Below, piece by piece: positions 1 through 52,593 of a stretch of DNA of 52,593 nt (positions are counted from its first letter, which is position 1; each line of letters begins with the position of its first letter). The notes under the pieces are model-generated. The model was not told where the DNA came from. It saw nothing but the letters and a program-made list of their open reading frames with translations, and ran no database searches. The stretch comes from Parietichytrium sp. I65-24A. Its lineage: Eukaryota; Sar; Bigyra; Thraustochytrida; Thraustochytriidae. A program made the position numbers and the translations under genes. Location: assembly GCA_012862575.1 (NCBI GenBank), contig BLSF01000119.1, positions 1 to 52,593 on the forward strand. The letters are read 5' to 3'.

Positions 1-867
1 GTACTTTGTCTGGCGCGATACCGGTAGTGGCAACCTCCCCTAACGGGTAGAAGTTATATTGATAGTGGCTATTGCCTCATGGTAAGAGTATATGGTCAAC
101 GTGCATAGCACGATAATGTGTGGTGTCCACGTAGCTAGATCTGGAAGTACAGCAGTTTATCTACTCCTTGTTACTACTATTACTCCTTGACAAATTCCTA
201 CTGTTTAGACTCTATCATAGTTTTGCTAAGATTTGCGGTAAGTAGGAATACCTAACGTCAAACTATATGCGCCACGCATAGTTTCGAGGCCTACTCCACT
301 ACTACCCATAACCATACAACCATATACAACCCACAAGAACCTAGCACCCATTAGACGATTCGCTAAATATATGTTTTAGCAGTTCTATAAGAAAGTATAA
401 CCAAACCTTACGCGCACAGGTGTGCTTCAATCGGTACCCTACCTCTCCATACTCTAAAGGCCTATCAATGTCTACGCAGAACTCATAGAACACGGTGTGC
501 ACAGCGACCGTGAAGAGCAAAGCTATGAATTACTGCTATGCATTCTTACTCTGAAGAAGCAAACAATTATACTATTATGTTATTCTATTATGACATTCAC
601 AGTGTATGTTCTGAAATTGATTGAAATTGGGCAAAGCATACACTTATCGCGCACAGCTGGAGAGCAAGAGTGAATTTATATTATACTTTGGTGATATACT
701 CGCTCAGACGAAAGGCGAAAGGCGGTCCAGGTCGCGTCAAGAACATAACAACGGCACATCACTCGGCGCAGTCCAAAGCAGATCGCGTGCGATTTGGGGT
801 CGGCAGCGCGAAGGGGTGCGAAGTTTTGCGCGCCAGTGTGCCGACGGGGGCATTGGTTGCCGAGAAA
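1..867 (+). repeat. 5' flank of array unit A
   Basis: This is the upstream flank of the first unit of the tandem array. It matches 1956-2830 almost base for base, and 7441-8377 and 12141-12703 more loosely. I see no coding region before the ATG at 868. A reading frame before that ATG is open but has no ATG of its own, and small indels change its frame between copies, so it is unlikely to be translated as part of the protein. The stretch at 590-602 ends in CATTCACAG, which in units C and D follows a CTTT-rich tract and looks like a splice acceptor, so a 5'-UTR intron is possible. Confidence 0.75.
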
Positions 868-1954
868 ATGACAGGAGTTGAACCGTCGCGGGCGAGTAGG
901 GCGAGTAGAGTGTCCACGGCGGATTCGGAAACGTCTTACTCGACCGCCAGGGACGCTCGGCACTCTCAGCATTCTCGGCAGGAGAGCTTCGAGAGCGAGG
1001 ACGGAGGCATCCAAGGCAACAACAAGAAACGGGCGTCAAAGTGGTTCTCGCGTTCCAAAAAGGACTTTTATAGCGACCAAGACGATGAGCCGCAGAGCAG
1101 GTGGTCCGGATACAAAAGGGAGAGCTTTGCGGAGTCCCGATCTGATGAGGTGTGCTTCTCGCCGGAGCACATTCAACACATTCGGCGCGGGGAGTTTCTT
1201 TATGATCCCGCAGTCGTAGAGGGTATCCATCGCCTGTCGAGGCGGCTGGCAAACGTGGATCGGTACGTAGAGGTGACCGATGCAGGTGCAAATATCCAGG
1301 GCCGAAATTTGGACATGCTTTTGGCAGACCTGTCAGATTTGTTTAGCCTTACTGCGCTTTTTCACGAGAAAACTCTTGCTCTGAGCGAGACCCACGATGA
1401 CGTGTACAAAAGCATCGGTAGAGGCGCGGGGCACAATCTCACAGCGCTGGACAAGACGAAGAAAATCGGTAAAACGATTTTCTCGATCGTGATATGGGGC
1501 TTAAACACACTACTAACATTGCTGACATGTCGGTGGTTGACGTGGTGCTGCCGCCACACCGAACCAGGACAGTCGGAGCGCACAAAAGTTGCAGTCCCTC
1601 GATCAGTGCAGCGCGACGAGCGCCACAGACAGCTTCTCTTCACCATCAATCTTGGTCTTGGCCTCCTCGACGAGATAACAGATATAGTCTTCATCATCGC
1701 TCTGTACAATAGCGGATTTCACACACTCTTCTATCTGGCCGGGTCGATTTTCATCACGATTGCTCTTTTGCGATATGCTGTGTTGTTCTATTACACGACG
1801 TCTTGGAGTGAATTCGGCCTCCGGCTTCAGCAATTCTGGCGTCTCATCACTTTCAATAGGAGCAAAGACGAGAAACTGGACCTGAATGCCATCTTGGAGA
1901 CCTCATTCACCTTGCTTGGAGGGCTTTTTAGCCCGGTCATCCCCGAGCTTTCAA
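868..1954 (+). CDS. LRR membrane protein, array copy A (3' truncated by gap)
   Basis: This is the first copy of the array family, starting at the ATG of MTGVEPSRASRASR, the only in-frame ATG shared by all four copies. It encodes about 362 residues and then runs into the single N at 1955, so the leucine-rich-repeat block and C-terminal domain are missing from the assembly. What remains matches copy B almost residue for residue. It has a Ser/Arg-rich N-terminus, a conserved block containing HIQHIRRGEFLYDP, a first membrane segment near residues 203-228 and a long hydrophobic stretch near 256-310. The function is unknown. The truncation coincides with an assembly join, so I read it as a sequence gap and not a biological end. 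Confidence 0.8.
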
Positions 1955-1955
1955 N
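1955..1955. other. Assembly gap (single N) inside the tandem array
   Basis: One N separates the middle of copy A's coding region from sequence that restarts at the beginning of the array unit (compare 2-60 with 1956-2010). The gap length is unknown. At least the 3' two thirds of copy A, and possibly whole units, are missing here. Confidence 0.9.
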
Positions 1956-2830
1956 TACTTTGTCTTGTGCGATAGTGGCAACCTCCCCTAACGGGTAGAA
2001 GTTATATTGACTCGGATAGTGGCTATTGCCTCATGGTAAGAGTATATGGTCAACGTGCATAGCACGATAATGTGTGGTGTCCACGTAGCTAGATCTGTAA
2101 GTACAGCAGTTTATCTACTCCTTGTTACTACTATTACTCCTTGACAAATTCCTACTGTTTAGACTCTATCTTAGTTTTGCTAAGATTTGCGGTAAGTAGG
2201 AATACCTAACGTCAAACTATATGCGCCACGCATAGTTTCGAGGCCTACTCCACTACTACACATAACCATACAACCCACAAGAACCTAGCACCCATTAGAC
2301 GATTCGCTAAACATATGTTTTAGCAGTTCTATAAGAAAGTATAACCAAACCTTACGCGCACAGGTGTGCTTCAATCGGTACCCTACCTCTCCATACTCCA
2401 AAGGCCTATCAATGTCTACGCAGAACTCATAGAACACGGTGTGCACAGCGACCAAGCATATACTGTGGTGAAGAGCAAAGCTATGAATTACTGCTATGCA
2501 TTCTTACTCTGAAGAAGCAAAAAATTATACTATTATGTTATTCTATTATGACATTCACAATGTATGTTCTGAATCAATGATTGATTGAAATTGGGCAAAG
2601 CATTCACTTATCGCGCACAGCTGGAGAGCAAGAGTGAATATATATTATACTTTGGTGATATACTCGCTCAGGCGAAAGGCGAAAGGCGGTCCAGATCGCG
2701 TCAAGTATATAGCAGCGGCACGTCACTCGGCGCAGTCCAAAGCAGATCGCGTGCGATTTGGGGTCGGCAGCGCGAGGGGTGCGAAGTTTTGCGCGCCAGT
2801 GTGCCGACGGGGGCATTGGTTGCCGAGAAA
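1956..2830 (+). repeat. 5' flank of array unit B
   Basis: This is a near-identical copy of 1-867 with small indels. One of these is a changed CATTCACAA where the other units have CATTCACAG, which would remove the candidate 5'-UTR splice acceptor. A frame upstream of the ATG at 2831 is open and in phase with the protein in this copy only, because of a one-base difference. It contains no ATG, so I do not include it in the coding region. Confidence 0.75.
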
Positions 2831-5800
2831 ATGACAGGAGTTGAACCGTCGCGGGCGAGTAGGGCGAGTAGAGTGTCCACGGCGGATTCGGAAACGTCTT
2901 ACTCGACCGCCAGGGACGCTCGGCACTCTCAGCATTCTCGGCAGGAGAGCTTCGAGAGCGAGGACGGAGGCATCCAAGGCAACAACAAGAAACGGGCGTC
3001 AATGTGGTTCTCGCGTTCCAAAAAGGACTTTTATACCGACCAAGACGATGAGCCGCAGAGCAGGTGGTCCGGATACAAAAGGGAGAGCTTTGCGGAGTCC
3101 CGATCTGATGAGGTGTGCTTCTCGCCGGAGCACATTCAACACATTCGGCGCGGGGAGTTTCTTTATGATCCCGCAGTTGTAGAGGGTATCCATCGCCTGT
3201 CGAGGCGGCTGGCAAACGTGGATCGGTACGTAGAGGTGACCGATGCAGGTGCAAATATCCAGGGCCGAAATTTGGACATGCTTTTGGCAGACCTGTCAGA
3301 TTTGTTTAGCCTTACTGCGCTTTTTCACGAGAAAACTCTTGCTCTGAGCGAGACCCACGATGAGGTGTACAAAAGCATCGGTAGAGGCGCGGGGCACAAT
3401 CTCACAGCGCTGGACAAGACCAAGAAAATCGGTAAAACGATTTTCTCGATCGTGGCATGGGGCTTAAACACAATACTAACATTGCTGACATGTCAGTGGT
3501 TGACGTGGTGCTGCCGCCACACCGAACCAGAGCAGTCGGAGCGCACAAAAGTTGCAGTCCCTCGATCAGTGCAGCGCGACGAGCGCCACAGACAGCTTCT
3601 CTTCACTATCAATCTTGGTCTTGGCCTCCTCGACGAGATAACAGATATAGTCTTCATCATCGCTCTGTACAATAGCGGATTCCACACACTCTTCTATTTG
3701 GCCGGGTCGATTTTCATCACGATTGCTCTTTTGCGATATGCTGTGTTATTCTATTACACGACGTCTTGGAATGAATTTGGCCTCCGGCTCCAGCAATTCT
3801 GGCGTCTCATCACTTTCAGTAGGAGCAAAGACGAGAAACTGGACCTGAATGCCATCTTGGAGACCTCATTCACCTTGCTTGGAGGGCTTTTTAGCCCGGT
3901 CATCCCCGAGCTTTCAATGAGCATCTTGAAGAAAGAATTCAATGATCGTGAGCCTCTTAAGCAAAATGTGGTCGGAGAGTCCGCTGGGTCGCTCTTTGTT
4001 GACCCCGTCTCATCGCACGCAAAGGGTGTCTACTTTGAGGTATCAAGCGGAAGCTGGATTGCGCTCTCGTTTCTCGTGAAGGACTCGCTTCAGCTGGGCA
4101 TTCAGTTTGCCTTCTTACATTTCGGGTATGACGAGGAAGGGGAGGGCATTGGGACGCAGTTCTGGCTCGCATTTTCTACAACGGTATTTCGAATCATCGA
4201 GCAATTTTTCATTATGCTCTCTGCAAGGTCTGATCGCCCAGCGTTGCGAAATCTCATGATGCTGCGGCAGCTCTCCTTTAATAGTGAAATAGTGGATGGG
4301 CGTGGTCCTGGTAGTCATATTCACGACTTCATGGAGAAAGCGCGGGACAATCTGGGCCGCTCGTTTTGGAACGATTTGCATCCGTCTTTGTTAGAAGAGG
4401 GGCCCAACTTGAAAGAGGTCCAGGACAAAAACCTATGTGCCCAGATAGCCTGCAATGGCATCGTTGGAAAAACTCGTGTTCTTGATACTCGCCACTTCTA
4501 TCAAGAAATTCGCTCGATTGAGCTGAACAACTTGTCTTTCGATGGGCCAAACGAGGGTGAAGCGCTCCTTAGATTCCTTGCCAAATGTACTCAGGTGCAG
4601 CGCGTCGAGCTGAGCTTCACCTCGTTTGGGGACGCCAGAGAAAACCCTTATGTCTTGGAAACTCTCGCGAAGTATTGCCCGAGATTGGACCAGCTCTCAC
4701 TCGACAGCTGTGAGTGGGTGAGCAATGAAAGCCTTTGTTTTTTCATTGAACGGTGTGGATCAAACCTGGTTCGCCTTTCCCTTAGGGACCTATCATGTCT
4801 GTGCGATGAGACGCTCATCACCATCGGCAAGTACTGCCCCACTCTTCAGGAGCTCATGATTGACCGGACCCCTGACTCCGAAGAGAAGCATGGTTCCCAT
4901 AGCGTCACTGGCTCCAGGAGGTATATCCAATTGACAGAAGCTGGATTTAAGGCACTTGCAAAAGGTTGCTCCAGGTCACTCTTGCGGCTGACAATGAGCT
5001 ATGTTGACTACAACGGGAGAGAGGAACATCTTGTTAAGCTGACTCAGAATAAGTTTCTGAGGGAGATATCCTTTGCGGGAATGAAAAATATTAAAGACCG
5101 CTTCCTTGTGCAAAGCTTTAAGGAAGAGAGAAAATATCCTCCTGGTCCGTCCTCATGCTTACGTATCGCGCGATTCACTGACACGGCCGTTGGAGAAAAG
5201 GAGGACGGGCTTCGGCTGCTTACCAGGAGGGCTCTACTGTTGGAAGATCTCGCTCTTGGAGGGACCAGGACTAAAAGTACTGGAGTCAAAGAACTCCTCA
5301 ACTCGTCGAAAAGTATTCGCCACATTGAATTCTACAACCCGCACGAGCTTGCCTTCTCCTATGCAAAGCTTCTGTCCCTCCACATAGAGGACATGGAGGA
5401 GCAGCTCTCGAAGATGGATGCCATCAACTCAAGAACGAGGCACACGCAGCAAGGAAAGAAAAAATTGATTTCGTTGCCCAGCGTCAATGCCGGATATCCT
5501 GATGACGACATCGCAGACACCTCAGCTGTTGCTGTGATCGTTCCGATTGGGGAAGCTAACTCGCCAGCCTTTGGTGATGGCGAAGATGTACTTGAAGCAT
5601 TTAGAAGTGTTCTCGAGGAGTTTGAGCTGGAGTCCAGAGATAGCATCGTTTTGACCCTACAGGCTCGCCTCAGTAGAATAAGTCTGCCTGAGAAGGAGAA
5701 GGCGAACTATGAGTACAAATTGCTGCTGGCGGTGATTGGTCTGCTAGACGCGATTCGAACCCAACTCTACCGAGTCAAACACATCAAAAATACTGAGGTG

Positions 5801-6676
5801 CTCGATGCGGCAGGGAAAGAATATGTGATTTCTAAATTTAGAATCCGTGCCGACTTTCTTGCTGGCGGTTCACTGGGGGATAAACAAGCCGATCAACAAT
5901 TGCGTCTAAGCACCCTCTCTCTTCCGTCTCTGCTTCCGTTTGGTTTATTGAGCACCAAGCGCATCACCATCCTCGTCGACGCAGATGCGGGCCGGTACAG
6001 ATTTTTGGGCAAAGGCAACGAAGCTAGCGGACGAATCTCCAATATTCACAAGATCACCATTAAGGCGAGCGACGACAAGGAACGTGGAGCGAGGCTTGGC
6101 GCTCTTTCTACTCGCCATTTGGCCATCCCACAAAACGCGCATTACTTTTGCTTCGCGTACCCGGTTGACACAAAAGAGGGCACAGAAGTTGACGCAAATG
6201 AGGAGGTAGAGGGATGCAGTGACTTTGGAGAGAGCAGCCTCCAAGGTTACAGGCATGCGGCCAATCGCCTGAAGCTTTGGGGCGGATTTCTGTACTTTGA
6301 CAAGAATAAAGCATTTCTCTCCGCGAACGTGCTTGTGCCCGGAGTTGCACTGTCTTTCAACGGACCGCTTCGCCTCTCAGTACCGACTCTTCGAAAGCTC
6401 AAGCAGAGGTGGGTAGACGTCACCATTGAGGAAATGCAACGCCCTTACGCTGATGAGGGAAAGCAGCTCCGCTTCGCATGGATCTTTCCCGACGAATTCC
6501 CAAACGACCCGAACATTAAAGCGCATAATCACCATGGAGGCTTCGCATACTCTCTACGCAATATACAAGGCGGGAAAAAGATCAAGACGAAGCGTCTTGA
6601 CGCGGTTTTCTTCGCACTGGCCGACCTTGACAGTGTCTTCCTTCAGGACAAAGATGGCGAAGAATCTTTCCCGTGA
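2831..6676 (+). CDS. LRR membrane protein, array copy B (intact)
   Basis: This is the only uninterrupted copy, 1,281 residues from MTGVEPSRAS. I do not recognise the family. From the N-terminus it has a Ser/Arg-rich, probably cytosolic region (1-90), a conserved helical region (about 90-200), a membrane segment (about 203-228), a longer hydrophobic region likely to hold two or three helices (256-310), and two more hydrophobic segments (about 408-432 and 444-465). A leucine-rich-repeat block follows (about 560-733), of the Cys-containing Amn1/F-box-LRR style, with motifs such as CPRLDQLSLDSC and CPTLQELMIDRT. The C-terminal region of about 450 residues has a conserved stretch around RLKLWGGFLYF. 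The stop codon TGA overlaps a perfect splice donor (CC|GTGAGTAT), so the last exon may lie at 6766-6925. The layout suggests a membrane-anchored recognition protein, which is inference. Confidence 0.85.
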   Translation: MTGVEPSRASRASRVSTADSETSYSTARDARHSQHSRQESFESEDGGIQGNNKKRASMWFSRSKKDFYTDQDDEPQSRWSGYKRESFAESRSDEVCFSPEHIQHIRRGEFLYDPAVVEGIHRLSRRLANVDRYVEVTDAGANIQGRNLDMLLADLSDLFSLTALFHEKTLALSETHDEVYKSIGRGAGHNLTALDKTKKIGKTIFSIVAWGLNTILTLLTCQWLTWCCRHTEPEQSERTKVAVPRSVQRDERHRQLLFTINLGLGLLDEITDIVFIIALYNSGFHTLFYLAGSIFITIALLRYAVLFYYTTSWNEFGLRLQQFWRLITFSRSKDEKLDLNAILETSFTLLGGLFSPVIPELSMSILKKEFNDREPLKQNVVGESAGSLFVDPVSSHAKGVYFEVSSGSWIALSFLVKDSLQLGIQFAFLHFGYDEEGEGIGTQFWLAFSTTVFRIIEQFFIMLSARSDRPALRNLMMLRQLSFNSEIVDGRGPGSHIHDFMEKARDNLGRSFWNDLHPSLLEEGPNLKEVQDKNLCAQIACNGIVGKTRVLDTRHFYQEIRSIELNNLSFDGPNEGEALLRFLAKCTQVQRVELSFTSFGDARENPYVLETLAKYCPRLDQLSLDSCEWVSNESLCFFIERCGSNLVRLSLRDLSCLCDETLITIGKYCPTLQELMIDRTPDSEEKHGSHSVTGSRRYIQLTEAGFKALAKGCSRSLLRLTMSYVDYNGREEHLVKLTQNKFLREISFAGMKNIKDRFLVQSFKEERKYPPGPSSCLRIARFTDTAVGEKEDGLRLLTRRALLLEDLALGGTRTKSTGVKELLNSSKSIRHIEFYNPHELAFSYAKLLSLHIEDMEEQLSKMDAINSRTRHTQQGKKKLISLPSVNAGYPDDDIADTSAVAVIVPIGEANSPAFGDGEDVLEAFRSVLEEFELESRDSIVLTLQARLSRISLPEKEKANYEYKLLLAVIGLLDAIRTQLYRVKHIKNTEVLDAAGKEYVISKFRIRADFLAGGSLGDKQADQQLRLSTLSLPSLLPFGLLSTKRITILVDADAGRYRFLGKGNEASGRISNIHKITIKASDDKERGARLGALSTRHLAIPQNAHYFCFAYPVDTKEGTEVDANEEVEGCSDFGESSLQGYRHAANRLKLWGGFLYFDKNKAFLSANVLVPGVALSFNGPLRLSVPTLRKLKQRWVDVTIEEMQRPYADEGKQLRFAWIFPDEFPNDPNIKAHNHHGGFAYSLRNIQGGKKIKTKRLDAVFFALADLDSVFLQDKDGEESFP

Positions 6677-6925
6677 GTATCAACTCTGGAGCCCAATTGA
6701 TAGTCGTCGTTTGAAGCAACTTCTCCAATGCCCAACCACACGGATTCTTTTCGCTCTTTCCGCAGGAAGACCTCTACCAGCAGATCGGAAAGGACGCCAT
6801 GCATGGCGTTCCCCGAGCTCACGCGGCTCTCGCCAATTCCACAAATCTACCTCCACAGGATCCGTCTTTGCTCCCTCACCGAGAGAACAAGCGGAAAGGT
6901 GGCGTTTTGCCGGCAAAGGGGGTGA
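6673..6925 (+). other. Candidate intron and terminal exon of copy B
   Basis: GTGAGTAT at 6673 and a pyrimidine-rich CTCTTTCCGCAG ending at 6765 would define a 93-nt intron, the same size as proven-looking introns elsewhere in the window. Splicing restores a CCG codon and continues with KTSTSRSERTP to a TGA at 6923-6925, adding about 53 residues. Unit D has the same sites at the same distance. All three frames of the putative exon are open over about 150 nt, so the sequence alone does not prove which frame, if any, is used. Confidence 0.45.
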
Positions 6926-7440
6926 GGCTTCCAACGCAAATGATATCTTTCCCAGCTACGTCATCCGCCAGAGATGTCATACAACTCACATCCAAAGCCG
7001 GCAATCCAGAAGCCTCCAAATAACATAACATGTGATGTGTAAAAAAAAATATGATGGTGTTAATAATACAGTCAAACAAAGGTGATGACAACAAATCAAA
7101 CAATATCGATTACAAGTTTGCATCTTCCTCACTGTCACTCGACTAGATCAGCCAAAGAGCTGCAGCAGACCCAAAACAGGACGACGCAGACAAGCAAGCA
7201 GGCAAGCAAGACGCGCAAGCGAACAAGAACACCCATAACTTTCCAACCAACCCTTCAATTCATGATACTTTCTGTCACTTCATTGAACAAGAGCAACAAA
7301 ATTCAAATTCAACAAATAAAAATTAGGCTCTTGAATCACCCTGAACATTCAAGGATTGCCCTGCAAAAAATTTTGCGTTCCCACCAGGTATAGCGCCAAG
7401 TAATAACTATTATTTAAAAAGCTACTCTACTACTACTAAC
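6926..7440 (+). repeat. 3' flank of array unit B
   Basis: This spacer of about 515 bp has no convincing gene. Its first part (to about 7130) matches the region after copy D (16915-17120), including an A-rich run and a shared ATACAGTCAAACAAAGGTG. It therefore belongs to the array unit and is likely 3' UTR and terminator sequence. The remainder is AC-rich and unique. Confidence 0.6.
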
Positions 7441-8377
7441 AAATTCCTTCGCGGAGCTGTCTGGCGCGATAGCAACCTCCCCTCACGGGTAGAAGTTAGA
7501 TAAATCGTGGCTATTGTCTCACGGTAAGAGTATGTGGCCAACATGCGTAGCACGATAACGTTTAGTAACCACTTATCTAGATCTCTAATGACGGCACATT
7601 GTCTACTCTTGGTTACTACTACTACTCCTTCCAGCTCGCACTGTGCAATGCCTATTGTTTAGACTATGACATCATACTGTGGTGAGTTTCGATGGCTAGT
7701 CCACTACTAACCAGAAGCAAATGACCGCGCTTCCAAAGATGAGTCCCTATAAGTATGCAATTGCACAGCTCTCTACGCAAGTCTGACCAAACCTTACATG
7801 CACAGACATGCTACAATCTGTCCCCTACCGTCCCCCTAACTCTACCTACTCCAAATGCCTATTTGTCTCTACGCAGTACTCGTAGAACACGGGGTGGACA
7901 GGGTGCACACGGCGCGAAGGCTAGTCACCATTACCAAGCATATACTGCGGCGAAGAGCAAAGCGACGAAATACTACTAAGTGTGTAACTAATGCATTCTT
8001 ACGTTGAAAGAAGCACACAAATTATGTTCCACTGTCATACTATTATTGCTATAATCGTTCATTTCTTTCTTTCTTTCTTTCATTCACAGTGCATCTTTAG
8101 AATCGATCGAATCAGTCAATGATGGATTGATTGAAATCGAGCAAAGCAAACACTTATCGAGCGCAGCTGGAGAGCAAGAGTGAACATATAGTATACTTTG
8201 GTGATCTACTCACTCAGACGAAAGGCGAAAGGCAGTCCAGGTCGCGTCAAGAACATAGCAGCGGCACATCACTCGGCTCAGACCAAAGCAGATTGCGTGC
8301 GATTTGGGGTCAGCAGCGAGAAGGGGAGCGAAGTTTTGCGCGCCAGTAGGCCGACGGGGGCATTGGTTGCCAAGAAA
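7441..8377 (+). repeat. 5' flank of array unit C
   Basis: This is a diverged copy of the array 5' flank, recognisable from CTGTCTGGCGCGATAG onward. It includes a (CTTT)n microsatellite at about 8062-8084 directly followed by CATTCACAG, a good splice-acceptor-like context about 290 bp before the start codon. The same microsatellite is present in unit D but not in units A and B, which have a TATTCTATTATGA tract instead. No gene is seen in it. Confidence 0.7.
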
Positions 8378-11300
8378 ATGACAGGAATTGAACCGTCGCG
8401 GGCGAGTAGGGCGAGTAGACTGTCCACGGCGGATTCGGAAACGTCGTACTCGACCGCCAGTCACGCTCGGCACTCTCAGTATTCTCGGCAGGAGAGCTTC
8501 GAGAGCGAGGACGGAGGCATCCAAAGCAACAACAAGAAACGGTCTGATGAGGTGTGCTTCTCGCTGGAGCACATTCAGCACATTCAGCGCGGGGAGTTTC
8601 TTTATGATCCCGCAGTTGTAGAGGGTATCCACCGCCTGTCGAGGCGGCTGGCAAACTTGGATCGGTACGTGGAGGTGACCGAGGCAGGTGCAAATATCAA
8701 GGGCCGAAACTTGGACATGCTTGTCGCAGACCTGTCAGATTTGTTTAGCCTTACTGCGCTTTTTCAGGAGAAAACTCTTGCTCTGAGCGAGACCCACGAT
8801 GAGGTGTACAAAAGCATCGGAAGAGACGTGGGGGACAATCTCACAGTGCTAAAGATGATCATGATGATTCTTGTAATGATTTTATCGATGATGATGGGAG
8901 CATTTTTAGGTCCCTTGCCATGGCTGACATATCTGTATTGGACGCGGATCTCCCGCGGCGAACCAGTGCAGTGGACGAGGTGCTGCCGCCGCACCAAATC
9001 GGAGCGCACAAAAGTTGCAGTCCCTCGATCAGTGCAGCGCGGCAAGCGCCACAGACTGCTTCTCTTCGTTATGAATCTTGGTCTTGGCCTCCTCGACGAG
9101 ATAACAGATATACTCTTCATCTTCTCTCTGTCCAATAGGCGATTCCACACACTCTCCAAATTGGCCTGGTGGACTTTCGTCATTATGGTTTGCTTGCGAC
9201 TTGCTGTGTTGCTCTATTACACGACGTCTTGGAGTGAATTCGACCACCTGTTCCAGCAATACAAGCGTCTCATCACTTTCAATATGAGCAAAGACGAGAA
9301 ACTGGACCTGATTTTCTTTGGATTGCTTTCAAACCCGGTCACCTCCGAGCGTCCAATGAAGAAAAAATTCAATGATCGCGAGCCTCTCAAGCAAAACGTG
9401 GTCGGAGAGTCCGCTGGATCGCTTTTCGTTGACCCCGTCTCATCGCACGCAAAGGGTGTCTACTTCGAGGTATCAAGCGGAAGCGGGATTGCGCTCTCGT
9501 TTCTCGTTAAGGACGTGATTCAACTTTGCATTCAAGTTGCCTTCTTCTTTGCGGTAGAGAAGGACGTTGGGATTGATTTCTTCCTCACAATTATTTCCAC
9601 GGTATTACGAATTCTCGAGCTACTTTTCACTGTGTTCGCTGCATGGTCTGATCGCCCAGCGTTGCGAAATCTCATGGTGCTGCGGCAGCTCGCCTTTAAT
9701 AGTGAAATAGTGGATGGGCGTGGCCCTGGTAGTCATATTCACGACTTCATGAAGAAAACGTCCCAGCCCGGCGAGCTGGCCCGCTCGTTTTGGAACGATT
9801 TGCATCCGTCTTTGTTGAAGGAGGGGCCCAACTTGAAAGAGGTCCAGGACAAAAACCTATATGCCCAGAAACCCTGCAATTGCATCGTTGGAGAAACTCG
9901 TGTTCTTGATACTCTCCACTTCTATCAATCAATTCGCTCGATTGAGCTAAACAACGTGTCTTTCGATAGACCGAACGAGGGTGAAGCGCTCCTTAGATTC
10001 CTTGCCAAATGTACTCAGGTGCAGCGCGTCGAGCTGAGCTTCACCTCGTTTGGGGACGCCAGAGAAAACCCTTATGTCTTGAAAACTCTCGCGGAGAATT
10101 GTCCGAGATTGGATCAGCTCTCACTCGACAGCTGTGAGTGGGTGAGCAATGAAAGCCTTTGTTTTTTCATTGAACGGTGTGGATCAAACCTGGTTCGCCT
10201 TTCCCTTAGGGACCTATCATGTCTGTGCGATGATACGCTCACCACCATCGGCAAGTACTGCCCCACTCTTCAGGAGCTCATGATTGACCGGACCCCTGAC
10301 TCCGAAGAGAATCATGGTTTCCATAGCGTCACTGGCTCCAGGAGGTATATCCAATTGACAGAAGCTGGATTCAAGGCACTTGCAAAAGGTTGCTCCAGGT
10401 CACTCTTGCGGCTGACAATGAGCTATGTTGACTATAAGGAGACAAAGAAACACTACAAGGAGACAAAGAAACATCTTGTTTGTCCCCTTGTTAAGCTGAT
10501 TCAGAATAAGTTTCTGAGGGAGATATCCTTTGCGGGAATGAAAAATATTGAAGACCGCTTCCTTGTACAAAGCTTTAAGGAAGAGAGGAAATATCCTCCT
10601 GGTCCGTCCTCATGCTTACGTATCGCGCGATTCACTGACACAAACGTTGGAGAAAAGAAGGACGGGCTTCGGCTGCTTACCACGAAGGCTCCACTGTTGG
10701 AAGAACTCGCTCTTGGAGGGACCAAAACTAAAAGTACTGCAGTCAAAGAACTCCTCAACTCGTCGAAAAGTATTCGCCACATTGAATTCTACGACCCGCA
10801 CGAGCTTGCCTTCTCCTATGCAAAGCTTCTGTCCCGCCACATAGAGGATATGGAGGCGCAGCTCTCGAAGATGGATGCCATCAACTCAAGTACGAGGCAC
10901 ACGCAGCAAGGAAAGAAAAAATTGATTTCGTTGCCCAGCGTCAATGCCGGATATCCTGATGACGACATCGCAGACACCTCAGCTGTTGCTGTGATCGTTC
11001 CGATTGGGGAAGCTAACCCGCCAGCCTTTGATGATGGCGAAGATTTACTTGAAGCATTTAGAAATGTTCTCGAGGAGTTTAATCTGGAGTCCAGAAATGG
11101 GATCTTTTTCGCCCTACAGGCTCGCCTCAGTGAAACAAATCTGCCTAAGAAGGCGAGGGCGAACTATGAGTACAATTTGCTGCAGGCGGTGATTGGTCTG
11201 CTAGACGCGATTCGAACCCAACTCTATCGAGTCAAACGCATCAAAAATACTGAGGTGCTCGATCCGCCAGGGAAACGAGATGTGATTTCTACATTTAGAA

Positions 11301-12139
11301 TCCGTGCCGACTTTCTTGCTGGCGGTTCAAAAAAAGACGATCAACAATTGCCTCGAAGCAAGCTCGCTCTTCCGTCTCTGTTTCCGTTTGGTTTATTGAG
11401 CACCAAGCGCATCAACATCCTCGTCGACGCAAAAAGTGGCAAGTACAGAGTTTTGGGCAAAAGCAACGAAGCTGGCGGACGAATCTCCAATATTCACGAG
11501 ATCACCATTAAGTCGAGCGACGACAAGGAACGTGGAGCGAGGCTTGGCGCTCTTTCTACTCGCCACTTGGCCATCCCACAAGACGCGCATTACTTTTGCT
11601 TCGCGTACCCGGTTGGCACAGAAGAGGACACAAAAAAAAAAGAGGACACAAACGTTGACAAAAAAGAGGGGGTTGAGAGATGCAGTGACTTTTGGGAGAG
11701 CAGCCTCCAAGGTTACAAGCATGCGGCCAATCGCCTGAAGCTTTGGGGCGGATTTCTGTACTTTGGCAAGAATAAAGAATTTCTCTCCGCGAACGTGCTT
11801 GTGCCCGGAGCTGCACTGTCCTTCAACGGACCGCTTCGCCTCTCAATACCGACTCTTGGAAAGCTCAAGCGGAGGTGGGTAAACGTCACCATTGAGGAAA
11901 TGCAACGCCCTTACGATGGTGAGGGAAAGCAGCTCCGCTTCGCATGGATCTTTCCCGACGAATTCCCATACGACCCGTACATTTACGCGCATAATCACCA
12001 TGGAGGCTTCGCATACTCTCTACACAATAAACAAGGCGGGAAAAAGATCAAGACGAAGCGTCTTGACGCGGTTTTCTTCGCACTGGCCGACCTTGACAGT
12101 GTTTTCCTTCAGGACAAAGATGGCGAAGAATCTTTCCCG
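8378..12139 (+). CDS. LRR membrane protein, array copy C (diverged membrane region)
   Basis: This third copy has 1,254 codons from MTGIEPSRAS up to the N at 12140, which falls exactly at the last conserved codon before the stop. Compared with copy B, 36 residues (108 bp) are cleanly missing between KKR and SDEVCFS. The first membrane segment is replaced by an unrelated Met/Ile-rich stretch (MMILVMILSMMMGAFLG). The region before the KKKFNDREPLKQN motif is also shortened. By contrast the LRR block is nearly identical to those of copies B and D. A seven-residue duplication (YKETKKH twice) follows the LRR block and is shared with D. A run of ten A at about 11632-11641 keeps the frame open here but is nine A in copy D. 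The function is unknown. The copy is probably functional unless the gap hides damage. Confidence 0.82.
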
Positions 12140-12140
12140 N
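12140..12140. other. Assembly gap (single N) inside the tandem array
   Basis: One N joins the last codon of copy C to sequence equivalent to 7811 onward, which lies within the 5' flank of a unit. The 3' flank of C and the start of the D flank are missing. Additional units could be hidden here. Confidence 0.9.
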
Positions 12141-12703
12141 AATCTGTCCCCTACCGTCCCCCTACCTCTACCTACTCCAAATGCCTATTTGTCTCTACGC
12201 AGTACTCGTAGAACACGGGGTGGACAGGGTGCACACGGCGCGAAGGCTAGTCACCATTACCAAGCATATACTGTGGCGAAGAGCAAAGCGACGAAATACT
12301 ACTAAGTGTGTAACTAATGCATTCTTACATTGAAAGAAGCACACAAATTATGTTCCACTGTCATACTATTATTGCTATCATCGTTCATTTCTTTCTTTCT
12401 TTCTTTCATTCACAGTGCATCTTTAGAATCGATCGAATCAATCAATGATGGATTGATTGAAATCGAGCAAAGCAAACACTTATCGCGCGCAGCTGGAGAG
12501 CAAGAGTGAACATATAGTATACTTTGGTGATCTACTCACTCAGACGAAAGGCGAAAGGCAGTCCAGGTCGCGTCAAGAACATAGCAGCGGCACGTCACTC
12601 GGCGCAGTCCAAAGCAGATTGCGTGCGATTTGGGGTCAGCAGCGAGAAGGGGAGCGAAGTTTTGCGCGCCAGTAGGCCGACGGGGGCATTGGTTGCCGAG
12701 AAA
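12141..12703 (+). repeat. 5' flank of array unit D (partial)
   Basis: This is almost identical to 7811-8377, the flank of unit C, including the (CTTT)n tract and the CATTCACAG that follows it. The first part of the flank is missing because of the gap at 12140. Confidence 0.75.
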
Positions 12704-15700
12704 ATGACAGGAATTGAACCGTCGCGGGCGAGTAGGGCGAGTAGGGCGAGTAGACTGTCCACGGCGGATTCGGAAACGTCGTACTCGACCGCCAGGGACG
12801 CTCGACACTCTCAGCATTCTCGACAGGAGAGCTTCGAGAGCGAGGACGGAGGCATCCAAGGCAGCAACAAGAAACGGGCGTCAATGTGGTTCTCGCGTTC
12901 CCAAAAGGACTTTTTTAGCGACCAAGACGATGAGCCGCAGAGCAGGTGTTCCGGATCCAAAGGGAAGAGCTCTGCAGAGTCCCGATCTGATGAGGTGTGC
13001 TTCTCGCCGGAGCACATTCAGCACATACGGCGCGGGGAGTTTCTTTATGATCCCGCAGTTGTAGAGGGTATCCACCGCCTGTCGAGGCGGCTGGCAAACT
13101 TGGATCGGTACGTAGAGGTGACCGAGGCAGGTGTAAATATCCAGGGCCGAAACTTGGACATGCTTCTCGAAGACCTGTCAGATTTGTTTAGCCTTACTGC
13201 GCTTTTTCAGGAGAAAACTCTTGCCCTGAGCGAGACCCACGATGAGGTGTACAAAAACATCGGTAGAGGCGCGGGGCACATTCTCACAGCGCTGGACAAG
13301 ATTAAGAAAATCGGTAAAACCATTTTCTCGATCGTGATATGGGTCTTAAGCACACTACTAACATTGCTGACATGTCGGTGTTGGACGTGGTGCTGCCGCG
13401 GCACCGAACCAGAGCAGTCGAAGCGCACAAAAGTTGCAGTCCCTCGATCAGTGCAGCGCGACAAGCGCCACAGACAGCTTCTCTTCACTATCAATCTTGG
13501 TCTTGGCCTCCTCGACGAGATAACAGATATAGTCTTCATCAAGGCTCTGTACAATAGCGGATTCTGCGATTACTTCACCGCGGCCACGGTCGTTTTCGCC
13601 TTGATTGCTTTTTTGCGATGTGCTGTGTTGTTCTATTACACGACGTCTTGGAGTGAATTCGGCCACCGGTTCGGCCACCGGTTCCAGCAATTCTTGCGCC
13701 TCATCACTTTCAAGAGGAGCAAAGACGAGAAACTGGACCTGAATGCCTTCTTGGAGACCTCATTCACCTTGTTCGGATGGCTTCTTAGCCCGGTCATCCC
13801 CGAGCTTTCAATGAGCATCTTGAAGAAAGAATTCAATGATCGTGAGCCTCTCAAGCAAAATGTGGTCGGAGAGTCCGCTGGGTCGCTCTTTGTTGACCCC
13901 GTCTCATCGCACGCAAAGGGTGTCTACTTTGAGGTATCAAGCGGAAGCTGGATTGCGCTCTCGTTTCTCGTGAAGGACTTGGCTCAGCTGGTCATTCAGT
14001 CTGTCTTCTTTGGGCAAGGAGGCGCGGTAGGGAAGGACATCAAGGTGCAGTTCTGGCTCGCAATTTCTACAACGGTATGTCGAATTCTCGAGCAACTTTT
14101 CATTATGATCGCTGCATGGTCTGATCGCCCAGCGTTGCGAAATCTTATGATGCTGCGGCAGCTCTCCTTTAATAGCAAAATAGAGGATGGGCGTGGCCCT
14201 GGTAGTCATATTCAAGACTTCATGAAGAAAACGTCCCAGCCCGGCGAGCTGACCCGCTCGTTTTGGAACGATTTGCATCCATCTTTGTTGAAGGAGGGGC
14301 CTAACTTGAAAGAGGTCCAGGACAAAAACCTATGTGCCCAGATGCCCTGCAATGGCATCGTTGGAAAAACACGTTTTCTTGATACTCGCTACTTTTATCA
14401 AGAAATTCGCTCGATTGAGCTAAACAACGTGTCTTTCGATAGACCAAACGAGGGTATAGCGCTCCGTGATTTCCTTGCCAAATGTACTCAGGTGCAGCGC
14501 GTCGAGCTGAGCTTCACCTCGTTTGGGGACGCCAGAGAAAACCCTTATGTCTTGAAAACTCTCGCGGAGAATTGTCCGAGATTGGATCAGCTCTCACTCG
14601 ACAGCTGTGAGTGGGTGAGCAATGAAAGCCTTTGTTTTTTCATTGAACGGTGTGGATCAAACCTGGTTCGCCTTTCCCTTAGGGACCTATCATGTCTGTG
14701 CGATGATACGCTCACCACCATCGGCAAGTACTGCCCCACTCTTCAGGAGCTCATGATTGACCGGACCCCTGACTCCGAAGAGAATCATGGTTCCCAAAGC
14801 GTCACTGGCTCCAGGAAATATTTCCAATTGACAGAAGCTGGATTTGAGGCACTTGCAAAAGGTTGCTCCAGGTCACTCTTGCGGCTGACAATGAGCTATG
14901 TTGACTATAAGAAGACAAAGAAACACTACAAGGAGACAAAGAAACATCTTGTTTGTCCCCTTGTTAAGCTGATTCAGAATAAGTTTCTGAGGGAGATATC
15001 CTTTGCGGGAATGAAAAATATTGAAGACAGCTTCCTTGAGCAAAGCTTTGAGGAAGAGAGGAAATATCATCCTGGTCCGTCCTCATGCTTACGTATCGCG
15101 CGATTCACTGACACAGACGTTGGAGGGAAGACCGCGCTTTGGCTGCTTACCACGAAGGCTCCACTGTTGGAAGAACTCGCTCTTGGAGGGACCAAAACTA
15201 AAAGTACTGCAGTCAAAGATCTCCTCAACTCGTCGAAAAGTATTCGCCACATTGAATTCTACAACCCGCACGAGCTTGCCTTCTCCTATGCAAAGCTTCT
15301 GTCCCGCCACATAGAGGATATGGAGAAGCAGCTCTCAAAGATGGATGCCATCAACTCAAGTACGAGGCACATGCAGCAAGGAAAGAAGAAATTGATTTCG
15401 TTGCCCAGCGTCAATGCCGGATGTCGCGATGACGACATCGCAGACACCTCAGCTGTTGCTGTGATCGTTCCGATTGGGGAAGCTAACCCGCCAGCCTTTG
15501 ATGATGGCGAAGATTTACTTGAAGCATTTAGAAATGTTCTCGAGGAGTTTAATCTGGAGTCCAGAGAAAAAATCAATTCTGCTCTAAAGGATCGCCTCAA
15601 AAGAAGAAGTGTGCCTGAGAAGGAGAAGGCGAACTATTATGAGTACGAATTGCTGCTGGCGGTGATTCTTCTGCTAGATGCAATTCGAACCCAACTCTAC

Positions 15701-16665
15701 CGAGTCAAACACATCAAAAATACTGAGGTGCTCGATCCGCCAGGGAAAGGAGGTGTGCTTTCTGAATTTAGAATCCGTGCTGGCATTCTTGCTGGCGATA
15801 CAAAAAAAGACGATCACCAATTGCCTCGAAGCACCCTCTCTCTGGGGGATAAAAAAGCCGATCAACAATTGCCTCGAAGCAAGCTCGCTCTTCCGTCTCT
15901 GTTTCCGTTTGGTTTATTGAGCACCAAGCGCATCAACATCCTCGTCGACCCAAAAATGGGCAAGTACAGATTTTTGGGCAAAGGCAACGAAGCTAGCGGA
16001 CGAATCTCCAATATTCACAAGATCACCATTAAGGCGAGCGACGACAAGAAACGTGGAGCGAGGCTTGGCGCTCTTTCTACTCGCCACTTGGCCATCCCAC
16101 AAGACGCGCATTACTTTTGCTTCGCGTACCCGGTTGGCACAGAAGAGGACACAAAAAAAAAGAGGACACAAACGTTGACAAAAAAGAGGGGGTTAAGAGA
16201 TGCAGTGACTTTTGGGAGAGCAGCCTCCAAGGTTACAAGCATGCGGCCAATCGCCTGAAGCTTTGGGGCGGATTTTTGTACTTTGGCAAGAATAAAGAAT
16301 TTCTCTCCGCGAACGTGCTTGTGCCCGGAGTTGCACTGTCTTTCAACGGACCGCTTCGCCTCTCAGGAAAGACTCTTAAAAAGCTCAAGCGGAGGTGGGT
16401 AGAGGTCACCATTGAGGAAATGCAAAAACCTTACGATGATGAGGGAAAGCAGCTCTGCTTCGCATGGATCTTTCCCGACGAATTCCCAAATGACCCGAAA
16501 ATTAAGGCGCATAATCGCCATGGAGGCTTCGCATACGCTGTATACGATAAACAAGGCGGGGAAAAGACCATGGCGAAGCAAGATTTTAATCCGGTTTTCT
16601 TCGCACTGGCCGACCTTGACAGTGTCTTCCTTCAGGAAAAAGATGGCGAAGAATCTTTCCCGTGA
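12704..16665 (+). CDS. LRR membrane protein, array copy D (single-base frameshift)
   Basis: This fourth copy starts at MTGIEPSRAS. The frame is open to about 16152, where a run of nine A (16153-16161) replaces the ten A of copy C. Translation then shifts and ends at 16258, while the original frame continues from the same point to the TGA at 16663-16665. With the frame intact the protein would be about 1,320 residues, the longest of the family. The N-terminal and membrane regions resemble copy B (the 36-residue segment missing in C is present). From the LRR block onward it resembles copy C, including the doubled KETKKH unit. A segment near 15800-15890 carries both a C-like KKDD..LPRS and a B-like LGDK.ADQQL motif in tandem. 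The frameshift may be a homopolymer sequencing error or a real pseudogene. Confidence 0.75.
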
Positions 16666-16914
16666 GTATAAACTCGGGAGCCCAATGGATAGTCGTCGTT
16701 TGAAGCAACTTCTCCAATGCCCAACCACAAGGATTCTTTTCACTCTCTCCGCAGGAAGACCTCCACCAGCAGATCGGAAAGGACGCCATGCATGGCGTTC
16801 CCCGAGCTCACACGGCTCTCGCCAATTCCACCAATCTACCCCCACAGGATCCGTTTCTGCTCCCTCACCGAGAGAACAATCGGAAAGGTAGCGTTTAGCC
16901 GGCAAAGGTGGTGA
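16662..16914 (+). other. Candidate intron and terminal exon of copy D
   Basis: This is the same arrangement as behind copy B. A GTGAGTAT donor at 16662 overlaps the stop, and an acceptor CTCTCCGCAG ends at 16754, giving a 93-nt intron. The exon would run KTSTSRSERTP to a TGA at 16912-16914. Both splice sites are conserved in two paralogues, which is the main support. Confidence 0.45.
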
Positions 16915-17479
16915 GGCCTCCAACGCAAATGATTTCTTTCCCAGTCACGTCATCCGCCAGAGATGTCATACAACTCACATCCAAAGCCGCAATCCAGAAG
17001 CCTCGAAATAACATAACATAATAATAATAACATAACATGTGTAAAAAAAAATGGTCCAAGTAATACAGTCAAACAAAGGTGTGATAACAACAAACCAAAC
17101 AAAAGCGATCACAAGTTCCACTCTCACCATCGCTCAACTACTATCCCTCACTTAGGCAATTCTCTAGCGCTTCAAATCTAACCGTTCGAAAGACTTGTGC
17201 CACATTACACAAACACACACACAGTCGCGCATACTTCCGCATACACGGTCACATACTGCACGTAACATTTGCCATTTGCGAGGACAGCATAAGCGTCCTC
17301 CTTTTGGTGGACGCAAAGGCTTGCATTTGGCTGTGCGGAACGTCCCTTCGGTCACGAAACGATCTTGCCAGGGACACGTCCGACTTTGGGTCGCTTTCAT
17401 TCCCAACTCACACTCCGGGCCCACGGAGGCGGGGACACTGGGACTCTGGGACTCTGGGACGCGCTCGGACGCCGCGCAC
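16915..17479. other. Right edge of the array and upstream region of the PDZ-PA gene
   Basis: Homology to the array 3' flank stops at about 17120-17150, which marks the right boundary of the array. The rest is a unique AC-rich promoter region. A threefold GGGAC(A/T)CT repeat at about 17432-17460 sits 20 bp before the next start codon. No further gene is seen. Confidence 0.55.
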
Positions 17480-19336
17480 ATGCGCAGCAGACTGTGGCGC
17501 GCAGCCGCCGCTCTACTGTGGTGTGCACTCTGCTGCGCAGCGTTGGACGCCAAGTTTCAACCGCCCAAGTTGGAGTCGCAGCTGAAGAAACATCGACACA
17601 GAGACGCCAACGCAGAGAGGAATGGCATTGGCAGTGGGAGGCCAACGAGATTGTCGCCGTCTAGATCCAGCAACGATAAGGCCAACAACGCTGATGTGGC
17701 GAAGAATGACAACTATAATGCCAACGACGTAGACAAAGCCAAGTCGAGCAGCGCGAGCAGCGGGCACAGTCATGAGCACAGGCTCGTGTCCAACTCAGAG
17801 GCAGCAGTGGAGTTCAGGATTGTGCAGGACCCGGAGCTGGAACCTGGCGAGTATTGCATGCAGTTCACGAGCCGCGGGCCGCTGGGCCTGCAATTCGATG
17901 GCCAGTTGAGGGTCATGGCGTTCGCGCAGCTCGCCGGTGGAAAAGCGGGTCCCGCGCAGAAGAGCGGTGCCATAGAGGTCGGTGATAGGCTCGTGCAAGT
18001 GAACGGGGACAGAATTGACCGGCTCACCACCTCGGACGCATACCAAGTTCTCGCCGAAGCCGCTGAGGCGAGCGAATCGCGAGGCGTTCCGCGAACATTC
18101 GTGTTTGCTAGAGGCGCAGGGACCTCTGAAGAAAGACAACTTTCGGAGGAGAGCTTGCGGATTGATGCCGGAGGCCACATTGAGCACGTGGATGTCTACA
18201 ATTCGCGCAAGGAAGAGGCATCCATGCATGTCATGTTGTCGAAGGGCATCGGCAAGTCTCCGACGTCTTGCAAAAAGCGCAAGCTTGTGCTGGTCGACCC
18301 TCCTGATGGGTGCGACGCGGCGCTGCGAAACAAGCCGGAGGAGATGTACGAAGCCATTGCTGTGGTAGAGCGCGGGGGATGCTCTTTCTACTGGAAAGCG
18401 CTCAATCTTCAGATGCACAACGCATCGGCGGTGCTCGTGGTGAACAATGAGGACACAGTTTTTCAGATGCGCCACGACGAAGACCTCGACAACGACGTGA
18501 GAATACCTGCAGCGATGATTGGCTCGTATGACGGGAATATGCTCATTGAGATGCAGCGAAAAAATCTTTACGATTTCAACAGCCCATTAGACGTCCGCAT
18601 GGTAGTTTCCGAGAAGTGCTTTGAAATGGAATTCGAGGAGCTCATGGATGAGCTGGTCGGCTCTACACCAGACAAGGCCAAGTTACAGCGCTCACCGCCA
18701 AAACCGACGGATGTGTTAGACACGAAACATCGCCTCTACGGCGTGCTCGCCCCATCAGGTATTTTGAAAAGCACCTCTTTGAACACAAATCAAGGCAGTG
18801 CTGTGGCTGCTCGGTCGTTCGACTTCTTGGCAACCTCGTTCAGTGGCCACTTACCGGTAGGAGAACAACTTCAAGCGAGCGTGAGGATGGAGTTTGATAC
18901 ACAGGTCTACGTGTGGTCCGGGTGGGAGAGATTGCATCTGGACGGCCTCATGCACCGAGTTCTGCGACTCCAAGCAGAGCCCAATATCAAAGCCATCGTC
19001 CTGGTGTCGCCAAACACCACCTTGTGGAGAATCGAGGGTGATCATCATCCCACTCAAACGCGGATCGCTGTTGTGATGGTGACACGGGAGGCCGCGAGTA
19101 GCTTGACAGAGGAGGGCACAAAAGTCACCTTCTTGCCTACCCATCGCATCATGCACCGTTGGAATGAACTCCATTTTGTTGCTCATCCTGCGAATATGCC
19201 GAAAGATCCAAAGATAGCTAAAAAGGTCTTCACAAGGCTTCAGAAGGCTGACGTTATGCAGGATGAGGACTCGCAGTGCTGGCAAAAACATTTTGAAGCT
19301 GTGCGCAGTCAAGCACTCGGGGCAGTCCAAGTGTAG
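17480..19336 (+). CDS. Secreted PDZ and PA (protease-associated) domain protein
   Basis: The protein has 618 residues starting at MRSRLWRAAAALLWCALC, which reads as a cleavable signal peptide. The frame is open upstream but has no suitable ATG closer to a signal peptide. A basic, Asn/Ser-rich linker follows. Residues about 110-212 look like a PDZ domain, with a carboxylate-binding-loop-like GPLGLQF and the later IEVGDRLVQVNGDRI motif. Residues about 246-370 look like a PA domain (VVERGGCSFYWKAL, then VLVVNNED). No protease catalytic domain is visible, and the last 250 residues are of unknown function. It probably acts in the secretory pathway or outside the cell, binding proteins by both modules. 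PA domains usually sit in proteases or vacuolar sorting receptors, so either association is possible. No membrane anchor is apparent. Confidence 0.75.
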   Translation: MRSRLWRAAAALLWCALCCAALDAKFQPPKLESQLKKHRHRDANAERNGIGSGRPTRLSPSRSSNDKANNADVAKNDNYNANDVDKAKSSSASSGHSHEHRLVSNSEAAVEFRIVQDPELEPGEYCMQFTSRGPLGLQFDGQLRVMAFAQLAGGKAGPAQKSGAIEVGDRLVQVNGDRIDRLTTSDAYQVLAEAAEASESRGVPRTFVFARGAGTSEERQLSEESLRIDAGGHIEHVDVYNSRKEEASMHVMLSKGIGKSPTSCKKRKLVLVDPPDGCDAALRNKPEEMYEAIAVVERGGCSFYWKALNLQMHNASAVLVVNNEDTVFQMRHDEDLDNDVRIPAAMIGSYDGNMLIEMQRKNLYDFNSPLDVRMVVSEKCFEMEFEELMDELVGSTPDKAKLQRSPPKPTDVLDTKHRLYGVLAPSGILKSTSLNTNQGSAVAARSFDFLATSFSGHLPVGEQLQASVRMEFDTQVYVWSGWERLHLDGLMHRVLRLQAEPNIKAIVLVSPNTTLWRIEGDHHPTQTRIAVVMVTREAASSLTEEGTKVTFLPTHRIMHRWNELHFVAHPANMPKDPKIAKKVFTRLQKADVMQDEDSQCWQKHFEAVRSQALGAVQV

Positions 19337-19574
19337 GGCTAGTTTGGCTGCGTCCTAGCAAACAAATGAGCAAATGCACAGAAAATACAAAACGCTGTGG
19401 TCGTGAGCAATATGGTAGATCTTGAAGCAAATGTGTTGATTCGAGGAGGAGGAGATGGGGTTTGTACACTAATTTCCAACCTGACAATATGAAAAAAGCC
19501 TGTTATATAGTTTATAAAAGAAGAAATAAACTCTATCTGCGCTTCGCATGCGTCTGCTCCATTTGACGGTGACT

Positions 19575-21424
19575 TTAAAATTTTGTGCCATCAGAGTTGC
19601 GACCAAAGTTCTCCGTAATATCTGCCGTGTTGCCCGAAGCACCTCCATCAGTGTTCATGTTCTTTTCCACAAGGCTTTGGCAATGAGTTCCCACCACATG
19701 AGCGACGCAGCAAGTCAGCTTTGCGGAAAAGCCAATGTGCAGAAACTCGTTTGGTCTGTGCACCAAATTAACGTCACAGATGGAGACCATTTCGTCAGAA
19801 TATGTTTATGGATAGAATACACGCAAAAACAACCGTGAGGCGAAGAACACTTACCCATGCGCATTGCTGTTTGGTCCCAAGCAGCCAGTAATGAAAAATT
19901 GTGCTCGTGGAAAAAGCTCGCCAAGCATACCCATGAATGGAATACTGTGTATTGGTATCAGACGTTGTGAGCACACAGCACGCGAGATTTGCGGAAAAAT
20001 AAAGCAAAACTTCAAAGTCAACAAAAATGGAGCACTTACGATCCACCTTCGCCCATGTACATGGCGTCCTTGCCGTAGTAAGACTTGGATGCGTTGTTTG
20101 CGGCTTGCTCAAGCCATGGTGCGACCGGAGGTGCGGCCCATCCACGTCCGATCTTTCCGGCGGAGAAGGACACCTTGGCACCGTAAGGAACGTCCTTGGA
20201 AAACGTCTCCTCCAGAGACTTGACTACATTGGTGGTGTTGAGAGTCGGCGGAAGACGAATGCTCAACGCAAGCGTAGTTTGTGGGCGGAGAACGTTTCCG
20301 GCAGACTCTGCAGGGGGCAGACCCGACGCACCGACCACTGCGAGCTGCGGGCGCCACCACCTGTTCAGGGCAAGTTCAGTAAGCTTGTCTTTGCCTTCCT
20401 CGACCTGAACAGGTTGGCCACCTTCGATAAATGGAAAGCACTCTACCATGCCTTTCTCGCCAAGGACCTGGGCGCAGGCTGACACCTGCTCGAGGTATTT
20501 CTCGGGGACCTCAACGTTGAGTGCGTCCAAGATAATTTTACCAGAGTCTACGTCCTCGATGCGGTCCAGGAGTTTACGAGCGATGCGGAAGGTGTCTGGG
20601 ATGACACCAGACCCGTCTCCAGAGTGCACGCCTTCGTCCAAGAGCTCGACCTTGAGCTTTCCGACGCAAATGCCACGAAGAGTGTTGGTGACCCACAGCT
20701 GATCGTAGTTTCCGCAGCCAGAGTCGAGGCAAACCACGAGGTTTGGAGACCCGATCTCGCTCTTAAGCGCCTCGATGTAGTAAGGTAGGTCCGCACTTCC
20801 AGACTCTTCGCAAGCTTCTACGATGATCACGCAACGACCGTGAGGAATGTTGTGCTTTTGGAGAGTTTTGATGGCGGTGATCGCGCAGAAAGCAGCATAA
20901 CCGTCATCGGCACCGCCGCGGCCATAGAGCTTTTCGCCCTCGATGACCGGCTTGTACGGCTCCAGACCCTCGGACCACCCTTCAAAAGGAGGCTGCTTGT
21001 CCATGTGGCCGTACAGAAGCACGGTTCCAACCTCCTCAACGTTCACTCCCTCCGAAGCCTGGATTTCCACGAAGAGCAGTGGTGTCCTGCCCTCCGCCTC
21101 GTGAAGCTTGTAAGACATGTTCTTGATGTCCTGGCTGGCCACCCAATCCACGATCAGCTTCATGGCCTGGTCCTGGTACTCTGCACATCAATCCAAACGT
21201 CAAACAACAACCCCTCTCTGTCAGCCACGAGCCACGAACCACAAACCCACCCACCCCAGTCCACCGCACTCACTCTTGTACTCCTCGGCCTTGTCCTCCG
21301 TCACGAAGAAGGGCGACATGTTCGGAATCTTGATGTACTCCTCCAGCTGCGGCACGCACTCTTCGCGCCACGCCTTCTCCACGTACGCCTGCACGGCGGC
21401 CGCGTCGATATTCCCTGAACCCAT
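19575..21424 (-). CDS. M20-family metallodipeptidase (CNDP-like), four exons
   Basis: I reconstruct four exons: 21274-21424, 20040-21180, 19855-19944 and 19575-19755, giving 520 residues. The introns are 93, 95 and 99 nt with GTGAGT or GTAAGT donors and AG acceptors, and all phases fit. The protein resembles cytosolic nonspecific dipeptidase/carnosinase. The expected zinc ligands are present: H109 and D111 in YGHMDKQP, D142 or D143 in GRGGADDGYA, the catalytic Glu pair 175-176 in EACEESGS, D203 in CLDSGC, and H460 in SNAHGPNEF contributed across the last intron. It should hydrolyse dipeptides using two metal ions in the cytosol, since no signal peptide is seen. It converges with the PDZ-PA gene, with 238 bp between the stop codons. 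Confidence 0.88.
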
Positions 21425-22221
21425 CTTCTTATCCTTGCCCGCAATAATCCTTCGCTGCCCCTATAAGATTTCCAATCTCCAATCTCCAATCTCCAATCTT
21501 CGATCTTCGATCTTCGTCGTCCGATGTCCTGCTTGTATTCTCTGTCGCTGTCAACTCTTTCGTGTTGCGCTCCCACTCCTCCAGTGCGCCGTGCTTCCTG
21601 AGGCTCCCTTCTTCTTATTGTGCGGCGATATACTATCCTCCGATAAGACTATTTACAATATAAGTGATACTCGAGCAATTTCCATGTTAGTGTTAGTTGG
21701 TATCTTTCTTCTCTCCTTTCCTATTATAGGCGGCCACATATTATATGCTTATATGATATTTAAGGTGGATTATGTACTATAATAGGCCAGTGGCATAGGC
21801 ACAAAATTTTGTTATTGGAGAACTTGAACTTGGAAGATGAGGGCTGTGGCAATGGGGGCATCATCTGGAACCCGGAAGATGGATGTGAGATAGTGCGATG
21901 GTCTCGCTCTGATTAGAGTCGGGAATTGAGGAGTTTAGAGCAGGATTTGTGGTTTGGTGAGTTTGTGTGGAGAGTTGATTGATTGTGTACTGGTTCTCGT
22001 ATTTTTGGCAGAGCTCGGTTGTTCAGGGTTCGCGGGTTGTTGATTGGGACCGTGGATGCATTCAGAGTCAGCACGTGGGCGGGGATCAATCTTGCGGAGG
22101 AGGCGTGTTTGTTATTGTGATATGGAGCAGTTTTAACATCGGATGTGTATCTAAGTTGATCGAGTTGTTTATGTGTCATGTCTGCTAAACGGAGCGTAGC
22201 GAGTCCAGACCCGTTTTGAGG
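21425..22221. other. Intergenic region with heptamer repeat
   Basis: About 800 bp lie between the dipeptidase start and the end of the next minus-strand gene. At 21470-21517 a TCCAATC/TTCGATC heptamer is repeated about seven times, just upstream of the dipeptidase ATG (GATTGGA on its coding strand). The rest is AT-rich, and I see no gene, tRNA or element in it. Confidence 0.6.
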
Positions 22222-22971
22222 TCATGTGGACTCAAGTGCTCTAGATGAGGTCGACGCTGGGGCCTGCCGCGGGCTCTCTGCGGGGTTCTCGTCGTCAAAC
22301 CGAAAGCTATTCTTCCGACGAAGCGAGGCCGGGGCTGGCTTCTGGCAAGTTTTCGGGTCACTATCAATAACTAGGCAAGGCCTTTTGCTGGCAACAGGCC
22401 TCGTGTAGTTTGTGTGGACGATGATGGTCATTCCGAGCCATCCGATCACTCCACCGATGCAAGTTACGATGTACCAAGCCGCCACCCACTTTGGCGTGAG
22501 CCATCGATCTTCCGGTGCGATAATCGCTTCTTTCGAGGCGTAGATGTGCACAGTGGCGCTAGAGAGGAAGAGCCCCAGGACCACACTTGCAAGCCACGCT
22601 CCGATTGCGATCTTCTCTGCCCACTCTTCGTCCAGCTCGCACGTGCAATGTGAAAGGGACAGTTTGCAAGTGCTTGTTCTACCGCAAGAAATACCACAGA
22701 GGTCTTCGCAGCACTCCGCTGGAGCGATAGAGAAGACATCCTCCTTTCCTCTGCTCATGCACTTGCGCGGCCCACTTGCGTGCAGCTTCCTGCGAGCCAC
22801 ATGCGCAAACACATTGACGCTTTGCTCAGACTCCTGCCCGCCTTCTAGCTCCTCCGCCAAGAGAAGCCGCTGACCACCTATCTTCACGCGACCCTCGCTG
22901 TCAGCAGACACCGCAGCTGCCATGAAGGCAAGCAGCATCGCGGCGCTCTTCAGCCTTCTTGTCCCTTGCAT
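22222..22971 (-). CDS. Small Cys-rich two-TM membrane protein (paralogue 1)
   Basis: The protein has 249 residues starting at MQGTRRLKSAAMLLAFMAAA, a signal peptide. The predicted extracellular part contains CCEDLCGISCGRTSTC followed by KLSLSHCTC, with spacing CC-x3-C-x3-C-x5-C-x6-C-x-C. Two membrane segments follow (IAIGAWLASVVLGLFLSSA and AAWYIVTCIGGVIGWLGMT), then a basic, Ser/Pro-rich tail that is probably cytosolic. The neighbouring gene at 23562 on the other strand has exactly the same cysteine spacing and topology, so the two form a divergent paralogous pair. I do not recognise a known family. A TCAATCT-type repeat (22993-23020) lies directly upstream of the start. Confidence 0.72.
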   Translation of the reverse strand: MQGTRRLKSAAMLLAFMAAAVSADSEGRVKIGGQRLLLAEELEGGQESEQSVNVFAHVARRKLHASGPRKCMSRGKEDVFSIAPAECCEDLCGISCGRTSTCKLSLSHCTCELDEEWAEKIAIGAWLASVVLGLFLSSATVHIYASKEAIIAPEDRWLTPKWVAAWYIVTCIGGVIGWLGMTIIVHTNYTRPVASKRPCLVIDSDPKTCQKPAPASLRRKNSFRFDDENPAESPRQAPASTSSRALEST

Positions 22972-23561
22972 CCTGCTTTCGTTCTCTCTTTCTTCAATCC
23001 TCAATCTTCAATCTTCAATTCGCTTTCCGGCCGAGTCGCTCTCTTTCCCCGCTATCCCAAAGAGGTCACGCACGTTTCAAGCCGACTGTTCGTCAGTCGC
23101 GCACTCACTGGCCGCTCTTCGGTCTGGGCGGCTTCTTTCGAACCAGTGTTTTGCATTTGGAAGCTACAATGACTTGCAGTTTCCATTTTAGCACTCGGCA
23201 ATCTTGCAAGTTTGGGTGAAGTCTTCCGCGCCTCAATCCTGGGGGCCTTGCACACAAATTTCTCCAATTTCGGGGCGTATGCCACCACCTTCGCTATTGC
23301 ATAGTTAAAAGGTCTTACCATTAAGATGTATCAAAATGCATTATGCCTCGGTATATAGCTCTAGTGGATCATTACCAGCGCGGAGAAGTAGTGTGCATTT
23401 TTTTCAGTTAGCCGAAAGCCTAGCTGTTAGGATGAATTTGACGGAGAGTTTGGAAAACGAGATTGGCAGAGTTCAAGTTTAGTTTTCGATTGGCTTGCAG
23501 CGCGCAGAAGCGAACGAAGAGTCGAGCGGAGATTGGGGAACGGAGAACAGAACAGAGCAGG

Positions 23562-24218
23562 ATGCGGCTGAAGTTGAATGCGTGGGCTCTGCTTGGCCTC
23601 GGAGTGGCGATCGGGGTGTCAGAGTCGGCGAGTATTCGTTCTTCACGGGGCTTGGACGAATCGGAGAGCGCCGGGGTTGTGAGAAATGCGGCGCCTGGCA
23701 GGGTAGACGATGATGGATGCTGGGCAACTCAAAGCTTCTCGCGCGGGGCAAGCCACTTTATCAACGTGCCGCATGCTTGCTGCGCCGAGATGTGTGGCAA
23801 GGGTTGCGCCTCGCAGGATATGTGCTACGTGTCAAAGACACAGTGTACTTGCAAGCCGACCCAGGAAAAGCAATTGAAGAATGCGGCAACTTATGTCGGT
23901 GTGGTGTTGATAGTCAACATGTTTTGCGGCCTTCTCTTTGCCATTGCGGGGATCTTGTACTATGACAACAAGCAACAACTTGTCCACATCTCCGAACATC
24001 CCCTCGATGCCAGGTTGGCGAACACATGGGCAGTTCAAGGCTTTTTGTTGGGTTTCTTTGGCTGGCTATCCGTGCTCTTCAAAGTTCATCGTTCTGTCCG
24101 TGAAACAATTCTTGCCAACACATCTGTTGCGAAGCCGGTGTACCTTCCATCCGTCGAGGCAGATGACGAAGAGAGGCTCCCGTCTCCTCCAGCGCGATCC
24201 GCGATGTCCGTATTCTAA
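23562..24218 (+). CDS. Small Cys-rich two-TM membrane protein (paralogue 2)
   Basis: The protein has 218 residues starting at MRLKLNAWALLGLGVAIG, a signal peptide. The cysteine motif is CCAEMCGKGCASQDMC then YVSKTQCTC, with the same CC-x3-C-x3-C-x5-C-x6-C-x-C spacing as its divergent neighbour. It is followed by two membrane segments (around VVLIVNMFCGLLFAIAGIL and FLLGFFGWLSVLF) and a short acidic/Pro tail ending in SAMSVF. Sequence identity outside the cysteines is low, so the duplication is old or the proteins evolve quickly. The function is unknown. The shared 590-bp intergenic region suggests possible co-regulation. Confidence 0.72.
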   Translation: MRLKLNAWALLGLGVAIGVSESASIRSSRGLDESESAGVVRNAAPGRVDDDGCWATQSFSRGASHFINVPHACCAEMCGKGCASQDMCYVSKTQCTCKPTQEKQLKNAATYVGVVLIVNMFCGLLFAIAGILYYDNKQQLVHISEHPLDARLANTWAVQGFLLGFFGWLSVLFKVHRSVRETILANTSVAKPVYLPSVEADDEERLPSPPARSAMSVF

Positions 24219-26480
24219 GAAAAATCGGTCTTGGGGAACCTGGGTTCGACCTAAATGTTGGATGCAAGAGTTCATTTTCCAAAGCTTTTAGACCAGCAAA
24301 GTGATTTTCCGCCCCAGCTTTGACTGGCTCGCGGGACCGGTGCTCAAGTGCAGTACCATCTGACCGATGCACGACGTAATTCGATTAAAGGCTGCCTCGG
24401 CCGAGAAACATCATTGTCAGCTTGGTTGGAAACGCGTCATTTAACATGACCATCTTCAAACTGACAGTGAAGCAGTTCATTGACTCTTGTGAAATTTTTT
24501 TCTTTCTTTTCAACCACGAAAATTTGGAAAATTTGGCTTTTACAGTTCTCAACGAATGCTCACGAACAATTTGAGTCTTTTAGTCCATACCTTATTCTAT
24601 TCCATAATAATAATAAGCAGGCTTATAGGGTCACCACATACACAGCATGCTAAGATCAAGGATCCGTTCCGCACGAACCTTGAGAATCGTCCCTATAGTA
24701 TCCACTAAATAGGCTTATTTCCGCCATGTTGTGGCCCATGAAAACTCCTCGCCAGTTTTCCACAATTCTGCCTTAGTCCCAACGATATAGTTTGGAGTAG
24801 AAGCAGCTAGTCATCTCGGACCAGCTACCGCTCTCCTTTTAACTGAATCTTAGCGCGTGCTTAGCGAGAACATAGTTAGATCGACAGTGCACACAAATAT
24901 TCTGTTGTTTAGGTCGATCTTTCCGTAGTTTATCAATCATTTTGCGCCCAAAAGAATCAACATTTGGAGAACCTCTTTCAGTGGAACGACTGGCACAAGA
25001 TACGTATGGACTCTGTTTTGCGTTGTATCTCCTTCCTGCAGAGGTCCAGCAGAAAAACAAGCTGCATCAAAGATCATTGTTCAATTCAGTCGACGAGTCA
25101 ATTTCCCTGTCAAATTCAAGCTATGCCGAAGCCATGCGCGAGCCCTTTGGCAAAGCCAGCAAAGCAAGTTGAGACTGTTGATCGAGGTCCTCTGACTTTG
25201 AGTGGTTACTGCACAGCTCCGATTATTCCCCATCGCCCAACATCGCCTTTATAATCTACTGAGTTCTGTATTCCCCTGTGTCATCGACTCTTGACTGTTG
25301 TCTCTTGTTCGATGATCAATTTTGATGTCGATGTCCACGGACAAGCTCGCGGCAAAGGCATTCTGTTCACTGCCAACGATTCACACTGTCAATGATCCGC
25401 AATCTAATTTTTCATCTTCATGTTCATTGAACAAAAAATGAAACAAATTGAACTGATCCGGAATTCAGTTGGTATCAGCACTCCAATATCGCTAGTGCTG
25501 TGCTATTATTCTTACCAGTATTTGTACTGGTGCACACTAAAAAGAAGAACCCATCAAACCCAAAAGTTATCTTACAGTATCCGCTACTCAGATTAATATT
25601 AATCAGAGCTATGCTGTAGCAGTATCGTTGCTTTGCATTAGTAGTGTCACTATACAGATAGATAAAGTGGGATTGAGTAAAGGCACTACTACTCTCGCTA
25701 ACAGGCACGAGCCAGCCGTATCTTACTTCTTCATACCGGCCACTAAGCTCCCGTAATAGATCCATAACCACGTTCTAAAGCTAGAGTAAGCGTCGTTAAA
25801 TGTTCGTCTTTACCTGCCCTACTACTACTGTTACCTCTATCTCTAGCAAGTAACCCTCCTATCTCTCTCTCGCTACTCTACAGTTGCCAATCAGCCTAAA
25901 TGGTGATGTAGATGGGTTCGAGACAGTAGCGCCCATTTAGACAATGCGGTAAGAGCTGGAAAGCTCTCTTTCTTCTCCTCTTCTCTCCTTTCTTTCTCTC
26001 TTTTCTCATTGGTCTAATTCGTCTAATTAGTCTCATTGGTCTCACTATGTCTCATTATGTCTCGTTGGTGTCAGTGTCACAAGTCCGCTGTCCCTCTTGT
26101 CTTCTCTCGCAGCTGTCCTGTCCACGGCGTACGGTCAACGTCAACGGTCAACGCTCGCTGTCACACTGCCACATTGTCACACTGCCACACTTCCACACTG
26201 TCGCGCTGCGGTTTGCGTGTCTGCCTGCATTTGGTTTCCGCGGTCAAGGATTTGGAAGATTTTGAGGATTTTGAGGATTTGAGGGTTTCGGGGTCCCGCA
26301 AGTTCGCAAGTTTGCAAGTTTGCAATTGGTTGCTTAACGCTTCCCAGAGGTGCAGGATTGCAGAGGCGTAGAGGTGTAGAGGTGTAGAGGGGCCAAAGTC
26401 GTGTCGCAGCTGCGTGAAAGGAGCGCGTGCTGGCCGCCAGAGAGAGCTCTGAGAGCGGGAGCGTGGGTGCGGAGGTGGAA
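24219..26480. other. Long intergenic region with promoter-proximal microrepeats
   Basis: About 2.2 kb have no convincing gene on either strand; the longest open frames lack family features and ATG starts in good positions. A near-palindromic pair CTAAATGG and CCATTTAG flanks about 25-30 bp near 25897-25940, meaning unknown. The last 470 bp hold a chain of different short tandem repeats, described separately. Confidence 0.5.
26010..26395. repeat. Five successive short tandem repeats upstream of the kinase
   Basis: In order they are a TCTCATTGGTCTAATT-type block (about 26010-26070), a CACACTGCCACATTGT-type block (about 26160-26205), GAGGATTTT repeats (about 26250-26285), AAGTTTGC repeats (about 26297-26325) and GGTGTAGA repeats (about 26363-26392). 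Each block uses a different word, and all are imperfect. They lie 90-470 bp before the kinase start. Confidence 0.7.
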
Positions 26481-27434
26481 ATGGACCCTGCGAAAGTGTA
26501 CGATTTGCTGGACCTGGTGGGCGAAGGGACGTTTGGCAGCGTGTGGAAGGCCAAGCATAAACGGACAGGGGAGGTCGTGGCGATCAAAGTGGTCCCTGTG
26601 GATGATGACTCCGCCGAGCTAGGGGACGAGATTGACATCCTCAAGCAGTGTGAAAGCGCATTTGTTGTAGAATATCTTGGTACATATGAAAAGGAGAATA
26701 CTTGCTGGATCGTGATGGAGTTTTGCGAAGCTGGATCTGTCGCAGACTTGATGCATTATGCGAGAATAACTTTGGACGAGGACGTGATCAAGCAGATTGT
26801 AGCCTCCGTGTTGGTTGGTCTCGAGTATTTACATAGCCAAAATTGCATCCACCGCGACATAAAGGCTGGAAACATCCTGCTCACAAACACGGGCCAGGCA
26901 AAGCTCGCAGACTTTGGCGTTGCTGCGCGGCTCACCACGATCAGGTCCAAGCGCGAAACGATGACAGGGGCACCTTATTGGATGGCGCCTGAAGTCATGC
27001 AAGAGACGAGATACGGTAGCAAGGCGGATATATGGAGCCTAGGAATCACGATTTTGGAAATGGCACAAGGCAAGCCACCTTACCACAACATCCACCCACT
27101 CAGAGTTGTTTTCGTTATACCGTCAAAGCCCCCTCCAACCCTCGACGCACCGGAAGAATGGTCGCCTGAAATGTCTGACTTTTTATCACGTTGCCTCGTC
27201 AAGGAACCCGATCACCGTTGCTCAGCCACCGATCTTATGGGCCATTCTTGGCTAAGTGACGAACTAAGCATCCTCTCGCGAAATGACTTCAAGTCGTCCA
27301 TACTCATAGATCTTGTGGAGATGTACTTGCCGGCCATTGAAGCTGGCAGACTAGATCAGAAGAGCGGTTTCAGCGAGGGGTCCACAATACCTTCCAGTAT
27401 GCGCAGTACCTTGCGAACCGCTGCATCCGCTTAG
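26481..27434 (+). CDS. MST/Hippo-type STE20 serine/threonine kinase (short form)
   Basis: The protein has 317 residues starting at MDPAKVYDLL. The kinase domain occupies about residues 8-260, with glycine loop GEGTFGSV, ATP-anchoring K36 in VAIKVV, HRD at 124-126 (CIHRDIKAGN), DFG at 144-146 and the activation segment TGAPYWMAPEV. These match the GCK-II/MST (Hippo, STK3/4) branch of STE20 kinases. Family members normally carry an inhibitory linker and a C-terminal SARAH coiled coil. Here the protein ends about 55 residues after the kinase core in a Ser-rich tail with no clear SARAH helix. It may be regulated by partners or may have lost dimerisation control. A short helix-like segment (ILIDLVEMYLPAIEAG) follows the core. 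It is intronless. Confidence 0.9.
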   Translation: MDPAKVYDLLDLVGEGTFGSVWKAKHKRTGEVVAIKVVPVDDDSAELGDEIDILKQCESAFVVEYLGTYEKENTCWIVMEFCEAGSVADLMHYARITLDEDVIKQIVASVLVGLEYLHSQNCIHRDIKAGNILLTNTGQAKLADFGVAARLTTIRSKRETMTGAPYWMAPEVMQETRYGSKADIWSLGITILEMAQGKPPYHNIHPLRVVFVIPSKPPPTLDAPEEWSPEMSDFLSRCLVKEPDHRCSATDLMGHSWLSDELSILSRNDFKSSILIDLVEMYLPAIEAGRLDQKSGFSEGSTIPSSMRSTLRTAASA

Positions 27435-27875
27435 ACTTTATTGCTTTCTGTTTTGAGTGCCCGTGAGCGGCATCTTTCATTGTCTCATTTCTATAATTAA
27501 CATTCGCGCTTCTTTTCTTCCCCCCCCTCTTCTATTGATCATTAAAATTGATTGATGGATGAATGGATTATTTGATTGGTTGATTTTCTACCTCATTTCT
27601 CGCCAAGTCTTTCGTCGTCAGGTGCTCAAAGTACAGCGCAAGTTCAGCAAGCCACCCACAGGCAGCCAAACTATACCAAACCGTTAGACGGCATGGAGAC
27701 TTTTATAACAGAGAGATCACAATGCTGGCTGACTTCAGTACATCCGCTTCGTCAACTCGAAGCTACACAAGGTCTTCATTTCTCTTCTTCACTTCCTATG
27801 TTCATACACCGCCACAACCTTGGTTTCCCTATCATAATTATATAAATATTCCTCTCCTCAATGTGACAACCAAAT

Positions 27876-27989
27876 GGGGGCGTGATGCAGTGGTAGCATG
27901 TCTGATTTGCAATGACAAGTTGTGGCGTTCATTCGCCTAAACTGAAACATAGTTTCAGATTGTCTGGAGTTCGATTCTCCACGTCTCCA
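27876..27989 (+). tRNA. tRNA-Ala(UGC) with 42-nt intron
   Basis: The gene folds as a full cloverleaf. The acceptor stem GGGGGCG/CGTCTCC contains the G3:U70 pair that identifies tRNA-Ala, and the discriminator is A73. The D stem is ATGC/GCAT, the anticodon stem TCTGA/TCAGA and the T stem TGGAG/CTCCA with loop TTCGATT. The anticodon TGC is at 27908-27910, and the intron (27912-27953) sits at the canonical position after base 37. No CCA is encoded. A T run at 27991-27996 should terminate Pol III. Within the precursor, CTGAAAC (27942-27948) can pair with GTTTCAG (27952-27958), a hairpin that overlaps the 3' anticodon-stem strand and so competes with it. Confidence 0.9.
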
Positions 27990-28442
27990 CTTTTTTATTC
28001 CTTTATTTTTGGCCATGAAGCGTTCTTATTCAAAATGTTATGTACTGCTAGCGTTTTGCGATTGATGTGGTAGTCGCAATGCATTTTCGTGCTCTCGGGG
28101 CTCGTATTGAGATAGTTTTTCTTTCATCTCTGGTGTGGCTATTGAAATGTGATGAGTTGCGGGAAATTGCTGCGGCACTGGTTTGATTCGTTGAGTCCAG
28201 TTCCAGCGTAGCCAGCGTAGCTATCGTAACTTGCATTTAAAAGCCACCTTGTCTCTCGGAACCAAAAGATAGGAAGCGGAAACGCTCCCTGACGTGCCAT
28301 TCTTTTCACACTCGCCAATGAACTGTGTCGGAGCCAACCGAGTTCCAATGCCGATGTGAAATTTAGATGTCCATTTTCATTTTTGTTGGAATAGATTTAG
28401 TTTTAATTAAGGAAGTCGCAAGACAGGGCGAGTATGCTCAGA
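27990..28442. other. Spacer downstream of tRNA-Ala
   Basis: Apart from the Pol III terminator at its start, this 450-bp stretch shows no gene or repeat I can support. It separates the tRNA gene from the 3' end of the dehydrogenase gene. Confidence 0.5.
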
Positions 28443-29495
28443 TCAGAGATCCTTTCCAGTAAATTCAGCGCTGAAGCGCCATAGCTCCTCGGCTTTCGTC
28501 TCGTTTTGAGCAGCGCCTGAGATGGTGAAGCCAATGCGAAAGTTATCGGTCTTGGCATTTCGCGCAGTCGGAATGTAATACTCCCCGCGGATATTCTCCT
28601 GCTCAACCTTCGGAGAGGTCGCCAGGAAAAGTTGAGTCAGCGCGCCTTCTGTGGGGCTGAGCGCGATTTTGCAGAATGTATCCGTGAAGACTTCCACGAC
28701 ATCTTTGGGCAACCAAGCCTGGAATTTCTCTTGAACGTAGCGCATCAGTTCAGTGTCCACGAATCCTGGGTGGGCAGAGTTGACGTAGATCCTTTTGCGG
28801 CCAACCTTACGGGATAGCTCATTTGCAAAGAGGATATTCGCAAGCTTGGACCTGCTATAGGCACCTTGAGAGTTATACGTCGACTCATCAGAGATTGTGT
28901 CCAAGCCAACATCATTCACGCCCATATGCGCGAGCGATGAAACAGACACAACGCGAGATGGCTGTCCTCGCTCGAGCTCATCCATCAGACTTAGCGTGAG
29001 GTAGTAGTGGCCCAAGTGGTTGGTCCCGAATTGTGACTCTATGCGGCCGTCGTGGACCATAGCGAAAGGAGTCCACATGATTCCGGCATTCAAAACAAGA
29101 ATATGGAGTTCTTTCTGGGTCTGTTTGAACTCCGCGGCATACTTTTCGATCGAATCAAACGAGCTAAGCTCGAGCCCGACGCTCAGAGTCTTGATTAGAG
29201 GCGCAACCTTCTGTCCGAGCTCCTGGATGATGGCTTTCTTGGTCGCCTCCTGCTTTTCCGGGCTCCTGCACGCGACGTAGACGGTGCAACCCTTGTTCAC
29301 CATCTCCCTGGCCGTGGCGTATCCAAGCCCGACATTGCTCCCCGTAACAATCGCCACCTTACCATCGAGAGACGGAATCTCCTCGAGCGAGAACCCTGGC
29401 GGCGGGTAGTACATCCTCGGTTTGCCATCGAAAAAAAACGGCACCAACACCGCCAACAAGGATATCGCCAGACCAGAGTAAAACAGTCGCGACAT
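28443..29495 (-). CDS. Membrane-anchored short-chain dehydrogenase (retinol dehydrogenase-like)
   Basis: The protein has 350 residues starting at MSRLFYSGLA; a hydrophobic segment at about 4-22 should anchor it in the ER or a similar membrane. It is a classical SDR Rossmann enzyme with cofactor motif TGSNVGLG (51-58), NAG at 135-137 and the catalytic Ser 185/186, Tyr212 and Lys216 (AYSRSK). The arginine in ACRSPEK after the second strand suggests NADP(H) preference. The overall pattern is that of RDH11-14/WWOX-like enzymes acting on retinoid, steroid or other lipophilic alcohols, and the substrate cannot be read from sequence. A PGFVDTELM motif typical of the family follows. It is intronless. 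A GCCTGCTT repeat (29551-29584) lies 55 bp upstream of the start. Confidence 0.87.
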   Translation of the reverse strand: MSRLFYSGLAISLLAVLVPFFFDGKPRMYYPPPGFSLEEIPSLDGKVAIVTGSNVGLGYATAREMVNKGCTVYVACRSPEKQEATKKAIIQELGQKVAPLIKTLSVGLELSSFDSIEKYAAEFKQTQKELHILVLNAGIMWTPFAMVHDGRIESQFGTNHLGHYYLTLSLMDELERGQPSRVVSVSSLAHMGVNDVGLDTISDESTYNSQGAYSRSKLANILFANELSRKVGRKRIYVNSAHPGFVDTELMRYVQEKFQAWLPKDVVEVFTDTFCKIALSPTEGALTQLFLATSPKVEQENIRGEYYIPTARNAKTDNFRIGFTISGAAQNETKAEELWRFSAEFTGKDL

Positions 29496-31043
29496 CTTTC
29501 TCAACTTTCTTCAAGCTCAGCACTACTCGTCCCAGTATACCTATCTCACCGCCTGCCTGCTTGCCTGTTTGCCTGCTTGCCTTTGACTAACACGTTCGAG
29601 GTTTGGGTTTGGGGTTTGGGGCTTTGCCGGCTGTCCCTTTCGACGTCGCAAACCTTCCACAACGGGCCTCACAAGACTGGAAGATTTACTGGAAGCACGA
29701 GAACAGCGAGTCTCGTGAGTACTCAGTACGAGTACCCCAGTAACACCAGTAACCCCAGTACTGGGTATCCATTTTCGAGGTGTCGTCTGTGTCTTCCTTC
29801 ACCAGGTTGAGCTCGAAACCGGACTCAACCTCCTAAGTAAACTCTTTTACTATAGGATAGTTTCCCCTAGCGGACCGGTTTTTCATTATGTCTGGTCAGG
29901 GCCATGGGTATCCCCACTATCCCCACCGACCGCCAGAGAGTCCAGCGAGACATAGCGAGACAGGATCGTAGTCTCGTGCTAAGGACGCGCTTTTCTTTGT
30001 TCGTTCGCTTAGTCGACGGAGGTCGTGATCATGATTACCGCGATAGTTTCATGAACAAAATCGCAATGGAATGAATGCCTTGGGATAATAAGTGAAGTTT
30101 TGGCGTTGAAAGTGACGAAGAGAACGGCGCGCGCTACGTCGTTGCTCTTTCTCTCAATGGGTACTCGAATATGTGCTCGAATGCTCGAGTATCGGTACTC
30201 ACAGTCAGTGCCAGGTACTGAGTACTGAGTACCTCGCTGCCACGATGATCTCGAACAGAACAAGGATCGCTCGAGTTATCTTTTGTTCCTTACCGGTATC
30301 ATCAAACTCACCATAGCCCCGATGGCCCCGGTTTGGAAGGAAGGGTGTCGCGAAGAAGATGATCTTGATTGAAAGGTTGATTGTCCGTGGCTTTTGAGCG
30401 GTACTCGCGGTCAGTACTGCACCAGTGCCGTGACAGACCGCACGCTCAACAGAACACTCGACCTTTCTTCTCGGCGCGAGGTTGCATGCAGGTCGCAACG
30501 TTGCATTGTTTTTCTTCCAGAAGCTCTGAGCCATCATGCCCACGCGTTCACTGCAGTGTCGAGAAGGACGAACATACACACAAAGAAAGAGCTGTAAAGC
30601 TAAGAATAAATATCTCTGTTCTGCTCAATCGAATGGATAAAATGGAGTATTCTGAATTCTGATTCCTGTAAATTCTGTTCAGGAAAGAAGCGTCGATCTC
30701 TGTTTAAACAAACACGTCTTGTGTTTCGACAATGAGAAATGCGAAATCGAAATTCGATCCAAGTCCTCGGCCAAGAGCGTCTTCCGAGGAGCAGTCTCTC
30801 GCGATCAATTCATCCCGTTCCTGGATCAATCTGGAGTGATCTAATTTGTGGGTCTTACGTTCAGATCTATGCTTGCCATGGAGTGAATACTTGTGTGCAC
30901 GTGCAAATGCTCGGTGTACTCGGGGACATTAATGGTCGCAGATGTTTGAGCAGCCGAGACCGCTAAGCCAAGTCAGCGCAGACCTTTAACATAGAGGCAG
31001 ACGACTTGGTGAGCGTTGGGAAGGCTTGGAGGAAGCGGACACG
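29496..31043. other. Divergent intergenic region with GTACT-rich repeats
   Basis: About 1.5 kb lie between two divergently transcribed genes. It holds the GCCTGCTT repeat at 29551-29584, a GTTTGGG repeat near 29600-29620, a cluster of AGTACT/AGTACC/AGTAAC words at about 29713-29768, and a similar cluster (TACTGAGTACTGAGTACC) at about 30212-30235. A CTGAATTCTG word occurs near 30652. No gene is visible on either strand. Confidence 0.6.
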
Positions 31044-31832
31044 ATGGACGCAGAGGTCGAGGCAACGAAAGAGAAGTGGAGAAGCGAGCAGGATGAGCTG
31101 AAGAAAAAGCTGCAATTGGAGGGCGCTGGCTCCGTAGCAGGAGCGAGATATGTTGGTGGTTTCGACATTAGCTTTGTGAAAGGCTCGGACGAGGCGTGCG
31201 CGAGTTTGGTGGTCGTGGACATCGAGCTGAACGAGGTGGTATACCAGGATTTTGAAGGCGTCGTGATGGACGAATTGTACATTCCAGGGTTTTTGGCGTT
31301 TAGAGAGGTCAAGCACCTGCTCAAGTTGTACCAAAGATACCAGCAAGAGATTGAGAAATGCGCTAGCGAGGGAAAGGAGACGAAGAAGGCGCAAGTGTAT
31401 CTCATCGATGGAAATGGCATTCTGCACCCAAATGAGTTTGGCGTCGCGTGCCACCTGGGCGTTCTCATGGATGAGCCAACCATCGGGGTTGCAAAGACAT
31501 TCTTTGTGCTGGACGGGATGACGAAAGACACTGTGCGCGAGCTGATTCGCAAACGGGGTGACTCCAATCAGAGCCAAGAATCAGTACCTGAAAAAACGAA
31601 AGCGGCTCCAGATTTTCAAGTCCTTCGAGGCAATTCTGGTCGCGAGTGGGCCGCCATCATGCTAGCTTCGCCAGAGTCAACCAAGCCAGTGTTTGTGTCT
31701 CAAGGTCATAAGGTGTCACTTGAAGACAGCATCGAAGTCGTTGGGCGATGCATGAACTATCGAGTACCAGAGCCAATTAGGCAGGCAGACATGCAGAGCC
31801 GAAAATGGCTTCGAGAGAAGGGTGGCTCGTAA
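31044..31832 (+). CDS. Endonuclease V
   Basis: The protein has 262 residues starting at MDAEVEATKEKW. It has the endonuclease V fold signature, with metal ligands D41 in VGGFDISF, E88 in PGFLAFRE and D122 in LIDGNGILHP, plus the wedge-type region and a late GHKVSL motif at about 221-226. Bacterial EndoV nicks DNA near deaminated adenine (inosine). Animal members mainly cleave inosine-containing RNA, so the eukaryotic enzyme here probably acts on inosine in RNA. All catalytic acids are present and the length is normal for the family. It is intronless, and the flanking genes offer no functional link. Confidence 0.93.
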   Translation: MDAEVEATKEKWRSEQDELKKKLQLEGAGSVAGARYVGGFDISFVKGSDEACASLVVVDIELNEVVYQDFEGVVMDELYIPGFLAFREVKHLLKLYQRYQQEIEKCASEGKETKKAQVYLIDGNGILHPNEFGVACHLGVLMDEPTIGVAKTFFVLDGMTKDTVRELIRKRGDSNQSQESVPEKTKAAPDFQVLRGNSGREWAAIMLASPESTKPVFVSQGHKVSLEDSIEVVGRCMNYRVPEPIRQADMQSRKWLREKGGS

Positions 31833-32186
31833 CCAAGCATTCCAGCTTTTTTATTTTAAGAGGGTCCTATGTTGGACACACTGTTAAAGGCGGCAGTGAT
31901 CGGCGTGTAAATGCACCAGAATGTTTTGCTGGCAACCATTTGTGGGTACGACTAGGGCAACATCAAAATATGCCGCAGAAGTGAAGCGACAAGGCTGAAT
32001 CGAGTTGGCATTCGAACGGCGCTGTCAAAGTGAAAAATTCAACTTGGGACGAACTGCACAATCAGGTGAAGTTGTAATTAGGGGTTTCATTTTAAGAATA
32101 AAAAAAAGCAGAACACAGCTTTCACAAACACGAGTTCTTAGTCAAGACACACACGTACACATCGCGAACGAACAATCAGCACAATT

Positions 32187-35100
32187 CTAATAGTAGTTTC
32201 CGCCAGTTGCTGGTGGGGCCATCGGCGCAGGTTCATTGGGAGCCCGGACATTGCCGAAGAACGAATTGCCTCGTGGCGCAGGAGCGTATGACGACTGAGA
32301 CCCATAGTACGATCCCATTTGCAATTGTGTTGTGTTCATGTTGGCACGAGTATCGTCCTTGGAAAAAGTATTGTCGTCTGTAACCTCCTTCTGGGACCTG
32401 GAGGTAGGGTCCGCGCATCCGAAGCGCTCCAGCCACAGGCGAACATTGTCGTACTGGAACCCGAAGACGAAAAAGATGATGATCGACTGCGCCATGACGA
32501 CGACAAAGGTGGTAACCAATGAACCGCGTGGTATTCCACCTTGGGTTTCACCGCAACCATCTCCCGCAGTCTCCGGTGGGTTGATGAGCATCGAAACGTT
32601 GCCGGCCTTGAACGCAGGATCTTCATATCCAGCCATAAAGTTTGTGAGCAAGCAGTCCACCCACGCGACTCCTTGATCTTCGTACTCTCCCTGATTCACA
32701 GCTACGAGCAAGCGAAAAGAGAAAATGTTGAGCCATACAAAGATGAAGAGGAAGACAAACAGCATTGGAATGCGATAAAGGCGGTAACGGGCGCGGAATT
32801 TACTGCCACTACTCGTCTGGTTGGCATTTGCCTTCGTGGTGTGGCCATAAATGACTGCGAGAACGCTAAACATCATGACGGTCCCAGCCACGAAGCAAGT
32901 CGCGATGTAGGCGTAAAATGCCACCCACTCCACCCACGTCTCACGGGTTTGCGCGATCAGACAGTATGGCGTTGGCTGTCTGTAGCCAAGGGATTGTGTC
33001 CCAAGTAGCACCGCGGTAGTTACGGTTGGAAACGTCCACGCAAAGAGGTGGTATTTGAATTTTGTGGCCTCCGTGTTGCGTTTTCCGAGAACCAGCTTTC
33101 GGAACAGATCGGCGGATTGTACCGCCCACCAGCTCACCTCCGCGGAACCAAAGAAAACCATCCACGCTGCTTGGAACACGCATGCGCTAAATCCGTCCTC
33201 CGAAGAGTGTGGAGTGGAGTTATCCGAGCAAAGCGAGTTTTCCAAATTGCCGTCTGCAGACAACGACAGGATGAAGAATCCCAAGGTGACATTAAAAGAG
33301 CAAATGGAGAACCAAAAGGTCATGTACTGCTTTTCCTTTTCCTTGAAGAAACCCCAGGTGAGAATCATTAGGAATGCAAGGACGACACCAGTTGCACAGA
33401 GTCCCAACTGCAGATTGGTGAACATCTCCATGTCCTCGACGGTGTGCATCGATCCGCGGCATGGTAGAGCACAGCAAAGGTATGGCTTCAAGGTAGCACC
33501 GTTTGGGTTGTCCGGGACCACAAGCGGGAAAGGGCATTCGCAGTACTCGTCTTTCAGCTCGCCGAGAGAATCTGTCGACACTGTCTCCTCGTACAGAGGG
33601 GCCGACACCGTTGGCTCAACGACGGAGGTGGTGAAAACGTTGGAGATGTCGATGCTGTAGGCCTGAACATACGCTGCAAGCGCAGTCGGGAGGCTGCTAG
33701 CGCTCACAAAAGTTTGAGAAGATTCTGGAAAGAGAGATTTGCCTTGCAGAGGGTTCGCACAACCCCAGACGCTCAAGTCTCCATTGTTGCACGCTGTCGA
33801 CTCCACCACCATGTCGCACGTGATGGCTGCATCGAGTGCTTCGCTTACCTCAAACAGGGAGCTGCACTCCTCGCGATAAGTGGTGCACATGGCCTTGCTT
33901 GCGAAGCGTGGCAGCGTGTAAACGAATGGAACAGTGTTGGCGGCATAAGACTTGGTGACGTCCATTTCACATCCTCCTGGAACCATGCAAAGGCTTTTAA
34001 GCTCGAGCTTCATAAAGTTGGAGCTGCACATCAACTCGAGAAACGCGGTGCGGCACTTGTAAGGAGCATACTTTGGAAGGCGGTTGAGGATTGCAGCTGC
34101 GTCTCTGGCCTTGCAATCCCGAGCGTTGTAGCCAGGGCTGGCGGACCCCTTGTAGCACATCGGCTCATTTGGGTAGTTTGCGTATAGAGTTTTTCCTTCG
34201 CTATTGACGCTGCATTTGGTTGAGTCCCAGTTGACCCAGTCGTCTTGCTTGTCCCCGTTCATGCGGCTCCCAAGCGGTGTCTGTCCAGCGTAAGGTGGAA
34301 CGTAAAAGATCCCTCGATAGAGGTCAGTCTTGAGATAGGCTTGGCACGTTCCGAGCTGAGTGTTTGGCTGGGCAGCGGAGTATTTTGCAGAGAGCAGATG
34401 GTTCAGCATTGCATCCTGGTTTTCATCCGCGCGGACAAAATCAGAGCACACAGAATCTTCCTGGACAATGTCGAAACTTCTTTGCGAGAGAACGAGATCC
34501 GGCACAGCCCCGCAAGCATACACCTCGCGCAAGCTGTCGCAGGTTCGAGTGGACCCATCGACAGGAGAGGTTCCACATTCGGTTCTTGTGCCAATTTTGC
34601 TTTCGATGAGACCCATCAGATTCGTCTGGTTCTCGAGAGGGAATACGTTTAGTGCCAGCCCAGAAGACGTCGTGATACTAGTGGCGCAGTCTGGCGCCAA
34701 GTCAAGGGCAGTGAGCATGCTCATGGTGTAAAGTTGACTCGAGCAAGACGAGTCGGTCGACCCATTGCAGTTTGTGGCGTCGAGCATATCGTTGGCCTGC
34801 GCCTTGAGTAAGGAGTCCGCGGCCGATGAGGAGTTGGACGCAAGCTGCTGAAGCTTTCCTCCCCAGTAGCCTGAGAGCTGTGGGCAAATCACATTGGTTG
34901 GATCCGACTGAGCGGATGTGATGGGGTCGAAGCATGACTCGGCCCTGCATGGAAACCTGGGCAAGGCAGCAAAACATGCATTTGCGCGCCAGACGTTTCC
35001 AGAGGCTTCGCAAGCCGTCTGTGTGGTGATCAGTCCGATGTCAGACAGAGAGGTACTTACAAAGTATGGATCGACCAGTTCGCAGCGCGGGAAGACAACT

Positions 35101-35399
35101 AAGCAAGAGGCACGTTTTAAAGCCGCAGAGCACTCGGAAGGAAGCACGAGCAGGAGCGTCTGCACCAACGAGCTGCCCTTCGTCGTCAACGCATACGCCT
35201 CCAATTCTAAATCCGTCTGCGTCTTGCTCGAGTTGGCATAGTACTCATAATCCACCACCCCCGCGCAAAACCCCAGGCTCCCATCGCCGCCAACGCTTTC
35301 CGTCAGCTCATCGCTATAAGTCCTGCACGTGAACGCTGCCTCCGAGCTCTTCACCGCGGATGCCACCAGAGTCACCAGGGCCAGAATCGCGGCCTTCAT
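32187..35399 (-). CDS. Frizzled/Smoothened-like 7TM receptor with large Cys-rich ectodomain
   Basis: The protein has 1,070 residues starting at MKAAILALVTLVASA, a signal peptide. Residues 24-650 form an extracellular part with many cysteines, including several Frizzled-CRD-like stretches (for example LPRFPCRAESC and YAPYKCRTAFLELMC). This is far longer than the roughly 120-residue CRD of animal Frizzleds. Residues about 660-985 contain seven hydrophobic segments of the Frizzled/Smoothened type, such as GLCATGVVLAFLMILTWGFF and the last TM LVTTFVVVMAQSIIIFFVFG. The cytosolic tail is Tyr/Gly/Asn-rich and lacks an obvious KTxxxW Dishevelled-binding motif. Frizzled-like receptors outside animals are best known from amoebozoa, where ligands are mostly unknown. 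It is intronless. A tandem ACTG(C/T)C repeat (35583-35615) lies 185 bp upstream. Confidence 0.82.
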   Translation of the reverse strand: MKAAILALVTLVASAVKSSEAAFTCRTYSDELTESVGGDGSLGFCAGVVDYEYYANSSKTQTDLELEAYALTTKGSSLVQTLLLVLPSECSAALKRASCLVVFPRCELVDPYFVSTSLSDIGLITTQTACEASGNVWRANACFAALPRFPCRAESCFDPITSAQSDPTNVICPQLSGYWGGKLQQLASNSSSAADSLLKAQANDMLDATNCNGSTDSSCSSQLYTMSMLTALDLAPDCATSITTSSGLALNVFPLENQTNLMGLIESKIGTRTECGTSPVDGSTRTCDSLREVYACGAVPDLVLSQRSFDIVQEDSVCSDFVRADENQDAMLNHLLSAKYSAAQPNTQLGTCQAYLKTDLYRGIFYVPPYAGQTPLGSRMNGDKQDDWVNWDSTKCSVNSEGKTLYANYPNEPMCYKGSASPGYNARDCKARDAAAILNRLPKYAPYKCRTAFLELMCSSNFMKLELKSLCMVPGGCEMDVTKSYAANTVPFVYTLPRFASKAMCTTYREECSSLFEVSEALDAAITCDMVVESTACNNGDLSVWGCANPLQGKSLFPESSQTFVSASSLPTALAAYVQAYSIDISNVFTTSVVEPTVSAPLYEETVSTDSLGELKDEYCECPFPLVVPDNPNGATLKPYLCCALPCRGSMHTVEDMEMFTNLQLGLCATGVVLAFLMILTWGFFKEKEKQYMTFWFSICSFNVTLGFFILSLSADGNLENSLCSDNSTPHSSEDGFSACVFQAAWMVFFGSAEVSWWAVQSADLFRKLVLGKRNTEATKFKYHLFAWTFPTVTTAVLLGTQSLGYRQPTPYCLIAQTRETWVEWVAFYAYIATCFVAGTVMMFSVLAVIYGHTTKANANQTSSGSKFRARYRLYRIPMLFVFLFIFVWLNIFSFRLLVAVNQGEYEDQGVAWVDCLLTNFMAGYEDPAFKAGNVSMLINPPETAGDGCGETQGGIPRGSLVTTFVVVMAQSIIIFFVFGFQYDNVRLWLERFGCADPTSRSQKEVTDDNTFSKDDTRANMNTTQLQMGSYYGSQSSYAPAPRGNSFFGNVRAPNEPAPMAPPATGGNYY

Positions 35400-38300
35400 T
35401 CTCACTACAGCTGCAGCGCCTTCCTCACCAGCGAAACAGCGCCAACGCTAACGCCAATACAACAAGACCTAGCCGCCACGCACGCCCACGGTGGCGTCCC
35501 CCGTCTCAACCTCCGTCTCACAGTGCACCGTACACCGTCCACGACGAGTTCAGCCGCCGCGTTTTCACCCGTGCCTCTCTATCGACTGTGACTGCGACTG
35601 CCACTGCCACTGCTCCAGCGCCGGTGTGTGCGAGCGAGTTGCAATTCTGTACTCTTGCACACTCCGTGTACTCACAGTCAATACTCAGACTCTTTGCTCT
35701 CTCCTGCTCTCTCTCTCTCTGTGTGTCTCTGTGCTGGGACTAAACATGTACACAGACATTCATAACTTGGGTACGTGTAGTGAGTGATGAGCGAGCGAGC
35801 GCTCTTACTCTGCGCTCTTCTCCTCTTTCTTCTTTAATTTTTAATTTTGCAAGTATGGAATAGAGAGAATAGAATAGAGAATTCAGAGTTGAAAGTGTTC
35901 TTCTTCTCCCACCTTTTGCACTCCCATTCATTCATTGAACATGAACGTGAACATTGCTTTGCTTTCTTTCTTTGCCAACATTGCACTCTCGCTTTACACC
36001 ACTTTTCTTTCTCTGTGCTACTAAATTTAATAGCTATCTACTAGTACCAACACCAAATTGATCAATTGCTTCGCGCGCAAGTTGCAGTAATGAACGACTA
36101 ATTAATTGTCTTTACTGTTATTGCTAAGCGAGTTCTCTTGCCAACCCGCGGGGCTTAGGGTCGATTAGAGTGGGGAGTAAGGCTTCGTTCACACAAATTG
36201 GGTCGTAGTAATATGGTGAAGAGCGAGCGCGAGAAGAAGAAGAGCTTTGACTTTTAGTTCGTGAGCGATTGAAAACGACTTGGGATTGCCTGGCGTTTTC
36301 GGATATGCCGTCTTCCGTGTTCAAGACAACTTGCGCGAGTGACTCCAACGCTGCTTGGTGGTTGATGCATCTTGTGCTTCCTCTCAACACACACATGGCA
36401 CATATGCTCTCACACTCTCCCTTCTTCGCCAACTTGAGCGTGTGCACGCCTCCTACGGTCGGGGGTAGAGGTGGAGATAAGGTGCAAAGTTAGGTCTCCT
36501 TTTAGACCCCGCGCTTCACATTACAGTATCTCGCGCCCCCTCCTTCTGCAGCGTAATTTGCTCTGACTTTGCGTCGATTTTCATCCACCGTTTGCTGTTA
36601 GTTTTCATCGCAAGGAAAGGGATTGCGTTGTGGTCGCTGAGCAAAATGCTCTGAACAAAAGTCTATCGTCAAAAGAGTTCCACGTTCTGAATTCTGAATG
36701 TATAATAGAATTTAGATTATTTAGAGTACTCTACAAATGATAATCTGTTCTGTGAATTAATTGAACACAGCTTGGGGCTCTGCAGAGCTTCTCGGCGGCG
36801 CGAATGGACGTGAGGCCTTTACGACGTGAAGGTGGCAAAGTACAAAGCTCACCCCAACCCGTCTGAAGAGCGTGAGCGTGACCCCTGAGCTACTCTTTTC
36901 GGCGGTTGAGAAGGTGGCAAACTTGAAAGGTCGGCTATAAGCTTAGCGCCATTATTGGCTTGTGTCCAGAGAGATCGAGAGATCTTATCGTTCTAGTCAA
37001 TCACACAGAGATGCTCAGTCAGCTCTTGTGCTAGAGAGGCGCAGTAGGCGCAGTCGTTCTTCGTTCTAGTCAAGTCGAACGATCCCGTTTGTAAACTGGT
37101 GCCTTTTGCTGTGGAGCTTTGTCGGATCAGAGGGAGCCACAGGAGTCACGCTCAAGTACTTTTTACACTGTGCTCTTGTTTCGTTTGTTCTTTTTCAAGC
37201 TGAATTTTGGTCGAATAATCTTTGTTTCGATTCGATTGACAGTGAAAGTGAGAGATTGATTGGTTAGTTTTACTACTGTCAAGATTGAGAGAGGGTGTGC
37301 TCCCACGAGTAATTCGTAAGTAGCAACGTTCAAAGTCTATTATTTTGTGTGCATTCGTGGGACGGCAATTCTTGCGCGCAGTTGTTGCAACGCCGCTCAC
37401 GTTCACAGTGCATTCGTTCGTTTCCTCAGCAAAGGCTCGGCTTGTAAGTTACGAGTTGTATGTTCATGGATGGTATGAATTGTCTTGTCTGGTTGTTCAA
37501 TTGTATTCGATTATTTTCAGAGATGTTCAGAGATCCTATAAAGCTTTCTAGAATCGATCGACAAATTCTGATCTCTGATTCTCGTGCAATGACCACCGAA
37601 ACAAATTCTGTCCCTCCGCGCGCAACCGGGAGTGACATTACACTAATCAGTATATAGGTGCTATTCAACTAATGGCCTGCAAGTGTGAGGAGGTCGTGGT
37701 GAGCAACTTTTGGCCCGACTTAGGGGAGCATAGAAGTTTGGGTTAATCAACAGTAACGACCCTTGTAGCGACTACTATGGAGTATGTATGACCATTCTTC
37801 TCATTCTTCTTTCATCTTTTTCATCTTTCATCTTTAGCTAAAGACTGATGTTTTACATTTTCCAGTTGCACGTACTTTGACAGACATGACATGATCTTGG
37901 TAGGTCGAAGCAAGAAAGACGTTCTATTCATTTCTATTTTCCATGAAAATCAGGCAAGTGGAGTGAATTGCAGTTATTCCTATGTCGGGTTCAAAACCTG
38001 CACTTGACTGTGAGAAGCGCGGTCGCGATGTTTCTCCAAAGGTCTGGGCACACCACCGCTTCCTCGCGTTGTTTTCACTTTTCACGGACGATGGAAACCA
38101 GCAAAGAATAGGACGCAAGTATTATGAGCGCGGAAAACGCTGGGAACGATGCAGCGCTGAAGCTAAAACAAAGAGCTTGCTCTGCGCTTCTGCATGAATT
38201 GTGAATCTGTGGGTGCATACAACGTTCCGGCTCAGCGCTGGCGAGACTACTAAGCTTGCTGAGCGGGGGTCGGGTGAGGGTAGGTCTGAGGTCCGCGAAC

Positions 38301-38958
38301 TAGCATCGTTGCACATTGATGGGCGTGGGATTTCATCTCTCACAGTTGACCGCCAGTGTAGAGTCGGCTATCTCACTATTCTTTCTTCTTCTCTGAATTC
38401 TGACTTCTGAAATTCTGCAAACTTGCGCTCCATGATGCTCCATGGCGTGTGCGAGTGCAATGGACGCCATTGAATATATGCTGAGTAAGACAATGGTCAG
38501 TGAAAGTGTTGCAGAACAGGAGACACAAAAACTGCGACGAGATTGACGAGATTCGCGAATTCTTTCTTTCTCTCAGCACTCACATGCTTTGTGCCAATCG
38601 TTTGAAGAGAAAGAGTTTGCAAAAAAGTGTATGCTGTGATCTTTGTTCTATTGGCCACATGTAACATGTATTGTAATACATATTCTAGTATCCCAGGACG
38701 CGTGTTTACTGAAATTGTAAATCTGACCAACTTTCGAACCCGTTGGAGAGGTCACACTTTTGTTTCACTGGTGGAAAAAGTGCGACGTCTAGTTCTTCCG
38801 TTTCTGTTCATGTTCATTGAAAAAAGTTCATTGAAAAGGCAAAGAAAAAAAGGAAAAATTCCTCGTTCTCAAGAGCATGTAAAAGTTATGAACAACAAGT
38901 CGTGATTCTATGGAACAGGTTTAAGTCTTCTGATGCGACATCTATTTTCACAATCAGA
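35400..38958. other. Long gene-poor spacer
   Basis: This is 3.5 kb with no gene I can support on either strand; open frames are short and have no recognisable features. It holds the ACTGCC-type repeat at 35583-35615, words such as GAATTCTGAATT (around 36690 and 38395) and GTTCATTGAA (around 35930 and 38810), and low-complexity A/T tracts. The side near 35400 is the promoter of the receptor gene. The right end is 3' flank of the coiled-coil gene. Confidence 0.5.
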
Positions 38959-41286
38959 TCAAGCGATTGACTTGGTTCCTTGTGTGATAGACTGCAGCGT
39001 TTTCAGCTTGTCTTCCAGCTCGCTGGCGACCTTTAATGACGCAGTTTGGATCTTTTTGGCCTTCGGGGACGCCAACGCCTTGGTTCTCGAGTTGCTTGGT
39101 GAGCCGAAGGACTCTGGAGGACGCGGGTTCAAAGCTGGACGCTGAGGAGAACCCAGGGGCTGTTCAAATGGTAGAGGTTGAGGTCTTGCGGCAAGCTTGA
39201 CCTTTGGGACATTTTGGCCATATTCCTGCATTCTTGCTAGCTTTTTCTTTGCCTCTGCAATCTCGCTCTCGTGTTTGGAACGGAACGTTTTGTAATCATT
39301 CTCCACCTTTGAGCGAAAGTCGCTTGACTGCACCTTGATGCGGTAAACCTTTTCCCCTGTATTCGAGCAGCGCTGCAGATGGGACTCGATTTCCTCTAAA
39401 GTAGGTTGCTGAAACTGCCTCTTGCGCTCGTTTAACTTTTGTTGCCTCTCGAGCTGCTCAAGTTGCATTTGTACGGTGTAAGTCTGCTCAAATTTCTCAT
39501 GCAATAAAAGCCCCTTTGCCTTCTTTGCGGGAGTCAAGTGGCTCTTGAGCATTTCCTGCCTCTCTTTATGCTTTTGTTTTACTTCCTCTTCCTTCAGCTT
39601 GCGGAGCTCGATGCGCCTCTCAAATTCCCTCTGTTGGTTTTCTTCTTGAGCCATCTTCTCTCGCTCCTCTTCCTCACGCTTGAAAGCAAGTTCGGCTCTT
39701 TCCCTCGCAATGCGCAGTCGTTCTCTGCGGCGCTTTTCCTTCTTCATTTTGTGCACCAGCTCAAGGGCCTTTTGGGCTCGCTCTTCTTCCTGAGGGTCGG
39801 GCGCCAACCTCGGAGAATATCGTGGAGACATTCTTGGTGAATACGGGATGTTACTTGGGGATCGATGTGCATGGTCTGTCGAGATGCGCAAGGTTTTGAA
39901 GGTGTTTGCAGCTTCTCTCTTCTCGCTCTCTTTCACCGCAAGTGCTATCGCCTCTTCGTTTCTCAATTCCCGCTCGGCTGAAAGAAGCACTTTATCAGCG
40001 AACTGCTCCACAAACTTATCGAAAGTCAAAAATGACGCGTATTCTTCTGCTTCTGGAGAGCAAGCTTCCTGCGCAAAATCGTTCATTTTGGCGCTTGTCT
40101 CTGCCATCGAGTCCTCAAACGCCGATGAAGGCTCTTCACCGTCCTCCGGGGAGGCCGGCAATATGATCTGTATCGGTTGCATCTCTCCATCATTTGGGGA
40201 AGCGGCTCCGTTCTGGTAATCATCGTCAACATGGACTCGCAATTCTGTCTCCCGAGGCTCGCTCGAAGCGGAAGCCGCATCGTCTTGCAAACTCAAGTCT
40301 AATAGTCTCTCGCCAGTTTCAACTTCCATTTTCGTTTCGTGGCCTTGAGCGTCGGTGAAGGTCTCTTCCTGGGTCATATTGCTGTCTCGGGGGGATGATA
40401 AAGCCTCCCCTCCTTCAGCGTGAGCATTTTCGCCTGAGAATTCGGTCAAAGCCGCACTCTCTGTGTCATCATTTTCAGTTTCACTCTTGCGCACATCGTG
40501 CTCCCCAATTATGGTTTCAGCTTGAACTTCGTCGCCCAAAGTTTTTAACGCCTCGGCACCTGACAAAGTTTGGCTGTTAGGTTCTGGGCTGCCTTCAAGT
40601 CCCTTCGGAGATGCAGGGATGTCATCTATTTGACTCTTCTCTTGTATCTGGTGCGAGGCGTTGGTCTCGTTTTCAGGTTTTGACGTAGAGATGTGTCTAT
40701 CCTCAGTTTCAGCTGCTCGCACTTCGTCGTCCTGTTCGCCTCCTCCTACCTGCGCTTGAGACGACTGCGTTATCATGTCTCCAGCATCTGCATTGGTTGT
40801 GTCAGACTCTTGCTTCACTTCAGAACCTTCAGAATCTTGGCTCGGATCGCCGGAGCCAGCTGTCTCCGCACTACGATTTCGTGCAATGCTCTCCAACTCT
40901 GTCTCGTTGGTCCCTTCGGTTTGAGAGGCTTCTGGAGCCTCAACCGGCGCTGCGTCGCTGTCCATGTTCGCCTCAGAATCTAGGCTGGTGTCAAGACTTG
41001 AGTCGGCGGGCCCTGCTGCCTCCGCGCCGATGTTTAGAACGCTGGCCTCCATCCCGCTGCCTCCTTCGTCCTGGGGGATTCCTGGCGCCTCAGCCGACGC
41101 TACGGCGCTGTCAGCCGACCCTACGGCGCTGTCCATGTTCGCCTCAGAATCTCGGCTGGTGTCAAGACTTGAGTCGGTGGACCCCGATGCCTCCGCGCCG
41201 ATGTTTAGAACGCTGGCCTCCATCCCGCTGCCTCCTTCGTCCTGGGGGATTCCGGGAGCCCCACCCGGCGCTGCGTCGTTGTCCAT
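38959..41286 (-). CDS. Acidic, repeat-containing coiled-coil protein
   Basis: The protein has 775 residues starting at MDNDAAPGGAPG. The first 440 residues are very acidic and rich in Ser, Glu and Ala. They include two near-identical 57-residue units, each beginning PGIPQDEGGSGMEASV and ending near the SEANMDS motif. From about residue 497 to 640 the sequence is a long charged helix (KKEKRRRERLRIARERAEL and similar) predicted to form a coiled coil or single alpha-helix, and it ends in a basic Pro-rich tail. I do not recognise a family. The plan of acidic disordered arm, charged helix and basic tail is common in cytoskeleton- or chromatin-associated scaffold proteins, but nothing fixes the role. 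It is intronless. Confidence 0.75.
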   Translation of the reverse strand: MDNDAAPGGAPGIPQDEGGSGMEASVLNIGAEASGSTDSSLDTSRDSEANMDSAVGSADSAVASAEAPGIPQDEGGSGMEASVLNIGAEAAGPADSSLDTSLDSEANMDSDAAPVEAPEASQTEGTNETELESIARNRSAETAGSGDPSQDSEGSEVKQESDTTNADAGDMITQSSQAQVGGGEQDDEVRAAETEDRHISTSKPENETNASHQIQEKSQIDDIPASPKGLEGSPEPNSQTLSGAEALKTLGDEVQAETIIGEHDVRKSETENDDTESAALTEFSGENAHAEGGEALSSPRDSNMTQEETFTDAQGHETKMEVETGERLLDLSLQDDAASASSEPRETELRVHVDDDYQNGAASPNDGEMQPIQIILPASPEDGEEPSSAFEDSMAETSAKMNDFAQEACSPEAEEYASFLTFDKFVEQFADKVLLSAERELRNEEAIALAVKESEKREAANTFKTLRISTDHAHRSPSNIPYSPRMSPRYSPRLAPDPQEEERAQKALELVHKMKKEKRRRERLRIARERAELAFKREEEEREKMAQEENQQREFERRIELRKLKEEEVKQKHKERQEMLKSHLTPAKKAKGLLLHEKFEQTYTVQMQLEQLERQQKLNERKRQFQQPTLEEIESHLQRCSNTGEKVYRIKVQSSDFRSKVENDYKTFRSKHESEIAEAKKKLARMQEYGQNVPKVKLAARPQPLPFEQPLGSPQRPALNPRPPESFGSPSNSRTKALASPKAKKIQTASLKVASELEDKLKTLQSITQGTKSIA

Positions 41287-41846
41287 GTCTCAGAAATGCA
41301 AAGCCGAGCAATGCTCATCGAGATTCGTTGCCGACCTCTACCTCCGCTGTGCGGAGAGGTGCACATGCAACTCGAGCGTGGCTTTGAGCTTTGAGTTTGC
41401 AACAGCGCCAGACCTAGCTTACATCCACACCTGACTCTTGAGGCAACACTAAGACGGACATAGATACTTTTCTCCAATCCGAATCGTTTTGTGTTGCTCG
41501 TGTTGCTGCTTCCTCTTCATCTCTTCTTGACCTCCAGCTACAAACTCTTTCTCCATCGTTCATCACACCGTCGACCGTCGCCTTTCCATCTTTCTATTCT
41601 TTCCTTTGCTTGATGATGAGATTGGCATTGATGTATAAAGTAAATGAGTTACACTGCGCTGCGCTGTGAACAAGAAAAGCAAAACCCAAAGTCGATTGGT
41701 GTAATCACTACTATGTTGAAACAGTAATTGATCCGGTGACGCCAAATTGTCTCCAGCGCGGAAGAGCAAATTGCCGCGACGTTCAAAGAATAGGGTAGAG
41801 TTAAGAAAAAACATAATAAGTAGTCAATAAAGACAAAAATAAAAAG

Positions 41847-41960
41847 TGGAGACGTGGAGAATCGAACTCCAGACAATCTGAAACTATGTTTCAGTTTAGG
41901 CGAATGAACGCCACAACTTGCCATTGCAAATCAGACATGCTACCACTGCATCACGCCCCC
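41847..41960 (-). tRNA. tRNA-Ala(UGC) with 42-nt intron, second copy
   Basis: This is the reverse-strand twin of the gene at 27876. The mature tRNA is identical, and the intron differs by one base (GACAAG becomes GGCAAG). It has the same G3:U70 acceptor pair, TGC anticodon and competing CTGAAAC/GTTTCAG hairpin, and it ends with a T run on its coding strand (A run at 41841-41845). The upstream flanks of the two genes share a TAATTATATA-like word, CTCAATGTG and AACCAAAT immediately before the gene, so either the duplication included about 45 bp of flank or these are conserved Pol III promoter elements. Confidence 0.9.
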
Positions 41961-42066
41961 ATTTGGTTACGAGCACATTGAGAAGGCCGTATATATAATT
42001 AGAGTACGAAAAGCAGCGCTGTCAATATGCAATAGTATTTTGCGAACGAATGTATTTTGCGAATGA

Positions 42067-42240
42067 ATGGAGAAAGGAACGTCGGGGAGCCGTGCCGTGG
42101 TGCTTTCGAAGAAGCTAGATTCTTTTTGTGAAACAGACATTGACATTGCAGTTGGTAGAGATGTGCGCAGAGTTTTTGAGTTTATGGAAGCAACATTTCA
42201 GGAACTGTCGAGCATTAAACTGAAGAAGGAGCGCAAGTAA
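42067..42240 (+). CDS. Small 57-aa hypothetical protein
   Basis: This short complete reading frame begins MEKGTSGSRAVVLSKKLDSF and ends ELSSIKLKKERK. It looks protein-like, with a balanced composition, a predicted helix with heptad-like hydrophobics (VRRVFEFMEATF) and a basic C-terminus. I do not recognise it. It could be a complete small protein or the first exon of a larger gene, because CGCAAGTAATG at its end resembles a weak splice donor. No better start is in frame upstream. Confidence 0.4.
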   Translation: MEKGTSGSRAVVLSKKLDSFCETDIDIAVGRDVRRVFEFMEATFQELSSIKLKKERK

Positions 42241-42510
42241 TGCATGCCAAGGAACTCATCTTTACACAAGTTGTAAGGCTCCTTTTCTCTGCCAAAAAAA
42301 GACAGAAAAAAAAACAGATCGAAAGCATCGCTCTCAGTGGCGGAGCATTGACTGCAAGGCTCAGCAGAATACTGGCTGGTGCGGAGAAAAGTTGACGTCG
42401 TGAACTTTTATGAATGAGACACCAGGAATAGCAAAAACATAGGGAAAGTCTGGTTTTGAATTTACGAAACACCTCATTTTACAAATTACAAGCAGCTTGA
42501 GACCCCAGCA

Positions 42511-42921
42511 TTATGACCTATCTGCGTCAAAAGTCTCTGTGCCATCCGACGGGTCGGCATAAAACTCAGGCTCCTTCGCTGCCTGTGTTGGGGATGCTAA
42601 GCCAGAGGCCCTGTATGTGCTCGAATGGGGAAGGTACCTCGTCGAAATACACACCGAGCTTGCAGGGTTCTCAGCCTCCACTATTAGGTCGTTCTTTGGG
42701 AGCTCCGCGGCGGATTCTGTTGCCTCTTTCAGTTGCTCCGTTCGCTGCTTCCTTCGCCACGCCTTCGCCTCTGCAATAGGGTCCGTCGCCTCGATGGGCA
42801 ACGTCGACTTTGGCGGTGCATCAGGCGCTTGAGCCTCTTGCTGCGCCGGAGCCTGTTCCCCTTTCTTGCTGCGCCGTCCGGACGACGCCTTTTGGCACGC
42901 TTTCGAGACTCCGAGGCCCAT
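42511..42921 (-). CDS. Small protein with myristoylation/palmitoylation-type N-terminus
   Basis: The protein has 136 residues. The N-terminus MGLGVSKACQK fits the N-myristoylation consensus (Gly2, Ser6, Lys7), with Cys9 well placed for palmitoylation, so the protein is likely tethered to a membrane. The rest is rich in Ala, Glu, Lys and Pro, without a recognisable fold except a short helix around IAEAKAWRRKQRTEQLKE. It is probably a disordered adaptor or membrane-associated scaffold. Its 5' region, shared with the divergent CZIB gene, carries the AGAATTC repeat cluster at 43124-43187. Confidence 0.65.
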   Translation of the reverse strand: MGLGVSKACQKASSGRRSKKGEQAPAQQEAQAPDAPPKSTLPIEATDPIAEAKAWRRKQRTEQLKEATESAAELPKNDLIVEAENPASSVCISTRYLPHSSTYRASGLASPTQAAKEPEFYADPSDGTETFDADRS

Positions 42922-43123
42922 TCTGAGCCCTCTTTATACGCGTGTATACACCGCCCTTCCAGCTAGGGTATCGCAACCTCCAACACGCGTCCGTACTCGC
43001 CAGTTACGAGCAACCAGCTCCTTCGACGATTCTCCGCAGCGCGTACACCTCAGTCCTCCCACCGTTCGAGGACGCCACAATGTGTACTCGCACGCTCTCC
43101 ACACTCATCAACTCAGCAAACAT

Positions 43124-43187
43124 CAGAATTCAGAATTCAGAATACAGAATTCACAGTATTCACAGTATTCACAGTCAGAGCAGAATT
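43124..43187. repeat. AGAATTC / CAGTATTCA tandem repeat
   Basis: CAGAATTCAGAATTCAGAATACAGAATT is followed directly by CACAGTATT repeated twice and a degenerate end. The words are near-palindromic. The cluster lies between divergent genes (starts at 42921 minus and 43584 plus), about 200 bp from the first and 400 bp from the second. Confidence 0.8.
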
Positions 43188-43487
43188 ACTTGCTGCTGTC
43201 TCGCCCTTGCCAGCTTGCTAGCTTACTTGGTAGTCCGTCTCCTACCCACAACCATAGTGCACACCAGATTGTCCACCCGCCAGTACAGCCAGTACCACAA
43301 AGTCACGTGGAGGCGTCGCCATTGGGCCTACGTTGCGTGTAAATTGCGGCGTTCTTGATGGTCGCGCGACACTTGGACGTCTTGGTTATGGAGCCGCAGA
43401 TATGGAAGTGTCGCGAGACGGAAGAGAGCATAGAGAAGAGAAGGACAGAGAGAAGGGCTCCGAGTTGCTCTCTTCGTGCCAGAGGGG

Positions 43488-43554
43488 TTGATCGATTGAC
43501 TGATTGACTGATTGACTGGCTGATCGATCGATCGATTTCATTGCTTGCTTGCTT
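43488..43554. repeat. ATTGACTG / ATCG / GCTT tandem repeats
   Basis: Three repeat types follow each other: GATTGACT three times, ATCG four times, and GCTT three times. The block ends 30 bp before the ATG at 43584, so it is probably in the core promoter or 5' UTR of the CZIB-like gene. Confidence 0.8.
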
Positions 43555-43583
43555 GAAAAGTAGTACAGAAGAAAAAGAGCAAG

Positions 43584-44209
43584 ATGCCAGTAAGTTTAGA
43601 TTAGGTTGCCTTGCCTCTTTTGCCTTGTTTTGCCTTTGGCTTGCCTTGTTTTCCCTTTGGCTTGCCTTGGCGCGACGGGACCGCGAACAAAAGTACGCTG
43701 ACTGGGTTGGGCATCGCGGGTTTGGGGTCAAAATGCAGGTGATCACGCTCTTCGTGAAAGCAGAGCTTGAGAATATAGCGAAGGTGGAGTTCCCAGAACA
43801 GTGGAGCGTGACTGTGCAGCAGCCGAACGGAGAAGAGCGCAGGGATGTTATTATCGATCCGGACAACGAAGAGGAGATTACAGGGAGCAAAGGCACGTGC
43901 AATTTCAAGTTGAAGTGGCCAGGATCGAAGAAGGAAAGCCACCTAAACGTGACCACCCCGAAAAAAGCGGATCCTTTTTTGACGGCTGAAAAGTGTGGGG
44001 ACTTTGCTCCTATCGTGTCGTTCGACTGCCGAGGGCTAGAACCTGTGGACTGGAAATTTAAAGATGGCGCGTTTACCTGTCATAGCACCGGCGGAAAAGT
44101 CTTCTCTCAAGTCACGTTTGAAGACGGGGATTGGTACGATTTTGACGAGGATTCGAACGAATCCGTTGGCGTCACCAATATCGAATTCAAGTTTGAAAGA
44201 ACAGAGTAG
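43584..44209 (+). CDS. CZIB/UPF0587-like protein lacking the zinc-binding CxxC pairs
   Basis: Exon 1 is ATGCCA (43584-43589), followed by a 149-nt intron with donor GTAAGT and acceptor ATGCAG. Exon 2 is 43739-44209, giving 159 residues. The start MPVITLFVKAELEN aligns without gaps with the start of human CZIB (C1orf123), and the second half contains the diagnostic CRGLEPVDW block and ESVG near the end. Two CxxC pairs bind zinc in CZIB; here the first is replaced by QQPNGEE and the second region reads KGTCNFKLKWPG, leaving one cysteine. Zinc binding by the usual site is therefore not expected. Alternatively translation could begin without splicing at the ATG overlapping the acceptor (43733), giving MQVITL and the same alignment length. 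The intron is pyrimidine-rich (repeated TTGCCT). Confidence 0.8.
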
Positions 44210-44901
44210 AGGCGAACACCCATTAACCCGGAAAGAAATGATATTTGCAAAAGTTGAGTAAGCCAAAGTAGAGCCAATCCAGTTTACTGCTGAACAAGTC
44301 TGCAGATTTGCCTACTTTTGCGAGCCACTTCGAGCGATCAGTCCCAGCAGTCCGTGCTCCAGGTGCCTCTTCGACTGTCCTGCTTGTTGAGATAATTTTG
44401 GAGCTTGAGCTGCTTTCGAAATGCTCCCCCCTTTGACAACGCCACATATGGTGCTACACGTTCCCCCCGGCCCCTCCTACTCATAAGAAATGAAAGCAAT
44501 TCATATTGTAGAAAGAAGCTCTCTGTTGCGCAGTGTGACTCAAAACTTAGTTTAGACAACGGAATGTCGATCTGCTCTCTAAAAAAAAACGTCCGAGTGA
44601 GTCAAGTCGTCGCAGGATTCCTAGAGTGCAACTGGCACTGCAAGAATTAGAAAAAACGGACATATGCAATCATTAGACGCGGCCACATATTAACGTAATA
44701 GGTCTCACGGTCGTGAATTCCGCGATGGAGAGGTTGCACGAAATCACAAAGTGTAATGTGCACTCCCTGGATGCCAAAGCGGCCGACGACTAGATGCACT
44801 GTTAATGCGCCTCGAAAGTCCCAGAAATGACGGCGCAGATCTCTCAGCAAACCCTGATCGTGTACAGGCCGTGCTTGCACCAGTCCACGAACAAAAGCAG
44901 C
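44210..44901. other. Intergenic region upstream of the sulfatase gene
   Basis: These 690 bp lie between two same-strand genes. I see no gene or structured repeat in them. The last part is the promoter and 5' UTR of the sulfatase gene. An in-frame extension upstream of 44902 begins at an ATG at 44827, but it would bury the signal peptide, so I do not use it. Confidence 0.5.
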
Positions 44902-47823
44902 ATGATGCGCGCAAAGATCTTGGCTGTACTAGGTTTGGTTGGTCTCGCCCCGGCAGGGTCATTGGCTCAAGTCAGAACTCTCACTGATCCGAGCGATTGC
45001 CAACCGGGCCAGACCTGCCTGTTTCTGAGCGAGAGCTGTGCCAGCAGACAAACCTTGGTGGCCGCGTCCGTCTCGTGCGAGGAGCAAATTCCTAACGGAA
45101 GGCTGTGCAGCGCCAGCGAGCTCAAGTCCGGCTTGCAGTCCGTCGATGCATGCGGGGTCAACCTGCACAGTCAGTACGTGTGGACAGCTCAGACGTGCAG
45201 TAAAAAGGTGAAGAAGAAGAGGGTGCAAGGTCAGATTCTGTACTTTCGGAAGAAGAACAAAAAGACGTGCCAGGTTAACACAGACAAGGCGTTTCGCTTT
45301 GCGTGTTGCTTGGACGTGGAAAGCGTCCCTACGGCGTCACCGACTCTGGCGCCTGTGTCTTATGAATCGGACAAGAATATATGCGGGTCCCTCACCGACC
45401 AAACTTACTGCCAGAGTGTACCTTGGTGCGAGTACTTCTTTTTGGAGCGAACTACAAAGCCTCAAAAGGGTAAACCTTACGGGTGCCAGTCAAGGGATGC
45501 GTTTTGCGCATTTGACAATGAAGACGATTGCGAAGGGCGCTGTCACTTCCACAGATGCGCATGGAACACCAAGAAGAAGTCGTGCTCACTAAAGTCGAGC
45601 CACCAACCTGTCAGCCTTCCTCCGCAGGATACTTGCGAGTCTTTCACAACGCCGGAAAGTTGCGCGAGTAATGTTGCAAATGGTTGCTCCTGGATCATCG
45701 AAGAGGTTGATGGAGCCACGTTTGAGTACGGCTGTAAAACAGGCTCTGAGTTTTGCGGATATACCTTAGGCTCACTGCTCGAGATCAGAGAGCAATGCAC
45801 ACGGCACCGGGACAGATGCTATGTCGACTGTGACCAATGCAAGCAAAAGGCACAGGGCACGATAAATTCAAAATCGGCGAAGCCTCCGCATATCATTCTC
45901 TCCGTCGCTGACGACCTTGTAAGTTGGGCATTCGCTTTTTTTTTTTTTTTTTTTCATTTTGGAGGAGAGAACCTGTTCTTCTGACAAAAAAAATATCATT
46001 TGTCGTGAATTTGGTTTGACAGGGGTGGAATGACATTGGGATGCATAACGACAATATTTACACCCCAACGCTTGACGCTTTGGCGAAAAGCGGGGTCAAG
46101 CTCGATCGACACTACACGAGTAGATTCTGCTCGCCAACGCGCTCGATGCTCATGACTGGCTACATGCCTTGGAGGCACGGCCAACATTCGGATATCAACT
46201 TGAACCCTTATGACTCGCTCCAGTGCGGGTTGCAGCAAGATATGCAAACACTCCCTCGCGTACTTCAGACGGCCGGGTATAAAACACACCTGGTTGGAAA
46301 GGTGAGTTATTGGTAGGGAGCATTTCATTGACAGAGGGTACTGAACTGACTCGCTCGCAAAACGTTGTTTGTTGTTGTTCTGGTGCTCGCGATGGTGGTT
46401 GTCACAGTGGCACTTGGGCCACTTCAAGCCAAAATACATTCCAACAAACCGTGGATTCGATTCTTTCTTGGGGTATTTCGGCGGTGTTCAGCCTACGAGA
46501 AACGCAGAGCAAGGACAGAAAATGTTTCACGACTCGCGTTGCTCATGCAGAGGCACGGGAAAGAAAACTTGTGCTTGGAAGAACTTTGACAATTGCGCTT
46601 ACGCTTCTCAGCTGTTTAACGCTACAGACGATACACTCTCCGTTGTTCCGGAAGAGGCGTATGAAGCATTCGATTCAGCTGATCTCTTTCTTGCGCACCA
46701 AGCGGCAGACATCATAGCCCGACATGACAAAACGCAGCCACTCTTCTTGTACACAGCGTTCAACAGCCCACACGACCCGCACATTTCACCTGACCGATAC
46801 CAGGAACTGAATCTTGAAAAGATTGGGAATGAAACTTGCGCACAGCGAGCGCGCCTCAAGGTTGCCGGAATGGTGTCGCTCTTAGACGAGGCAAATGGGA
46901 TTGTCCTCTCCTCATTGAAAAAACACGACCTCTGGGACGACACAATCTTCGTCTTTCTCAGCGACAACGGTGGCCACAACGAGGGCCTCGGGCGCGAAGC
47001 GTGCCCGGATGATCTCAGCAAGGTTGTAAACGGCAACAACTATCCATTACGGGGCTCAAAGTACACATTCTGGGAGGGAGGGATCCGAACTGTCAGCTTT
47101 GTTAATGGCGGACAAAATACCATTGCAAAGTCTGTTCGGGGATCTACCTACGACACTCTCTTCTCTGCAACTGATTGGCTCCAGACGCTTCTCCACGCTG
47201 CGGGCGTGGAGTGGACTGTAGGAAATGAACGTCAAGCTCCAGACAGCCTTAGTCATTGGTCAGCGATGATGGGTACCGAGACTACTGATGGTCTAATTCG
47301 ATCGGAGCTCCCGGTTCAAGTATGGACTGCGACAGGGAGATACGTTCACCTCATGCAATTGAACGGCGTTTTGTACAAGTTTATCGCTGGGTACCCGGGG
47401 TACCTCACTGGGCTGGACTGGAAGCGATATGATAAGAAACAGAGAAGGAAGTCTGAGTGGGACAGGATCCATATTCCAATCGAAGTTCCATTGACGCAAG
47501 TTCCGAGTGCAATCAAATTGTCAAGCTCCGAAGATTGCGTCAAGACGAAATGTCTCTTCGACCTTACCAACGACCCTAGCGAGATGGTGAATTTGTTCAA
47601 GAAAAAGCCCTCAGTTGCCAGTGTACTCGTCGCGTCTTTGAACAAAAATAAAGCCAATGAGCTTGCATTGAGCCGGGCCGAGCTTTGTGAGGTTGATGGC
47701 GGTGACCTGGTATTCGACACAAATGCTATTACCCAAGCAAAACAATGCAATGCATTTGCGCCATGGCAAAACAACGACGACGACTCCCTGCTCCCTTGCC
47801 CTCCAAGCTTCATCCAGTCATAA
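44902..47823 (+). CDS. Secreted Cys-rich module/arylsulfatase B-like fusion, three exons
   Basis: The exons are 44902-45918, 46023-46301 and 46408-47823, giving 903 residues. The introns are 104 and 106 nt (GTAAGT and GTGAGT donors), and the first contains a run of 19 T. The signal peptide is MMRAKILAVLGLVGLAPAG. Residues about 25-330 form a Cys-rich region: a module with GRLCSASELKSG and a YVWTAQTC motif, then three repeats of a C-x(n)-C-x(n)-W/C type. The sulfatase domain starts at about 331. It has metal-binding D337 and D338 (ADDLGWND), the formylglycine motif CSPTRSMLMTG (C375, fits CxPxR), K432 and H434 in GKWHLGH, and FLSDNGGHNEG near 615. Best likeness is arylsulfatase B-type enzymes that remove sulfate esters from glycans. 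It likely acts outside the cell, with the N-terminal modules binding polysaccharide or matrix (inference). A sulfotransferase gene follows. Confidence 0.88.
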
Positions 47824-48434
47824 GTGTGGCTGTCTTTAGAGATTTTTTTATTCACAGTCAATTGGAAAAGTGGTTTTGCATAGTTCTTAGAAGAGCTCGT
47901 GCAGAAGTCGCCCCTTCACCCTGGGAGACGCTGGGTATAGTAGCGAAAGTATTCTCTTTCTTTCTTTCTTTCTTTCTTTCTTACTTTCTTTCTTGATTGA
48001 AAAATTGATGAAATGAAATCAGCTTACTGTTAGTCAAATTTTCTCCCCTTTGATTCTTCATCAAAATCAATGATCAACAAACTTTCCTACTACACTCTAG
48101 CTATCAATTACCTATAGCATGGGACGGGGACTGGGACCCCGTCGAGTGGAAGAGGAGGTACCAGTACCGGTAAGGGACTCTGGGACGAAGTACACATACC
48201 AATGTAAGGTCAAAGCTGTGGTCAGAGCTAGTCAAAGCTGAGAAATACTGAGATGCACGAGATACGATTGCGGGGCAAGCGAAACAGGTGCGGCCAGCCA
48301 TATACGCAGGCAATTCTTGGACTCTGGTCAGATGATTGATAGCGGGGTGACTGGAGTCGAACGCGTTGTTGACTTGGAGAGCGAGTGCCAGGGCAGCTGG
48401 GAAGAAGGTTTGCTGAGACAATCGCACGAGGAAG
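47824..48434. other. Intergenic region with CTTT microsatellite
   Basis: These 610 bp lie between the sulfatase and sulfotransferase genes. They contain a (CTTT)n tract at about 47958-47994, GGGACGGGGACTGGGAC at about 48121-48137 and GTACCAGTACCGGTA with GGGACTCTGGGAC at about 48157-48185. No gene is seen. Confidence 0.6.
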
Positions 48435-49448
48435 ATGGGCCGAGGGAGCAAAGTAGACGTGACAGACTCCAAGCTTGATCTGGGTCCCGTGTGGCTGCCC
48501 CTGAGCAGGCGAAACAAGAAAATCTTGGCCCTGTTGTTCTTTTTAAGCGCAGCGATACTGCTCTCATCGCGGAAGTACCTTGAACCAAGCAGAGTTGAGT
48601 CATGGGCGCTTCCACAGGAAAGATTCCGAGCTGGCCGGCCGAGCTCATTGACCGTTGATTGGTTGCACGTGCCCAAAACAGGCACCTCTTTCGTGAGGTC
48701 ACTACTATTGCACCAGTGTGACGCACTGCTATCCGCGAATTCAGATAAGGAATGGACGGAGACCATGGTCTCAGCTCTGACGGACGCTGTCAACTATGGA
48801 AAGGGTCCTGAGTGCGCAGACGGCATGAAGTACTTCCACAGGCCGTTGAAAAATGGTGACTTTGGGCACGACTCGCACCGTCCCGAGGACGTCGTGACGA
48901 TGGTACGACACCCTGCAGACCGGATTCCTTCGGGCCTTGTTTTCGATATGATCCGATGCCGAATATCTGATGCGCGGACAATCTGCAGAGAGCTCTTGGA
49001 TCCTACCACGTCTGCGGATCGTGTGAAATTTTTCAGATCTCGAGTAGTTGCATACGCGCAATGTGTGTCGGGTTGCAGCGCGAGAATGATGATGGGTGGT
49101 CTTTGTGGGCACCCACGGCGTATTAACACTAGAAACTTCACCGCCATTCTTCCAATTTTGGAGAACAAAATGCGTCGGTTTGCCTTTGTGGGTCTCACTG
49201 ATCGCTGGTCCGAGAGTATGTGCTTGTGGGCAAAACGGTTTGAAAGGCCGTCTGGTAATCCGTACCCGAGCTCCATTCAAAACACGAACATTCGCCCCAC
49301 AACCGATCTGCAGTGCGAGCTCAAAGTGAAGCAAGTTTTGCGAGAGGAAGGGTTTGAGGACTATTTGGATACGGCGCTGTACGACATGGCCACGGAGCGT
49401 TTCGAAAGAGAACTTGACGCGCATCCAGAGTGTAGAAACAAGGCATAA
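48435..49448 (+). CDS. Type II Golgi-membrane sulfotransferase
   Basis: The protein has 337 residues, starting MGRGSKVDVTDSK, with a short basic cytosolic tail and a single membrane anchor at about 29-46 (KILALLFFLSAAILLSS). The lumenal part has a 5'-phosphosulfate loop HVPKTGTSF near residue 79 and a 3'-phosphate-binding motif VRHPADRIPSG near 157-167, as in PAPS-dependent carbohydrate sulfotransferases. It should transfer sulfate from PAPS to a glycan or protein in the Golgi; the acceptor cannot be told. Several cysteines (QCVSGCS and others) probably form disulfides. The neighbouring sulfatase gene makes sulfated cell-surface or extracellular polysaccharide the likely shared theme, which is inference from adjacency. 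It is intronless. Confidence 0.82.
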   Translation: MGRGSKVDVTDSKLDLGPVWLPLSRRNKKILALLFFLSAAILLSSRKYLEPSRVESWALPQERFRAGRPSSLTVDWLHVPKTGTSFVRSLLLHQCDALLSANSDKEWTETMVSALTDAVNYGKGPECADGMKYFHRPLKNGDFGHDSHRPEDVVTMVRHPADRIPSGLVFDMIRCRISDARTICRELLDPTTSADRVKFFRSRVVAYAQCVSGCSARMMMGGLCGHPRRINTRNFTAILPILENKMRRFAFVGLTDRWSESMCLWAKRFERPSGNPYPSSIQNTNIRPTTDLQCELKVKQVLREEGFEDYLDTALYDMATERFERELDAHPECRNKA

Positions 49449-49820
49449 CATCGGTTCAGAATACAGAAAAATCTCACGTGGCGCTCTGCTGCAACAGATT
49501 AGGTTGGCGATCAAAACTAGTTTCTCTCATTGAAATCAGCGTGCTTTTGCACTCGCCCATACCCAAATTACTTGTACAGAACCAATTGCAAATCTGGATT
49601 GCACTTCTCTGAATCATCGTGACTGTCTTCTGTGCGAATCAAGTTCTTTTCTTCGAATGGTTGGTGAGGAGTTGCCAAGTAGACGCACAGCTCGTGACCG
49701 AACCTCAGAAGAGGCGAACTTACAAGAGCAGGGCAAACAGGAGGGCGCAAACGGAGTGAGAAAGTACGCATCATGCAACAAGAACGAGAGGCGACGAATC
49801 GATCGGTGGAGTGAAAAATC
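49449..49820. other. Intergenic region
   Basis: I see no gene, RNA or repeat in these 370 bp. Long open frames on the minus strand here and further right lack an ATG start and run antisense to the fragment at 49821, so I treat them as chance. Confidence 0.4.
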
Positions 49821-50260
49821 GTGAACAAGCACGATGAACTCAAGCCGCCTCTGAATGACGGTCCCGCAACCCTCCGTGGGAAAGACAAACACAAAAAATA
49901 CGACGCTGCAATAGCCAAAATTCCCCATGCACGCCTGGTTCCTATGGTGAGATATCTACATGGAGGTTTTGGTCCTGAAGCTGAAGACTTCTTTGACTTC
50001 ATCAAAGATGAACTCAAACATCGGGGTCGCGTAAATCCTTTCTTAGAGGTCTCCTGAAACAAACCGTTGCCTGCGCCCACCTTAAGGCGTCAATTGACGG
50101 CGTCATTCAAGATGCCAACAGCGTTGCCCTCAAATGCAATGGCACCCAGTGGGCTACTCCCAGTGATGGATACACCCACGAGATGGATGTTTTTTCTGGC
50201 CTCCACACTTTGCCTGCGGGCTTGCACATGTCGGCCGCGCCACTTGTGCTCGTTTAGTGG
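49821..50260 (+). pseudogene. Broken reading frame of unknown, possibly mobile-element, origin
   Basis: The first frame contains HARLVPMVRYLHGGFGPEAE and stops at LEVS (50057). A second frame overlapping it by a few codons continues GLLKQTVACAHLKASIDG and ends at a TAG near 50260. Both parts look protein-like in composition, but no ATG starts the first part and a frameshift separates them, so I read this as the decayed C-terminal piece of a larger protein. I cannot name the family. Most of it (from 49881) is repeated exactly after the gap at 50461. Confidence 0.4.
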
Positions 50261-50460
50261 GCTCGTAGATCGGTCTCTCTAACTCGACTCGGACTCCGAC
50301 TCGGACTCGGCACTAGACTCCGCCAATATCGTCCGCAGCAGTGTAACGCCTCATTCTCTCCTTCTCCAGCGCTTGCCTGGAAGCCGTCCCAACCCGACAG
50401 CCGTTGCACCCACGTTTTCCGAGTCCCTCCTCTGAGCTCCACACTCTTGACGACGAACAC
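49881..50460. repeat. Perfect 580-bp direct repeat, left copy
   Basis: It is identical base for base to 50462-51041. The two copies are separated only by the single N at 50461, so this is most simply two contig ends that overlap by 580 bp and were placed side by side without merging. Confidence 0.9.
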
Positions 50461-50461
50461 N
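50461..50461. other. Assembly gap (single N)
   Basis: This N separates the two exact 580-bp copies. Collapsing them would remove 581 bases and leave one continuous sequence. Confidence 0.9.
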
Positions 50462-51041
50462 AAAGACAAACACAAAAAATACGACGCTGCAATAGCCAAA
50501 ATTCCCCATGCACGCCTGGTTCCTATGGTGAGATATCTACATGGAGGTTTTGGTCCTGAAGCTGAAGACTTCTTTGACTTCATCAAAGATGAACTCAAAC
50601 ATCGGGGTCGCGTAAATCCTTTCTTAGAGGTCTCCTGAAACAAACCGTTGCCTGCGCCCACCTTAAGGCGTCAATTGACGGCGTCATTCAAGATGCCAAC
50701 AGCGTTGCCCTCAAATGCAATGGCACCCAGTGGGCTACTCCCAGTGATGGATACACCCACGAGATGGATGTTTTTTCTGGCCTCCACACTTTGCCTGCGG
50801 GCTTGCACATGTCGGCCGCGCCACTTGTGCTCGTTTAGTGGGCTCGTAGATCGGTCTCTCTAACTCGACTCGGACTCCGACTCGGACTCGGCACTAGACT
50901 CCGCCAATATCGTCCGCAGCAGTGTAACGCCTCATTCTCTCCTTCTCCAGCGCTTGCCTGGAAGCCGTCCCAACCCGACAGCCGTTGCACCCACGTTTTC
51001 CGAGTCCCTCCTCTGAGCTCCACACTCTTGACGACGAACAC
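50462..51041. repeat. Perfect 580-bp direct repeat, right copy
   Basis: This is the second copy of the 580-bp segment, including the broken frame (to about 50841) and a GACTCGGACTC-type microrepeat at about 50864-50889. Unique sequence resumes at 51042. Confidence 0.9.
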
Positions 51042-51261
51042 TCAACCAAACCTCGATTCCTACGACTGGCCCTGCCTTGTAGGACCTAATTCCACTTTCA
51101 ACTCTTTCAACAGTGTTCGTTAGCACCCAGCGTTAGTAGTTTCTCAGAGTCAAGGTTAGATGTACATACTATTATAATTGCTAACCTAACCATAAGACGA
51201 CGGCTTGTTGATGCTTGTTGCCAATGAAGAATGATTTTAGAGACTAGTTCCTTGTTCTGTG

Positions 51262-51633
51262 AGACTCCTCGTTAGAAGCGTTAGAAGTGCGAAAGCCCTC
51301 GCCGAACGCGACAGGGCAAACCTGGTCAAAGTTCTCTCTCATAAAATCCATATCGGTTCGCCAAATATCAACAGGAAGGTTAGGCGAGCTGCTCAGTTGG
51401 TTCATAATACAGGCGCGGATGTCTTCAAGTCATATCACACTATGCTGCAAAAGAGGACCCTCATCAGAAACGGGTTCGTTCCACTCTATGGACAGCCAAA
51501 CGCGTTTGTGACGTTAAACATCAATCCGGAGGACACACTCTTGCTGTTACGCTTCACGCAAAGTGCACGCAAAGTGGCAAAAAGACAAAATCACTTGGTT
51601 CCAGTCCGACAAGACAAGTTCAACTTGCCATAA
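51262..51633 (+). pseudogene. Possible Helitron-like N-terminal fragment
   Basis: This open frame of about 124 codons has no ATG start and ends in TAA. Its middle part, FKSYHTMLQKRTLIRNGF followed closely by GQPNAFVTLNINPED, recalls the conserved segment of Helitron helicase-like N-terminal domains, where an alignment block ends in a Gly-x-Pro-x-x-Phe-x-Thr-Leu motif before NP-D. No replication-initiator HUH motif or helicase is present in the window, so at best it is a small relic. The similarity is from memory of the family and is weak. Confidence 0.35.
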
Positions 51634-52060
51634 CTACCAACGCCTCACTCGATCATCAACATTCACGTCAACTCAAATTTCTTTTCATCATTTAACCTAT
51701 GTCTTCCATCGAAATCCAAGGTTCTTGCTCCCGCACTTCTGGTTGCGGTCGGCCCGCCCGCTTAAGTTTTCGTTTTTGTTGGAGTCTGCTTGCACTGCTT
51801 GCTAACAGTTGTAGTACCGTACATACCCTGAGGTTCCCCCCCACCTCAGGTTACCACTGTTAGTTTTTCCATAGTTGCTTTTTAATACGCCGATCTATAG
51901 CGTTGACTACCATTTGAAAAGACGGTACGCACACCACACACTGTGGCACTCCGAAAAGAACATGCGGATGCAGGGGGGCATAGAGCAGTTCGCACAGTGG
52001 AGGTCATAGGTGTCGTTGTTCGCGATCGACACGTTCTAGAGGCTGACGCAACGGAGAAAG
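51634..52060. other. Intergenic region
   Basis: Apart from a possible promoter for the following gene I see nothing specific in these 430 bp. A GGTTCCCCCCCACCTC-like tract near 51830-51850 is low complexity. Confidence 0.4.
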
Positions 52061-52593
52061 ATGGGAAAGTACGAGGACCGGGAAATTTGTCGCGTCAAGT
52101 CGAGATGCTGGTGTGTGAACTCGTTGGGCGAAGGACTAAACGCTCTGGACCGAGAGGTGGCCGTGTGGTAAGTGAGGTGACGTCCGCTGAGTGAAAGAGC
52201 TGCCCAAGCTGATTATCTGACGGTGCCTTTTTCTTCACGCACAGGTTTGATGGTCGCGTGGGGCGAGATGGAGCGATCAAGGTAGCCATTGCACTCAATG
52301 GAAACAAGACGCTTCAACAGTTAGGGTAAGTAGTGCATGTGCTGAGTCTTGCTTGGGCAAGTGAGGTTGTATGTGTGACCTTGACACCGGTTTGGTGAAA
52401 ATGTTTCGCACCTTACGAAACCTTTTCGGATTTGGTGGCTGACGATTCATGTCTTTTTGTAATGAAATAGTCTTCGAGGAAATAAAATTGGCGTCGAAGG
52501 AGCAAAAGCGATCGGTCTCGCGTTGGAGAAGAACAGTGCGCTGACTACATTGGAGTACGCGTGATGTTGACACCGGTTTTGTGAGAGCCAAAG
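52061..52593 (+). CDS. LRR protein with one repeat per exon (5' part, runs off window)
   Basis: The proposed start is MGKYEDREICRVKSRCW; a stop lies in frame at 52037-52039. Exons are 52061-52167, 52245-52325 (81 nt) and 52471-52554 (84 nt), with introns of 77 and 145 nt. They join in one phase to give the ribonuclease-inhibitor-type LRR pattern GRDGAIKVAIALNGNKTLQQ then LRGNKIGVEGAKAIGLALEK. Each internal exon encodes a single 27-28-residue repeat. The last exon ends at a weaker donor (GTACGC), and the next exon is outside the window. Such LRR rods bind proteins, but the partner is unknown. The first exon has no clear LRR and is the least certain part. Confidence 0.6.

Follow-up and report, generated by a model that had tools for sequence, protein, structure and literature searches.

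How many genes does the start of this contig of Parietichytrium sp. I65-24A (BLSF01000119.1; the window, meaning the whole stretch of 52,593 nucleotides) contain, to which known proteins is their product related, and in which of its parts do the copies differ?

Gene copies and scaffold joins

Three long open frames (2585-6676, 8192-12211 and 12518-16258), together with an incomplete one at 625-1998, encode one common protein. The copies, c1 to c4, are 88–96% identical in DNA over stretches of 1.3–2.5 kb, far above chance; protein identity to c2 is 98% for c1, 82% for c3, 84% for c4 and 79% for the c4 tail. Counted from the first ATG, c2 has 1,281 and c3 1,254 residues (roughly 1,300 in a first-pass annotation). 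Of the parts named in that annotation, the Ser/Arg-rich head, the hydrophobic segments, the Cys-type LRRs and a C-terminal domain are all present. The parts follow each other as Ser/Arg head, conserved helical part, hydrophobic helices, Cys-type LRRs, linker and C-terminal domain, and the same order is found in C11, a single-copy paralogue. The features are as follows (coordinates in the window, residues in P0001 numbering):

868..1954, + strand: c1, 5' half (head, N-terminal helical part, first presumed XK-like helices), truncated by the join; 98.1% identity to the start of the c2 piece
1955..1955, no strand: single-N scaffold join, flanks overlapping
2831..6676, + strand: c2, complete, 1,281 aa
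2831..3109, + strand: c2 Ser/Arg-rich head, residues 83-175
3110..3370, + strand: c2 conserved N-terminal helical part, residues 176-262, common to the C11 paralogue
3401..3505, + strand: c2 extra hydrophobic segment "TM0", residues 273-307, highly variable
3596..4228, + strand: c2 presumed single XK-like repeat, residues 338-548; helices placed by hydropathy and XKR9 analogy, not by structure
4505..5374, + strand: c2 LRR block, Cys type, residues 641-930
5375..5908, + strand: c2 linker, residues 931-1108, including a variable patch (1022-1041)
5909..6673, + strand: c2 conserved C-terminal domain, residues 1109-1363
8378..12139, + strand: c3, full-length, 1,254 aa; final codon abuts the join
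12140..12140, no strand: single-N scaffold join; its left end (c3) aligns with its right start (c4)
12704..16665, + strand: c4, full-length; an A run near 16150 is one base short, which shifts the frame
13100..14100, + strand: c4 block 12–25% divergent from c3 (membrane region); smaller 12–13% peaks near 15600 and at the 3' end

All three single-N joins within the window (1955, 12140 and 50461) have overlapping flanks. The overlap reaches 96.3% identity over 1.96 kb at 1955 (blastn) and 100% over 580 bp at 50461, and at 12140 it consists of c3 aligning with c4 over 4.3 kb. Elsewhere in the assembly, across 24 sampled 10-kb stretches, five of nine single-N joins have overlapping flanks and four have none. 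The only contiguous copies are c2 and c3, both on the ungapped piece 1956-12139. Because the joins of the window and five of the nine sampled elsewhere have overlapping flanks, only a copy number of at least two is secure, and the number above two is uncertain. The "at least four consecutive tandem copies" of the first-pass annotation are thereby reduced to two certain genes, c1 being cut by a join and the c1/c2 and c3/c4 flanks overlapping at joins. Contigs that overlap and are joined by a single N can mimic a tandem array, which calls for caution.

The end of c1 is the join at 1955, not a gene end. Over 1,936 ungapped columns, piece 1-1954 and the beginning of piece 1956-12139 share 98.1% identity, and the two pieces start at most one base from the same homologous point; c1 probably represents an allele of c2 that was retained as a separate contig. 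c3 likewise ends at a join (12140), at the position where the stop codon begins in c2 and c4, and c4 has one base fewer than c3 in the A run near 16150, which shifts its frame. The divergence of overlaps is 0–3.5% in six controls (five elsewhere and the join at 50461), 1.9% between c1 and c2 and 7.8% between c3 and c4; in one control overlap two adjacent windows reach 8%. The DNA divergence between c3 and c4 is mostly 1.6–6%, with 12–25% in the membrane domain and two smaller peaks of 12–13% outside it, one in the linker and one at the C-terminal end. Measured across the coding region, the distances of c4 to c3 and to c2 are about equal, and c4 has a mosaic sequence that resembles c3 upstream and c2 in the membrane region. 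A plausible reading takes c4 for a diverged allele of c3; it may instead be a third paralogue.

Probable relation of the membrane part to the XK-related family

A Pfam search of the window copies gives no match above cut-off, and no direct match to PF09815, the XKR family of XKR8, XKR9 and CED-8, in any of them. The link to this family runs through C11, whose membrane segment matches, in one open frame, positions 10-168 of 337 of PF09815, the N-terminal half of the family profile. The score is 26.7 bits for the segment by itself, 25.1 bits when the genome was searched and 21.8 bits for the whole protein, against a cut-off of 24.8. The same half is matched by C144 and C10 of the same genome, at 23.5 and 22.7 bits, both below the cut-off. 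In C34 an XK-like half was judged by eye. In profile alignment, the window copies match a profile of C11, C34, C10 and C144 with a probability of 92% (E 5e-7). The profile without C11 aligns over 33 columns with a probability of 1%, and the window copies together with C11 align with C34, C10 and C144 over 43 columns with a probability of 46%. On these alignments the window copies likely carry the same single XK-like repeat as C11, and through this paralogue their membrane part can be assigned, indirectly and tentatively, to half of an XK-related fold. The family, previously described as unrecognised, does stay without a Pfam match above cut-off in the window copies; for its membrane part the description gives way to this indirect assignment.

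A repeat of XKR9 is described as four membrane helices and one partly inserted (PMC8298096). Mapped by analogy to that description, the order of hydrophobic segments fits one XKR9 repeat. The map is by analogy because only two regions of C11, 216-242 and 321-342, pass a hydropathy of 1.5; at the position of TM0, C11 has no segment over the threshold. The hydrophobic segments of the window copies suffice for one repeat and one extra segment before the LRRs, and fall short of the two repeats of XKR proteins. C11 retains the PQL motif (as VPQL) that bends TM3 in XKR9, whereas its P is lost in the window copies, which read LQL, IQL and AQL in c2, c3 and c4. Also unlike XKR proteins, the window protein carries LRRs and a new C-terminal domain in the same chain, and scrambling is putative here. 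C144, C10 and C34 resemble the window copies in that their open frame, as read, contains a single XK-like half. They differ in their N-terminal parts, which are Ser/Thr/Pro-rich in C144, Cys-rich in C10 and neither in C34, and they are without LRRs or the C-terminal domain in the frames read, where introns could conceal more.

Neither the A2 profile nor the C11 segment found an XKR among PDB sequences. AlphaFold models built from window-only alignments of four rows were unusable (pLDDT 36.3 and 36.7), and Foldseek with the membrane model returned 22 matches, the best at E 0.85, with no XKR among them. No relatives of P0001 were found in phages (tblastn), nor of the membrane alignment in viral contigs. 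A search of open-licence PMC articles for XK-related proteins in protists or with LRRs gave no XK-LRR fusion by title or abstract start among the matches listed. As to the organism, no light-harvesting family was matched, and PfaA gave nothing above its cut-off. If the assignment is true, a scramblase-related membrane module exists half-size and fused to LRRs in a unicellular eukaryote. Such single-repeat proteins would be a possible building unit of the two-repeat XKR and would therefore bear on the origin of the fold.

LRR block and C-terminal domain

The LRRs are of the Cys type of F-box-LRR proteins, with phmmer matches among PDB chains to FBXL17 (E 7.5e-6) and FBXL2 (E 7e-5); those of C11 match LRR_6 in Pfam. 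The likeness to F-box/LRR proteins (FBXL2, FBXL17, SKP2) lies in this repeat sequence. Unlike them, the window protein and C11 have their LRRs behind a membrane domain and give no match to the Pfam F-box model (E limit 1 for P0001-P0003 and P0005, 5 for the C11 protein).

A C-terminal domain of 450 residues had been proposed. The domain is real, but its conserved part comprises only about 255 residues (1109-1363), and residues 931-1108 form a poorly conserved linker. Pfam has no match to it at E up to 1 for P0001 and up to 5 for the C11 domain; against PDB its profile gives only two matches, both at chance level (E 0.43 and 0.91), and its alignment found no relatives in viral or bacterial/archaeal contigs. 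When the genome itself was searched with the C11 protein (37 of 41 candidates scored), matches beyond query residues 484-813, which cover the LRRs and the stretch just before them, occurred only on C119, C11 and C34.

Divergence among the copies and its explanation

Among c2, c3 and c4, 263 of 1,120 residues are variable over 82-1201. The LRR block (642-921) has 40 of 280 and its core (702-741) none of 40, against 57 of 80 in four membrane blocks (13–16 of 20 in each), which were picked after the variation had been seen. Within the XK-like repeat, TM2-TM4 are hypervariable, and TM1 and the loop 451-490 are conserved. The sequence variation noted in the first-pass annotation is thus genuine, but it does not have the LRRs as its variable part.

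Hypervariable patches chosen post hoc are biased to high nonsynonymous counts; segments defined by hydropathy are the fair test, and its result is weaker. In segments with hydropathy above 1.5, pN is 0.285, 0.187 and 0.329 (c2/c3, c2/c4, c3/c4), compared with 0.078, 0.075 and 0.073 elsewhere; at a threshold of 1.2 it is 0.230, 0.143 and 0.269, compared with 0.069, 0.074 and 0.063. Within the segments pN exceeds pS in all three comparisons at both thresholds, and for c2/c4 they are enriched in pN (p 4e-7) but not in pS (p 0.62). The p values for excess nonsynonymous change in segments are 0.28, 0.021 and 0.082 (threshold 1.5) and 0.056, 0.037 and 0.11 (1.2). In the comparisons with c3, pS is also raised in the segments (0.237 and 0.217 versus 0.058 and 0.072), and therefore an older or converted segment accounts for part of the signal. 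The c1/c2 segments have no such excess (pN 0.034, pS 0.074, 7 changes). Whole-gene dN/dS among c2, c3 and c4 is 1.11–1.30, and that of the LRR block, 0.69–1.32, is indistinguishable from 1; the regions for dN/dS (LRR block, whole-gene parts, loop 451-490) were drawn by hand, and TM2 contains two- or three-base changes within one codon, which can inflate dN/dS.

Hydropathy is retained at p <0.05 in five of eight segment-by-copy tests against random nucleotide change and in seven of eight against random codons. In a 100-degree test of helix periodicity, variable sites gave p 0.0096 for 363-387 (0.064 when widened to 357-392), 0.026 for 494-514 and 0.38 for 525-548; one of two control segments was free of variable sites, and p was 0.14 in the other. 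A periodic placement of variable sites along the helices is suggestive only. Positive selection on the membrane helices is suggested, not proven.

We favour, at a probability of about one half, the reading that at least two adjacent genes encode one large half-XKR/LRR membrane protein whose helices are its most divergent part, and which would act as a polymorphic membrane sensor or scrambler. The main competitor, a possible though less probable one, is an ordinary small family of three or four true tandem paralogues without a recognition role, in which the helices drift under relaxed constraint and gene conversion homogenises the rest. It accommodates the raised pS in comparisons with c3, the mosaic c4 and the whole-gene dN/dS near 1, and a gapped true repeat at 12140 would equally yield overlapping flanks; four of nine sampled joins are without overlap. 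Flank duplication is nevertheless common at such joins (five of nine), which weakens the count of true copies, and the drift that it invokes has to face the excess of pN over pS that all three comparisons show in the segments at both thresholds, and the enrichment of pN without pS in c2/c4. A more specific proposal, which we consider rather unlikely, treats c3 and c4 as the alleles that a diploid protist carries at a single locus, hyperpolymorphic and balanced; recognition specificity would then lie mainly in the membrane helices of the half-XKR/LRR protein, not in the LRRs or an ectodomain. The helices altered between c3 and c4 tend to remain hydrophobic.

It is improbable that the LRRs read the ligand in a surface-variation or recognition system: a membrane protein with LRRs and variable copies would suit it, but residues vary less in the LRR block than over the whole protein, the dN/dS of the block cannot be told from 1, and the certain loci are two, not many. 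With two certain genes and an invariant LRR core, the locus is unlike an antigenic-variation array with variable LRRs. Least probable, and very much so, is a dead cluster of decaying pseudogenes whose divergence is noise. The frameshift in c4, the truncated c1 and the dN/dS near 1 would fit decay, yet the truncation coincides with an assembly join, and the compared frames contain no stops where 10.4, 8.9 and 9.4 are expected without selection. Most coding indels are multiples of three (10 of 11, 9 of 10 and 12 of 14; 31 of 35 pairwise overall), and the loop 451-490 looks constrained between c2 and c3 (Nd 1, Sd 7, p 0.00024; picked after the alignment was seen). Neutral decay of the copies is rejected. 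The silent pseudogenes that the first-pass annotation had allowed for are not what these frames resemble at the sequence level, the one frameshift of c4 apart.

Under the favoured reading of a half-XKR/LRR membrane protein, the single XK-like repeat would pair with itself and so rebuild the shape of the two-repeat XKR. The LRRs and the C-terminal domain, in the cytosol, would form a fixed unit handling a partner or signal, and the variable helix faces would touch lipid or a changing partner. Such a polymorphic sensor or scrambler might serve self/non-self recognition or resistance to a membrane-directed agent; a recognition role of the family is possible. If this is true, the fast-evolving and perhaps polymorphic region of such a protein can lie in its membrane helices.

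Gene copies and scaffold joins

The window is an entire scaffold of a 42.5 Mb assembly comprising 172 contigs, and its first 17 kb contain four related open frames for membrane-LRR proteins, numbered from left to right:

868-1954 (+), c1, related open frame
2831-6676 (+), c2, related open frame
8378-12139 (+), c3, related open frame
12704-16665 (+), c4, related open frame

The surroundings of the four start ATGs are identical except for one base. Identity to c2 is 82% for c3 and 84% for c4, with 79% in the c4 tail. At an A run near 16150, c4 is one base short compared with c3, and then stays open in a different frame up to 16662. The cluster is directly followed (17168-19336, +) by a gene for a protein with a PDZ and a protease-associated (PA) domain.

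The first-pass annotation described a tandem array of at least four copies. The related open frames are present, but their number is probably inflated by the assembly, as indicated by overlapping flanks at the joins. The scaffold contains three single Ns (1955, 12140 and 50461), and at each of them the left-flank sequence recurs on the right. The exact 580-bp repeat around 50461 (49881-51041, 100% identity on both sides) is an unmerged contig overlap. At 1955, the flanks overlap over 1.96 kb with an identity of 96.3% (blastn) or 98.1% (ungapped columns), and the starts of the two pieces on either side correspond by homology to within a single base; at 12140, the repeated flanks are c3 and c4. 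Another 24 stretches, each 10 kb long and taken from other contigs, served as a control. Flank overlap was found in five of their nine single-N joins and none in four, a count that may miss some overlaps as the control pieces end at stretch limits. Divergence in six control overlaps (these five and 50461) is 0-3.5%, with 250-base windows reaching 8%, compared with 1.9% (windows up to 3.6%) for c1/c2 and 7.8% (up to 24.5%) for c3/c4. Given the c1/c2 divergence, the joint start point and the overlaps at control joins, the likeliest reading of c1 is an allele of c2 retained as a separate contig. It is plausible that c4 is likewise an allele of c3 in a separate contig, although a gapped true repeat would give the same picture. 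Only c2 and c3 are contiguous, within one ungapped piece (1956-12139).

Frame maintenance and place of variation

The compared frames contain no stops, against 9-10 expected, and indels are in frame in 10 of 11, 9 of 10 and 12 of 14 cases in three pairwise comparisons, the exceptions being the c4 frameshift and end effects. Neutral decay of these frames is therefore ruled out.

Residues are numbered according to P0001, the open frame containing c2 (2585-6676). Among c2, c3 and c4, 263 of 1,120 residues vary over 82-1201. The most variable 20-residue blocks are 362-381 (16 residues), 282-301 (15), 502-521 and 522-541 (13 each); outside the membrane part, block 1022-1041 also has 13 of 20. The LRRs had been proposed as the carriers of variation. 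Their block (642-921) varies at only 40 of 280 positions and their core (702-741) at none of 40, so that the proposal of variable LRRs is not borne out and gives way to a reading of variable helices.

Hydrophobic segments were picked by average hydropathy above 1.5, with 1.2 as a looser threshold. Within them (1.5), 28.5% (c2/c3), 18.7% (c2/c4) and 32.9% (c3/c4) of nonsynonymous sites differ, against 7-8% elsewhere. Synonymous differences also rise in the comparisons with c3 (23.7% for c2/c3 and 21.7% for c3/c4, against 5.8% and 7.2% elsewhere), but not in c2/c4 (7.7% against 7.6%). The nonsynonymous excess over neutral expectation has p values of 0.28 (c2/c3), 0.021 (c2/c4) and 0.082 (c3/c4) at threshold 1.5, and 0.056, 0.037 and 0.11 at 1.2; it is absent from the hydrophobic segments of c1/c2, which carry 7 changes. 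The c4 copy is a mosaic, similar to c3 upstream and to c2 in the membrane region. Hydrophobicity of the changed helices is retained beyond random mutation in five of eight tests, and the loop 451-490, picked post hoc, looks constrained.

Relation to XK-related proteins

The unusual architecture reported by the first-pass annotation is real: a membrane part is combined with LRRs, which match F-box/LRR chains, and a C-terminal domain that has no match in Pfam, PDB, or viral, bacterial and archaeal contigs. Nor was a further match to this domain found within the genome at E up to 1, a search that weak matches may escape. A six-frame genome search recovered one additional gene with the same architecture, on contig C11 (1,257 aa; 26% identity overall and 44% within the C-terminal domain). 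Its membrane segment matches positions 10-168 of the 337-position Pfam XK-related (XKR) profile, scoring 26.7 bits when the segment is searched by itself, 25.1 when the whole genome is searched and 21.8 for the entire protein (cut-off 24.8). Genes on C144 and C10 match this half at 23.5 and 22.7 bits, below the same cut-off, and a similar short protein on C34 was spotted by eye through a motif following a weak match (E 0.004). Two of these three further candidates have differing long N-terminal parts, one Ser/Thr/Pro-rich and one Cys-rich. The sequences suggest a wider single-repeat XK-like family in Parietichytrium sp. I65-24A.

According to PMC8298096, each half of XKR9 has four membrane helices and a partly inserted one, and TM3 is bent at a PQL motif. 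PQL is present in C11, whose helices fit the order of an XKR9 half by eye, with just two regions exceeding the hydropathy threshold; the window copies retain QL but have lost the P. Profile comparison of the window copies with the XK-like set gives a probability of 92% including C11 and 1% without it; window copies and C11 together against the remaining set give 46%. XK membership of the window copies therefore rests on C11, through which their membrane part is related to XKR at the level of sequence profiles. Assignment of this membrane part to XKR proper was rejected, because the two-repeat and PQL features were not found in the window copies.

Beyond the anatomy observed at sequence level, frame maintenance and place of variation, we infer the repeat fold of the window copies (338-548) through C11. 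The core of the membrane protein would be a single XK-like repeat that probably pairs with itself. The LRRs and C-terminal domain, presumably cytosolic, would form a constant unit, and rapidly evolving helix faces would point toward lipid or a changing partner; scrambling and recognition would be its putative activities. The N-terminus could lie on either side of the membrane, because the window copies have an extra hydrophobic segment (TM0, 273-307) not seen in C11.

Other features of the scaffold

Two stretches of 146-148 bp in opposite orientation (27854-27999, +; 41838-41985, -) are ~95% identical. In each, Rfam matches a tRNA over 114 bases (50.6 bits) where ARAGORN makes no call; the length of the match may reflect an intron. 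Adjoining open frames for small proteins (22225-23007, -; 23442-24215, +) have no Pfam match at E 0.001; by eye, their products share a Cys-rich pattern (CC followed by CG and finally CTC) ahead of hydrophobic stretches. A 1,086-aa open frame (32190-35447, -) has a Frizzled/Smoothened-like 7TM match (E 8e-9) after a long N-terminal part. The 776-aa open frame at 38962-41289 (-), acidic by eye and with no Pfam match at E 0.001, contains an internal tandem duplication of 171 bp (1.9 copies, 91% matches).
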